A stretch of 64,000 nt of DNA from Multifurca ochricompacta. Lineage: Eukaryota; Basidiomycota; Agaricomycetes; Russulales; Russulaceae. The translations under genes and the position numbers were made by a program. The DNA is taken from positions 1-64,000 of the forward strand of contig WTXG01000047.1 of NCBI GenBank assembly GCA_022496185.1, written 5' to 3'. The notes below the pieces were generated by a model, which worked only from the letters and a program-made list of their open reading frames with translations, made no database searches and had not been told where the DNA came from. How positions within the stretch are numbered: the first letter of the stretch is position 1; the number at the start of each line of letters is the position of its first letter. This document shows positions 1-64,000 of this stretch, one piece after another.

Positions 1-59
1 GAAGCTTGTTATCCGTGCGTATCTTGTCCTTCACTGTCTTTTAAAGAAATCGGGTTCAG

Positions 60-996
60 GATGCTGATGAAGGAATACGGGATTGGGTGATGCAGGCTCC
101 TGGCAAATGACTTGTCAGCGTACGAGACGGACAAGTACAAGGTACGCGTAGTATCGCGTCGCGCGGACTGTGACGGCGGGGTGCTACGATTCCACTTGGA
201 GAACAGATCAAGATTGCATGGAAAGTGCCACGACACCATTCCCGGAGAGACTGGATCGGCTTGTATCGTGTTGGGGCGAACCAATCGTCGCTGGTGACGC
301 GTACGTCGTCCTTGGGAATGTGGATGCCCGTCCATGACAAAGAGTGGGATGGTGATTTCCCTATTGGCGAGGATATCAACAGTCATACGAGTTCCACGAG
401 TTCAAGTTCAGGTTCAGGTTCGGGTTCGAGCTCTGTGAAAGGTGATGGTAGTGTTAGTAGTGGCGGCGGCGCATCAAGCGACGAAGAAAGCGGTACGGTC
501 GTGTTTCAGGGAGATGCGTTACCGTGGACGGTCGGTCGGTATGAAGTGCGGTATCACCATGATGGGATGTATAATGTCCTTGCGCTGGACGGGCCCATCG
601 AGATATACGGTGCGTTTTTCCCTTGTACTCTTCACTTCGCTTACTAAATCACGTACATATCCCCCCCCCCTAACCTAAAGTGGACCACCTAGAAAAGGTC
701 GACTTCGAATCGGTGCGCGCTGCACTTGCCCACGTGGTCCCACTCTGTCTGGATGGCGACCCGTCATTGATCCCCAGTTCATGCCCGTCGGGGGTAGTGG
801 CGGTAACGAAGAGGGAGAGGGAGGTGACCCTGACGATTTCCGGTTTTGGTCTGAGCGACAGGCATGGCGAATCGCTCGTGCGATAAGGGAGATGTTTGGA
901 GTGGAGTATGCTCCGGACGTCGTCGTCGCTGATGCGAATTTGAGCGCTCTTGCACAACGGATCATCACGTCTCGACAGATCATCATGCAAGGTTAA
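60..996 (+). CDS. CHO2: C-terminal exons of CHO2-like phosphatidylethanolamine N-methyltransferase (partial, frameshifted)
   Basis: This is the only host-like gene seen. It would be the C-terminal part of the membrane enzyme that starts methylation of phosphatidylethanolamine to phosphatidylcholine. The readable blocks are DWIGLYRVG, RTSSLGMWMPVHD, GDALPWTVGRYEVRYHHDG and, at the end, MFGVEY and VVVADANLSALAQRI, which I recognise as the conserved CHO2 tail. A good intron lies at 610-680 (GT, ctaac branch site, AG) and keeps the frame. The stop is at 994-996. Three further frame changes, near 105, 198 and 795, have no convincing introns; the last would need a 20-nt intron (794-813). The upstream catalytic part lies outside the window. 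It may be a decaying allele or carry sequencing indels. Family assignment is confident, integrity is not. Confidence 0.75.
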
Positions 997-1714
997 CGGA
1001 GTGGAGTGAGATATAACTTACAAAGCACCAGTACACCTTTTACATCTGTACACGTCCGTCCATAGATCCTTTTGTCTGTTTGTCGTTTTTTAGAGAGGGG
1101 GGTTCCATTCACATGATGGTTCTTTTTTTTGGAAATTGAATTTATTGATGCACTTGCCTAAGTTGCATGGTTACTAGTCTATGTTCCATGTCTGAATACA
1201 CACAAGTCGTTGTATAGAGTATCATTGACTACACTGCTTCAAACCAATCAATCAACAATTCAATCTAGCATAGTAGCATCAAACTCACCCAGCATGCCAA
1301 AATACCAGCAATCAAATCAGAAACAGGTTGGCCACCAAAGGTGGTTGACTAAATCACAGAGGATTGCTTATTGGAGGCCCCATCGTAATTATCATTGAGC
1401 TGGATGAGAAGGAAGGTCCAATCATATTTATTGGTCAGAAAACCATGGAGAACCTTTTTCCGAGAAAAAGTAGGACATTGGAAATATGCACTAGAAGCTA
1501 GGAGGATCTACTTGCTGAAGAATTACGCATGCATAAAGTAGTGGTGATCTCAGAAGAATAGCTGGAGGAAACAATGAGCTTGGCAGTTGAGATAAGTCAA
1601 GGCAGACTTACCAGCAACACGTTGACTTGCTACTATAGCAGTGTAGTCTACAAATCCTGAAAGGGTTGACAAACTTGATGGGCTGATAGTAGTGGCTGGA
1701 ACAACATGTTCCAT
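997..1714. other. Intergenic stretch, no feature recognised
   Basis: This holds the 3' flank of the CHO2-like gene and AT-rich DNA. I see no ORF with recognisable content, no tRNA and no terminal repeats. Confidence 0.6.
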
Positions 1715-2128
1715 TAGTGATGTTCCGGCCCGGCTTGGCCCAAAAGCCGCGGCTTTGGCTCAGCCTGAGGCAGCTCTGGCTTTCCTGAAGTCTGGGCCGA
1801 GCCAAAGCCACCACAGATGGCTTGGCCCTGGCCTGGCTTGGCCCAAGCCATGGCTTTTGGCAGAGAGAATTTTATGACATATAACCAGTAGTTATAGTTC
1901 AGCTAATCCAAATCTGACTTAGTGTGTTACATATTGCAAAGCTATATTGAAGAAAAAGTTTGAAATGCCGTGATAAACATGATCATGTGACCCAAATCAA
2001 CCACTTTGTGATCAGATTTTTATTGATTTTGACAATTGCTATTGCACTTGTATGTACTGTTGAAAGCCATGGCCTGAGCCGGCGGCTTTGGCTTTTAGTT
2101 TCTCTGAGCCAGGCCAGGCACATCACTA
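1715..2128. mobile_element. Non-autonomous hAT element (MITE, 414 bp)
   Basis: The ends are terminal inverted repeats: TAGTGATGTTCCGGCCCGG on the left and, read inward from the right, TAGTGATGTGCCTGGCCTGG. The element is flanked on both sides by the same 8-bp TGTTCCAT (1707-1714 and 2129-2136), the target duplication length typical of hAT transposases. Near the ends there are many GGCTTTGGCT and GGCTTGGCC motifs in both orientations, as expected for subterminal transposase-binding repeats. It has no coding capacity. Its ends differ from those of the autonomous hAT at 37817, so a different transposase would have moved it. Confidence 0.88.
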
Positions 2129-2230
2129 TGTTCCATGTTGACAACCATGTGCTTATCTTGTGATAGCATTGCAGATGTGTGGAGAAGGAATGTGTCAATC
2201 CATGCACAAGTGCTTGCTTCAGTCTGGCAG

Positions 2231-2454
2231 TGTTGAGAAGTGCCTGAAGCCTAGTAATGGCACACTGTACATGGGTGGACTGGTTATGGCTAGGGCATAA
2301 CACACAGAAACCACCTTGAAGTTCCCAAGGCCATGTAGCTCAGTTGTTAGAGCACTGGACCTAGAATGTCTGGGGGTCTTGGGTTCAATCCCCAACATGG
2401 CTATACTTTTCCTGAGACTGAATGTCCCTTGATTAGGGTGCTGAAACCTCAACA
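2231..2454. mobile_element. 224-bp TG...CA insertion carrying a tRNA-like sequence
   Basis: The element starts TGTTGAG and ends CTCAACA (a 7-bp inverted repeat). It is flanked by GGCAG at 2226-2230 and 2455-2459. The opposite arm of the surrounding inverted repeat (about 3062-3076) carries a single GGCAG at the same place, so the insertion is directly visible against an empty site. TG...CA ends and a 5-bp duplication are typical of an LTR integrase product (solo LTR or tiny LTR element). The tRNA-like interior also allows a SINE-type origin. Confidence 0.8.
2329..2403 (+). tRNA. tRNA-like sequence, apparent anticodon AGA
   Basis: A full cloverleaf can be drawn. The acceptor stem is GGCCATG with CATGGCT (2396-2402, one G-U pair). 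The D stem is GCTC/GAGC and the anticodon stem TGGAC/GTCTG with loop CTAGAAT. The T stem is TTGGG/CCCAA with loop TTCAATC. A-box and B-box (GGTTCAATCCC) sequences are present and TTTT follows at 2407. The anticodon AGA would mean serine, but there is no long variable arm and two bases separate the D and anticodon stems. It is therefore more likely a pol III promoter-bearing tRNA relic or SINE head than a working serine tRNA gene. Confidence 0.55.
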
Positions 2455-3119
2455 GGCAGAGTATGTGAGGAGCAGAAAGATTGACAGATTGTTACACACC
2501 ATCCTAGGAATGAGACTTTCCAACAAATGTAATTGATGATACAGGTTTGCAGAAGACCAAAGTTCTTTCTGTCCAAGGGAGGCAGTTGCTGCAATGTGTT
2601 CCTTGGAATTGGGCTTCAAATCAAGAATGCCCATACATATAATTTTCAACTTGGTCAAGTGCTCCATAGTCATACTGGAGAAGGTCAGAGACTGCAGGGA
2701 GTGAGTTAATGGAATGCCATTTCATAGCTTGGGTCATACCTGAGGTTCTTCCAGCTTTCAACCCCAACAAAGAGAGCATCATGTCAACCTGCTACTTGAA
2801 ACCTTCTGGCATTCCATTAACTCACTCCCTGCAGTCTCTTACCTTCTCCAGTATGACTATGGAGCACTTGACTGAGTTGAAAATTATATGCACAGGCATT
2901 CTTGATCTGAAGCCCAATTCCAAGGAATGCATCATGGCAACTGCCTCCCTCAGGCAGAACAAACTTTGGTCTTCCATGAACCTGTATCATCAATTACATT
3001 TGTTGGAAAGTCTCATTCCTAGGATGGTATGTAACAATCTGTCAATTTTTTGCTACTCACATACTCTGCCAGACCAAAGCAAGTGCTTGTGCATGGATTG
3101 ACACATTCTGTAACAGGTG

Positions 3120-3836
3120 CTTCTATCCCACACTTGCTATGTAAGATTAGATAAGATGTAGAGATTGTGGTAACTCAGAGGTGAAAATATCCTAGTTGGA
3201 AAGCTGCCCAGAATGCAGAGATTAATGCACATGTAAGGCTTGAAGCAGTCAGAGGACTCTGCCTTGCTTATGCAGCAAGAATAGACCTATATTGAACTTT
3301 GCTAAGAGCCTACAGCCCCAAGAGGACAAGATTAGCTGGGCCTGAGTAAATACAAAGATAAACTGCACCTACAGCCCCAAGAGGACAAGATGGGGTCTGC
3401 AGCATGCTACAGGGTGTCTTTAAATACATTCTAGTACTATCCTATGAAATACCAAAGCCAATCAAGTGTGCAATGTAAATCTAAGTAGTTATCAGTGGCT
3501 TACTTTTCTAAGTACCCTGACACATCTTGTTTACTAATGTGCGATCATTTCTGCCAGTCTGGCATTATCTAAAATACATACTAGACTACTTTAGATCACT
3601 CTATAATCAAATCGTCAATCTGTATTACTCAAACAATGGCTGTGTGTATCTATCAGTGTCCATTGCTGCATAGGGCAGCAACTACTTCACATCATGTGGA
3701 CCAGGTCAGATCAGTCCAAACTCCTCCTTATCTTATCTAAGTCTAAGAAGGTTGACTTTGCAAGACATGCAATTGCATGATGCCCTCAGGATGGTTTTCA
3801 ATCAGTCCAGGATGGCAAAAATGTGCATCCAGGACA
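3120..3836 (-). repeat. Putative 3' LTR of remnant gypsy element GypA (outer end uncertain)
   Basis: Immediately right of 3836 lies, on the minus strand, a purine tract ending in six Gs (3837-3850) followed by TGTCCTGG, the expected order polypurine tract then 3' LTR. A TATTTAAAG box is readable on the minus strand near 3420. The motif cctacagccccaagaggac occurs twice (about 3309 and 3369). The outer LTR end and a target duplication could not be found, so the left limit is a guess. No gene is seen here. Confidence 0.4.
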
Positions 3837-3932
3837 GTACCCCCCTTCTCAGGGCATTGCGTCCTCGCAAGCCTCAGTGAAATAAAGTGGCAATTGCCAG
3901 GGAGTGGACATGAAGGTGAGCATGGCTATCTT

Positions 3933-4162
3933 TCATGGTGCACCAGGGTGTTGAGCATAAAAGTCTCTGACAGCCTCCTGAGTGAGCTTGAAGTTTCTGG
4001 CCAGCTCCCATGAGTCCTCCCCTTTGCTGTATCCTTTCCACTGCACAAGGAATTTGAGTGTTTGACCAAACAGTTTCACATTGCGAATATGGTCAACCTC
4101 ATACTTTTCCTTGCCCTCAACCAGTACAGGGTCAGGCGGTGGCAGCATAAATCCATTAACAT
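3933..4162 (-). pseudogene. GypA pol 3' end: chromodomain
   Basis: The minus-strand frame carries a typical chromodomain (KYEVDHIR, LKFLVQWKGYSKGEDSWE, then FYAQHPGAP and a stop). Such a module sits at the C terminus of chromovirus integrases and targets insertion to modified histones. The reading frame is cut at 4162 by GypB and resumes in the integrase tail at 8936-9177; the split falls inside one former ORF. Confidence 0.85.
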
Positions 4163-4779
4163 TGTGCGGAGCCAATCCGCGGTGAGTGCGAGGCAAAGTT
4201 AGTTTTCCCTGAATGGTGAGAGAGGTAAAGAGGAGAGGGAGAGTGCGCAGAAAGAGTCCCAAGGATAACTAGACTTCGAAGGAGGGTGCGTCGTGCTTTG
4301 AACTGATGCGAATCTACTGCTTTGCTGGTTCCGTTTGACCTTGTGCTCGATGTCGTCAAGAAGTTCTTTAGCACACAAAAGAAAGATAAAGAAAGGGGAG
4401 AAATGCCGATTGATTTCTGCTTCTAGTGGCTCACTGGCTGGTCTACTACAAGCATTGTATGTACCTTTATATACTTGCAGAGAGACCGAGTTATGAAGCA
4501 GAAAGAGGGTGAATTAGGGTTGAAAGAAGATAAGGTGAGATGATGCCAGGCAATAAAGGCGGAGATGATGTAGACAGGGAGGTAGAAACCTGGCAATTAA
4601 GACGGGGAGGTAGTGAAACTGTGTAAGGAATGGACGGGCATGCGGCCCGGAATGCAAATGTACTGATAAAAGATAATATACGGAACTAGATCATAAGTGC
4701 TCTAATTCAGGGTTTGTAATGAAAGAGGGGAGAGGCGATAGATGGAGGTTTCATGCTCAACGCCCGAGCCATCCTTACA
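4163..4779 (-). repeat. GypB 3' LTR (617 bp)
   Basis: On the minus strand it starts TGTAAGGATGG and ends CCGCACA. A minus-strand TATATAAAG box lies near 4470. It differs from the other LTR at three positions by eye: a CpG kept in one copy and TpG or CpA in the other each time. Confidence 0.92.
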
Positions 4780-4832
4780 TCTCCCGGGGGGTTTAAAAAT
4801 TGACCGTCCCCGGTCAAACTTCTTTGTTGTTG

Positions 4833-5867
4833 TCAAGTATAGAGTCTTCTGACGCCGAACAGAATCGAAATGTAGCGTTGTACCCGCAGGACGTGTTCGA
4901 TAACCGAGACCCTGACCGAGGCATGGTAGTCTTCCTGAAATCGCCTCTTCTTGTCGTTAGTCCAAGCTGGCCCGAGTACATTGACTTTGAATACATGTTG
5001 CGATAGTTTCAGCTTCTCGGAGGTAAAATGCGGAGGTTGTGCCGGAAGATGAGGAAGGGAGCGTAATATATTGGAGGGAATGCGACGAATGGTACCGAAA
5101 TCTTCAGGCGGCGATGCCAGAACCGGTCGGATTTTTGAGGTGAGAGTAGTGAAATGGTGGGGGCGAGAAGAGTCGATGCAGGAATGGGAGACTTGAGTAA
5201 CCAGAGAGTGTGTCCCAGCGAAGCCATCCTGGGCCTTGCGCGCGCGAGAAGTGATGTTTTCGGCTCTAACTGGGTCACAGGGGTCATGAATGCGAACTTC
5301 AACTCGTCCATCTGGATGATCTTCAAGGCGACACAAGAGGAGATGATGGAAAGGTCGGCCAAGCAAGAGGCGGAAGGGGGCATGGTCCACTACATGTGCA
5401 TGGATCTTGAAAGCGATATTACCAATCTGCATGGCTAAGTTTTCGGCACAGCCTATAGTTTCGCTTTGACATCCATTCGCGCCTTCCATGTTGAGCCGGT
5501 TGTGGATATTAATGTGCGCGCCTGCTTCCCGAGCTAAGTCCTTCCTCATAACGACTATCTGAGATCCTTGGTCCAGTACTCCAGCTTCCGAGACGATACC
5601 ATTGACTAAGACATCCACTTCTCTGAGAGGCATTGAGAATTTGGGTGTGGGGCATGAGGTGAGCTCTAGAACGGATACTGGGCCTTCTTGCACTTGGTCT
5701 GGAGTCTCTTCAATCCAGTTAGTCTCAACGCGTCGGGTGCATAGCTTCTCAACCATCTCCTTCCGAATAGTAGGGCTTGCAGCCAAAATGTGAGCGGGTG
5801 TTGTAAGAGCAAGTTTACCAGTCATGAGCCAAGCAAGAAGTTCTTCTACAAGACGTTGATCCTCCAT
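4833..5867 (-). pseudogene. GypB protease and RT leader, truncated
   Basis: The frame is continuous with gag except for the single TGA at 5898. A retropepsin-like region carries VLDQGSQIVVMRKDLA, where DQGS is in the active-site position, and LLLGRPF. This is followed by the linker that precedes RT in GypB2 (FKVNVLGPAWTNDKKRRFQ). RT itself is absent: homology stops after about VQRYISILFG and the sequence continues with a few codons from the junction. Only a protease could still be made, as a gag readthrough product. Confidence 0.75.
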
Positions 5868-5897
5868 AGATGATTGGTATCGGTATTGGGGAGCGGT

Positions 5898-8251
5898 TCA
5901 CGTGACCAAGGGGTTAGAAAGCGGGGCAGGAATATGGGTCGGGGGTGTGGTCGGAGCAATGGGAGACGGGTCGGGAGAAGGAATAGGGGCTGGCGTGGTC
6001 GGCTTTATTGTAATCGTTGGGGCGAGCTCTGGCATTTTTGAAGCTTTTGTCTGTCGCTTCTTCCTTTCTGTGGCGAATACCTGAAATATGTCCAAACCGT
6101 CTTCGTCACTGTCATCCTCTGACTCCACAGGGCTATGATCGGGTTCGGTAACTTCCACAATGTGTGCTGATGTTGTAGGTTGAATTCTGAAGGTCTGGAT
6201 GGTTAGTGTTTGGTGAGGGGGAGCGTCGCGCGGAAAGGTTGTGGTGGAAGGGTTGCTATGTTGGGCCAGCCACTCATCTATACTTGATTGGAGTCCTTGA
6301 TTTGCGCCATTTAATGGGATAGGTTGTCCGTTTGGCAAGCTGAGACGGTTGTTGACTATTGAGGCCCAACCAGAATCAATATACTCTTCAGCAGATTTGC
6401 ACTGCCTAATGCGATGTCCAGCTTGAGCACAAAAGGCGCATCCTTCATTGGGATCAGCACAGCGACGGAAAAATATAGCCTTTGCGGCACTCAGATTTGC
6501 TGGGAGGACAGATGGAGCCATTTGTGCTGATGGTGATTGATGGTACGAGGGGGTCGCCACAGGTGGTTGATGGTATGAGGGGGTCGCCACAGGTGGTTGA
6601 TGATATGAAGGGGTCGCCATAGGTGGTTGATGGTATGAGGGAGTCGCTACAGGTGCTTGATAAAACACGGCTTGGTGGCCAAAGTAGGGCTTGGGAAACG
6701 TTTGGATAAGGGCAGGGTATCGGTGCTGGAATCGTAAGTACAGCCCGGCATAGGCTGGATCACTAGGGGATAGGGCGTGGATCTTCTTCGTGAGCTCGTC
6801 AATTTCTTGGTCTTCCTGGTCGCGTGAAGGTTTTTGGCGGCGAGCGTCCCAATTCAAAAGTTCTGTGGTGTTGGGATAGACTTCCTGTCGTAGCCTATTG
6901 TCTCTGAATCTATGGTTAGCAGGAACGCGGTCACGATCATTCCTCCTCGAGTCTCGGGCTTCTAGGTCAGAGGGAGCGCAGTCACGGTCATTCCTCCTCA
7001 AGTCTCGGGCATCTTGGCCGAACCACTGCTGGAGAACCGGATCGGTTTTGATGTTGTCTTCAGAAGGAGTGGTGTCCCATTCGTCCTCTGAACTGAACGC
7101 GTTGTATTGTCCACTTGCGAATTCGGCGCAGGCTACTTCAAGCACATCTTCATAGTCGAATGGTTCTCCTTTGGGGTGTCGGGGGTGATCACTGATGAGC
7201 CGATGGTATAAGCATCGTCGGTCGTCTGGATGAAAACCTTTCCAGAAGGCATTGTCGCGCTCTTCATTGGTGAGGCGATGTGAGCTGATCAAGGGTTGGG
7301 CAAACAGTAAAAACCTTTTGTAATAAGTTCTGACGTCGCCTTCATCAGCCATTCGCTTTTTGGATGACAATTTGATTAAGTCTCGAAGGCGTTGTTTGGA
7401 GTACCGATTTTTGAGGGACGCTTCGGTGTAGACCTTTTCGAGAGACTTCCTGAAAGTATCCCAGTCTTTGATGCTGTAGCCGTCTAAGAACTGCCAGAGG
7501 TCGCCTTGCTCAGATGGGACATATCTGAGGACTTGTTCTACCATCTGTTGATTAGTGAGTCCGACCACGCTAGCTAGATTTTCGTATTCTCTGAGGAAAC
7601 TTTCGATGTGATCCCCTGGTTGGTCGCCAAAGAAGGGGGCTTTATTAGATCGGGGGGCGGCATTCCTGCAAGACCTTGGACAGGAAGTTTTGATGACATG
7701 AGTGGTGCTGAGGGAGGTGCTGTAGTGTGTTGTTTAACGATTACTGGAGGCTGAACCGGAAGTGAGGATCGTTGTTGAAACAAGGGTGAAGGAGGCGAGG
7801 ATGGTTCGAATCCTGAAGGGGTGGAAGGGGAATCAAGGAAGGAAGCTGGCCTTAGTAGGAATGTCGTTGTGTCAGACGGAAGGGGAAATGTGGAGGTGAC
7901 CGGAAGTGCTTCTGGGAGTGATGGAGTAGGAATCCTTGATGCTAGAGCGGAAGCGATTGCTGAGGTTGGAACCGTGGATGGGGTGGAGCTCGAAGTAATT
8001 GGTGGTGAGAGGTGATTAATTGCGTTGGAAACTAAGGCTGAAAAGGGAACAGAGTATTCGGAGGTGGCTTGAAATGTCGAAGGCGGTGAAACTTGATCGG
8101 GGCGAGCTGTGTTGTCAGACGATGTCGATGCTGTAGGAGAGGGAGGTCTAGATTGTTCTAAGGAGACTGCTGAAGCACTAGAGGACGTCGAAGCCTTTCT
8201 GGTAGTTCTCGATGGTAGGATTCTGGGCGGTATAGCGTTTGGTCGGGGCAT
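5898..8251 (-). pseudogene. GypB gag (one frameshift)
   Basis: The N-terminal part begins MPRPNAIPPRI at 8251 and is rich in Ser, Thr and Pro. The frame changes near 7655 within a run of six C (minus strand); loss of one C would explain it, and a -1 slip there is an alternative. The gag core follows (APFFGDQPGDHIESFLREY, LWQFLDGYSIKDWDTF), then an Arg/Asp-rich repeat, four tandem copies of P-V/M-A-T-P-S-Y-H-Q-P, a CCHC zinc knuckle (CAFCAQAGHRIRQC, CX2CX4HX4C) and an acidic Pro-rich tail. It ends at an in-frame TGA (5898-5900) directly before protease in the same frame. It should form the particle shell and bind element RNA. Confidence 0.8.
6535..6657 (-). repeat. Four 30-bp tandem repeats inside gag
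   Basis: Four near-identical 30-bp units encode PVATPSYHQP-type decapeptides upstream of the zinc knuckle. They are an in-frame coding minisatellite. Confidence 0.85.
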
Positions 8252-8318
8252 AGACAAGTCGCAGGGGCGACTCAAGAGCAAAAGAGAATTTAACTTTGCC
8301 TCACTGGGGCAGCCAATT

Positions 8319-8935
8319 TGTGCGGAGCCAATCCGCGGTGAGTGCGAGGCAAAGTTAGTTTTCCCTGAATGGTGAGAGAGGTAAAGAGGAGAGGGAGAGT
8401 GTGCAGAAAGAGTCCCAAGGATAACTAGACTTCGAAGGAGGGTGCGTCGTGCTTTGAACTGATGCGAATCTACTGCTTTGCTGGTTCCGTTTGACCTTGT
8501 GCTCGATGTCGTCAAGAAGTTCTTTAGCACACAAAAGAAAGATAAAGAAAGGGGAGAAATGCCGATTGATTTCTGCTTCTAGTGGCTCACTGGCTGGTCT
8601 ACTACAAGCATTGTATGTACCTTTATATACTTGCAGAGAGACCGAGTTATGAAGCAGAAAGAGGGTGAATTAGGGTTGAAAGAAGATAAGGTGAGATGAT
8701 GCCAGGCAATAAAGGCGGAGATGATGTAGACGGGGAGGTAGAAACCTGGCAATTAAGACGGGGAGGTAGTGAAACTGTGTAAGGAATGGACGGGCATGTG
8801 GCCCGGAATGCAAATGTACTGATAAAAGATAATATACGGAACTAGATCATAAGTGCTCTAATTCAGGGTTTGTAATGAAAGAGGGGAGAGGCGATAGATG
8901 GAGGTTTCATGCTCAACGCCCGAGCCATCCTTACA
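8319..8935 (-). repeat. GypB 5' LTR (617 bp)
   Basis: This is the second LTR copy and promoter side of the minus-strand element. The leader follows at 8318 downward; I did not find a convincing tRNA primer match or self-priming match next to it. Confidence 0.92.
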
Positions 8936-9259
8936 ACATCATTGCCTTTGTAGGGACTAAGGCAATCCACATGGAATACATTGTGGATTCTCAGTGCTGC
9001 CAGGAGTTCCAATCGATAATCAAGATTGCCAATCTTCTCGATAATCTTAAAGGGACCCATCTGTTTTGGCCCTAATTTCTGAGAAGGTTGGTGTATCTTA
9101 ATGTTCTTGGCTTGGAGCCATACCATATCACCTGTGCTGAAGCAATAAGATTGGTGGTAACCTGGCCTGGCGATCATGTGTTCTTTGCTAAGTCACAGTG
9201 CTGCCTCAGCATCTGTCCTGGCAAGATGGAGCTGTTGAAGTCACTTGTCTAAACTGGGA
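8936..9259 (-). pseudogene. GypA integrase C-terminal fragment
   Basis: The minus-strand protein carries the integrase tail signature GDMVWLQAKNI, GPFKIIEKIG and HNVFHVDCLSPYKG. It continues, across the GypB insertion, into the chromodomain at 4162. Upstream the frame survives as AKEHMIARPGYHQS and is cut at 9259 by copia fragment Cop4. Confidence 0.8.
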
Positions 9260-10147
9260 TGTTGAGCTGGTAATGGATCAGAGTTGGCCAGACCAGATCA
9301 GAGGTGACCAGTGTTGGCAGTGCAAGATGATACTTACACACTCATTTATTATGATTAAGTACATTCCTTATGATCGCAGCACAGCAGTCTTTACAGTATT
9401 TAAGAACAGTCTTTTTATATCTTACAATGCAGTTGTTTTGACCAGATTTATGAGGCTGCGTTTCCACAGGTTATGGGCCCTGCTGGGCATAACTAAATTA
9501 TCCAGAAGAAGATTGACATTTTTTACACAAGCTTCCTTTTCAGAACATGCACTCTTGATATCTCCTGGAAAAGGCAAGCCTCTGTTACTTGTGAAACCCT
9601 ATTCCCCGGCTCCTGGAACTGGTGGATCAGTGTAGACTGGGCCCTTCACCAGGCTTTGCACAAGCTGTGCGAGGGAGCGTGGTGATGCTGAAGCACATGT
9701 GAGCAATTCCTAATAGGGACTGGACCCTTTGTGGGTTCAGAGTGTATAGTTGGATACATCAGGGTTTGATTGGTCTTCATGATCTGGGTCTGACAGCTCC
9801 TTTCTGTTTTGGAACAATGGTAAGCTGTCCATTCATTCTGATCAATCCTGGCCATTACATTCTCTATGGCTGTCCCTACTCAAGCTCAAGGGGAGGTCAA
9901 TCTGCCAAGGACACCATCCCTGGTTGCTATACAGCAAACCTCAAGTTCTGGTAATACAGTCTAGACTATCCTGCCTTCACGCCCCACAAAGCAAGAGCCT
10001 CCACCCCATGCACCACGAAACTGGTTTCTCTGGACTCAGCGGACTGTTGTCCCTGTTTTGGAGGATGCGCCCCCCTCGGAGACTGCCTCACAGGAATCCA
10101 GGTGAGGATGGGCAACTCAGGCAACATGCTTTGCTCATGGTGGCTGC
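9260..10147 (+). mobile_element. Cop4: internally deleted copia element, plus strand
   Basis: An LTR remnant (9260-9468) starts TGTTGAGCTGG and ends TTTCCACA, with a TTTACAGTATTTAAG promoter block resembling the Cop3 LTR. It is followed by primer site GGTTATGGGCCC (9469-9480). Then 9481-9814 is unrecognised, probably degraded. From 9815 the sequence matches, on the other strand, the Cop3 linker between integrase and RT (62690-63060), ending at 10147 where GypB2 is inserted. Gag and most of pol are missing. Confidence 0.7.
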
Positions 10148-10220
10148 TGTGCAGAGCCAATCTGTGGTGAGTGCAAGGCAAAGTGTTCCCTAGATGGTGA
10201 GAGAGATAGAGAAGGAAAGG
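10148..10220 (-). repeat. GypB2 3' LTR, first piece
   Basis: It starts TGTGCAGAGCCAATCTGTGG, matching the GypB LTR end with CpG sites changed to TpG or CpA. It is interrupted by GypC at 10221 with AAAGG duplicated. Confidence 0.85.
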
Positions 10221-10798
10221 TGTTACGTCCGGTGCGGGACGTTCCACACGACTTGTGTGACAGCGTTCGTTCGTTATCAGATAAAGGACCAATAAGATCC
10301 TTTGGAGTTCGTTTATGAAAGAGTCAAAGTCAAAGAGGCTGCACTCTAAGACAATGTTGAGCGGGAAGTACCAGAAGTACTTAATGAGAGGGTCGAGTCA
10401 GAGCGTTCAAAGGGAAGTCCAGAAGACAAGCACCGATGTATTCAATAAGTCGAGTCTGAGGTCTACAGAGTAGCTACAGCGGACTTATATACGTAATCTA
10501 GTGGGCGTCTACGAGATAAGAACACGGAGTCAAGTGGGCCCGAATATCTGAAAGCGGAGGGCGTAAAGCCTGGCTTCTGATAGGGTATTAAGTAAGTGTC
10601 CGGTCGTATGATAAGAAGATAAGCGATAACAAAGATGGCGGTAGGTAAACATGAACAAGCAAGGAGGTCACGGGGAGGGACGAAGAGCATGTGATGGATC
10701 CCACGATGGGGACGTGATCTGGTAGTGGAGTGTAGGCGGTAGAGAGGGATTGTCGTTAGGCAAGAAAAAGAATACGGGCGAAGACGGGGTTTGTAACA
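10221..10798 (-). repeat. GypC 3' LTR (578 bp)
   Basis: On the minus strand it runs from TGTTACAAACCCCG to GGACGTAACA. It differs from the 5' LTR by two CpG transitions. Confidence 0.95.
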
Positions 10799-10812
10799 TC
10801 ACCCCCTCTTCT
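10799..10812 (-). promoter_or_regulatory. GypC polypurine tract
   Basis: The minus strand reads AGAAGAGGGGGTGA directly before the TGTTACA of the 3' LTR, the plus-strand primer position. Confidence 0.8.
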
Positions 10813-10829
10813 GGTTCTAGCAGACCCGG

Positions 10830-12116
10830 CTAGAAACGACTCGTACCGTCATCATCCTGCACCAGCTCCAGATAATCATCGGCTACATTACTATCGTCCA
10901 TCGTATAGTTCTCTTTGTCCGCATCTTGGGGGCATTGGTGAGTGCGGAGAAACCCGTAAGGGCCACGTTGTCCACATAGGCGGCATAAGTCGTGGACGGG
11001 ACAGTCCAACTCCCGATGTCCTGCATTGTGACGCAGGCACTTGCCACACCATCCAGACGGGTTGCTGATTGTCGGCGCGACTCCTACTCGGCGGAAGATA
11101 CAAAACCTGCTCCAATGCAGGTTGCTGCGACAGTGCCGGCACCACTTGCGATTGAGGGGGCAGTTCCAGCTGATGTGGTACTTACTGTCGCATCTCCAAC
11201 ACGTCTCTCCCCGAGGGTTCTCATGCATGCGCGGCATCTCGAATCGGTTTGGCAGCAGCGTCGGGGCAGCCCCTAGTGATCGCGGTGGGAGGGGTCGGGC
11301 ATAGGTGTCAGCGTACCTCTCCGCGATCGTCTGATATGCATCCCCCTTTTCCAACCTCTTTCGGATCTCTACCAGCTCCTGCTCGATCTGGAACATCCCG
11401 TTGGTCAACCGGGCCATCATCTTGGCATGTTCTTTGTATTGCAGGTTGAGTGTTTTGCGCAGAGTTAGATTCTTCCGCAGCCTCATTACCTCGGCTTTGA
11501 GGCGCGGAAGTCGCATGTCACTCATCACCTCGTCGATGGCAAAGGCCCGGGGATCTTCGGCAGCCAGATGCCCCAGCTGTTCATCAGTCATCGTATGATG
11601 TAGACGACCCGTATACCTTTCCTCCAGATAAACCGGAGCTCCATAAACTGGACCGTCCTTTTTCATGCACCCGGCGACGTCCATTCCTCCGTTGGTGTAA
11701 AAGATGTACTTGGCGATGGCGATGGTTCCGTCGCCCATGGTGATCTCCAGTGGATAGTACGTGGAGGAGTTAGGGTTGTTCAGGAAAAAAGGGAACTCCG
11801 GGACTTCGTCATCCGATTCCATACCCACCAGGTCATTTGGGTGCGGCTCCTCACAGTGTTCGAAGTCATCGTTGGGATTAGGGGATTGGTTCTTGACTCG
11901 AGCTTCGGCGGCCTCGTAGTCAATAGGTGAGGAAGGGCGTGTAGAGGGATGGGCGGAGGGGAAACTCTCGACGACCACGGTAGTGGCGGTGAAGGCGTCG
12001 ACGGCAGCGTTGGCAGCGATGAAAGACATAATGGATTGTATGGTGGTAGGACGTTGCTGGGGGAGCATGTACTGGGGAACTTCAACTGGGGTTTGGGGTC
12101 GCTCCCTTTTAATCAT
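10830..12116 (-). CDS. GypC ORF3: 428-aa zinc-knuckle protein of unknown role
   Basis: The ATG overlaps the pol stop (ATGATTAA), hinting at termination-reinitiation. An N-terminal acidic, Pro/Ser-rich part (1-110) is followed by YYPLEITMGDGTIAIAKYI. A charged helical, possibly coiled-coil stretch (about 200-255) precedes a Cys/His cluster. The cluster holds two perfect CX2CX4HX4C knuckles (residues 306-319 and 326-339), a CX2CX6HX4C (357-372) and a fourth variant (378-395). The tail is acidic. No signal peptide or membrane segment is visible, so it is not envelope-like. I do not recognise the family. GypD carries a decayed homologue. A nucleic-acid-binding accessory role is inference. Confidence 0.85.
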   Translation of the reverse strand: MIKRERPQTPVEVPQYMLPQQRPTTIQSIMSFIAANAAVDAFTATTVVVESFPSAHPSTRPSSPIDYEAAEARVKNQSPNPNDDFEHCEEPHPNDLVGMESDDEVPEFPFFLNNPNSSTYYPLEITMGDGTIAIAKYIFYTNGGMDVAGCMKKDGPVYGAPVYLEERYTGRLHHTMTDEQLGHLAAEDPRAFAIDEVMSDMRLPRLKAEVMRLRKNLTLRKTLNLQYKEHAKMMARLTNGMFQIEQELVEIRKRLEKGDAYQTIAERYADTYARPLPPRSLGAAPTLLPNRFEMPRMHENPRGETCWRCDSKYHISWNCPLNRKWCRHCRSNLHWSRFCIFRRVGVAPTISNPSGWCGKCLRHNAGHRELDCPVHDLCRLCGQRGPYGFLRTHQCPQDADKENYTMDDSNVADDYLELVQDDDGTSRF

Positions 12117-15100
12117 CTTTGGGCGCTTCTGGGTGTCGGGCGTGGAACTCCGAGATAAGGACCGGGGCGAAGATATTCCCGGCTGGCTCCCACGAACTGT
12201 CAGAGTCTGGGAATCCCTTCCACTTGACTAGGTAGTGCATCTTGCGCCCTCGGCCTTTTCTCATTGAGTCTAGAATGCGCTCCACTTCCCACTCCGCTTC
12301 GCCATCGATAAGGTCAGGTGGGGGTCTTGGGAAATTTTCCCCATGAAGGGATGTCTCCTTGTACGGCGTCAGAAGTTTGGCATGGAAGACGGGATGGATC
12401 TTCCATTTGGGTGGCAATCGCAGTTCGTATGACACATCTGACAGCTTCCTTGTGACCTGGAAGGGACCATGGCGTCTAGGCGCTAATTTGGCTGTGGGGT
12501 GTGACGTGTGAATGTTTCTCCCGTCGAGCCAGACCCAGTCATTGGGCTGATAAGGTGTGAACGTGCTTGGCTGCGCAGCTAGGGCCTGCTGTGCTTTTGC
12601 TAGATTTTCATTGGCCGATTGTCGTAAGTCTTCCCACTGATGCATCCGTTGGGTTACCGAAGGAACGTTGATGGGTTTATCCGCCCATGTGGTGCGCGGG
12701 GTCCAGCCCATGATAAGGGAGAAGGGGGTAGCTTTTGTCGTTCCGTTGGGCCATGAGTTGTGTGCAAATTCTGCAGTTGACAGCCACTCTGCCCAGTCGT
12801 TTTGTCGTTCATTACACCAGAACCGAAGATACTGCTCCAACCATTGGTTCGTCCGTTCAGACTGTCCATCTGTCTGTGGATGGTAAGCCGTAGAGATGTT
12901 CTGTGCAATGCCCAGTGTTTTACATAGGGCTCTGGCAAACGTAGATGTAAACCGGGTATCTCTGTCGGATATGATTTTTTTGGGGAGACCATAGTGTCGA
13001 TATACGTGATCCAGGTATAGTCTTGCCACTCCTTCCGCTGTGATCGTTTCATTGCACGGTATGAACAGGGCCGCCTTGGAACAATCATGGTCCGTGATCG
13101 TAAGAATGGTGTCAAAGCCCAGTGACGTGGGTAGTTTAACAATGAAATCCATCGCAATGGTTTGGAAAGGGGTCGACGATATGGGGGTAATGGGATGCAT
13201 TGGCGGGATTTTCGGGTGTGTGTTCACTTTGTTTGCTTGACATGCGGCACATCCTTGCACATAACTTTCAACATCCTTTTTCATGTTGGGCCACCAGTAG
13301 TCGCGTTTGGCGAGGGCATAAGTGTTAGCAATGCCCGGGTGGCCAGCGGAGGGAAGGTCGTGATGAAAATGGATCACCCCCCTCTTAATGTTGTCGCCAC
13401 CGGTGACAACGAGTCGATCTCCATCTTTCCACCATAAGCCGTTGACTTCTTTCAAATTGTGCGCATCGGCCCATGAGCGGCATAATTCCTGGTTCATGTT
13501 CTGTGACACTTGGGCCCATAGGTCCATGTCGTGGAGGCTGACTATGGCGGTCTTCGCGAACACTTCCTCGGGCAGAACAATAACGTCATTATTGTCATCC
13601 TCACCGGTGTGCATGTCCGGCCTTCGTGACAGTGCATCTGCTCTCGCATTTTGACTTCCTGCGATGTGTTTCAGGGTAAAATTGTACTCTTCAAGTTCCA
13701 AAACCTCTCGCGCTACGCGTCGGCTGATTTTGTGGGGCTCCTTCCAATACAGCAAGTTGGAATGGTCAGTGTAGATGATGGTTTGGTGGGGAGTTCCTGC
13801 TAGATAGGGCCTCCAGTGTCGCAAAGCCTTGACAATGGCTAGAAGCTCTCTATCCCAGATGTCATAATTTCGTTCTGCCGGTGAGAAGGTTTCAGAGTAA
13901 TATGCCACTGGGTGAAGTATTTGCGTGGCATCTCTTTGGTACAGCACTGCTCCGTTTGCGAAGTGAGAGGCGTCTACTTCTAGTTCGAAGGGGCGGCTCA
14001 GGTCAGGTTGAATGAGTACTGGCTCTGAGCCGACAATGTTTCTGATTTGCTCAAATGCCTGTTGCTGCGCAGCCTCCCAATGCCATGGTACGTCCTTTTT
14101 CAAGAGATCGTTCAATGGTCGTGCGACGCCGGAAAATCCCTTGACAAAGCGTCGGTAGAAGTTGCAGAATCCAATGAATGATCGGACATCCTTGACACAG
14201 GTCGGTACAGGCCATTCTCGAATGCCTTGCACTTTGATGGGATCCATGCGTACTTGTCCTTCCTCTAGAATGACTCCTAGGTACTCAACACTGCGTTGTT
14301 CGAAAGAGCATTTTGCAGGTTTGAGGTACAGGTCGTGCTCTTGGAGTATATCTAACACTTGATGTACACGGTCTCGGTGGTGATCTAGGTTGTCTGGGGT
14401 GGCCACCAATATGTCGTCCATATAGACTACTACTTCTCCAGTAAGAATGAGGTCGCGGAAGATGTGGTTCATCATGGCTTGAAACGTCGCTGGTGAATTT
14501 GTAAGGCCAAAGAACATGACATTTGGTTCAAACAATCCTTGATTTGTTTTGAACGCCGCTTTGCACTGATCACCTTCCTTGATCCTGACGTTATTGTACC
14601 CCCACCGCACGTCCATTTTCGAGAAGAGGGACTTATCCCTCATGGTGTCTATGAGCTCGGAGATGAGCGGCAGGGGGTAGGCATTTTTCACCGTGTGAGC
14701 GTTAATTCGTCGATAATCCTGGACTGGTCGCAGCTTGCCGTCCTTTTTCTTGATGAAGAAGAAGGGTGAGGCGTACTGTGACTTGGATGGGCGAATGTAC
14801 CCCTTCGCCAAATGTTCTTGGAGGAACTCTGTCAATGCCACCTGCTCGGACTGGGATAGCGGGTAGATTTTGCAGTCGATTGCTGCTGGCGTGTCGGGGA
14901 GCAGGTCTATGGCGTGATCCCAGGGTCGAGAGGGTGGGAATCGCTGCGACTCTTCTTCTGAGAACACCTTCCAATGTCGGTGATAGGTGTGCGGTACTAT
15001 ATCGTTATAAGTCTTCTCTGCTTGCCCTTGTATTGCCTTCTGGGCCAACTCTGAAGCCTTTGTGGCATAACAGTGACCTGGGTCTTCTTTGCCGGTATCT

Positions 15101-15591
15101 GCATCTCTGGTCGCCCCGTGTCTGATTGCATAATCGTAGCCTCTCGACGTAATGATGGTGGGGTATGAATCCTTATCCATTGTTGCATCGGCCCAATTGA
15201 TCCTGGGTTCGAATGCAGCAAGCCATGGGTACCCCAAAATGAGGTCTTCGTCCCCCAAGTCGGTGATCAGAAAGCGGATGACTTTTGTTATTTCCCCGAC
15301 TTGGACATTTAGGTCGGTGTAGTGTGTAATTCTTCCAGCACGGTTAGCAGTTCCGTCAATATTCCAGATGTTTTTCTCTTGGGGAAGAGCCTGCTTCCCT
15401 AGTCCCAAAGTTTTGATCATCCTTGGACTGATAAAGTTGTCCGTGGCTCCAGAGTCCACTAAGATGTCTCGATCGGCCGTCCTCTGTGTAGTCTCGAAAT
15501 GAACTGGTATTTTTAATGATTTGAACCGACTAGTATACACAGAGGTAACATGGAGTGCTCTTGCCCAGGCCGACGGGGTAGAGCTTATCAA
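12109..15591 (-). CDS. GypC Pol: protease, RT, RNase H, integrase, chromodomain
   Basis: This 1160-residue frame has no stop. Protease carries ILVDSGATDNF with Asp46. RT has the [19 protein letters not shown] block and YMDD at 390-393. RNase H shows Asp540, Glu582 and Asp609. The integrase has an HHCC finger (HHDLPSAGH ... CAAC, about 743-784) and the DDE triad Asp815, Asp876, Glu912 with 35 residues between the last two. A chromodomain (EWEVERIL ... YLVKWKGFPDSDSSWEP, about 1100-1150) closes it. It is expressed from gag by -1 frameshift. Its stop overlaps the start of ORF3 by eight bases. Confidence 0.96.
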   Translation of the reverse strand: MISSTPSAWARALHVTSVYTSRFKSLKIPVHFETTQRTADRDILVDSGATDNFISPRMIKTLGLGKQALPQEKNIWNIDGTANRAGRITHYTDLNVQVGEITKVIRFLITDLGDEDLILGYPWLAAFEPRINWADATMDKDSYPTIITSRGYDYAIRHGATRDADTGKEDPGHCYATKASELAQKAIQGQAEKTYNDIVPHTYHRHWKVFSEEESQRFPPSRPWDHAIDLLPDTPAAIDCKIYPLSQSEQVALTEFLQEHLAKGYIRPSKSQYASPFFFIKKKDGKLRPVQDYRRINAHTVKNAYPLPLISELIDTMRDKSLFSKMDVRWGYNNVRIKEGDQCKAAFKTNQGLFEPNVMFFGLTNSPATFQAMMNHIFRDLILTGEVVVYMDDILVATPDNLDHHRDRVHQVLDILQEHDLYLKPAKCSFEQRSVEYLGVILEEGQVRMDPIKVQGIREWPVPTCVKDVRSFIGFCNFYRRFVKGFSGVARPLNDLLKKDVPWHWEAAQQQAFEQIRNIVGSEPVLIQPDLSRPFELEVDASHFANGAVLYQRDATQILHPVAYYSETFSPAERNYDIWDRELLAIVKALRHWRPYLAGTPHQTIIYTDHSNLLYWKEPHKISRRVAREVLELEEYNFTLKHIAGSQNARADALSRRPDMHTGEDDNNDVIVLPEEVFAKTAIVSLHDMDLWAQVSQNMNQELCRSWADAHNLKEVNGLWWKDGDRLVVTGGDNIKRGVIHFHHDLPSAGHPGIANTYALAKRDYWWPNMKKDVESYVQGCAACQANKVNTHPKIPPMHPITPISSTPFQTIAMDFIVKLPTSLGFDTILTITDHDCSKAALFIPCNETITAEGVARLYLDHVYRHYGLPKKIISDRDTRFTSTFARALCKTLGIAQNISTAYHPQTDGQSERTNQWLEQYLRFWCNERQNDWAEWLSTAEFAHNSWPNGTTKATPFSLIMGWTPRTTWADKPINVPSVTQRMHQWEDLRQSANENLAKAQQALAAQPSTFTPYQPNDWVWLDGRNIHTSHPTAKLAPRRHGPFQVTRKLSDVSYELRLPPKWKIHPVFHAKLLTPYKETSLHGENFPRPPPDLIDGEAEWEVERILDSMRKGRGRKMHYLVKWKGFPDSDSSWEPAGNIFAPVLISEFHARHPEAPKDD

Positions 15592-15600
15592 AAATCCTTC
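15586..15600 (-). promoter_or_regulatory. Gag-pol -1 frameshift site
   Basis: The minus strand reads GGATTTTTGATAA. Gag terminates GAT-TTT-TGA and pol continues in -1 as TTT-TTG-ATA. The same GGATTTTTGA lies at the gag/pol border of GypD2 (about 47122). Confidence 0.55.
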
Positions 15601-17105
15601 TTTGCGAATGCCTTCTCCACCAGGAGGGCTCGCACTTCCTCACTCTCCTTCATCATGCCTGCCCATATGTCCTGGGCCTTCTCTTCCTTAGTCCGCTTGT
15701 CTACAGTTGGTGGGTTGTTGTTGACGGGGGCTGTTGGTGTTGCGTTTGCTGCCGCAACCCGTACTCCCTTCTTTGGACAGTCTCGGGACATATGCCCCTG
15801 TCCTTTACAGCGAAAACACCTTCCTTCCTTCATCAGTGTCTGCCGTTCGTCTTCTGTGAGCGTGACTCTTGCCCTGACTCTATCGGCTGAGGTATCCATA
15901 GCATTGGGGTCCCTCTGAGTGGTGTGCGCTGGTTTGACTCCAAACGCGGCCTTCCACTGTTCTCGAGTTTTTCCTTTCTTGGTGTCGACTCCGAATCGTG
16001 TTTGGAAGTCGAGATAGTCCTGCTGCTGTCGTCGAGCAGCATCGACCCATTCGTCCCAGTCATGAGGGTGATGGAACTGAATGATATTTTTAACCAGTGG
16101 GTTCGGCAATCCTTGGGAGAAGAGGTCCAGGGTTGCCTCTTCATCTGTATCATAACCGGCCCTGTTGGCCAAACTTCTGAACTTTGCTACGTAGGCGTCC
16201 AGCTCTCCTTTCTCCATTTTCAGAGTTTTTAACTCTCGGGCTGCCTTCTGCTTGGCCTGCCCGTCCGTGAACGCGTCTTTGAACCTCTGGGCGATAGTTT
16301 CCCAGAGGCCTTCGCTAGTGGTACGACGGCCACTCTCAATTTGTTCGTTCAGCCATTCCAGCTGTTCCATCGTCCAGTCGTCTACTGCCTCTCCTCGAAT
16401 TAATGACAGAAAGAGGTTGGCGCGCTGGAAGGGGTTGATGATTTGGGGAACATCGTGGTTAAAGTTCTTGAAGGTGGTGAACTCTAACATGAACTTTTTA
16501 CTTTGTGATCGGTCCCCTGCGAATGTTTGTGGTAGTACGCCTGATAGACGTCCTGACGGTGGGGGAATGTTCGGGGGCAGCATGGCTGGGGGTGGTGGCG
16601 CGGGGGGAGCTGGGTCTGGGAGCTGGGCGGCAATGGTGGACATTCCTTGGTGAAACGGGGTGACAGTGTCGGTAGATTGTATGGAGATCTGGGGAGTTGT
16701 CAAAGCAGGGGCTCTGGACGTGGCAACTCCGGGTGCAACTGGGGTGGTAGTCGATACTAATACCAGTGCTTCTTCACTATGTTCTTCTACGTACTCTTCT
16801 GGTTCAGAGTCCGTGACGATGGCCGGGGGATTTTCTCTCCACGGTCCTAGTCCAAATTCAGGTGGGGCGGGTCCTGTAGTAACCCAAGAGTGTCGGCTAT
16901 CCGAGTATCGGATACGATACCAAACTCTCTTTTCTTCGTCGTATTCTACCGGTTGGTATCTTCCGTCGTGATAGACGTAGTATCCAAACTCGGACTCAAA
17001 ATCTTTCCAGGTGGCAGAGCCAAGTACTTGCTGTGAAAGATTATGCTCCTCTCGACGTTCGATGAGTTCTTCTTTAAACAAGGTCTGACTGCGGCTGGAA
17101 GCCAC
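15588..17105 (-). CDS. GypC Gag (about 505 aa)
   Basis: This is the structural protein of the virus-like particle. After a region with YYVYHDGRYQPVEYDEEKR and a Pro-rich linker comes the retrotransposon-gag core (LSGVLPQTFAGDRSQSKKFM through VDAARRQQQDYLDFQ). A CCHC zinc knuckle CFRCKGQGHMSRDC lies near residue 430, and the tail ends KAFAKKDF. No ATG exists in this frame at the expected place: the frame opens on GTG at 17105, while the overlapping ATG is out of frame. GypD2 has ATGGCT there, so the start looks damaged by a TG insertion. The stop TGA overlaps the -1 pol frame. Confidence 0.9.
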   Translation of the reverse strand: MASSRSQTLFKEELIERREEHNLSQQVLGSATWKDFESEFGYYVYHDGRYQPVEYDEEKRVWYRIRYSDSRHSWVTTGPAPPEFGLGPWRENPPAIVTDSEPEEYVEEHSEEALVLVSTTTPVAPGVATSRAPALTTPQISIQSTDTVTPFHQGMSTIAAQLPDPAPPAPPPPAMLPPNIPPPSGRLSGVLPQTFAGDRSQSKKFMLEFTTFKNFNHDVPQIINPFQRANLFLSLIRGEAVDDWTMEQLEWLNEQIESGRRTTSEGLWETIAQRFKDAFTDGQAKQKAARELKTLKMEKGELDAYVAKFRSLANRAGYDTDEEATLDLFSQGLPNPLVKNIIQFHHPHDWDEWVDAARRQQQDYLDFQTRFGVDTKKGKTREQWKAAFGVKPAHTTQRDPNAMDTSADRVRARVTLTEDERQTLMKEGRCFRCKGQGHMSRDCPKKGVRVAAANATPTAPVNNNPPTVDKRTKEEKAQDIWAGMMKESEEVRALLVEKAFAKKDF

Positions 17106-17111
17106 ATTGAG

Positions 17112-17122
17112 AGACTCGACTT
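17112..17122 (-). promoter_or_regulatory. GypC primer-binding site, self-priming type
   Basis: Two bases inside the 5' LTR the minus strand reads AAGTCGAGTCT. This is complementary over 11 nt to the presumed 5' end of the element's own RNA. Tf1 and related chromoviruses prime reverse transcription this way instead of with a tRNA. Confidence 0.75.
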
Positions 17123-17124
17123 GA

Positions 17125-17702
17125 TGTTACGTCCGGTGCGGGACGTTCCACACGACTTGTGTGACAGCGTTCATTCGTTATCAGATAAAGGACCAATAAG
17201 ATCCTTTGGAGTTCGTTTATGAAAGAGTCAAAGTCAAAGAGGCTGCACTCTAAGACAATGTTGAGCGGGAAGTACCAGAAGTACTTAATGAGAGGGTCGA
17301 GTCAGAGCGTTCAAAGGGAAGTCCAGAAGACAAGCACCGATGTATTCAATAAGTCGAGTCTGAGGTCTACAGAGTAGCTACAGTGGACTTATATACGTAA
17401 TCTAGTGGGCGTCTACGAGATAAGAACACGGAGTCAAGTGGGCCCGAATATCTGAAAGCGGAGGGCGTAAAGCCTGGCTTCTGATAGGGTATTAAGTAAG
17501 TGTCCGGTCGTATGATAAGAAGATAAGCGATAACAAAGATGGCGGTAGGTAAACATGAACAAGCAAGGAGGTCACGGGGAGGGACGAAGAGCATGTGATG
17601 GATCCCACGATGGGGACGTGATCTGGTAGTGGAGTGTAGGCGGTAGAGAGGGATTGTCGTTAGGCAAGAAAAAGAATACGGGCGAAGACGGGGTTTGTAA
17701 CA
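17125..17702 (-). repeat. GypC 5' LTR (578 bp)
   Basis: This is the promoter LTR of the minus-strand element. It carries the TATA box and the 11-nt sequence that reappears as the PBS complement. Confidence 0.95.
17351..17395 (-). promoter_or_regulatory. GypC core promoter and inferred RNA start
   Basis: TATATAAG (17388-17395, minus strand) is followed 26 nt later by AGACTCGACTT (17361-17351), a sensible start distance. The latter is the exact complement of the primer-binding site, so the start is doubly supported. Confidence 0.7.
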
Positions 17703-17890
17703 AAAGGAGAGAACACACCCTTTGAGCTAACTGATCAAATGCAGACGTAATGTGCATGAACTGAGATAATTGCTGCTTGTAGGTTCCATTTGACCTGTGC
17801 GTGTATGTCATTGAGAAGTTCTTTTCAGCACAAAGAAAAAGAGAGAGAGAGAGAGAGCTAGATTGCGTGTTCGCTGGACTACTACAAGCA
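17703..17890 (-). repeat. GypB2 3' LTR, second piece
   Basis: This continues the old LTR after GypC (compare GypB about 8455-8600: ggttcc, ttgacct, gaagttctt, ctactacaagca). It contains a GA microsatellite near 17840 and is cut by Cop1 with AAGCA duplicated. Confidence 0.8.
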
Positions 17891-18386
17891 TGTTGACACG
17901 GCATGTGTCTTGAGGTGCTTCAGGCATCTGGGTTAGGGTCTAAGCTGTGCAAGATTAGATTAGATAAAGATTCGGAGTCTCGGACTTTTTACTATATCAT
18001 TATTACTTTCTTTCTTGCGATGCGCAGCAGCTGACTGATATACCTTAGTAATCCTGTGTAGCATGTGATATCTCACTGGCCAATGGCCTTAGTCCCTCAG
18101 TAGTACATTCTAGCGTATTCCATTGCGCACAGACCATCCCTTGAGGTGTATATAAGGGTGTCTGTTTCGTCTCTTACACTTCAGAGTTTTCTTCTCCTCT
18201 GAAGTGTAAGTCCTTCCTACTCTACTTACTACTTTACCTTTGACTAACCATCTCTTGTAGATAACTTGTCCTTTTAGGTGTGTAGTATAGTATAATAGAG
18301 TTTTCTTCTCCTCTGAAGTATAACTTGTCCTTTTAGCCTTATACACTAACCACAGTCAGTATCACTGCACACATGCCTGTTTATCA
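17891..18386 (+). repeat. Cop1 5' LTR (496 bp)
   Basis: It contains TATATAAG at 18149-18156 and the intron-bearing and intronless leader units. It differs from the 3' LTR at about seven positions by eye. Confidence 0.95.
18173..18336 (+). promoter_or_regulatory. Cop1 5' LTR leader: hairpin, intron-bearing unit, then intronless unit
   Basis: The hairpin CTTACACTTCAGAG / CTCTGAAGTGTAAG (18173-18210) has a perfect 14-bp stem and contains the 5' splice site. Unit 1 is exon 18183-18205, intron 18206-18260 (GTAAGT, GACTAAC, TTGTAG; 55 nt) and exon 18261-18277. After a 19-nt spacer, unit 2 (18297-18336) repeats both exon parts joined exactly, without the intron. Confidence 0.85.
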
Positions 18387-18398
18387 GGTTATGGGCCC
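18387..18398 (+). promoter_or_regulatory. Cop1 primer-binding site (half initiator tRNA type)
   Basis: GGTTATGGGCCC directly follows the LTR. Its complement GGGCCCATAACC resembles the anticodon arm of initiator methionine tRNA (anticodon CAU), as known for Drosophila copia, which uses a 5' half tRNA. The same 12-mer follows the LTRs of Cop2 and Cop4. Confidence 0.7.
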
Positions 18399-18490
18399 TG
18401 ATGCTCATTACTGATCTGGCACTCTTTTGATCACAGTCCAACAACTTTTCAAGCTCAACAAGCAGTAAAGTTTCTTCCCAACAACTTTCC

Positions 18491-19287
18491 CCTGTGAGCT
18501 TCTCTTTCGTCTCCTTGCCCTTAACTGTCCACAAGGTGGTGCGCTTTATGTGCCCACCTTGATCTGTTTGGCTAGCCCTTTCTCAAGGGTTCTTGCAAGA
18601 GGTGACGAGGGACCCTTAGTGGGTGAAACACCTTTAGCTCCTCATGTGTGCCCTAAGTAAATAGTGTTCATAGTTGTAGCTGGGTTTTCGTCCCATAGAT
18701 AGCTTTAGTAGGCCACTTGCCCAGAAGGCTTGAGGCTTTAGGTCTGGTCAATGCTTGGCTCAATCCATAAGCCGGGTTTAGTCACCTGCTGGTAGAGTTT
18801 AGGGTCTAGAACAAGGCATGGGTAGTCACTCCCATGATGCTTGGGCTCGATACAAGTAGGCCACACTACTATAGTATATACACAGTAGCTAGAGGGTTTT
18901 GTCTCTGGGCAGAAGTATTTGCTGCCATGTTGTGGGGGTTCGCCCCACCAGAGGAAACCCAATAGTCTACTACAGTCATGGCCCCAATCATCTAGGGCTT
19001 AATCATGGACTCCACCACCAGCACTAGAGGAAGGGCTTTATACCCTTTGTCTCTAGTGGAACTTGTGGTTGGCTCCTCCATGACATGACTCCCCTTCTAT
19101 TTACACAGTATCCGCCTGATGTGGCCTTGGGATCTGTTGTAGAATGGGGTTAGACAGCTTCACTATACTACTTAGAAGTCACACATTAGAGGCAGGACTT
19201 TTTAAGTTCTGAAGCATAGCACCACAGATTGGATGGGCCCTCTTAAATGAGACCTGGACAACTGGTTCTAACTGCTCCTTGGAACCA
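18491..19287. other. About 800-bp insertion in Cop1 leader, origin unknown
   Basis: Cop2 goes directly from caacaacttt to tgatcaaattcttt, whereas Cop1 has about 800 extra bases. A large imperfect hairpin lies at about 19000-19085 (caccagcactagag with ctctagtgg). No ORF, TG...CA ends or clear target duplication were found. Confidence 0.6.
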
Positions 19288-19314
19288 GGATCAAATTCTT
19301 TAAAATCATCTCAA

Positions 19315-20893
19315 ATGGCTAACATTGTTTTCCCTTCCACCTTCAAATTTGACAAACTCGACGGCTCCAACTGGCCACAGTGGTCGGTATCTTTTACCGC
19401 CCTGCTCAGGATCAATGGCATGAGAAGGCACATCACACATGATGGGCCTGAATATGCCAATCCCCCGGTCCAGAAGGATGATGAGAAGGAAGCAGATTAC
19501 CAGGCAAGATTTGCTACCTGGACTGAACCCATAATCCAGGAGTGGAATAGGGTTGAAGAAGTATTGATGGGTCTACTGGTGCTGGTCGTCACCAGCGAAG
19601 TATATTCTCAGATTGCCTCTGATAGGAAGTATCCGTCAGTCTGCTCAAAGTATGAGCAGCTGGAGTCCTTGTATGGCACTGTGGGTAGCATGGCCACCTA
19701 CAATTTGTGGTGCTCAGTTTCATCCTTCTGTTTGGAGGAAGGCAAACCATTTAGGCCCCAATTGCAGCGTGTGCTAGATGCTAGGAATACCCTAAAGGAG
19801 AATGGGATGGAGGTCTCTGACCTCCAGATGAGCTTTATTTTGCTCCAATCCCTTCCCCCATCATACAGTGCCATTGCTGGCTCAATCCTGGCTTCAGGTC
19901 CTCCTGAACACCTTTCCCCTCAGGACCTCATTCAGAGGTTCCTAAATGAGGAAAGCCGACTTGCCGGCCCTGCAGGAAGTGGTGTTGGGGCTGCCCTTAA
20001 CAAGGCAGCCCACGTCAATAAAAATAAAAACAAAAAAGTACAAATTATCACACCACAACCTGCAGGTGCATCATTGTCCAATGATGTCACCTGCTTCTAC
20101 TGCCAGAAGCCGGGCCACAAGGCAAATGAATGTCGGCAGAGGAAACAGGATCGGCAGAATGCTGCTGCTGGTAAAAAGGGCAACCAGAGGAAGGTGCAAG
20201 GCGCCAGTACACCATCATCTTCCCACCAAGTAGCTACAATAGTTAATGGTAGTGGAAGAATACAGGAGGTGCATGAGACACCTCACATTAAACTTTATAC
20301 CTTAAATGCGACTGAAGAAATCTTCAAAGATGATGGATTTGCCTGGATGATGGATAGTGGTGCCACCACCCACTTCACACCCTTTGAGTCAGATTTCTAT
20401 GAATATCTGCCTCATTCGGGACATACTGTTACAGTGGCTGATGGAACCATTGTCCCAATTGAGGGAGTAGGAAGCGTCCATATAAGGACCAATAAAAATT
20501 ATATATTGGAACTTAATAACGTTTTCTACATGCCATCTGCAGGAAATCGCATCTTATCAACAAGTCATATCACCAATAAAGGTGGTATGGTCTTATTCGA
20601 TCAATACAATGTCACAATAGAATATAAAGGACAAAGAATAGCGGAAGGAATTAAGGCTGGGGATCTATATTGGATCCAAGGGTCAATAGTGGACAAACCA
20701 ACCGCTGCCCTGAATACTGCATCAACCAGCCTTGATACCTGGCATCTAAGAATGGGTCATATGTCTAAACAAGCCCTAAAAAGATATGCTCCTGAGGCCG
20801 TAAAAGGTCTCAGTTTAAAAAATAGCCAGGAGGAAGTAAAGCCTTGTCATGGCTGCGAAATGGGGAAATCCCATCACCTTCCTTTCCCTCCCT
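19315..20893 (+). pseudogene. Cop1 gag-protease-preintegrase, cut by solo LTR
   Basis: It starts MANIVFPSTFKFDKLDGSNW, a copia gag N terminus, with the start matching Cop2. A gag core (about 60-220), the CCHC knuckle CFYCQKPGHKANEC, protease MMDSGATTHFTPF and the GAG-preintegrase module (WHLRMGHMSKQAL ... CHGCEMGKSH) follow in one open frame. The frame is broken at 20893 by the solo LTR. Confidence 0.9.
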
Positions 20894-21396
20894 TGTGAAA
20901 CAGGCATGAGGCGCAGCATACTGACTGTAAGGTTAGCAGGTTATGCTAGACAAAGACAAGTAACTTCAGAGATAGAAGAAACTCTATTATACTATACTAC
21001 TGACCTAGACGAAGACAAGTACTACACAGAGCATTAGTCTCAAGGTATGATAGTAAGTAAGAGAAGGGACTTACACTTCAGAGATAGAAGAAACTCTGAA
21101 GTGTAAGAGACGAAACAGACACCCTTATATACTATCTAAGGGATGGTCTGTGCACTGGGAATAAGTCCACAAGTGCCGGACAAAGTCCAAACAATAAACA
21201 AGAGAGATAAAGGCCATTGGCCAATACAGAAATCACATGTTACATGGTGCATCAGTCAGCTACTGCGGAATGTGAGAAAGAAGGTAATAATGATAATGTA
21301 AAAAGTCCGAAACTCCGGTATCTAATCTAATCTGCAAAGTAGCTAATCTAATCACCTGATGCCTGAAGCATCACCGAACATCTTCTGTGTTCAACA
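20894..21396 (-). mobile_element. Copia solo LTR 1 (503 bp) in Cop1 pol
   Basis: Plus-strand ends are TGTGAAACAGG and GTGTTCAACA, with target duplication TCCCT (20889-20893, 21397-21401). Cop2 shows the uninterrupted site. It belongs to the TGTTGAACACAG subfamily, as does the solo LTR at 49810. Leader units lie at 20946-21097: the intron is 21022-21074 and the intronless copy 20946-20985. Confidence 0.93.
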
Positions 21397-21401
21397 TCCC
21401 T

Positions 21402-22396
21402 CTCATAAATGGGCTTCAGCACCCTTGGAGGTCATTCATAGTGATCTAGTTGGTCCACTCCAATGTACCTCAATACAAGGGCATTTATATTTTGCCACCT
21501 TCATAGATGACTTTAGCTGCAGTGCCATAGTTGTTCCAATGAAGGCAAAACACTACTTCAAATCGGTCTTTGCAAGTGTTAAGGCATTCCTAGAAAATAA
21601 AACAAATAAGAAAATAAAGACCTTACACACAGACCGTGGTGGCAAATATGTTAATAATGAGCTGAAGGCCTTGCTTAGTGAGGCTGGCATAGAGCATAAA
21701 CTTATGATGCCATATTCCCCACAACAGAATGGAAGAGCTGAAAGGTTCAATAGAACCATAATGGAGAAAGCCACTAGCATGCTTCATCATGCTGGACTTT
21801 CTCTTGGCTTTTGGGAGTGCGCTGTTTCTACAGCATGTCACATATATAACAGAACTCCCATCCGTTCCAACAAGTGGAGGACACCACTTGAGCTTCTGGT
21901 TGGGGACATACCAGATGTCTCTTATTTTAAAGTCTTTGGTTGTGAAGCATATTATCATGTTCCAGAAAACAAGCAGCAAAAACTGGATCCTAAAGCCAAA
22001 AAAGCCATCTTTGTTGGGTATGAGCCAAATAGCAAAGGCTACATCCTATGGGATAGGCATACCCAGTCCTTTGTTTCATCCAGAGATGTGACGTTTAATG
22101 AAGAGTCCTTCCCATCCCACTCTGTAGTGGACAACAGAGATAAAAGAAAGGAACAAGTTGTTCCTGTTGAAGGAGGGTTTGTCCAACCCTCACCAGCAAT
22201 AGCCACAGTTCCTCAGGATCCTGAGTATAAGGATACCGAGGTTGAGGAACAGGAGGTAGTGGAGCCTCCTCAAATAAATCCTGAGCCTACCACACCCGAT
22301 AATGAAGTTGACACACACACAGTCAGCATATATCAGACACCACCATCACCAAATAATGGAACCCTCTCAACTCCCCACCTGAACTCGTGCTGTTAG
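21402..22396 (+). pseudogene. Cop1 integrase core and linker
   Basis: After the solo LTR the frame resumes in the integrase: TFIDDFSC (first Asp), LHTDRGGKY (second Asp) and QQNGRAERFNRTIMEKA (Glu). Then comes the copia-type C-terminal region FGCEAYYHVPENK, FVGYEPNSKGY and SRDVTFNEESFP, and an acidic Pro-rich linker. The frame ends at 22396; Cop2 shares this frame break, so it predates both copies or is tolerated. Confidence 0.88.
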
Positions 22397-22455
22397 AAAG
22401 TCAACAAAAAAGACTAAAGGCAAACTCTCCCAGCCAGTTTTTACTAGGGAAAGTC

Positions 22456-22965
22456 TGTCAAACAATCATGCTGCTGGTTATACTGACTGTGGTTAGTAGC
22501 AGGTTAGGCTAGAAAGACAAGTATACTTCAGAGGTTGAAGAAACTCTGTATTAACTATACTACTGACCTAGAAAGACAAGTATCTACAAGAGACGTTAGT
22601 CAAAGGAAAAGTAGAAAGTATAGTTTGACTTACACTTCAGAGGTTGAAGAAACTCTGAAGTGGAAGAGACGAAACAGACACCCTTATATACCCATAGGGG
22701 CCAGGGGAAATGGTCTGTGTGCACTGGGAATAAGTCCACAAGTGCCAGACAATAAACAGAGAGGGATAAAGGCCATTGGCCAAAGAGATATCACATGCTT
22801 ACTGCGCATTACTAAGTCCATCACTAATCAGCTGAGTAAGGTGAGAAAGAAATGTAATAAAGATAACATAAAAAGTCTGATACTCCGGAATCTAATCTAA
22901 TCTATTCTACAGCTGAAGCGAACCTTAGATGCCTGAAGCATCTCCAGACACGTCTTGTGTCAACA
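22456..22965 (-). mobile_element. Copia solo LTR 2 (510 bp) in Cop1 pol
   Basis: Plus-strand ends are TGTCAAACAATC and CTTGTGTCAACA, with duplication AAGTC (22451-22455, 22966-22970). Leader units: intronless copy 22509-22547, intron 22584-22633, first exon 22634-22656. Confidence 0.93.
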
Positions 22966-22970
22966 AAGTC

Positions 22971-24687
22971 CACGCTCTGAACGACAGTCAGTGGCTATAC
23001 AAGAAGATTTAGATCTTGATATTGTTATGCCAAAACATTCATGTCGTCTGAATCCTCGCTTTTATAATGAGGATAATGCAGAGTTTGTGCAAGGTTCATC
23101 CAGACTTGGGACCATGGAGTTGCTAAATGCCGCTGGTGTCTCTTACAGAGACCCCCTGACTTTTCAGGAGGCAATGCAGTCTGATAATGCCACTGAGTGG
23201 CTTGAAGCATGTCAATATGAAATAGATGCTTTGAAAAAGTTAAATGTGTGGCGCCTTGAGAATCTTCCTGAAGGAAGAAAGGCAGTCAAATCGAAATGGG
23301 TCTTTAAGCTGAAACCAGATGGACGGTTTCGTGCTAGGCTTGTGGCAAAAGGTTTCACTCAAATAGAAGGAGTGGACTTTGATGAAACATTCTCCCCAGT
23401 TGCCAGATTTGAATCACTTTGTTTATTGCTAGCGTTAGCTGCGCTAGAAGATTGGGAAATCCACCAGATGGATGTCAAATCAGCATTCCTTCATGGCGAT
23501 CTGGATGAGGAGATTTATATGGAGCAACCTGTTGGTTTCATCATTGCTGGACAAGAGTCCAAAGTTTGTAGGCTACAAAAAGCATTATATGGCCTCAAAC
23601 AAGCCTCCTGAGCATGGAATCTTCAATTTCATGCAGTCCTTATAGAACTGGGCTTTACTCGGACGTACTCTGATGCAGGAGTATATGTGTATCATCACCA
23701 TGGGGGGGATGATTCACTTTTTGTCATTCTTTATGTTGATGACATCACTATACTTGGATCTTCAAAAGATAAGATAACATGGCTGAAGGAATCTCTATCT
23801 AGCCGATATGAGATGACTGACTTGGGAGAAATCCAGTCATATCTCGGTGTTAACATCACCAGAGATCGTCCTAACAAGATGCTGGAAATTGATCAGACAG
23901 CTTATGTTTCATCTATTCTTGAGAAGTTTGGGATGAGGGATTCCAATCCAGTATACACTCCCCTACCAGCCGGTGCAGATGCACATCTGGTCAAGTTTGA
24001 AGGCCAAGCATCTACTTCAGAAATAAAGAAGTATCAACAGCTAATGGGGTCACTACTATGGGTGCAGATTGGAAGCAGACCTGACAATAGCTTTGCTGTT
24101 GCACGCCTTAGTCAATATGCATCCAATCCTTCACAACATCATCTGCGCCTAGCAAAGTATGTTCTAAAGTACCTAAATGCTACTATGAACTACAGGGTGC
24201 ATATTCTGGAGGGAATGAAGAGAGTGGCCTTCATGGCTTTGCAGATTCCTCATGGGGAGATCAAGAGGACTGTCACTCTACTTCAGGCTACGTCCACATG
24301 CTTGCAAATGGAGCCATATCCTGGTGCTCCAGAAAACAAAAGACTGTAGCACAGTCCACCACAGAAGCTGAATACATGAGCCTAGCTGAGGCTTCCAATC
24401 AGGCTGTGTGGTATAGGACATTTATGGAGGAATTGGGATATGAAGTCACTTCACCCATACAACTCCATTGTGACAATAAGGGTGCTGTAGACTTGGCATT
24501 AAACCCTGTCACAGGAAGGCAGTCAAAACACATTCCAATAAAGTACCATGTAATCAGGGAGCATGTTGAATCGCATCTAATCAATTTAGTGCGAACTCCC
24601 ACTGGTGAAATGCTGGCAGATGGCTTCACAAAGTCTCTACCAAGAACGTCACATGAAAACATGGTTACTAGACTTGGACTTATATGA
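22971..24687 (+). pseudogene. Cop1 reverse transcriptase and RNase H, broken
   Basis: The RT blocks are KSKWVFKLKPDGRFRARLVAKGF, FSPVARFESL, MDVKSAFLHGDLDEEIYMEQP and ILYVDDITILGSS (catalytic YVDD near 23730). A TGA at 23609-23611 replaces the CGA codon seen in Cop2. Near 24200 one base is lost (gtgcat for gtgcgat), shifting the frame before RNase H. RNase H resumes at 24298-24687 with SRKQKTVAQSTTEAEYMSL and TPTGEMLADGFTKSLP. Confidence 0.9.
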
Positions 24688-24894
24688 GCATGTTCTCGAC
24701 CTCGAATGTGACACAGGAAGTGTCCATATTGTTGACCTCGAGAGTGACGCAAGAGGTGTGTGAATGAACACGTTTCAGTTTGCATAACACACTTCAGATC
24801 ACTCCTCTCCTCTCATCGACTCACTCTCACGCCTCTTATTTGGCGATGTGCTCATTTAACTCATTTTTGACCTGATGCCTTAATCATGGAGGGA
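24688..24894 (+). other. Cop1 3' untranslated region and polypurine tract
   Basis: This is non-coding sequence between RNase H and the LTR. It ends in GGAGGGA (24888-24894). The equivalent stretch in Cop2 is 53287-53491. Confidence 0.7.
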
Positions 24895-25390
24895 TGTTGA
24901 CACGGCATGTGTCTTGAGGTGCTTCAGGCATCTGGGTTAGGGTCTAAGCTGTGCAAGATTAGATTAGATAAAGATTCGGAGTCTTGGACTTTTTACTATA
25001 TCATTATTACTTTCTTTCTCGCGATGCACAGCAGCTGACTGATATACCTTAGTAATCCTGTGTAGCATGTGATATCTCACTGGCCAATGGCCTTAGTCCC
25101 TCAGTAGTACATTCTAGCGTATTCCATTGCGCACAGACCATCCCTTGAGGTGTATATAAGGGTGTCTGTTTCGTCTCTTACACTTCAGAGTTTTCTTCTC
25201 CTCTGAAGTGTAAGTCCTTCCTACTCTACTTACTACTTTACCTTTGACTAACCGTCTCTTGTAGATAACTTGTCCTTTTAGGTGTGTAGTATAGTATAAT
25301 AGAGTTTTCTTCTCCTCTGAAGTATAACTTGTCCTTTTAGCCTTATATGCTAACCACAGTCAGTATCACTGTGCACATGCCTGTTTATCA
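24895..25390 (+). repeat. Cop1 3' LTR (496 bp)
   Basis: It is preceded by polypurine tract atGGAGGGA (24886-24894). The leader unit duplication is preserved at 25187-25340, with the intron at 25210-25264. Confidence 0.95.
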
Positions 25391-25813
25391 AAGCATTTGT
25401 AGATACCTTTATATACTTGTGGAAAGTCCAGATTTGTGGTGTATAGTAAGCAAGCCTTAGAGAGTGACTTGAACAAAGACCAAGTGAAGACCATGCAATA
25501 AAGACAGCGAGGTGAAGACAGCAAGGTGAAAACTTTGACAATAAAGATGGGGAGGTAACGAGAGGGTATAAAGAATGGACAGGCAGGTGGCCCGGAAAGT
25601 GCATGACCTATGTACTGATAAGGGAGATATTTGTTGAATGCTTGCACCTTGCATTAATTGCTTTGTAGTATAGTAAGATGGTTTTCTAAACTAAGATCGA
25701 ATAAAAGTCAGAAGTTTTCTTAGTTCAGGGCTTGTAATGAAAGAGAAAAATGAGTGTAACCAAGAGTGGTGACAGCTAATGGTTTCATGCTCAACGCCTG
25801 AGCCATCCTTACA
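25391..25813 (-). repeat. GypB2 3' LTR, third piece
   Basis: It starts with the AAGCA duplication and a cctttatatactt promoter block as in GypB, and ends gagccatccttaca. The three pieces (10148, 17703, 25391) form one LTR broken by GypC and Cop1. Confidence 0.85.
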
Positions 25814-25849
25814 TCTCCTGGGGGGTTCAAATCTTGACTGTCCCTGGTC

Positions 25850-27170
25850 AAGCTTTGTCATCGTTGAATGTGGGGTTGTTTTTAAAAGCGGCAAGGTCTT
25901 CTGGGCTGATAATTTCTTCAAGTGGGATGGTGGAACACAACCAGGAATGATATGGGACGAGGCGAAAGGTGGTGTAGCGAAGTCTTGATATGGCACCATT
26001 GAGTTCTGCTAAATGAAAAGCTCCATTGTGAGACTTATGAACAACCACCATTGGTCCGAAATAACGAGGCTTGGTTTTGTGTGAAAATTCGTTTGCGCCC
26101 GCTGAGTTTCAAACCAAGACCAAATCTCCAGGACTAAAGGAGATGGCCTTGATGGTATGAGTGTGCTGGCGCTCAAACTCTCTGACGGACGCAAAACAAC
26201 TTTTGAGGATGTTGTCTCATATGTTCGTGAGGTCTTCTTCCCAAGATTGAAGTTGGTGGGTGTGGGTTGCAATAAGATCAGAAGTTGATGTGGGGCAAGT
26301 GAGGTCGGGGACTAGGAAGGTTGCAAGGATGAGATCAAAAGGAAGAAGGGGTTCGATACCATGAGCCATGTAAAACAGAGAAAACCTGGTAGATTTGCAG
26401 ATAGTTGCTCGGTCTGCCCAGAAAACATGAGGTGCCACTACTGGCCACTTGGAAATGTCACCTCTGCATGTTTTGACAATTGACTCCCAGATAGTGCAAT
26501 GTTGCTGTTCGACGATACCGTTGGCGCGAGAGTTGTAAGCCAAGATTCTGATGTGTTGGATGCTGAACTTGCTAGCCAACCAGTCCAAGGCTGCGACAAA
26601 GGGTGTGCCATTATCGGTGATGATTTCTTCAACAGTGCCCCACCTACACAAGATATCTTCGAATATGAAGTTGCCAAGAGTGCAACCTGTCTCAGTTCAG
26701 AGGGCACACCATTCTGGCCAAGTGGTGAGTGAGCAACGAGCCTGAACAATGTAGTGGAATCCTCCGGCAGATGGCATATGCATAGTGTCAATGTACACCT
26801 TTCGGAAGAGGGGTGCTGGAGGTGTGACAGTGGGAGGGATTCAGACCTTGGTTTCTTGTCAGATTTGGCAGTCATGGCAAGTCTTAATGAATCATTTGAC
26901 ATTGGCATCAAGAGATGGCCACCAGAAGTGGTTGATGAGGAAGCGTTGAGTTGAATAAATGCCCTTGTGCCCTAAGTTGTCATGTGCTGCACGTATGATT
27001 GTGAAGCGTTGTGAAGGGGCGATGTAGAGTTGATGTCGTCCAAGGCCATTGTGTTGCCAAAGTCAACCATCAAGTAAAAAGAACTTGCGTGTCTTCCTCA
27101 AAAGCTTTTCGGAGGCATGGTCATTGAGTCTGTCTGGTAGCTTTAAGGTTGCCAAGTACTGTTGAATTTG
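25850..27170 (-). pseudogene. GypB2 integrase
   Basis: The integrase core shows EIITDNGTPF and RILAYNSRANGIVEQQH with the final Glu; the C-terminal part lies at 26009-26272. There is no chromodomain after it, unlike GypA and GypC. Several frame breaks are present. Confidence 0.75.
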
Positions 27171-27197
27171 AAGCATGTTGGCGTCAGCATCTAGGGA

Positions 27198-27935
27198 TCA
27201 TGCAGAGATGGGAATGTCAGGAGATATAATTGGAGGGGGAGCGCTAGCATTGAGTACCAAGGTTGGGGGTTTGCCTAGACAGGTCTGGAGTCTGTTAGCC
27301 CAAGTGGTTGCCCAGATACCGAGACAGAGGGTGTTGTTGATCCAATCTTCAGGGTCTTTGTTTTCTACATCTTCTCCTTCTGCTGGTTTGTGTCTTGATA
27401 AGCCATTGGGACCACAGTGTTTCTGAGCTGGGACATGGACCAGTTTGAAGTTGAAGAGGAGGATGGTGGCTATCCACCTGTTGATGGCGGCATTGGGTTG
27501 GATGTCAGGGTTGGCAATCATACCTTTAACAAATTGAGCATCCATTTCCACTACTAGATTGCAGATGCCGACTAGATAAAGGCAGAGGGCGTGGAGGGTT
27601 TGGAATAGCCCATACAATTCAAGCTTTGCTTGGGAGTATCAAGTTTCTTGTTCATTCCAGGAGATGGAGCCAAACCGAGCAGGGTGACGTTTGTTGTCCG
27701 TACAGTCTTGGGAGAGGATCCAGCCTACACCATGCCAGGAGGAGTCAATTGCGAGGTAAACCTTGAATTTGGAAGAGTAGTTGATAGAGATGAGGGCTGG
27801 GGAATGGATGATCATGTCCTTAAGAGTCTGCATAGCTTGTGCATGTCGTTCATCCCATGAAAAGGCTTGTCCTTTGTGTGTGAGGTTGACTAGGGGTTTT
27901 GCGATAGATGAATAGTTCTTTATCCAAACCCACAT
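27198..27935 (-). pseudogene. GypB2 RNase H region
   Basis: WIKNYSSIAKPLVNLTHKG leads into an RNase H-like domain (YLAIDSSWHGVGWIL) and then LVVEMDAQFVKGMI and LVHVPAQKHCGPNGLSRH, typical of the fungal gypsy clade without chromodomain. It is split into at least two frames. Confidence 0.75.
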
Positions 27936-28095
27936 ATAGCTGGTGATGCCTAAAAAGGCGCGAACATCAGTGATAGATTTGCATGATGGCCAGTCATGGA
28001 TTTTGGCAATTTTTGAGTTGTCTGGAACACAGCCTTCATAAGTGCATTTGTGGCCTAAGATGACAACTTCAGGAATGGCAATAAAAGTTTTTGAG

Positions 28096-29004
28096 CAGAA
28101 ACAGTTGAACCTGCATGGTGAAGGCGATGCAGGATGTGATGTACGTCATTGAGGTGTTCCCAGATGAACCTTCGTATCCTGTCATTTCTGGTATCATCTC
28201 ATAGTTGTGGTTGAGGGTTTCATAATGGGTGGGCAGTCCTTTGATGCTGCAATGTCCATGAAGGGCCAGGCAACGTTGGGGATTTCGGGCTCAAGGAGGA
28301 ACTTGACGTCTTCGTGGAATATGGTGATCACATTGGTCCAGCCCTGAGGAAGGCAAGTTAATCGTACAGTGCCGATTGGTGATTGGATGGTGTGAGGTCA
28401 CACGATGAGATATCCAGAGTTTGATGGTCGTAGCCAACAAAGAGATCAAGCATGGTATAGCAAGACTTTCCAGCCATAGCTTCTATTAGTTGTTCTGCCA
28501 GAGGTGGAACACCCAGTTGCGAATAGTGACTGCATTGAGGGGTTGAAGGTTGTGTACAAGTTGAAGGGCCCCACTTTTCTTTTTGATGCAAAACCATCTG
28601 GATCTGTATGACACATTGGAATGCTTGTAAACTCCAGCTGTGAATTTGTCTTTGAAGATCTGGATGACTTCTTCAATGATGCTGGAAGGGATAGGGATGT
28701 TGTGGTGCACCCAAGGGACATGCTCAATGACAGGGATCTTGACTGGGGTAAAGTAGTCTTCCTGAAATCTACCTTTCTTGTCCTCAGTCCAAGCTAGCCC
28801 TAGTTCATTGACTTTGAGGATGTGATATAACAGTTTCAGCTCCTCAGGCCAAAGGAAATGATAATGATTGAGTTCTAATGAGTCAAGGCATTCTTGAGTT
28901 AAGTGGATCCCAGTAGTGAAATTCAGGGGTTGTGTTGGAAGAGCAGAAAGGGAGAGTAAAGGGTCAGAGGGAATGTGATGGATGGTGTGAAAGTCCTCAG
29001 GCAA
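28096..29004 (-). pseudogene. GypB2 reverse transcriptase
   Basis: It holds the RT N terminus (AWTEDKKGRFQEDYFTPVKI, RWFCIKKKSGALQLVHNLQPL) and palm (SCYTMLDLFVGYDHQTLDISS), then a region reading WPFMDIAAS where the family usually has an Asp pair (IDDV type). The active site therefore looks lost. It supplies the part deleted in GypB. Confidence 0.75.
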
Positions 29005-29196
29005 GGATGTGGGAATGGGTCGACCTTCTTTGCACTTTCTTGTAGGCTAGGGTTGAAACTGTGGGGCTAGGATTTGTGGAGATGAGAGAAGCATATGTTG
29101 GAGATGAAGGACTTTGATGCAGGGTGGGGACCTGAACAGCCAGGGCAAGTGTCCTAGAGGAGCCATCCTGGGCCTTTCGTGCACAAGAATTGATAG

Positions 29197-30179
29197 TTAT
29201 GGTTCTTCTTGGATGTAGGGGTCATGGATGCGGACTTCTATGCATCCGTCTAGATGATCTTCAAGGTGGCACAGGAGGAGGTGGTGGAAGGGTTGGCCAA
29301 GCAGAAGGCAAAAAGGGGCATGTTCTACTACATGTGCATGGATTTTGAAGGAAATGTTACCAATCTGCATTGCTAAGTTTTCTGCACAGCCTAAGGTTTC
29401 ACTCAGACTTCCGTTCACACCTTCCATATGAAGCCAGTTGTCTGTATTGATGTGCACGGCTGCTTCTTGAGCCAAGTCCTTTCGTATGATGACTACCTGT
29501 GAGCCTTGGTCCAATATGCCAGCTTTGGAGACTATGCTGTTGACTAGGGTGTCTACTTCTCTGAGTGGGAGTGAGAATTTGGGTGTTCGGTGTGCAGTGA
29601 GTTCTAGGACCAAAACTGATCCTTCCTGTGCTAAGTCCGGAGATTCTTCAATCCAGTTAGTCTCAACGCACCAAGAACACAGCTTCTTGACCATCTCCTT
29701 TCAAATGACAGCACTTGTGGCAAAGATGTGGGCCGGTGTTGTGAGGGCAAGTTTTCCTGTCATAAGCCAAGCAAAAAGTTCTTCTATCAGTTGTTGATCC
29801 TCCATGGAAGACTGATATCGGTATTGAGGGGCATTTCGTGAGATTACCAGACCGGTGTGTGGAATGGGATTGAGGGTTGGAGCTGTGGTAGTCGGGGCAA
29901 CAGAAGTGGTGGAGGGCTGTTTGTCGGGGGCTGTGATGTTGGAGGGGGCCAGTGTGATTGGGTTTTCTAACTTTGTCATGGCTGTTGGGGTCAGTTCCTG
30001 TATTTTTGAAGCCCTGGTTTGTCTCTTTTTCTTCTCTGTGGCAAATACTTGAAATATGTCCAAACTGTCTTTGTCACTGTCATCCTCTGACTCCACAGGG
30101 CTATGATTGGGTTTGGTAACTTCCACAATGTGTGCTGATGTTGTGGGTTGAATTCTGAAGGTCTGGATGGTTAGTGTTT
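29197..30179 (-). pseudogene. GypB2 gag tail and protease
   Basis: The gag tail (QTFRIQPTTSAHIVEV, DDSDKDSLDIFQVFAT) runs without a stop into APQYRYQSSMEDQQL and protease (ILDQGSQVVIIRKDLAQEA). In GypB a TGA separates these parts; here that codon is sense, so gag-protease was originally one frame. A stop near 29700 and frame breaks follow. Confidence 0.8.
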
Positions 30180-30744
30180 TGTTACATCTGGTGCGGGACA
30201 TTCCACACGACTTGTGTGACAGCATAACGTTCGTAATCAGATAAGAAACCAATAAGGCCTCTTGGAGTGTAAATGGGACAAGTCAGAGTCAAAGGGGCTG
30301 TTCCCTAAGACAATGTTGAATGGAAAGTGCCAAAAGCACTGGGACAGACAAATCAGAGAGTTCAAAGGGAATGTCCAGAAGACAAGCACCAATGTATTCA
30401 ATAAGTCGAGTCTGAGGTCTACAATGTAGTTACAGCAGACTTATATACATAATCGAATGGGCATCTAAAGATAAGAAATATGGAGTCAAGTGGGTCCAAA
30501 TATACAGAAGCAGAGGGCATAAAGTCTGGCTTCTGATAAGGGATTAAGTAAGTGTCCGGTCTTAAAGATAAAGAGATAAGGGTAAACATAAGCAAGTACA
30601 AACAAGGAGTCAATATGTACAAAGGCAGTCACAGGGAGGGGAGCAAGGCATGTGACGGGTCCCAGGATGGGGACATGATCAAGAAGTGAAGGGTCAGTGG
30701 GAGAGAAGGGTTTGGGTTAGGAATGGTGAAGAAAACGGGGTTAC

Positions 30745-31363
30745 TGTAATGGTTTGTGACAGGTCATGACACGGTTTGTGACAAAAATGTGACGTTTTTT
30801 GAGTTGCGCGTGCGCGTGCGTTCTGTTTCGACTTTTCTGTAATCTCTAGCTCCGAGTCATATGACTGGAGCTAGTACTTCTCTTATCTGATCACTTAGCT
30901 GCACACCATAGAGGGCGCAACCCCTCCTACTTATTCTCATCTCAGTTCAGGGCATAACCCCTGGAGCATATGACTACCTGGATACTTACTACAACCTTAC
31001 TGTTAGCTTATATTCATTGATTGTACCTCACTCAAGATGTATTTAAGCTGCTAGGTTACTGAGACAGACCTTAAGTCTGTTCTCTTGTATCTAATACAGG
31101 TGTATTCGACTTCACAGAACTCTGCTTGAACTCCCTAAGTGGCAGCTTAAGGAGCCTTCTCCCCAGTAAGCTCAGCAGGGCATATTGCCACTGCCTTCAA
31201 CTTTGTTTCCTGCACGCGCCCCCTCCATATTGTCGTGGGCACTTGAAACTCTGACCCAACTTAGATCTTCTTTGCTAGAACCCGAATCTTGAGCGCGCCC
31301 GTATCTTGAGGGCCTTCGGACATCGAAAACGAGACTGGATGCAGCAGGCACCTGGCTGTGACA
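30745..31363 (+). mobile_element. Solo LTR 3 (619 bp) inside GypD LTR
   Basis: It starts TGTAATGGTTTGTGACAGG and ends GGCTGTGACA, with GTTAC on both sides (30740-30744, 31364-31368). A GATGTATTTAAG promoter-like box lies near 31038. The family was not seen elsewhere in the window. Confidence 0.8.
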
Positions 31364-31399
31364 GTTACTCAGTCCTGGTTGTAACATCACCCCCTCTTC

Positions 31400-32667
31400 T
31401 GGCTCAAGCTGACCCAGCTAGAAATGTGCACCATTGTCATCCTGGACCAAGTCCACATAATTGTCTGCCAAGTTGTGATCCCCTATGGTATAGGTCTCTT
31501 CTGCAGCACATTGGTGAGTGCGCAAGAAGCCATATGGGCCTTGTTGTCCACATTGGGGGCACATGTCATGGACAGGGCAATTGAGCTCTCGATGCCCTGC
31601 GTTATGTCATAGACACTTGCCACACCATCCTGATGGGTTGACAATCATTGGAGCGACGCCGAGATGGCAGAAAATGCAGAACTGACTCCAATGCATGTTG
31701 CTCTGACAGTGGCGGCACCATTTGCGATTGAGAGGGCAATTCCAACTGATGTGATATTTGCTATCACAGCGCCAGCATGTTTCTCCTTGGGGGTTCTCAT
31801 GCATTCGTGGCATCTCAAGTCGGTTTGGCAGTAATGTTGGTGCCACTCCCAATGATCGTGGTGGGAGAGGTTGCACATAAGTGTCTGCATACCTTTCAGC
31901 GATGGTTTGATATGCATCCCCTTCTCCAGCCTCTTCCGAATCTCCATCAACTCCTGCTCCACTTGGAACATCCCCCTCGTAAGTCTTGTCATTTGCTTGG
32001 CATATTTGTGGTATTGGTTGTTGAGCGTCATTCATAGTGTAAGGGTTTTTCACAGTCTCATTACTTCGGCTTTGAGATGTGGAAGACACATGTCGTTCAT
32101 GACTTCATCGATTGCAAACACCTGAGGGTCATCAGCCACAAGATGCCCCAGTTGTTCATTGCTCATTGTATGGTGAAGCCAACCTGTGTACCTTTCTTCC
32201 AAGTAAACTGGGGCCCCATAGACAGGCCCATCTTTCTTCATGCATCCTGCAATGTCCATTCCTCCATTGGTATAGAAGATGTACTTAGCTATGGCCTTAC
32301 TCCATCCGCCATGGTGATCTCGAGTGGAAAGTACATTGATGAATTTGGGTTATTGGCGAAGAAGGGAATTCGGGACATCATTGTCCTGCTCCATGTCAAG
32401 GAGGTCGTTAGGGTGGGGTTCTTCAGAGTGGGTGAAGTCATCGTCAGGGTTGGGCGACTGGGTCTTGACTCGTTCCACAGCAGCTTTGTAATCAATGGGG
32501 GAGGAGGGGCGAGTCAAGGGATGGGCAGAGGGGAAGGCTTCAACAACCATGTGAGTGGTGGTGAAGGCATCGATGGCAGCAGAGGCAGCAATAAAGGAGG
32601 AGTTCATAGTGGTAGTGGATTTAGGACATTGCTTGGGGAGCATTGTTCTGGGGAGTGGATGGGTCAT
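31400..32667 (-). pseudogene. GypD ORF3 homologue, frameshifted
   Basis: Three overlapping minus-strand frames together match GypC ORF3: DAFTTTHMVVEAFPSAHP, then CMKKDGPVYGAPVYLEERYTG, then CWRCDSKYHISWNC and CRHCQSNMHWSQFC. Both zinc knuckles are conserved although the surrounding DNA has diverged, which argues that ORF3 was a selected gene of the family. Confidence 0.85.
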
Positions 32668-32689
32668 GAGTCACTGCTATTTAACTTCC

Positions 32690-34138
32690 TCTGGGTGCCT
32701 GAGGATGTCATAAGTGGAATTCTTTGATAAGGCCGTGCAAAGATATTCCCAGCAGGTTCCCACAAGCTGTCAGAGTCAGGGAATCCCTTCCACTTGATTA
32801 GGTAGTGTAGTCTGCACCCTTGGCCTTTTCAGGCTGAGTCTAGAATGCACTCCACTTCCCACTCCGCTTCTCTGTCAATAAGGTCAGGTGGGGGTCTTGG
32901 GAAATTTCCCCATGAATGAAGTCTCCTTGTATGGGGTTAGAAGCTTGGCATGGAAGACAGGATAGATCTTCCATTGCAGGGGCAATTGCAACTTGTAAGA
33001 TATATCTGACAGCTTCTGTTTGATCTGGAAGGGTCCATGACGTCGGGTGCTAATTTGGCCGTGGGATGTGACATATGAATGTTCCTCCCTTGAGCCATAC
33101 CCAGTCATTGGTCCGATAATGTGTGAACGTACTCAGCTGTGCAGACAGAAGTTGTTGCGCCTTCAGCAGGTTTTCATTGGCTGATTGACGCAGTTCTTTC
33201 CATTGGTCAATTCATTGGGTTACTGATGGGTGTTGATAGGCTTATCAGCCCATGTGGTATGTGGGGTCCAACCCATGATAAGGGAGAAGGGAGTGGCTTT
33301 TGTCGTCCCATTGGGCCATGAGTTGTGAGCAAACTCTGCAGTGGAGAGCCACTTGCCCAGTCATCTTGCATCCGTTACACCAGAATCAGAGATACTGTTC
33401 TAACCATTGATTCGTTCGTTCTGACTGCCCATCAGTCTGTGGGTGATATGCCGTAGATATATTCTGTGTGATGCCTAATGTCCTGCATATAGCCCTTGCA
33501 AATGTCGATGTGAAGCAGGTGTCCCAGTTGGATATGATTTTGTTAGGGAGTCCATAATGGTGGTAAACATGGTCCAGGTACAATTTTGCCACACCTTCCG
33601 CTGTAATGGTTTCCCTGCAGGGTATGAAGAGGGCTGCTTTGGAACAGTCATGGTCAGTGATCGTGAGGATGGAGTCAAATCCTTCTGACTCAGGAAGCTT
33701 GACTATGAAGTCCACAGCAATGGTCTGGAATGGAGTTGATGCGATGGGTGTGATGGGATGTATTGGTGGGACTTTTGGGTGTGTGTTAACCTTGTTTGCC
33801 TGACATGCTGCGCATCCCTTACATAGTTTTCGACATCTTTTTTCATGTTGGGCCACCAATAGTCTTGTTTGGCAAGGGCATAGGTATTGGCAATGCCTGG
33901 ATGGCCAGCAGAGGGGAGGTTGTGGTGAAAATGGATCACCCCCCTCTTAATGTTGTTGCCACCGGTGACAACAAGTCGATCTCCGTCTTTCCACCAGAGG
34001 CCATTGATTTCTTTCAAGTTATGTGCATTGGCCCATGAGTGGCAAAGTGCAGGATTCATATTTTGCAAAACTTGTGCCCATAGGTCCATGTCATGGAGAC
34101 TAACAATGGTGGTTCTCGTGAATACCTCTTCTGGAAGA
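32690..34138 (-). pseudogene. GypD integrase and chromodomain
   Basis: The HHCC finger (HFHHNLPSAGHPGIANTY), first Asp (IAVDFIVKLPESEGFD) and Glu ([17 protein letters not shown]) remain. The second catalytic Asp reads IISNWDTCF, that is Asn for Asp, a C-to-T type change. The tail and chromodomain follow in broken frames. The frame is interrupted upstream by solo LTR 4. Confidence 0.85.
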
Positions 34139-34143
34139 ACCGT

Positions 34144-35538
34144 TGTTACAACCCTACTCTTTTCCTGACCCATGCACTGCACCTCCCCCTTGTACCACAC
34201 TTGACTGTCCATTCCCCTATTCCACCATCCCTTGACCACTTTGGCCCCAGAACCCAGATGCCTATGGCCTTGTGCCTAGGACCTTTGACTTGATGCCCTT
34301 GGCTTACTGCCTTGGGACCCTGCCTGATGCCTGTGGCCTGTGTGCCCAGGACCCTACCCTGATGCCTGTGATATGATGCTCATAGAACCCCATTCCTGAC
34401 ACCTGCACCTGACCCACTGATAGTTCAGCTACTGTGCTGTTGGCTGTAGACCCCCCTTCTCCTGATGCTTGGCCTTTGTCTTGGCCAGTATCTGTACCCT
34501 GTCCCTGTGGCTGACACCCATAGGATCTCTGACACTGTCCCTGCCAATCTAATCTTCAACTTTGGCTTGTACTTGACCCTCTGCCAGTCATGTGACTCCT
34601 GGCCATGTGACCCTTGGCCATGTGATCCTTGACCATGTGATCCCTGACCATGTGACTTTGGACCATGTGATCCCTGACCCTGATCACAGCATCTTCATCT
34701 GATCATTTACCCCTCTCTGATCACATGGCCCATCTGGCTCATCATTTGCTTCTCTGATTCCTGTGGGAGTATTCCCACATCCACCCTGACTCCTGTGGGA
34801 CCTGTTATCTCCCCATTTACCCCTGACCCTGGTGGGAATCCTCCCACACTGATATGACTCCTGTGGGGCTGTCCCACATGATTATGCTTCTGATAAGGCT
34901 TATCCTTATCATGGACTATATTTGACATCTTATCTGCTATTGGATGATAAGGACTCTGACTCTGTTCCTGATTAGCTACAAACCAGATCCCCATACAGTA
35001 CATAAGACCCTGTAGACAGTTTGTACAACCCTAGATTTGACCTCTTGGGCCTTCAGCCTAGAGTTTCCCTGATCATGGAATACAGACTGGACTTCTAAGT
35101 CCTTTTTGCCTTCTTTGCGTCACTGGAAGGACCCCATTGCCTCTGGCAATGGGTGTGCACTTCATCCCCAGATCTCATTCCTTGACCCAGATGCCATTAC
35201 TGCTCTGGTTTCCCCTCTTTTACATCCTTCACTTCTTTTGAGCCCAGTTTGCTTGATGTGCTTCTGGCACTGCAGCTGAGCCTGATCCCCACTCAACAGC
35301 CTTAGGGGATTAGCTCCCTTTGGCTGACTCTTCCTGTCTCCCTCTGTGCTTGGTTATAGCACAAATCCCTGTCTACCTTGAAGCTAGAGGCCTGGCCCTG
35401 TTGTGCCAGGCCTGTTGCAGATCCCGGACCCAGAGCCTTGGGTGAGCCGGACGTTAGTCTGAGCCGAATGTTAGGTCCGAGCTAGTGGGCCCGCGCTGAC
35501 TCATGCATGTCGCACAGGATGCCTTGCTGAGCGTTACA
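34144..35538 (+). mobile_element. Solo LTR 4 (1395 bp) with CATGTGA repeats
   Basis: It starts TGTTACAACCC and ends CTGAGCGTTACA, with ACCGT on both sides (34139-34143, 35539-35543). Relative to GypC it interrupts the linker between RNase H and integrase. It is twice as long as the other LTRs. Near 34595-34690 a block of about six units of ccatgtgacccttgg type is tandemly repeated. The 3' part (about 35220-35320) resembles the R-U5 region of the GypD2 LTR (cttctggcactg, ggggattagctcc). Confidence 0.85.
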
Positions 35539-35543
35539 ACCGT

Positions 35544-36757
35544 GATGTTATCATTGTCATCTTCCCCTGTGTGCATATCTGGCCTTCGTGACAGTGCATC
35601 TGCTCATGCATTTCGACTCCCAGCGATGTGCTTTAGGGTGAAGTTATACTCTTCTAACTCCAGGACTTCCTGTGCCACACACCGACTGATCTTGTGAGGC
35701 TCTTTCCAGTATAGCAAGTTGGAGTGGTCAGTGTAGATGATGGTTTTATGAGGGGTTCCCGCTAGATAGGGTTGCCAGTGCCACAATGCTTTGACTATGG
35801 CCAATAGCTCTCTGTCCCAGATGTCATAGTTTCGTTCAGCCAGGGAGAAGGTTTCTGAGTAGTATGCTACTGGGTGAAGTACTTGCGTAGCATCCTTTTG
35901 ATACAACACTGCTCCATTTGTGAAGTGGGAGGTGTCCACTTCTAATTCAAAGGGACGACTCAGATCAGGCTGAATGAGTACTGGTTCTGAGCCAACCAGG
36001 TCCCTGATTTGTTTGAATGCCTGCTGTTGTGCTGTATCCCAATGCCATGGTACATCCTTTTTCAGGAGGTCATTTAATGGTTGTGCGATACCCAAAAATC
36101 CTTTGACAAAGCGTTGATAGAAGTTGCAAAATCCAATGAATGAGCAGATGTCTTTGACACAGGTTGGTGTAGGCCATTCTTGGATCCCCTGTACTTTAAC
36201 GGGATCCATGTGCACTTGTCCTCCTTCCAGGATGACCCCAAGATATTTGACACTTCATTGCTCGAATGAACATTTGGCTGGTTTTAAGTATAGGTCGTGT
36301 TCGTGTAAGAGATCCAGTACCTGATGTACTCACTCTCGGTGGTAGTCTAGGTTGTTGGTAGTTGTGACCAAGATATCATCCATATAGACCACTACTTTGC
36401 CAGTAAGAATGAGATTGCGAAAGATGTGGTTCATCATGGCTTGGAACGTCGCTGGCAAGTTTGTAAGTCCAAAGAACATAACATTCGGTTCAAACAGTCC
36501 TTGGTTCATTTTAAATGCCGCCTTACATTGATCCCCTTCCTTGATTCTAATGTTGTTGTAACCCCAACATACATCCATTTTTGAGAAGAGGGACTTGTCT
36601 CTTATAGTGTCAATGAGTTCAGGGATGAGGGGTAAGGGATAAGTGTTTTTTACAGTGTAAGCATTGACTTGTCAGTAATCTTGAACCAGTCGCAGTTTGC
36701 CATCCTTCTTTTTGATAAAGAAGAAGGGAGAGGCATAGGGTGACTTGGATGGACAGA
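35544..36757 (-). pseudogene. GypD RT and RNase H
   Basis: It retains [44 protein letters not shown] and IIYTDHSNLLYW. Stops replace Arg codons of GypC (for example after VQDY). It ends at 36757 in the first RT block ([20 protein letters not shown]). Confidence 0.88.
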
Positions 36758-37077
36758 TACAGTAGCCCACAAAACTGTTCCAATGTTTGGCCACCCTGAA
36801 GAGATTGACCTACCACACAATGAGAATAATTTCCAAAATTAGTAGAAATTAGTAGATGATAGTGTAGCATCTAAGCTTCAATTAGAGCCTATAATAATGT
36901 CAATTGGATCAGTGGTTCATGATATATAAAATGTTTTGTGAGGCATTATCATTGGAACAGTTTTGTGGCCAACATGTGAGATGACAAAACCGGTATCTGG
37001 TGGTCATGGGAATGCATTGACAGTCATGTGACAATGTTTAATAAGTTGAACACACACCAAATAATCATCAAGAACAC

Positions 37078-37454
37078 TTGCCTCTTACCATGCATGCCCT
37101 CTCTGCTGCCAAAAGGACTCACATCATCTCCCTCCTCACTTCAGGCAAATCTGCCCATAAAGTGTCAACTATGACTGGCCATGGCACTATTATCATCTCA
37201 AGATGGGTCATAAATACTGCCCTTACCATCCCAAGTCAAATGGAGGGAGACCAAGGAAGCTGACAGAGAGAAATGCTCAGCATGCTGTTTGCCTTATCTC
37301 CTCTGGCAGGGCAGACACAGATGTGGAAGTGACTAGAGCACTTCAGAAGTTGTTAATGGGTTCCTCTATCAACATAATATGCCCATCCATCCTCCCATCA
37401 AGTTTTCAAGCCATAACTGGCCCCTCCCATATCATACACCCCCATTCCATCATA
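37078..37454 (+). pseudogene. Tc1-like transposase N-terminal half, left arm
   Basis: The translation shows a Tc1-type helix-turn-helix: AAKRTHIISLLTSGKSAHKV, STMTGHGTI, then in the next frame KYCPYHPKSNGGRPRKLTE and GRADTDVEVTRALQKLL. This is the fungal Tc1 DNA-binding region. The catalytic DDE domain is absent. A frame change lies between the two blocks. Confidence 0.75.
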
Positions 37455-37674
37455 CAGTAACCCACAAAACCATTCCAATGTTTAACCATCCTGAAGAGAT
37501 TGACCAACCACACCATAGGAATAATTTCCAAAATTAGTAGAAATTGGTAGATGATATTGTATCATCTAAGTGTCACTTAGAGCCTATACTGATGTCAATT
37601 GGGTCAGTGGTTCATGATATATAAAATGTTTTGTGTAGCAATGTCATTGGATTGGTTTTGTGGCCTATTGCACT
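37455..37674. mobile_element. MITE-like centre of the palindrome (220 bp)
   Basis: It starts CAGTAACCCACAAAACC and ends GGTTTTGTGGCCTATTGCACT, between TA dinucleotides. It is similar to the first 210 bp of the outer arm. Confidence 0.6.
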
Positions 37675-37816
37675 TATGATGGAATGGGGGTGTATGATAT
37701 GGGAGGGGCCAGTTATGGCTTGAAAACTTGATGGGAGGATGGATGGGCATATTATGTTGATAGAGGAACCCATTAACAACTTCTGAAGTGCTCTAGTCAC
37801 TTCCACATCTGTGTCT

Positions 37817-40800
37817 TAGGGCTGCACACCGTACCCATACCTCACGGTATGGATGGGTCTGTAGTACGGTTGCCGTACCTGTGCCGTACCAAGCTTAAGT
37901 CAATGTCGAGACAGACGGTGGACGGGTATGGAAAATGCCATCCAAACCGTCAAAAAGACGGCCGTAGACAGCATTAGACAGCATGGACGGCATTGACTGA
38001 ATGAGCTTTAATCTTGTCATTAAGCCACCAAAACTCCCCCACTATAGTATCTTTACCTATTTAGATAGCAGATAAGCGTTAGCTAAATATGGTAAAAATA
38101 TGAGATAAGATTAATTAACTAATACTCAATGTGGTCAAAGCTGAAGTGAACACATACAGAGTAGCAACCTTTTATACTGCTCAGAGGAGCACAACAATAA
38201 GTAGAATAAATATAGTTATTTAAATGTGACAAGACAGAAAGAATGCGTTGTGTGCAATGTCTCTGAATCAATTATCTGACGCACTTTAGATTATCTTATC
38301 ATAATCATAAGATCAGGAGCCCTCGCTACCGGCCCATCTCAACAACAGGTATGCTTCCATTTTTCAAGAAGTAACTATTATTAAAATTTAATCCAAATAA
38401 CAAGAACAATGCTCAATTTTCTTCTGTTGATTGCTGGGAAATGAGGGTGAGATCGCTGCATTAAGGAGGCCCCATGATGCAATAAATAGACCCTCAATCC
38501 ATGTGGAGTCTTACAACTTTGCCTTACCATGACAGATCAGCCCGCCCAAGGACCAGAAGGTCAACAGCTTGATGCATTGAAAATCCCCAAACCTATTTGA
38601 CCATGTTCCCACATAAACCAAGGTAAGTAGTTCATTCAAGTGTAATTTGAGTGTGGCTATGAAATACTTACTCATCCTTCCAGGTCAACGTTCTCGCCTG
38701 GTCTGAACCACTGCAGGTACACGATTAGCCGCAGCTATTGCTGTGGAGAAGCTTGATGAATTTGGGAATCTTGTCCCATTGTCCCACCGGCACCTTGCAC
38801 ACACCCCCAAACACAAGACCCCTGTAAAGTGCAAGCAAGCTGTCATGAATGATGTCAATAGTGATGTAGATGATGCTGACTTTAGTGCTTCTTCTGCTGA
38901 GGATGGATCAGATGATCCTAGCAATGCCATGGAAATAAGTAATGAAGAGGTATGAAATATCTTAATGTGATTCCATGGTCAGGTGAATTAACAATTTGTA
39001 GCTAGCTGATATGTTACCCTCAAAAACCATACCAGAGGTCAGCAACAAAAAGGGCCACATGCATGTCCTAAAATCAAAGATAAAGATGAACCCAACTCCT
39101 GCACTCCCAAGGAAGAAGGCTAGGACTTGTTCTGTTGAGGTCAAGGAGATTGAAGATGAAGATACCCCCCACCGGACTGCAGAAACGCATACAAGCATCC
39201 TTCCAACAAGCTCATTTGGAAACGCTCACCCCAAAAAGGCAAGTTTTGCCTTGTGTTTCTCACATCTTTGTCTCATTTTGGGTTTTTATAGAAGGCTGGA
39301 AATATAAGGAATCCAATATATTTATTCTACAAAGTCGTCACCAATGGGCCACGCAGTACCCCAGGAGAAGATGGCAATATACATTATCGTTGCCTTCATG
39401 GCGCTCATAAGGTTTGTACTATCAAGAAGACAATGAAATCTAATCTAAACAGTGTGTTATCTTATCATTTTTTTGTTTATCATTCCTGATGGATGATGCT
39501 TCCCTTAGTACTCATAAATAATCTCCGTGTCCATGTTAAGCCAATGTATCAACTCTATTACATCCTTAAGAATTGTGATGAGCCCCCAACACCTGATGAG
39601 ATTGCTATCGCATCTGGACTAAAGAAACTCGATGGACGCACTGAAGCTGAATACATAAAGAAGCTTGGGCAATCATCTGAAAACATCAAGAAAGCCTTTG
39701 AAGACCAGAAAGCCTGCGCCACTGTAAGTAATGTTAGCTTCTCAAACATCTGGATGTCACGAAGCAATGATCAGGTTCCATGGGATCAAGAAACATTTGA
39801 ACGGCTCCTCACTGAGTGGATCGTTGCCTGCGACCAGCTGTTTGATGAGGTTGAGAAACCTGAATTCATCAAGATGATGGATTTTACACACCACAATGGT
39901 GGTCCATTGGATATTCCGAAACATGATGGGATCAAGCGGTGTGTTGTGAAGATGGGTGAGGAAACAATCGAAAGTATTCGCAAAATGTTCTCAGTAAGCA
40001 TTATCTTATTTTCTTCATATCACATATTTATCCATATGAGCAGAATCTCGAGGGGAAGGTGTGCTTGTCACTGGATGCATGGACATCGAGCAATCAGTAC
40101 GCGTTTTTGGCGATTGTTGCACACTATGTGACCAATGATGGGCAACTTGGTTCGTGCTCTTCCCTTCATTCAACTGGCATAATCTTATTATCCCCTTCCA
40201 GAGGAGTTGCTGATTGACTTCCAAGAACTTACTGGGGAGCATTCAGGAGAGAATATGGCAGAGGCGGTTTGGGCTACACTAGAGTTATACGGTCTCATTG
40301 GAAAGGTGAGTTTCCCATCCTCAGCCTAGAAATGTGTTTCTAATCCATTTCAGATTATTGCCCTTGTAATGGATAATGCTAGCAACAACAACACCCTAGT
40401 TAAATCACTGGAATGGCGATGCCAACAACAAGGGATACCATTCTCAGCGCAAGATGCACAGTTGCGTTGCATGCCTCATACAATTCACTTGGCTGCTATC
40501 AAGGTATTACATAAAATTATATTTATTTCTGTCATCACATCTAATCTTTAAATATCAGCTTCTTGAAGGCATAGGAGCAATCTCAAAGGCTGAAGGGAAA
40601 AAAGCCACCATGCGTAGCGGCAACTACCAAGACAATGTTACGATCCCTCTCTCACGTGAACACGACAACGACGCAGCAGGTGATGGCGAGGATGATGAGA
40701 ATGTCATAGACATACCAGACACAGATTCTGATACAGCTGACATCGATGTGGCTGACAGCGTACTGCCTGCTATTGAAAGGGTAAGCAATGGGTCCATTCT

Positions 40801-42778
40801 TCACCAATTAAACTGAAACATTCTGGTCAGCTTCGGAAAATCATCAAGGCCGTCCGTTCAAGCCCCCAACATCGTCAATCTTGGGCTTGTGAGATTCAAT
40901 TTGTGCAACTTGAAGGAGGCAGGATGTTAGATGACTGCAGTACACCACTTGTACTCATTCTTGATGTGAGAACCCGATGGTCGTCAACACATCAAATGCT
41001 TCATGAGTTATCATGGTTACTTGTATGAGGTTTCTTACTGGCATGTTATAGGGCACGCCCTTGATTATTGCAAAACAATCGACTCCTATGTATCTCAAAA
41101 CAAGGATCTCCATGCCCTTGAACTCAGTAACACTGACTGGGAATCTATTGCTCTTGTGACATCCTGGCTGAAATCATTTCGAGCTGCTACTACTGAGATG
41201 TCTGCCACAAAAATACCAATGCTTTCAATGACCCATGCCATATTTCAAGGCTTACAAGATGATATCAGGAATACTCTTTGCAACCTTCCTGACTCAGTGT
41301 CACCTCGAATCAAACTTGGTCTCACAGACACACACTGGAAGCTTAGTGACTATTACTACTGGTATGATGCATCTCCCTTCTACACTTGGGCTGCATGTGT
41401 GTCAATGATTATTTTAAATTGGTCACTCACTAACTGTATATCCCACTAGTGCTTGATCCACAAATCTCATATGAGGGCATGAAGGTGGATTATGATGATG
41501 ATCCAGCACTCTCTGATCATCTTGAACATTCCAAGTCAAGCCTCTTCAATTACTTCAACAGAAATTATGCAAAGGCAGATGATCGTACATTGTCTTCAGC
41601 ATCATCTTTGCCTGTCACATCGCGGCCTATTTTGGGATCACCTCAGAAATCCTTCGCTGCTCGGTATCGCAGAAAAGAGAAGAGCTCTATCAACGAACTC
41701 AAAGAATATTTCAAACTCCCTGCTGAAGATTTTGATACTTGTAATCCAATTCATTGGTGGATGGGTCGACGCGCACAGTTCCCAAACCTCTTTCATTTGG
41801 CTTGTGACATTCTATGCATTCCTGGTAAGTAAATTTAATTTAATGATAGTCATCTTCTTATTAATGGACTGAACCTGACATAGGCTCTGCTGTTGCTGTT
41901 GAGAGAATATTCTCTGGTGGACGTGACACGATCTCCCTCTGTCACGCCAGTCTCAATGCGAATACCATTTGCACTCTGATGCTTGTCAAAAAGTGGTTGC
42001 ATCTTGCATGCATGCAAGCTGATATTGCACTGGGCCATTCAGCTGTCAATTAACCTAGATACGATGCTTTTTTATGCCTTAATGTAATTGTGATTGCATT
42101 TAGATAACATAATTGATGAAATCAAAACGTGTCTCACATTTAATTAGATACTGAGTATATACATCTCAGATTGATCATGTGATCAAATCACATTCATTAA
42201 CAAGCGAGACGTTTACTTTAATTTAGTAGCAATACTATAGTATGTCTAATTTGTACATAAAGCCACTAAATCTGCTATAGATAAAGCAGTTGCTATCACA
42301 TTATTGCGAGAATCTAAGTCTCTAAGCTAACAAGGTGAAATAGATAGTATTATCACAGTATCTAAAATATAAGCCTGCACCATGCCTGTTTCTACACTAT
42401 AGCATAAACTACATAAAAGGGGCTGTAGAATAGCCCTGATAAATTATCCTGTTTGAGAAACATCCCCATCCGTCGCTTCATTGCTCTAAAACTCTTGCTC
42501 ACGCTACCCGCTCAACTCTATATTCTCTCTAGAATACTCCCAAGAATACACCTATTAATTGCTTTATCACTCTAAGCTTCTTGTTCATGCTGCCCTGCTC
42601 AACTTTATTTTCTCTAGTACTACTGTCTACTACTGTATACCGTAAATGGCCGTACCCGTACCGTACCCGTCAGCGATCCAGTGAGTACAAAAAACGGATG
42701 GTGGATGGGTCAGCCGTACCCATCTTATTACCGTCAAATGGACGGCCATCACCATAAAATGGACGGTGCACAGCCCTA
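37817..42778 (+). mobile_element. Complete hAT transposon (4962 bp)
   Basis: The ends TAGGGCTGCACACCGT and (inward from the right) TAGGGCTGTGCACCGT are flanked by an exact 8-bp duplication CTGTGTCT (37809-37816, 42779-42786). The empty site is visible in the other palindrome arm. Subterminal regions (37817-38000 and 42640-42778) are full of CCGTACC and GACGG motifs on both strands. The stretches 38000-38530 and 42054-42640 are AT-rich without genes. Confidence 0.95.
38700..42053 (+). CDS. hAT transposase, multi-exon, apparently intact
   Basis: A BED-finger-like region is encoded around 39293-39450 (RNPIYLFYKVV ... YRCLHGAHK). The catalytic core has VCLSLDAWTS, VMDNASNNN and RCMPHTIHLAA. The C-terminal dimerisation domain reads NPIHWWMGRRAQFPNL and SAVAVERIFSGGRD (41449-42053). 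Short introns with GT...AG separate exons, for example 41825-41882; one at about 39238-39292 starts GCAAGT, a GC-AG intron. The start is uncertain because exons before 38743 were not resolved. No disabling stop was seen in the joined core. Confidence 0.85.
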
Positions 42779-42786
42779 CTGTGTCT

Positions 42787-43021
42787 GCCCTGCCAGAGGA
42801 GATAAGGCAAACAGCATGCTGAGCATTTCTCTCTGTCAGCTTCCTTGGTCTCCCTCCATTTGACTTGGGATGGTAAGGGCAGTATTTATGACCCATCTTG
42901 AGATGATAATAGTGCCATGGCCAGTCATAGTTGACACTTTATGGGCAGATTTGCCTGAAGTGAGGAGGGAGATGATGTGAGTCCTTTTGGCAGCAGAGAG
43001 GGCATGCATGGTAAGAGGCAA
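42787..43021 (-). pseudogene. Tc1-like transposase N-terminal half, right arm
   Basis: This is the identical sequence in opposite orientation. Its continuation after GRADT lies at 37816-37675, on the other side of the hAT insertion. Confidence 0.75.
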
Positions 43022-43323
43022 GTGTTCTTGATGATTATTTGGTGTGTGTTCAACTTATTAAACATTGTCACATGACTGTCAATGCATTCCCATGACCACC
43101 AGATACCGGTTTTGTCATCTCACATGTTGGCCACAAAACTGTTCCAATGATAATGCCTCACAAAACATTTTATATATCATGAACCACTGATCCAATTGAC
43201 ATTATTATAGGCTCTAATTGAAGCTTAGATGCTACACTATCATCTACTAATTTCTACTAATTTTGGAAATTATTCTCATTGTGTGGTAGGTCAATCTCTT
43301 CAGGGTGGCCAAACATTGGAACA

Positions 43324-43916
43324 TGTTACAAACCCCACTGCGTCATCTTGTTTCTTTTCTCTATCACGTGACTCACTGTTGGGACGTGTTGATCCCTTTG
43401 TTGACTGTGTTGTGACTGGCTTTGTCCCTGTTTGTCCCTTATCTCTGACTCATGCTGTGCTTATCTATGACTCGTACCTTACATCAGAACGCTTACGTAT
43501 TTTCCCACCAGAATCACGACTATACCAGATTCGTCTACATATATTCTCACCTGGCCCACTTGACTCCGTTCCCCCTTTGGATATATTATGACTTTGTTGA
43601 TACGCCGAGTACGATACTCCGATTCAGACTCCGAACTCTATTACGTATATAAGGCCTGCCTAGATAGCCTGTATGCCTTAGACTCGACTTCTTAATCGAC
43701 TTGGTGCATTACCTTCTGGGTGATTCCTAAGACCCGACTCTTGAATCGTCTCAGTGCTTCTGGCACTCTTCCACTCACCGACATTAAGGGATTAGCTCCT
43801 TAGTGTTGACTTCTCACCTGAACTCCATGTACTTGAAAGACAGTATACACTTGACTTCGTAGTTTTGCTACGTGACTTATCACACGTCATGATGAACGCC
43901 CGCACCAGGCGTTACA
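43324..43916 (+). mobile_element. Gypsy solo LTR 5 (593 bp) in the palindrome arm
   Basis: It runs from TGTTACAAACCCC to CACCAGGCGTTACA, with GAACA duplicated (43319-43323, 43917-43921). It is in opposite orientation to, and diverged from, the GypD2 LTR at 48665, so it is a separate insertion. Confidence 0.92.
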
Positions 43917-43939
43917 GAACAGTTTTGTGGGCTACTGTA

Positions 43940-46900
43940 TGTGACATCGGACAGCTTCTGTTCTATCTTGAACGGTCTGTGGTGTCTGGGAGTGAGTTTC
44001 GCTGTTGGATGAGAGGTATGGATGTTATGTCCTTCCAGCCAGACTTGATCTCCAGCCTGGTAGGGCATAAACCTTGTGGGCTTCTTGGCCAGGGTCTTTT
44101 GTGCCTTCTGAAGGTTTCTATTGGCTGATTCCTGTACTTCTTCCCATTGGCTGATATGCTGTGTCACAGATGGTACATTTGTGGGTTTGTCCATCCACAT
44201 AGTGCGAGGGTTCCATCCCATAATAAGGGAGAAGGGGGGGGCTTTCATTGTTCCATTTGGCCAACTGTTGTGTGCAAACTCAGCCGTCGCCAGCCATTCT
44301 GCCCAGTCGTCCTGTCATTCATTACACCAGAATCAAAGATATTGTTCCAACCATTGGTTTGTACATTCCAATTGACCATCCATTTGAGGGTGATATGCTG
44401 TAGAAATGTTCTGCTGGATGTCAAGACGTTTGCAAAGGGCTCAAGCAAACATTGATGTAAATTGTGGATCTCGGTCAGAAATGATTTTCTGGGGGAGCTC
44501 ATAATGTCAATATATGTGGTTCAGGTAGAGTTTGGCAACTCCTTCTGCTGATATCATCTCATTGCAGGGGATAAAGAGAGCGGCTTTCGAGTAATCATGG
44601 TCCATGATAGTGAGTATTGAGTTGTATCCCTGTGACTGTGGCAGTTTAATGATAAAGTCCATGGCAATCATTTGGAATGGAGCTGTCGCGATCGGTGTGA
44701 TGGGTGAAGGTGCTGGTGGTTTTGGGTGTGTGTTTACTTTATTCACCTGGCATTCTGTGCATCCTTTGACATATGCTTCAACATCCTTTTTCATGTTTGG
44801 CCACCAGTAGTCTCGTTTGGCAAGGGTGTAAGTGTTTGCAATCCCAGGATGTCCTGCTGAAGGAAGGTCGTGGTGAAAATGAATCAACCCCCTCTTAATG
44901 TTGTTGCCACCAGTGACAACCAGTCAATCATCATCTTTCCACCAGAGACTGTTCCTCATCTTTATGTTATGCAGGTCTGCCCAGGATTTGCACAGTTCCT
45001 GGTTCATGTTCTGCGTTACTTGGGCCCACAGATCCATATCATGGAGGCTGACAACCACTGTCTTTGCAAAGACATCCTCTGGTAAGACTACAATGTTGTC
45101 ATTGTTGTTGTCTCCTTCATCACTACCAGCTGGTCTAGACAGGGTGTCTGCACGTGCATTACGAGCTCCGGGGAGGTGTTTGAGCATGAAGTTATACTCC
45201 TCTAGCTCCAGGACTTTGCGTGCTACTCATTGACTGATCTTGTGGGGTTCTCGCCAGTAAAGGAGGTTGGAATGGTCAGTATAGATGATCGTTTTGTGTG
45301 GGGATCTGGCAAGGTAAGGTCTCCAATGTCATAATGCCTTAATGATTGCCAATAATTCTCTGTCCCAAATATCATAATTTCTCTCTGCTGATGAGAAGGT
45401 TTCCAAGTAGAATGCAACTGGGTGAAGGATCCCTCCACTATCTCTTTGTGATAAGACCACTCCATTGGCATACATGGAGGCGTCAACTTCCAGTTTGAAG
45501 GGTTTTGCTAAGTCGGGTTGTATAAGAACTGGTTCGGAGCTGATGATCATTTTTATTTGGTCGAATGCCTTCTGCTGTAATTTGTCCCAGTGCCAGGGCA
45601 CATCTTTTTTCAACAGATCATTAAGTGGTCTAGCAATGGCCGAAAATCCCTTGATGAAGTGTCAGTAGAAGTTGCAGAAGCCAATGAATGACCTGACATC
45701 CTTGGTACATTGAGGGATAGACCATTCCCAAATGCCTTGTACCTTTACAGGGTCCATATGTACTTGTCCCCCTTCTAGGATAACACCCAGATATTCAACA
45801 CTTTTTTGTTCGAAGGAGCATTTGGTGGGTTTCAGATAAAGATCATGTTTTGCCAGGATATTCAGTACCTCATGGACCCAGGTTCGATGGTGATGGATGT
45901 TGTCTCTTGTGGCCACTAAGATATCGTCCATGTATACAACTACTTCTTCTGTAAGGATCAGGTCTCGGAAAATGTGATTCATCATGGACTGAAAGGTTGC
46001 CAGCAAATTCATTAAGCCAAAGAACATGACATTGGGTTCAAAAAGTCCTTGATTAGTCTTGAAAGCAGCTTTGGGCTGGTCACCTTCTCAAATATGGATG
46101 TTATTATATCCCCAACAGATGTCCATTTTTGAAAATAGGGCTTTATTGTGCATTTTATCAATGATTTTGGAGATCAAAGGGAGTGGGTAGTTGTTCTTCA
46201 CCATAAGTTCGTTAATCCATCGATAGTCTTGTACTGGTCATAGCTTTCTGTCTTTCTTTTTAATGAAGAAGGGTGAGGCATAAGGAGAGTTAGAAGGTCA
46301 TATATATCCCTTTGCCAAATGTTCTTCCAGGAAGGTAGAGAGGGCTTCCTTTTCTGGTTGAGACAATGGATAGATCTTGCAGTCCACTGACTGAGGAGCA
46401 TCTGGGATGAAGTTGATGGCATGGTCCCAGGGTCGAGAAGGAGGGAAACGCTGTGATTCCTCTTCGGAGAAAACTTTCCAATGTCAGTGATACTCAGTGG
46501 GGACCACTTCCTCAAATGTCTTTTCTGGATTCTTCTGTGCCTCTGCCTGAGCCAGCTCTGATGCTTTCATGACATAACAGTACACCTGATCCACAGGTTC
46601 TATGTCACTCCAGGTGACAGCCAATCCCATGATGATGGTATGGGTGAGAGGGTGTTGTGCAGCATAATCGTATCCCAGGGATGTAATGATAACCAGGTAA
46701 AAGTCTTTATCCATAGTTGCTTCTGCCCAGTTGATCCTTGGTTCAAATGCCGCCAGCCATGGATACCCCAAAACCATATCTTCGTCTCCCAGGTCAGTGA
46801 TAAGGAATCAGAGCTGTTTAGTTCACTCTCCAACCTGTACTTCCAAATCACAGCAATGTGTGATTTTCCCAGCTTTGTTAGCTGTCCCATCTATGTTCCA

Positions 46901-47125
46901 AATATTTTTCTCTTGGGGAAGTAACTGTGTCCCCAATCCTAATGTTCTCTGGAGTTGTTGACTGATGAAGTTATCTGTTGCTCCAGAGTCGATCAATATC
47001 CGTCTGTCAGCCGTCTTCTGTTTGGTTTCAAAGTGTACTGGTATTTTTAGAGACTTGAAACAACTAGTGTACACAGAAGTTACATGAAGCGCTCTTGCCC
47101 AGGCTGATGGGGTCAAGCTGATCAA
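43940..47125 (-). pseudogene. GypD2 pol
   Basis: Protease (ILIDSGATDNFISQQ) lies near 46985. RT carries [15 protein letters not shown] (45662-46027), RNase H FKLEVDASMYANGVVL, and the integrase finger HFHHDLPSAGHPGIANTY with IAMDFIIKLPQSQG. It is spread over several frames with stops such as the TGA in place of CGA near 45333. It ends abruptly in the integrase C-terminal domain. Confidence 0.85.
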
Positions 47126-48624
47126 AAATCCTTGTGGCCAAAGGCCTTATCAACTATCAAAGCACGAACTGCCTCATCTTCATTCATCATGTGTTCCCAA
47201 ATGGCCTCTGCCTTCTGTTCTTTTGTTTTCAAAGCGGTTACTGGATTTTCTTTGACTGGGGTGGGTAGGTTCTGTACAGGCAGTGTTGTGGTAGTAGTGG
47301 CCACTGTTGCCTTGGCAGCACAAACTGTCTTCTTTGGGCAAAACCACAACATGTGTCCTTGTGCTCGACAGTGGAAGCAGCACCCTTCTTTCATAAGATT
47401 TTTCTTTTCATCGTCAGTGAGTGCTGCACAGGCCTTGGTATGATCTGCCGATGTGTCCATAGTGTTGGGGTCTCATGAAGTTGTAGGTTTTACCCCAAAT
47501 GCTGCCTTCCACTGTTCGTGGGTTTTACCCTTCTTGGTATCCACTCCAAAGCACATTTGGAAGTCTAGATAGTCCTGCTGCTGTCTCCTGGCAGCATTTG
47601 TCCATTGGCTCCATGATTCAGGGTGATGGAATTGGATGATGTTTTTCACCAGGGGGTTGGGTAATCCCTGGGAGAAGAGGTCAAGCATTGCCTCTTCATT
47701 CACATCGTACCCCACCTGTTTAGCCAAGTTGTGGAATTTGGCTACATATCTGTCCAAATCCCCTCTCTCCATTTTTAGAGTTTTCAGCTCTCTGGCAGCC
47801 TTTTGTTTGGCCTGCCCATCCATGAAGGCATCCTTAAATCTTTGCGCCACTATATCCCACAGATCTTTGTCTGTGGTTCTCATTCTGGCTGTGATCCTGT
47901 CATTCAGCCATTCAATCTGCTCCATTGTCCAATCATCTACAGAATCCCCTCTAATGAGCAAGAGGAAGAGGTTGGTGTGTTGGAAAGGGTTCACTATTTG
48001 CAGGACGTTGTGGTTAAAGTTTTTGAACATCTCAACTCAAGCATGAACTTTTTGCTTGAGAACGATCGCTGTGAATGTTGTCGGCAGGACTCCTGTAAGG
48101 TTCCTGATGGGGGAGGGAGGTTTGGGTGGGACAACTGGAGCGGGGTCTGGCAACTGTGCAGCGATGGTCGACATAGTTGGGTAAGTGATAGTCGGGGTGT
48201 CTGAGGTTTGTCACGTGATCTGGGGAGAGACTAAAGCAGATGTTCTGAATGTAGTGCTCTCAGGTGCAACTGTCTGAGCTGTAAGACTAGTGGCTATGAC
48301 CTGTGTGTCTTTGCTGTTTTCTTCAATATACTCTTTGGGTTCTGAATGGTGATAATAGCTGGAGGGTTTTCTCTCCAGGCCCTAAGCCATACTCTGGTGG
48401 GGCAGGTCCTGTGGTACCCAGGAATGGTGGCTTCTAGAGTAATGGATATGGTACCAGACCCGTTTCTGTTCGTCATATTCAACTGGCTGGTACTGATTGT
48501 CGTGATAGACATAGTATCCAAACTCAGTTTCAAAATCTTTCCAGACAGCAGAGCCAAGGACTTGTTGTGAAAGATTATCCTTGTCTCGGTGGTTGATAGG
48601 TTCTTTGTTGTGCAAAGTCTGGCT
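47122..48624 (-). pseudogene. GypD2 gag, broken
   Basis: It starts ATGGCTTCATCC at about 48642-48631, soon hits TGA, and continues as YYVYHDNQYQPVEYDEQKR, a gag core (47473-48030) and a CCHC-like knuckle. The knuckle has CCFHCRAQGHMLWFC. The tail ends KAFGHKDF at the shared -1 frameshift sequence GGATTTTTGA. It is the closest comparison for the GypC gag start. Confidence 0.82.
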
Positions 48625-48664
48625 TCAGCTGGATGAAGCCATGGTGGGGAGAGACTCAACTTAA

Positions 48665-49258
48665 TGTAACGCCTGGTGCGGGTGTTCATCACAATGTGTG
48701 ATGAGGTTGCATAGCAAAACTACAAAGTCAAGTGTGCCCTGTCTTTCAAGTGCACAGAGATCGGATGAGAAGTCAATACCAAGGAGCTAATCCCTTAGTA
48801 CCGGTGAGCAGAAGAGTGCCAGAAGCACTGAGACAATTCAAGAGTCAGGTCTTAGGATCACCCAGAAGGTAATGCACCAAGTCGATTAAGAAGTCAAGTC
48901 TAAGGTATACAGGGCTATCTAGGCAGGCCTTATATATGTAATGGAGTCAGAGTCTGAATCAGAGTATTGTACCCGGTGCATCAACAAAGTTGTAATCTAA
49001 CCGAGAAGGGAACGGAGTCAGGGTGGGCCAGGTGAGAATATATGTAGATGAATACAGTATAGTCACGATTCTGGTGGGAAAATATGTAAGAGTTCTGATG
49101 TAAAGTACGAGTCATAGATAAGCACAGCATGAGTCAGAGATAAGACACAAATAAGCACAAAGGACGGCATAAACACAATCAACAAGGGATAAACACAGCC
49201 AAATGACAAGTCATGTGGGAGGAAAAAGAGATGAGACAATGCAGTGGGGTTTGTAACA
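48665..49258 (-). repeat. GypD2 5' LTR (594 bp) and PBS
   Basis: The minus strand has TATATAAGG, then AGACTTGACTT at the expected RNA start. The PBS (48652-48662) reads AAGTTGAGTCT, complementary with one transition; the related LTR at 52209 has the exact AGACTCAACTT. Confidence 0.85.
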
Positions 49259-49304
49259 TATAGTGGGGGTCATCAGGTGGTGGGTCAGAGGTTTGGAGTC
49301 AGGC

Positions 49305-49691
49305 TCATGCTTCCTCTAGCAATAGTAGGACTCTGTTGCGTATGTTGTCTTCCAGAGCCTGGTTGGCAGCAGTGAGTGTGATGGCCTGTGTGAGATTGGT
49401 AGTGGGGTTGTCTGTCATGATGAATGGAGTTGGTGGACAAGGTGGTGAAGGACAAGGAGACACAGCAACAGAGGGAGGGAGTGTGGGGGCATCCAGAGGT
49501 TGTCTGAGTGCACCTTTTGTGGCAGCATCCAGTGCAACAAGCATAGTAGCCTCAAAGATTTCAGGGTCATTAATGGGGGTTGGTGTTTGTCCAGTGAGGG
49601 GGTGACAGAATCTGGATGTAGACATTCTGGGAGTGGGTCGAGTGAATTTCTTTTCTTGGGGAAGATGAGCTGGGCATTTTATGTGGGCCAT
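49305..49691 (-). CDS. GypE short ORF downstream of pol (128 aa), unknown
   Basis: An ATG at 49691 opens a frame reading MAHIKCPAHLPQEKKFTRP, with a Pro/Ser-rich middle and a C terminus NQALEDNIRNRVLLLLEEA that could form a helix. It lies behind the chromodomain stop and an AGAGGAGGG purine run. I do not recognise it; it may be a second example of a post-pol ORF or chance. Confidence 0.4.
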   Translation of the reverse strand: MAHIKCPAHLPQEKKFTRPTPRMSTSRFCHPLTGQTPTPINDPEIFEATMLVALDAATKGALRQPLDAPTLPPSVAVSPCPSPPCPPTPFIMTDNPTTNLTQAITLTAANQALEDNIRNRVLLLLEEA

Positions 49692-49809
49692 TGGTGTGGT
49701 GGAAAAGGAGGAAATGTGGAGATGGAACAGTTTGGGGTTGGAAAAGTTTGGGGTCAAATTAATCACCCTCCTCTTAAGGGTGGTGACGACCCTGGTGCTT
49801 AGATAGGGA

Positions 49810-50315
49810 TGTTGAACACAGAAGATGTTCGGTGATGCTTCAGGCATCAGGTGATTAGATTAGCTACTTTGTAGATTAGATAAGATACCGGAGTCTCGGA
49901 CTTTTTACATTATCATTATTACTTTCCTTCTCACATTCCGCAGTAGCTGACTGATGCACCATGTAGCATGTGATTTCTGTAGTAGCCAATGGCCTTATGC
50001 CCTCATGTTTATTGTTTGGACTTTGTCCGGCACCTGTGGACTTATTCCCAGCGTGCACAGACCATCCCTTGGAAGTATATAAGGGTGTCTGTTTCATCCT
50101 CTACACTTCAGAGTTCTCTTCTACCTCTGAAGTGTAAGTCCTCTTCATTTACTTACTATTATACCTTGAGACTAACGCTCTTAGTAGTAACTTGTCTTTG
50201 TCTAGGTCAGTAGTATAGTAATAGAGTTCTCTTCTACCTCTGAAGTTAACTTGTCTTTGTCTAGCCTAAACCGCTAACCTTTCAGTCAGTATGCTGCGCA
50301 CATGCCTGTTTCACA
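49810..50315 (+). mobile_element. Copia solo LTR 6 (506 bp)
   Basis: Ends are TGTTGAACACAG and GCCTGTTTCACA, with AGGGA on both sides (49805-49809, 50316-50320). Leader units: exon 50110-50133, intron 50134-50187 (GTAAGT, GACTAAC, TAGTAG), exon 50188-50205, intronless copy 50223-50264. Confidence 0.94.
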
Positions 50316-52208
50316 AGGGATTCATAGTATTGTTTTACCAGGTCAGGGGCATGGCAATCTTCCTTATTTACCCAGGAGTTGTCACTCGTGGGATATCCTT
50401 TCCAGCTGACCAGGAATTGGAGATGTTGAGAGCAGCCATTGAGTCTATGCCCCAAAATAGCATCCACTTCGTATTCCTCCTCATGGTTCACAATGTCAGG
50501 TGGTGGTCTGAGGAAGTTTGGGCCATGAGCAACTGTCTCTCTATAGGGGAGAGGAGATCAATGTGAAACACATTATGGATCTTCATATGAGAGGGTAGAG
50601 ATAATCTATAGGCAACCAGGGAGATGCATGCCAAGATCAGAAATGGGCCGTATTGGCACGGGGCGAGTTTTGTCGAGGGGAGGTATGTCTTGATGTTCTT
50701 GCCTTCGAGCCAGACTTGTGAGCCAATGGGGAATGCTGGGTATGAGGGGTGGGCAGCATGTGAATGGAAGGCTGCCTTGGCTCTTGTGTGTGCATGTTGT
50801 AAACTATTCAAGCAGTCATCCAATCGAGGGACATCCATGTTGGATAGTTCTGCCTTCCAGTCTAGTGAAACGCTGTGAATTAGTGTGTGTGGTGACATTT
50901 TAGTTTGATCATGTGTCCAGGAATTGTGGACATATTCAGCAAGGGGGAGATAGTCGGCCCAACAGTGTTGATCATTCCCGACCCAGAGGTGGAGGTATTG
51001 CTCTAACCATAAATTCATGTGCTCACTCGCACTGTCTGTGCGCAGATGAAAGGCTGTTGACAGGTTCTGTTGGATCTGTAGGGTGGTTGCCAGTGCCTGG
51101 GAGAATTGAGACATAAAATGTGGATTGCAATCTGAAATAATTCATTGCGGGATGCCAAATAGTGGGAACACATGTTGGTAGTAAAGTGTCACAATTCCTT
51201 CTCCTGTGATGTCTTTCGAACACAGAATGAATTTAGCTGCTTTTGAGCATCCTTGGTCCACAATGGTTAGTACAGCATCATAGCAACCCAAGACAGGAAG
51301 GTCTGTGATGAGGTCCATGGCAATGTATTGGAATGGGCCTGCAGACGCTGGTATGTCTAGTGGAAAAAGTGGGACATTCTTTGTTAATTTAGGCTTATTT
51401 TCTTGACATGAGGCACATCCACAAATGTATTTGTGTACAAAGTCCATAAGTCCTGGGCCTTTGTAGTCCTGCTGGATTTTCCTAATGGTTTTATCAATAC
51501 TGGGATGTCCCACAAGGACATGGTCATGATGTTGGTATAGAATCTTTTGTCATTCAGGCAGAGTCTGAGGGAACAGAAGTTTATTGGTACAAGCGACTTT
51601 GACAAATAATGCTGGCGGTAATACAGTGATTGCTTCATTATCATTATCTCTGTGTTCAGTGTCGGGTCATCGTGACAGCATGTCAGCTACTGTGTGGAGT
51701 TTTCTGGGAACATGTTTGAGAGAGAAGTCAAAATCTGCTAATTCCTGGAGCCATTGAGCTTGGCATCAATTGAGTTTCTGTGGTTCTTTAAAGTATTGTA
51801 GATTGTTGTGATCGGTGCACACTTGTACCTTGTCCTGGGCTCCAAGGAGATATTGGCACCATGTTCGGAAGGTGGTCATGATTGCAAATAATTCTTGATC
51901 ATAAATATTCCAATTCCTTTGGGTAGCATCTAGCATTTTTGAGAGATATGCGATAGGGTGCAATTGTCTGTTGTGATCCTTTTGACTGAGCATTGCTCCG
52001 ACTGCAAATCCTGAAGCATCTGTGTCTACAATGAAGGGTTTTGTAAAGTCTGGCTGGGTGAGGACTGGTTGTGAAGTGACTTGTTGTTTAAGGGTGTCAA
52101 AGGCGTTCTGTTCAGTTGTTGTCCACTTCCATGGGTTCTTTGCACTTGTGAGGGCATTCAGAGGTGCTGCAATTTTACTAAATCCTTGTATGAACTGTCT
52201 GTAGAACT
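50316..52208 (-). pseudogene. GypE RNase H, integrase and chromodomain
   Basis: RNase H (PFIVDTDASGFAVGAMLSQ, VQVCTDHNNLQYF) is followed by an integrase finger (CASCQ), core (YIAMDLITDLP; second Asp region damaged near 51145; LRTDSASEHMNLWLEQYL with Glu), the C-terminal domain (GSQVWLEGKNIKT) and a chromodomain (EEYEVDAIL ... LQFLVSWKGYPTSDNSW). The tail is split by the solo LTR. Confidence 0.85.
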
Positions 52209-52791
52209 TGTTACAAACCCCACTACATCGCCTTGTTTCTCTTTCCTTCCATGTGACATGCTGTTTGGCCCTGTTTGTCCCTCGTTGATCACGTTTATGA
52301 CCCCCTTTGTACATATTTGTTCCTTATCTTTGACCTGGGCTGTGCTTATCTCTGACTCATACCTTACACAAGAACTCTTACGTATTTTCCCACCAGAATC
52401 GCGACTATACCAGATTCATCTATGTATATTCTCACCTGGCCCACCCTGACTCCGTTCTCCATTTGGTTAGATTACAACTTTGTTGATACATCAAGTACGT
52501 TACTCCAATTTAGACTCCGATCTCTATTACGTATATAAGGCCTGCCTAGATAGCCTGTATGCCTTAGACTCAACTTCTTAATTGACTTGGTGCATTACCT
52601 TCTGGGTGATCTCTAAGACCCAACTCTTGAATTGTCTCAGTGCTTCTGGCACTCTTCTGCTCACCAATACCAAGGGATTAGCTCCTTTGTATTGACTTCT
52701 CATCCAACCTCTGTGTACTTGAAAGACAGTGCACACTTGACTTCATAGTTTCACTATGTGACTTGTCACACGTCGTGCTGAACACCTGCAC
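52209..52791 (+). repeat. GypF 5' LTR, last bases removed by Cop2
   Basis: It starts TGTTACAAACCCCACTACATC and is related to the LTRs at 43324 and 48665. TATATAAGG is followed by AGACTCAACTT (52565-52575). The expected last dozen bases (caggcgttaca type) are replaced by Cop2 at 52792. Confidence 0.8.
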
Positions 52792-53286
52792 TGATGAACA
52801 GGCATGTGTGCGCAGTGATACTGACTGTGGTTAGCATGTAAAGCTAGAAACAAGTTATACTTCAGAGGAGAAGAAAACTCTAATATTACTATACTACACA
52901 CCTAGAAACAAGTTATCTACAAGAGACGGTTAGTTATAGGTAAGGTAGTAAGTAGAAAGACTGTGACTTACACTTCAGAGGAGAAGAAAACTCTGAAGTG
53001 TAAGAGACGAAACAGACACCCTTATATACTACTCAAGGGATGGTCTGTGCACAATGGAATGCGCTAGAATGTACTACTGAGGGATAAAGGCCATTGGCCA
53101 GTGAGATATCACATGCTATACAGGATTACTAAGGTACATCAGTCAGCTGCTGCGCATCGCGAGAAAGAAAGTAATAATGATATGCTAAAAAGTCCGAGAC
53201 TCTGAATCTTTATCTAATCTAATCTTGCACAGCTTAGACCCTAACCCAGATGCCTGAAGCACCTCAAGACACATACCGTGTCAACA
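52792..53286 (-). repeat. Cop2 3' LTR with leader units
   Basis: Intronless unit 52844-52881; exon 52902-52916, intron 52917-52971 (55 nt, minus strand), exon 52972-52994. Both exon copies carry ggagaagaaaa. Confidence 0.9.
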
Positions 53287-53491
53287 TCCCTCCATGATTA
53301 AGGCATCAGGTCAAAATGAATTAAATGAGCATATCGCCAATAAGAGGCGTGAGAGCGAGTCGACGAGAGGAGAGGAGTGATCTGAAGTGTGTTATGCAAA
53401 CTGAAACGTGTTCAGTCACACACCTCTTGCGTCACTCTCAAGGTCGACAATATGGACACTTCTTGTGCCACATTCGAGGTCAACAACATGC

Positions 53492-55189
53492 TCATACAAG
53501 TCCAAGTCCAGTAACCATGTGTTCATGTGATGCTCTTGGTAGAGACTTTGTGAAGCCATCTGCCAGCATTTCACCAGTGGGAGTTCGCACTAAATTGATT
53601 AGATGTGATTCAACATACTCCCTGATAGCATGGTACTTTATTGGTATATGTTTTGACCGCCTTCCTGTGACAGGGTTTAATGCCAAGTCTATGGCACCCT
53701 TATTGTCACAATGGAGTTGAATGGGTGAAGTAACTTCATATCCCAATTCCTCCATAAACGTCCTATACCATGCAGCCTGATTGGAAGCCTCAGCTAGGCT
53801 CATGTATTCAGCTTCTGTGGTGGACTGTGCTACAGTCTTTTGCTTTCTAGAGCACCAGGATATGGCTCCATTTGCAAGCATATAGACGTAGCCTGAAGTG
53901 GAGTGGCAGTCCTCTTGATCTCCCCATGAGGAATCTGCAAAGCCATGAAGGTCACTCTCTTCATTCCCTCCAGAATATCGCACCCTGTAGTTCATAGTAG
54001 CATTAAGGTACTTTAGAACATACTTTGCTAGGCGCAGATGATGTTGTGAAGGATTGGAAGCATATTGACTAAGGCGTGCAACAGCAAAGCTAATGTCGGG
54101 TCTGCTTCCAATCTGTACCCATAGCAGTGACCCCATTAGTTGTTGGTACTTCTTTATTTCTGAAGTAGATGCCTGGCCATCAAACTTGACCAGATGTGCA
54201 TCCGCGCCAGCTGGTAGGGGAGTATATACTGGATTGGAATCCCTCATCCCAAACTTATCAAGAATAGACGAAATATAAGCTGCCTGATCAATTTCCAGCG
54301 TCTTGTTAGGACGATCTCTGGTGATGTTAACACCGAGATATGACTGGATTTCTCCCAAGTCAGTCATCTCATATCGGCTAGATAGAGATTCCTTCAGCCA
54401 TGTTATCTTATCTTTTGAAGATCCAAGTATAGTGATGTCATCAACATAAAGAATGATGAAAAGTGAATCATCCCCCCCATGGTGATGATACACATATACT
54501 CCTGCATCAGAGTACGTCTGAGTAAAGCCCAGTTCAGTAAGAACTGCATGAAATTGAAGATTCCATGCTCGGGAGGCTTGTTTGAGGCTGTATAATGCTT
54601 TTTGTAGCCTACAAACTTTGGACTCTTGTCCAGCAATGATGAAACCAACAGGTTGCTCCATATAAATCTCCTCATCCAGATCGCCATGAAGGAATGCTGA
54701 TTTGACATCCATCTGGTGGATTTCCCAATTTTCTAGCACAGCTAACGCTAGTAATAAACGAAGTGATTCAAATCTGGTGACTGGGGAGAATGTTTCATCA
54801 AAGTCCACTCCTTCTACTTGAGTGAAACCTTTTGCCACGAGCCTGGCACGAAACCGTCCATCTGGTTTCAATTTAAAAACCCATTTTGATTTGACAGCCT
54901 TCCTTCCTTTAGGAAGATCCTCAAGGCGCCACACATTTAACTTTTGTAGGGCATTTATTTCATATTGGCATGCCTCAAGCCATTCTTCAGCATTATCAGA
55001 CTGCATTGCCTCCTGAAAGGTCAGGGGGTCTCTATAAGAGACACCAGCGGCATTTAGCAGCTCCATGGTCCCAAGCCTGGATGAACCTTGCACAAACTCT
55101 GCATTATCCTCATTGTAGAAGCGAGGATTCAGATGACGTGAACGTTTTGGCATAACAATATCAAGATCTAAATCTTCTTGTATAGCCAT
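53492..55189 (-). CDS. Cop2 reverse transcriptase and RNase H, open frame
   Basis: 565 codons run without a stop. RT has KSKWVFKLKPDGRFRARLV, MDVKSAFLHGDLDEEIYMEQ and ILYVDDITILGSS with the YVDD active site. RNase H has GFADSSWGDQEDCHSTSG, AQSTTEAEYMSLAEAS and TPTGEMLADGFTKSLP. The natural protein would be the C-terminal part of a gag-pol polyprotein, so the internal ATG is not a true start. It serves as the reference that reveals the lesions in Cop1. Confidence 0.93.
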   Translation of the reverse strand: MAIQEDLDLDIVMPKRSRHLNPRFYNEDNAEFVQGSSRLGTMELLNAAGVSYRDPLTFQEAMQSDNAEEWLEACQYEINALQKLNVWRLEDLPKGRKAVKSKWVFKLKPDGRFRARLVAKGFTQVEGVDFDETFSPVTRFESLRLLLALAVLENWEIHQMDVKSAFLHGDLDEEIYMEQPVGFIIAGQESKVCRLQKALYSLKQASRAWNLQFHAVLTELGFTQTYSDAGVYVYHHHGGDDSLFIILYVDDITILGSSKDKITWLKESLSSRYEMTDLGEIQSYLGVNITRDRPNKTLEIDQAAYISSILDKFGMRDSNPVYTPLPAGADAHLVKFDGQASTSEIKKYQQLMGSLLWVQIGSRPDISFAVARLSQYASNPSQHHLRLAKYVLKYLNATMNYRVRYSGGNEESDLHGFADSSWGDQEDCHSTSGYVYMLANGAISWCSRKQKTVAQSTTEAEYMSLAEASNQAAWYRTFMEELGYEVTSPIQLHCDNKGAIDLALNPVTGRRSKHIPIKYHAIREYVESHLINLVRTPTGEMLADGFTKSLPRASHEHMVTGLGLV

Positions 55190-55282
55190 GGATCGTCATT
55201 CAGAGCGTGGACTTTCCCTAGTAAAAACTGGTTGGGAAAGTTTGCCTCTAGCCTTTTTTGTTGACTTTCTAACAGCACGAGT

Positions 55283-56847
55283 TCAGGTGGGGAGTTGAGA
55301 GGGTTCCATTATTTGGGATGGTGGTGTCTGATATATGGTGTCTGTGTGTGTGTCTACTTCATTGTCGGGTGTGGTAGGCTCAGGATTTATTTGAGGAGGC
55401 TCCACTACCTCCTGTTCCTCAACCTTGGTATCCTTATACTCAGGATCCTGAGGAACTGTGGCTATTGCTGGTGAGGGTTGGACAGACCCTCCTTCAACTG
55501 GAACAGCTTGTTCCTTTCTTTTATCTCTGTTGTCCATTACAGAGTGGGATGGGAAGGACTCTTCATTAAATGTCACATCTCTGGACAAAACAAAGGACCG
55601 GGTATGTCTATCCCAAAGAGTGTAGCCTTTACTATTTGGCTCATACCCAACAAAGACAGCTTTTTTGGCTTTAGGATCCAATTTTTGCCGCTTGTTTTCC
55701 GGAACATGATAATATGCTTCACAGCTGAAGACTTTAAAATAAGAGACATCTGGTATGTCCCCAACCAGAAGCTCTAGCGGTGTCCTCCACTTATTAGAAC
55801 AGATGGGAGTTCTGTTATATATATGACATGCTGTAGAGACAGCACACTCCCAAAAACCAAGAGAAAGCCCAGCATGATGAAGCATGCTAGTGGCTTTTTC
55901 CATTATAGTTCTGTTGAACCTTTCAGCTCTTCCATTCTGTTGTGGGGAATATGGCATTGTGAGTTTATGCTCTATGCCAGCCTCACTTAGCAAGGACTTC
56001 AGCTCATTATTAACGTATTCGCCACCATGGTCTGTGTGTAAGGTCTTTATTTTCTTATTTGTTTTATTTTCTAAGAATGCCTTAACACTTGCAAAGACTG
56101 ATTTGAAGTAATGTTTTGCCTTCATTGGAACAACTATAGCACTACGGCTAAAGTCATCTATGAAAGTGGCGAAGTATAGATTCCCTTGTATTGAGGTACA
56201 TTGGAGTGGACTGACTAGATCACTATGAATGACCTCCAAGGGTGCTGAAGCTTGCTTATGAGAGGGAGGGAAAGGAAGGCGATGGGATTTTCCCATTTCG
56301 CAGCCATGACAAGGCTTTACTTCCTCCTGGCTATTTTTTAAACTGAGACCTTTTACGGCCTCAGGAGCATATCTTTTTAGGGCTTGTTTAGACATATGAC
56401 CCATTCTCAGATGCCAGGTATCAAGGCTGGTTGATGCAGTATTTAGGGCAGCAGTTGATTTATCCACTATTGTCCCTTGGATCCAGTATAGATCCCCAGC
56501 CTTGATTCCTTCCACTATTCTTTGTCCTTTATACTCTATTGCACATTGTATTGATCAAATAAGACCATACCACCTCTATTGGTGATATGACTTGTTGATA
56601 AGATGCGATTTCCTGCAGATGGCATGTAGAAGATGTTATTAAGTTCCAATATATAATTTTTATTGGTTCTTATATGAACGCTTCCTACTCCTTCTATTGG
56701 GACCATGGTTCCATCCGCCACTGTAACTGTATGTCCCGAATGAGGCAGATATTCATAGAAATCTGACTCAAAGGGTGTGAAGTGGGTGGTGGCACCACTA
56801 TCCATCATCCAGGCAAATCCATCATCTTTGAAGACTTCAGGTCGCAT
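55283..56847 (-). pseudogene. Cop2 protease and integrase
   Basis: Protease (MMDSGATTHFTPF) lies at 56536-56847, then a short frame break. The 410-aa integrase frame (55283-56515) is uninterrupted: WHLRMGHMSKQAL, CHGCEMGKSH, FIDDFSR, LHTDHGGEY and QQNGRAERFNRTIM keep all catalytic residues. It ends at the same linker frame break as Cop1. Confidence 0.9.
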
Positions 56848-57837
56848 TTATGGTATAAAGTTTAATGTGAGGTGTCTCATGCACCTCCTGTATTCTTCCA
56901 CTACCATTAACTATTGTAGCTACTTGGTGGGAAGATGATGGTGTACTGGCGCCTTGCGCCTTCCTCTGGTTGCCCTTTTTACCAGCAGCGGCATTCTGCC
57001 GATCCTGTTTCCTCTGCCGACATTCATTTGCCTTGTGGCCCGGCTTCTGACAGTAGAAGCAGGTGACATCATTGGACGATGATGCACCTGCAGGTTGTGG
57101 CGTGATAAATTGTACCTTTTTATTTTTATTTTTGTTGACGTGGGCTGCCTTGTTAAGGGCAGCCCCAACACCACTTCCTGCGGGGCCGGCAAGTCGGCTT
57201 TCCTCATTTAGGAACCTCTGAATGAGGTCCTGAGGGGAAAGGTGTTCAGGAGGACCTGAAGCCAGGATTGAGCCAGCAATGGCACTGTATGATGGGGGAA
57301 GGGATTGGAGCAAAATAAAGCTCATCTGGAGGTCAGAGACCTCCATCCCATTCTCCTTTAGGGTATTCCTAGCATCTAGCACACGCTGCAATTGGGGCCT
57401 AAATGGTTTGCCTTCCTCTAAATGGAAGGACGAGACCGAGCACCACAAATTGTAGGTGGCCATGCTACCCACAGTGCCATATAAGGATTCCAGCTGCTCA
57501 TACTTTGAGCAGACTGACGGATACTTCCTATCAGAGGCAACTTGAGAATAAACTTCACTGGTGACAACCAGCACCAGTAAACCCATCAGTACTTCTTCGA
57601 CCCTACTCCACTCCTGGATGATGGGTTCTGACCAACTGGCAAATCTTGCCTGGTAGTCTGCTTCCTTCTCATCATCCTTCTGGACCGGGGGTTGGCATAT
57701 TCAGGCCCATCATGTGTGATGTGCCTTCTCATGCCATTAATCCTGAGCAGGGCGGTAAAAGATACCGACCACTGTGGCCAGTTGGAGCCGTCGAGTTTGT
57801 CGAATTTGAAGGTCAAAGGGAAGACAATGTTAGCCAT
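56837..57837 (-). pseudogene. Cop2 gag (frameshifted)
   Basis: MANIVFPLTFKFDKLDGSNW starts at 57837; the frame shifts after HDGPEYANP near 57690. The core continues at 57586 to the knuckle CFYCQKPGHKANEC and ends near protease, with another frame change at about 56840. Confidence 0.88.
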
Positions 57838-57956
57838 TGAGATGATTTAAAGAATTTGATCAAGAAAAGTTGTTGGAAAGGACTTTGTAAGCTTGTTGAG
57901 CTTGGAAGGTGATTGGACTGTGATCAAAAGGGGCAGCAGATCAGTAATGAGCGTCA

Positions 57957-57968
57957 GGGCCCATAACC
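57957..57968 (-). promoter_or_regulatory. Cop2 primer-binding site
   Basis: The minus strand reads GGTTATGGGCCC directly after the 5' LTR, identical to Cop1. Confidence 0.7.
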
Positions 57969-58470
57969 TGATGAACAGGCATGTGCACGCAGTGATACTG
58001 ACTGTTTGTGGTTAGCTTGTAAGGCTAAAGGGACAAGTTATACTTCAGAGGTGAAGGAAACTCTATTATACTATACTACACACCTAAAGGGACAAGTTAT
58101 CTACAAGAGACGGTTAGTCAAAGGTAAGGTAGTAAGTAAAGTAAGAATGACTTACACTTCAGAGGTGAAGGAAACTCTGAAGTGTAGAAGATGAAACAGA
58201 CACCCTTATATACACTTGAAGGGATGGTCTGTGCGCAATGGAATGTGCTAGAATATACTACTGAGGGACTAAGGCCATTGGCCAGTGAGATATCACATGC
58301 TACACAGGATTACTAAGGTACATCAGTCAGCTGCTGCGCATTGTGAGAAAGAAAGTAATAATGATATAGTAAAAAGTCCGAAACTCCGAATCTTTATCTA
58401 ATCTAATCTTGCACAGCTTAGACCCTAACCCAGATGCCTGAAGCACCTCAAGACACATGCCGTGTCAACA
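57969..58470 (-). repeat. Cop2 5' LTR with leader units
   Basis: Intronless unit 58024-58063; exon 58084-58100, intron 58101-58155 (55 nt), exon 58156-58178. Both exon copies carry ggtgaaggaaa, unlike the other Cop2 LTR. Confidence 0.9.
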
Positions 58471-60101
58471 AATAGCTCAGCCACTCAATGGACTGTTGAA
58501 GAAAGACATGCCCTGGCATTGGGGAGATGAGCAACAATGAGTGTTTGAACATATCCGAGACATTGTCAGTTTGGAACCCATCCTCCTACAGCTGGATTTA
58601 GGAAAGCCTTTTGAGCTTGAGGTCAATGTGTCCCATTTTGCCAATGGAGCAGTACTGAACCAGAGGGATGTGACAGGATTGCTTCACCCAGTTGCCTTCT
58701 ATTTGGAAACATTCTCACCAGCGGAGCAAAACTATGACATTTGGGATCAAGAACTACTAGCTATCATAAAAGCATTGTGTCACTGGCGACCATACCTAGT
58801 GGGAACCCCTCATAAAACCATCATCACACTGACCACTCCAACCTATTATATTGGAAGGATCCTCATAAGATTAGTCAATGGGTTGCCCATGAAGTCCTGG
58901 AACTCAAGGAGTACAATTTCACATTGAAAAAAAAAAACACATTGCTGGCAGCTGCAATGCCCAAGCAGATGCCCTATCATGAAGACCAGATATGCAGGGA
59001 GGTGAAGATGACAATGAAAATATTACTGTACTCCCTGAAGAAGTCTTTACATGAATGGCAGCCATCAGCCTTCATGATATGGACTTATGGGCTCAGGTGT
59101 CGCAAAATATGAACCAACAGCTTTGCCAATCCTGGGCTGAGGCACATAATTTAAAGAAGGTCAAGGGCCTCTGGTGGAAGGACAGGGATTGCCTCATTGT
59201 CACTGGTGGTGACAACATAAAGAGGGGGGTGATCCATTTTCATCACGACCTACCCTCTGCTGGCCACCCTGGCATCACCAACACTTATGCCCTTGCCAAA
59301 TGTGACCACTGGTGGCTGAACATGAAAAAGGATGTAGAGGAATATGTGAAAGGCTGCACAGACTGCCAAGCCAACAAAGTGAACATGCACCTGCACCCAC
59401 CAGCACCATTCCCAATCACACCCACAACCTCGCTACCATTCCAAACTATTGCCATGGATTTTATAGTCAAGCTGCCAATTCACAAGGCTTTGACTCTATC
59501 CTTACCATCACTGATCATGACTACTCCAAAGCAGTGTTGTTCATACCATGCAATGAGTCCATCACTGCAGAAGGAGTGGCCAAGCTGTACCTTGACCACA
59601 TCTACAGACATTACAGTCTCCCAAAGAAAATCATCTCAGACCAAGACCCATGCTTCACATTGATGTTTGCCAGAGCTCTGTGCAAAATCCTCACATAGCA
59701 CAGAACATCTCCACTGCCTACCATCCACAGACAGATGGTCAATCTGAAAGAATGAACCAATGGTTGGAGCAATATCTCCATTTCTGGTGTAATGGATGAC
59801 AGGATGACTGGGCAGACTGGCTGGCAACAGCAGAGTTTGCACACAACTTGTGGCCCAATGGTACCACCAAAACCCCCTGTTCTCACTTATCATGGGTTGG
59901 GTACCACACACCACTTGGGCTGATAAACCTACAAATGTCCCTTCAGCTTAACAATGTATCAACCAATGGGAGGAAGTCAGGAATTGGCCAATGAGAATCT
60001 CCTAAAAGCTCAGCAAGCCTTATCAGTGAGACCCTCACATTTCCTACCTTATTGCACCAATGACCTGGTCTGGCTGGAAGGGAAGCACTAAAGAACGCAG
60101 C
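58471..60101 (+). pseudogene. GypF pol fragment: RNase H and integrase
   Basis: The plus-strand gypsy frame starts in IAQPLNGLLKKDMPWHW. RNase H (FELEVNVSHFANGAVLNQ; Asp changed to Asn), integrase finger [37 protein letters not shown] and [17 protein letters not shown] follow in broken frames. It stops in the integrase tail (LVWLEGKH) where Cop3 is inserted. It is probably the rest of the element whose LTR is at 52209, with gag to RT lost. Confidence 0.82.
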
Positions 60102-60491
60102 TGAGGTTAGATAATCCAAACTACCTAGAATGGTAGTTATAATTCAGTTGTGATGGTCAGAACTATATATTAATTAGTCTTTACCTAGAATGGTAGTTAT
60201 AACTAGTGTGTGTTAGCTACATAGGTAAAGATAAGATAACAGAATACTCACTTCAGTTGTGATGGTCAGAACTGAAGTGAACTGTACAGTGAGAGTGTCC
60301 TTAAATACTGTAAATGAGTGTGCTTATAGTAACCAAGACAATAAAGGATTGTGTCTAATCAAGTAAGGTATCAAAGTATTCACAGGAAGGTGAAACACAG
60401 TCTGCATGCTACTGCACAACACACAACTTGCTTGTTAGTACCACACACTTAGCGATTGATCTGACCTGGCCATATTGATCCATTTCCGACA
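60102..60491 (-). repeat. Cop3 3' LTR (390 bp) with leader units
   Basis: On the minus strand it starts TGTCGGAAATGG after a CACAGGGGGA purine tract and ends CTAACCTCA. Intronless unit 60125-60164; exon 60185-60202, intron 60203-60251 (49 nt, GTGAGT ... GCTAACACACACTAG), exon 60252-60273. The hairpin uses TTCACTTCAGTT / AACTGAAGTGAG. Confidence 0.85.
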
Positions 60492-60518
60492 TCCCCCTGT
60501 GATTGAGACAATCCTGGA

Positions 60519-62029
60519 TTAGATAAGCCCTAGTCCAGTGACAAAGTCTTGGAGTTGTGTATGCGCATGTGGTTTTGTGAATCCATCAGCCAGCATTTCT
60601 CCAGTGGGTGTTCTGATTAGATCGATGTGTCCCTGTTCGACATATTCGCAAATGGCATGGAATTTGATAGCAATGTGTTGGATCTTCACCCGGTCATGGG
60701 TTGAGAGCCAAGTCAACTGCCCCTTTGTTATCGCCATGTAAGGGAATTGGATCTGTAACATCGTAGCTGAGTTCTGAGAGGAAACTCTGGTACCAAGTGG
60801 CTTGATTTGCTGCTTCGGCAAGTGCCATGTACTCTGCATGAGTGGTGCTTTGGGTGACGGTCTTCTGCTTATGCGAGGTCCAAGAAATGGATGAGTCAGC
60901 AAGTAAAAAGACGTAGCCTGAGGTGGAATGGTGATCGTCAGCGTGGTCCCCAAGACTAGAGTCCGAGTAGCTGACAAGTCCCTCTCCGCACGCTCCATTG
61001 TAGCGAAGCCTAAGGTTGGCTGTGCTCCTTAGATAAGCCAGCACATATTTGGCAAGTCGCAGGTGTTGTGGCGAAGGATTTGCTGCATACTGCGCAAGAT
61101 GCGCTACAGTGAAAGATATGTCAGGGCGAGTCCCAATTTGCACATACAGAAGGCTCCCAATAATTTGTTGGTAATATGTGATTTCTGTTTGAGTAGCCTG
61201 TTCAGTGTGCTTTACCAGGTGGACATCTGCCCCAGCAGGGAGTGGTGTGCGCACGGGGTTCGCATCCGCCATCCCAAAGTGTGCAATGATCTCTCCAATG
61301 TACCATGATTGATCAATTTCCAGATGCTTGATAGATCTGTCGCATGTGATCTGGACTCCAAGATATGAGTTGATCTCACCTAGATCTGTCATTTCATAGT
61401 GCTTAGATAAGATCCCCTTGATCCGGTTAACCTCTTTGAGAGTATCGCCTAAGATAGTGATGTCGTCAACATAGAGGATTATGATGCTGTACCCTCCCCG
61501 TCTTGATGACGATGCACGTATACCCCAGCATCAGAAAATGTACGTGTGAAGCCGAGCTCCAATAGAACTCCATGGAATTGCAAGTTCCATGTGCATGAGG
61601 CTTGTTTGAGTCCGTAAATTGCCTTTTCAGTAGGCATACCTTATTCGTCTGGCCCAATGTGATGAAACCCTCCGGTTGCTCCATATAAATTTCCTCATCC
61701 AGTAGTCCGTTCAGGAATGCTGACTTGACGTCCATTTGATGGATCTCCCAATCCTCTAGCACGGCCAATGCTAGCAGTAGTCTCAAAGACTCAAACCAGG
61801 CTACTGGAGAAAATGTTTCATCATAATCAATACCTTGAATTTGCATGAATCCCTTAGCAACTAAGCATGTGCAAAAGCGTCCATCGGCTTTGCACTTGAA
61901 AACCCACTTGGACTTCACAGCCTTCCGATCGGCCGGTAAGTCCACTAGTGTCCAAGTTCCATTCTTGGCTAGTGCGTCCATTTCATATTGGCACGCGTCC
62001 TGCCAGTCACTAGCATAGTTTGACTTCAT
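60519..62029 (-). pseudogene. Cop3 RT and RNase H, frameshifted
   Basis: RT blocks are KSKWVFKCKADGRF, MDVKSAFLNGLLDEEIYMEQ and, in another frame near 61470, ILYVDDITILGD. RNase H blocks are SHKQKTVTQSTTHAEYMALA and TPTGEMLADGFTKPHA. At least three frame changes separate them. Confidence 0.88.
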
Positions 62030-62051
62030 CGCCTCCCAATATGTGAGCAGA

Positions 62052-62656
62052 TGTTACGCTCAGAGGGGCGTACGCGGTCGAGTGCGGGCGGCTAGGTCAC
62101 AGAGACAAGGTCGGGACGATCTTGGGTCGATGCAGAAGACAATAAGTCCAACACTACGCTCAGTCACAAGCCAATCAGTGTGCAAGGCCCCAGAAGGACA
62201 AAGCACCAAAGAGAGGAGTCCGGGTGGTGAGACGCAAGGAAGGAAGTTAAAGGTCCACAAGGCTACTGATTGTCACAGGAGCTCAAGATGGGGAACCATC
62301 TGAGCGAGACTAGCTAGGGTATATATACATGCTGGTACTAGCTTAGTCATCCATTCTTATCATGCTTATCTAGACGCTTGTGGTTCTGAATGTGTGACTA
62401 TGGAACCTTCCATCAGAACCAGTGCCACCGTCTTCCCACGTCAACTAAGGTTCAGGGTCCTTCTGTACACGAGGCATCAAACCTTACTGTCACGTGATCT
62501 GCTTCTGTACCTCATGCCGTATTCGTCTTCTGGACTTCGGCGTGGGACATCATGACTAAGCCGGCGATGTCCTTGCGGACCCCGTGCAGCTACTGTCACT
62601 ACTTGTGTGTCCCCCACGTCTTGCCGTCTGTCAGGTACGCTGGGTAGGTCGTAACA
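62052..62656 (-). mobile_element. Gypsy-type solo LTR 7 (605 bp) in Cop3
   Basis: Plus-strand ends are TGTTACGCTCAGAGG and GGTCGTAACA, with GCAGA on both sides (62047-62051, 62657-62661). A GTATATATAC box lies near 62320. CpG sites are frequent, suggesting a young insertion. Orientation is inferred from similarity of ends to other LTRs. Confidence 0.92.
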
Positions 62657-62716
62657 GCAGATCACTATATGCAGCTGCCATGAGCAAAGCACGATGCCCG
62701 AGTCGCCCATCCTCAC

Positions 62717-63830
62717 CTAACTCAGCATTATCATCGCCAAAGTAACGTGGATTCCTGCGAGGATTCTCTCGCAGTCTCCAAGGGGGCATGTCCTCCAAAG
62801 TGGGGACAACGGTCCGCTGAGTCCGGAGAAACTGGTTGCACGGGTGTGGGGTGGGGGCTCTTGCATTGCGGGGCGTGAAGGCGGGGTAGCCCAGACTGTA
62901 TTACCAGAACTTGGGGTTTGTGTGGCAACAGGGGATGGTGTCCTTGGCGGATCGACCTCCCCTTGAGTTTGCATAGGGACAGCCATAGGGAATGTAACGG
63001 CCAGTGGCCCCTCCAGGGCCTTAGGTTGATCAGAACAAATGGACGGCTCACCATTGTCCTGAAATGGGAAGGAGCGTTCATCGAATGTCACATCGCACAA
63101 CAGGACGACTGCTTGGGTACTCTTGTTCCATAGCCAGTAACCCTTAGAACCCGGCTCATACCCAACAAGCATCATCTCGATTGATCTTGGATTGAGCTTT
63201 CTTCGCTTGTTCTCAGGCACATGAACATATGCCTTGCATCTGAAGATGCAGAAATAAGAGACGTCTGGAGTGTGACCAGCACTCCAGAGCTTGTGAGGTG
63301 TGCACCAACCTATAGTTCAGGTGGGAGTTCTGTTGTAAGTGTGAACAGCAGTATCCACTGCCAACTCCCAGAAGCCAAGGGACAGGCCAGCGCTGTGTAA
63401 CATAGAGCGCGCCTTGTCCATGATGGTCCTATTCCATCTCTTGGCTATGCTGTTTTGTTGCGGTGATCCTGGCATCGTCAACTTATGCTTGATCCCCTGT
63501 TCATCCAGTACAGCTCTAAGCACACCTGACATGTACTCCCCCCTGCGATCTGAGTGCAAGGCCAGCATTTTTTCCGATGATTGAGTCTCAGCCCAAGCTA
63601 GGAATTTCCGAAATGCTGTTGCACACTGATCTTTGGATCTGAGGAAGTAGACCACACCATGTCTAGAGTAGTTGTTGATAAATGTTGCAATGTAGAGCAT
63701 GCCTTGAATAGACTGAACTTGCATCGGCCCGGCCAGATTGCTGTGAACAATCTGTAGCCACCAGTCTGATCACTTGTGAGAGGACTTAAAGGGGAGTTGC
63801 ATGTGTTTCCCGAGCTCACACCTGGGGTGT
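62717..63830 (-). pseudogene. Cop3 integrase and linker
   Basis: CELGKHMQLPF, then TFINNYSRHGVVYFLRS, LHSDRRGEYMSGVL and QQNSIAKRWNRTIMDKARSM: the catalytic Glu expected before RWNR is Lys. The C-terminal part MPENKRRKLNP, GYEPGSKGYWLWN and CDVTFDERSFPF leads into a Pro-rich linker that is also found in Cop4. Confidence 0.85.
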
Positions 63831-63838
63831 CATGGCTC

Positions 63839-64000
63839 TATTTTATTTTCCTTTATTTTCTCCCTTTTTGGATCACATGACTGTGGGAAGATTACCCAGC
63901 AGTCTCAACACGTGATCATGGGAATGTAGTCATGACATGGGTCATGTGACTTGGTCACATGTAATAGTCACATGCTGCTTAGTCAGCACAAGAGCCACTC
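63839..64000. other. Unassigned end of window
   Basis: Copia homology fades here. The sequence is rich in gtcatgtgac and cacatgac motifs resembling the repeat block in solo LTR 4, so another LTR may begin, but this is not shown. Confidence 0.3.

Follow-up and report, generated by a model that had tools for sequence, protein, structure and literature searches.

Introns are not expected to outlast reverse transcription, and strand transfer in LTR elements depends on RNA ends that match; an intron inside the terminal redundancy (R) should therefore be lost or block the transfer. Ty1/Copia elements generally carry a single R that contains no intron. In retroviruses such as HTLV-1 a 5' splice site lies inside R, a feature shared by the elements described here, and we know of no retrovirus with a splice donor in R that has a complete intron in its LTR or a spliced duplicate of that region. 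According to a foamy virus study, 13 nt upstream of R, present only in the RNA of the 3' LTR, alter the fold around the splice donor (Schrom et al. 2013, PMC3694450). Our elements resemble that system in having a 5' splice site in R and a structure that would differ between the 5' and 3' RNA copies; they differ in that the viral structure governs the choice of poly(A) site, and the source passages describe neither a tandem intronless R nor its rewriting (PMC3694450). Penelope-like elements are retroelements said to keep introns through transposition, but they have a GIY-YIG endonuclease and another replication model, and the source passages mention no spliced tandem copy (PMC3846280). No GIY-YIG domain was found among the Pfam matches of the Copia proteins that we scanned, which have an rve integrase and RVT_2 instead. 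Within the open-access literature searched, by title and abstract, no LTR element with the tandem reported below is described, and to that extent the first-pass annotation was right to state that no known LTR class has a spliced and an unspliced leader side by side.

The elements come from a 64,000-nt stretch of Multifurca ochricompacta DNA (the window) and from the rest of the assembly. A protein encoded near the first positions of the window matches one of that Russulaceae mushroom at 99% identity over 86% of the query, in keeping with this species or a close relative as host. They are Ty1/Copia elements: the integrase precedes an RVT_2-type reverse transcriptase (RT), the gag is of the copia type (Gag, integrase and RVT_2 thus standing in Copia order), the LTRs run TG..CA, and the target duplication is short, at 5 bp. 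In the minus-strand element at 52.9-58.2 kb the Pfam order is PF14223, PF00098, PF13976, PF00665, PF25597, PF07727. The polymerase is the Copia-type RVT_2 and not a retroviral-type enzyme, which places the elements outside the spumaviruses. The presumed 5' LTR is followed by GGTTATGGG in 16/16 elements, a putative primer site that resembles one of the half-tRNA-iMet kind. What distinguishes these elements from other Ty1/Copia members is that each LTR has R in two forms, an intron-bearing unit 1 (exon A, intron 1, exon B) and, after a linker (L), an intronless unit 2 (AB). The novel part is this LTR design and the way in which the intron is kept; by the features tested, the primer aside, the element is otherwise a Copia retrotransposon. 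The features of Cop1, which is flanked by the 5-bp target duplication AAGCA and whose LTRs are 98.4% identical over 496 bp, and those of the other tandems in the window are as follows.

17891..18386, plus strand: Cop1 5' LTR, TGTTGAC..TTATCA, from direct reading and its flanks
18149..18155, plus strand: TATA box of the Cop1 5' LTR, 34 nt upstream of unit 1
18173..18186, plus strand: 5' arm of a potential hairpin, CTTACACTTC in U3 plus AGAG, the start of unit 1; pairs with 18197-18210
18183..18205, plus strand: unit 1 exon A; first base is the putative transcription start
18197..18210, plus strand: 3' arm of the hairpin, spanning the 5' splice site
18206..18260, plus strand: intron 1, GTAAGT..GACTAAC..TTGTAG
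18261..18277, plus strand: unit 1 exon B, ending in TAG, then GT
18278..18296, plus strand: linker L, A+T-rich, beginning with GTGTGT, the putative 5' splice site of intron 2
18297..18336, plus strand: unit 2, intronless AB, equal to spliced unit 1; putative landing site of first-strand transfer
18387..18400, plus strand: presumed primer-binding site, GGTTATGGGCCCTG
24895..25390, plus strand: Cop1 3' LTR
25187..25340, plus strand: tandem of the Cop1 3' LTR (A 25187-25209, intron 25210-25264, B 25265-25281, L 25282-25300, AB 25301-25340)
20946..21097, minus strand: tandem in an LTR nested in Cop1 (A 21075-21097, intron 21022-21074, B 21005-21021, L 20986-21004, AB 20946-20985)
22509..22656, minus strand: tandem in a second nested LTR (A 22634-22656, intron 22584-22633, B 22568-22583, L 22548-22567, AB 22509-22547)
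50110..50264, plus strand: tandem (A 50110-50133, intron 50134-50187, B 50188-50205, L 50206-50222, AB 50223-50264)
52844..52994, minus strand: tandem in the presumed 3' LTR of the minus-strand Copia element (A 52972-52994, intron 52917-52971, B 52902-52916, L 52882-52901, AB 52844-52881)
53492..57700, minus strand: coding region of the 52.9-58.2 kb element, with Retrotran_gag_2 and zinc knuckle, GAG-pre-integrase, integrase core and RVT_2 (Pfam)
58025..58178, minus strand: tandem in the presumed 5' LTR of the same element (A 58156-58178, intron 58101-58155, B 58084-58100, L 58065-58083, AB 58025-58064)
60125..60273, minus strand: lineage-2 tandem (A 60252-60273, intron, with GTGAGT, 60203-60251, B 60185-60202, L 60165-60184, AB 60125-60164)

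To characterize the tandems we used a motif-free detector, which scans both strands of the window for an interrupted copy followed by an uninterrupted one, GT..AG borders not being required. It returned exactly eight pairs with a GT..AG gap and no tandem pair in one shuffled copy of the window, which rules out a chance origin; the remaining matches above the cut (~6579/6649 and ~34597/34667) are tandem repeats without GT..AG. All eight tandems listed by the first-pass annotation were confirmed, at the coordinates it gave except for one, in which unit 2 begins at 58025 and not at 58024. It had further called the intronless copy exact, which is true of seven of the eight, the tandem at 20946-21097 having one mismatch in B, and it had found the missing segment to be a GT..AG intron in every case, which is borne out in 8/8 tandems here and, in the genome, in 106 of 107 sampled LTRs and in 13/13 of a set sampled without motifs. 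Its intron size of 49-55 nt proved too narrow, since the 107 LTRs span 48-57 nt with one intron of 70 nt. As for other contents of the window, positions 6550-6680 hold tandem repeats with a 30-nt step within a long minus-strand frame (5898-7733), two other Copia LTRs (20900-21390 and 22480-22975) are inserted in reverse into the pol region of Cop1, and the RT frame of Cop1 has an in-frame stop at 23609-23611.

To determine how widespread the arrangement is, the assembly (53.8 Mb, 605 contigs) was searched. A word spanning the exon and 5' splice site of the Cop1-type LTRs (lineage 1) has 1,460 exact copies, against 0 for the reversed control, and the hairpin of a second lineage together with GTGAGTATT has 327, against 0 for its control. 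The two lineages are 70% identical over the RT stretch compared (142 aa), have quite different exons, and differ in the position of the LTR, which is closer to the RT in lineage 2. A sample blind to LTR sequence was made from a list of Copia elements ranked by RT domain only: 80 of the first 84 were kept (two window copies, one element at a contig edge and one more were dropped), and a stretch of the expected 3' LTR was read from each, no LTR motif being required. The A-intron-B-linker-AB order was seen in 57 of the 80 3' flanks at first reading. Rereading 14 of the 23 misses at other distances gave the tandem in 10 (L132, L135 and eight of lineage 2), a single intronless unit in one (L130/L131) and neither in three (L134, L136, L208); the tandem is thus present in at least 67/80 flanks, nine of the 23 misses having been read once only. 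This genome-wide search, which the first-pass annotation had asked for, also upholds its view that the tandem occurs in several divergent families, in that two Copia lineages have it.

Two further samples were chosen by motif. Thirty lineage-1 loci were picked by CTCTGAAGTGTAAGT, so that this motif is built into them, and for lineage 2 the hairpin plus GTGAGTATT was used, giving the tandem in 14 of 20 loci (the six misses are mostly interrupted or decayed copies) and, with the window copy at 60125, 15 LTRs. As 14 of these 15 have hairpin and GTGAGTATT built in, we fetched 18 lineage-2 3' flanks by RT position alone; 13 of the 18 contain the tandem (one place, L209, had already been sampled as L149), with GT..AG borders in all 13. 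Among the 107 tandems found by the detector, 106 have exact GT..AG borders, the sole exception being L082, whose unit 2 has a single T-to-C change where A ends. A single recent burst as the source of the pattern is ruled out by 46 distinct unit-1 strings among 94 lineage-1 rows, a count that includes private mutations and one mis-set junction (L082), and by the second lineage with its different exons. Viral contigs searched with the LTR word and the RT stretch yielded no relatives; protein relatives are many among the matches listed.

The relationship between the two units within an LTR was examined over 32 nt of spliced unit 1 and unit 2. The two are identical in 85/92 lineage-1 LTRs (87/94 rows, two places having been sampled twice), in 11/15 motif-picked lineage-2 LTRs and in 13/13 motif-blind ones, the latter with 7 distinct exon strings. 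Between LTRs the exons differ by ~9% (A) and ~19% (B) when gaps are allowed (400 random pairs among 52 RVT-anchored LTRs); the ungapped difference of 10.2 in 32 is inflated by indels. Substitutions and small indels are common to both units of an LTR, as with GAAGC in L076 and an extra A in L075. Presumed 5' LTRs were also fetched for 20 hand-picked elements of the 57, and 16 have the tandem in them. Comparison of unit 1 with unit 2 in these 16, for which both LTRs were read, gave 0/1,024 differing sites, while the 5' and 3' LTRs differ from each other at 54/4,319 sites, or 18/3,797 without two elements whose LTRs do not match. In those two (L187 and L046 on C601, L189 and L048 on C100) the exon variant of the presumed 5' LTR is not that of the presumed 3' LTR, and each LTR is self-consistent, a pattern that suggests ectopic recombination or mis-assembly.

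The contrast between 0/1,024 and 54/4,319 indicates that unit 2 was copied from intron-removed unit 1 at about the time when the LTR pair arose. We see no simple route to this identity other than reverse transcription of spliced RNA, so that unit 2 has very probably been rewritten from spliced unit 1 in each round, and given the concerted evolution of the units, real splicing is much more probable than coincidence. The first-pass annotation had noted neither this covariation of the exons nor a way in which the tandem is maintained. The rates of change do not support diversifying selection on the exons, as A changes at about the rate of U3 and U5 (0.09 versus 0.08-0.09) and B at about that of the intron (0.19 versus 0.22). 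There is no clear hybrid LTR with a unit 2 from another family; five LTRs (L055, L027, L157, L159, L160) have a unit 2 nearer another sampled variant, by only 1-2 changes, and are accounted for by point mutation. Across 87 LTRs, U3 and U5 are coupled (r = 0.79) and the units less so (0.26 with U3, 0.27 with U5); the decoupling of U3 from U5 that intermolecular transfer should produce is not seen, nor any sign of transfer between subfamilies. We take the coupling as subfamily structure, which is of no help to the cycle proposed below.

The signals around the units were then compared. Unit 1 begins 34 nt after the TATA box in 87/92 lineage-1 LTRs and 34-35 nt after it in 14/15 of lineage 2; about 34 nt from the TATA box is normal spacing for a transcription start. 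Intron 1 begins with GTAAGT in 93/94 lineage-1 rows, of which 30 were picked by that motif, and in 56/57 RVT-anchored ones; in lineage 2 it begins with GTGAGT (13/13 motif-blind). It has CTAAC/T near its 3' end in 101/107 LTRs and ends in TAG or CAG, so that by its sequence intron 1 has the borders, branch site and fungal length of a spliceosomal intron. The end of B was set as the first [TC]AG before GT, GC or TAC within 30 nt, and its AG is thus partly built in; with that rule, B in unit 1 ends in AG followed by GT in 106/107 LTRs (GTCAGT 70, GTGTGT 18, GTAAAG 11, GTAAAC 3, others 4), and the same AG in unit 2 runs into U5. These positions give the segment L+AB the borders of an intron, the removal of which would leave A-B-U5, the order that stands after L in the DNA.

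This candidate intron 2 has GT..AG borders and a fungal length of 55-63 nt (103 measured). Its canonical branch motif YTNAY is not enriched, occurring in 43/103 as against 68/103 in shuffled sequence; a near-match, CTGAA, is present in 92/92 lineage-1 units but is also part of the hairpin, and the main 5' splice site, GTCAGT, is non-canonical. Removal of intron 2 is the weakest step of the cycle, and we would put it only a little above even odds. The linker is 71% A+T in 90 LTRs and 81% in 13, against 59% for the Cop1 LTR as a whole, and this richness might aid the choice of a poly(A) site near unit 2.

What the DNA itself shows is the LTR structure, the potential hairpin, the by-products and the units evolving in concert; from these we infer a start site, two splicing steps, a poly(A) site, masking and transfer. 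We propose that R is split, unit 1 serving as the start of the transcript and unit 2 as the landing site near its 3' end, and give the cycle as a whole a probability of about 0.68. Transcription would start at A, 34 nt past the TATA box. The 5' leader would lose intron 1 together with L+AB (intron 2: B|GT...TAG|U5) to become A-B-U5, and the 3' end of the RNA would read U3-A-intron-B-L-A(B), polyadenylated in or after unit 2. In this 3' copy CACTTC of U3 would pair with GAAGTG across the 5' splice site and hide it, so that intron 1 stays; CACTTC lies upstream of the start and would hence be absent from the 5' end of the RNA. First-strand cDNA of A-B-U5 would then land on the intronless unit 2 and be extended through L, B, the intron, A and U3, rebuilding the whole LTR with a unit 2 rewritten from spliced unit 1. 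The intron would survive reverse transcription because the cDNA lands on unit 2 and only then copies the intron-bearing unit 1. That these LTRs form a class in which the redundancy is closed by a spliced R at the 5' end and an intronless R reserved for the 3' end, with a hairpin dependent on the start site picking the copy to be spliced, we consider reasonably likely.

The hairpin derives from an inverted repeat that sets in ~10 nt upstream of the start, includes AGAG (or AGTT) and reaches the 5' splice site. Its upstream arm, CACTTC, is present in 92/92 lineage-1 LTRs, for which the arm was not asked for, and in 13/13 motif-blind lineage-2 LTRs, while the 21 nt preceding it are 35% common between the lineages. 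In Cop1 the predicted fold is -20.2 with 25 nt of U3 and -9.1 if the RNA starts at unit 1. For lineage 1 the mean predicted unpaired probability of the 5' splice site is 0.45 without U3 and 0.20 with 25 nt of U3 (lower in 89/92); with the upstream part shuffled it is 0.375, and the true U3 gives a lower value in 86/92. The corresponding values for motif-picked lineage-2 LTRs fall from 0.39 to 0.13 with U3 (lower in 13/15), against 0.27 for the shuffled upstream part (true U3 lower in 13/15), and in motif-blind ones U3 lowers the predicted accessibility in 11/13. Two pairs on the loop side, both sides of which lie inside A, changed together between the lineages (GC to TA and AT to TA); the stem pairs that cross the start site are nearly invariant and have no covariation. 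Being part of U3, the upstream arm would be confined to the 3' RNA copy, and the predictions are consistent with a foamy-virus-like masking in which U3 makes the 5' splice site of that copy less accessible. That this masking is what keeps intron 1 in the 3' copy seems to us slightly more probable than the opposite.

LTR classes other than the tandem are informative about the transfer. Each lineage has 34 pattern matches to intronless A-B outside the tandem, with many exon variants. Those read, at 33 distinct places (21/34 in lineage 1, 12/34 in lineage 2), have B running directly into U5 in 30; in the other three (L137, L143 and L144) the sequence breaks off inside B or shortly past it. Such a single intronless unit is the product expected if A-B-U5 cDNA lands on unit 1 and not on unit 2. 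At least two elements of normal length (C246 and C595) have it in both LTRs, those of C595 being identical over 296 bp, which indicates that the single-unit state passes through replication. On C46, C446 and C604 matching single-unit LTR pairs lie 13-20 kb apart, and in each pair one LTR alone is followed by the primer site; each pair would belong to one element if insertions separate its LTRs. One LTR (L069, C37:45081-45123) has a triple, A-i-B-L-A-i-B-L-AB, with two intron-bearing units and one intronless, as expected of an unspliced leader landing on unit 2. The class A-B-L(-AB) was not found: in lineage 1 there were 0, against 992 B-L and 796 AB-U5 places, with a pattern that would catch 55/92 sampled units, and in lineage 2 there were 0 for the B type of 7/15 LTRs. 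Its absence is expected if the 3' copy stays unspliced. A-intron-B running straight into U5 gave 0 for the one B type searched, that of 14/92 lineage-1 LTRs. Recombination between the direct repeats could also yield the single units and the triple, but not the missing A-B-L class.

Several other readings were weighed against the split-R cycle. Intron 1 might be spliced while L+AB is no intron at all, the leader being A-B-L-AB-U5 and RT jumping between the two copies of B, out of unit 2 and into unit 1, during strong-stop synthesis, so that the resulting A-B-U5 cDNA lands on unit 2. Direct repeats of ~40 nt favour such jumps, and most copies of intron 2 do have no canonical branch site; yet failed jumps should leave A-B-L-AB or AB-L-AB, of which there were 0 for the B types searched against 992 B-L, and the AG followed by GT at the end of B (106/107) goes unexplained, so that we regard this route as unlikely. 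The tandem could instead date from a one-off event, an ancestral spliced cDNA joined after L and passively copied ever since, its units kept identical by DNA gene conversion or by recency. An old origin fits an arrangement common to both lineages, but recency fails on exons that differ between LTRs while the units within an LTR hardly do. Conversion should at times erase the intron of unit 1, yet no A-B-L turned up for the B types searched; we disfavour gene conversion as what keeps the units alike for that reason, and the one-off event appears quite improbable.

A further account has an ordinary LTR with unit 2 as the normal R and unit 1 as a promoter-proximal element, both kept alike by selection, for instance on a protein or small-RNA site. 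Unit 2 alone would be enough as R, but unit 1 is the one that stands at TATA+34, the gap is exactly GT..AG with a branch site, and the loop and B vary between LTRs yet match in both units, indels included, which together leave this account with very little probability. A last alternative concerns the masking step alone: the hairpin may act in RNA dimerisation or as a promoter or initiator, intron 1 being retained at the 3' end through distance or timing. We hold this to be less probable than not. The start-crossing pairs without covariation speak for it, and against it stand CACTTC, kept in both lineages where its surroundings are not, and the lower predicted accessibility in 102/107 LTRs; the foamy virus report also gives a direct precedent for masking (PMC3694450).

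The element appears to solve both of the problems that an intron in R poses, by means of a second R that has no intron and is renewed from spliced RNA every round. If the cycle is true, an LTR intron goes through reverse transcription any number of times, and the way in which a parent was spliced is recorded in the genome by every new copy. Confirmation would show how an LTR element can keep an intron, would provide a natural DNA record of splicing in ~1,800 pattern-matched copies in one genome, and would suggest that fungal Copia elements, too, evolved the masking of a splice site by U3 that is reported in foamy virus.

Some smaller observations were made along the way. The U5 of Cop1 (18337-18386) has a CTAACC..CAGTCAGT-like motif that is kept in those lineage-1 LTRs that were read by eye and resembles more splice signals. 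Elsewhere in the window a Gypsy element occupies 12109-15639 on the minus strand, its pol frame long and open and its domains including a chromodomain (PF00385), and a tRNA-Ser (AGA) gene at 2329-2403 on the plus strand is the only Rfam match at the gathering threshold in the window. The 70-nt intron belongs to a lineage-2 LTR, L153 (C10:114240-114579), and is ~21 nt longer near its 3' end than that of its nearest kin; the segment absent from its unit 2 is still exactly GT..AG.
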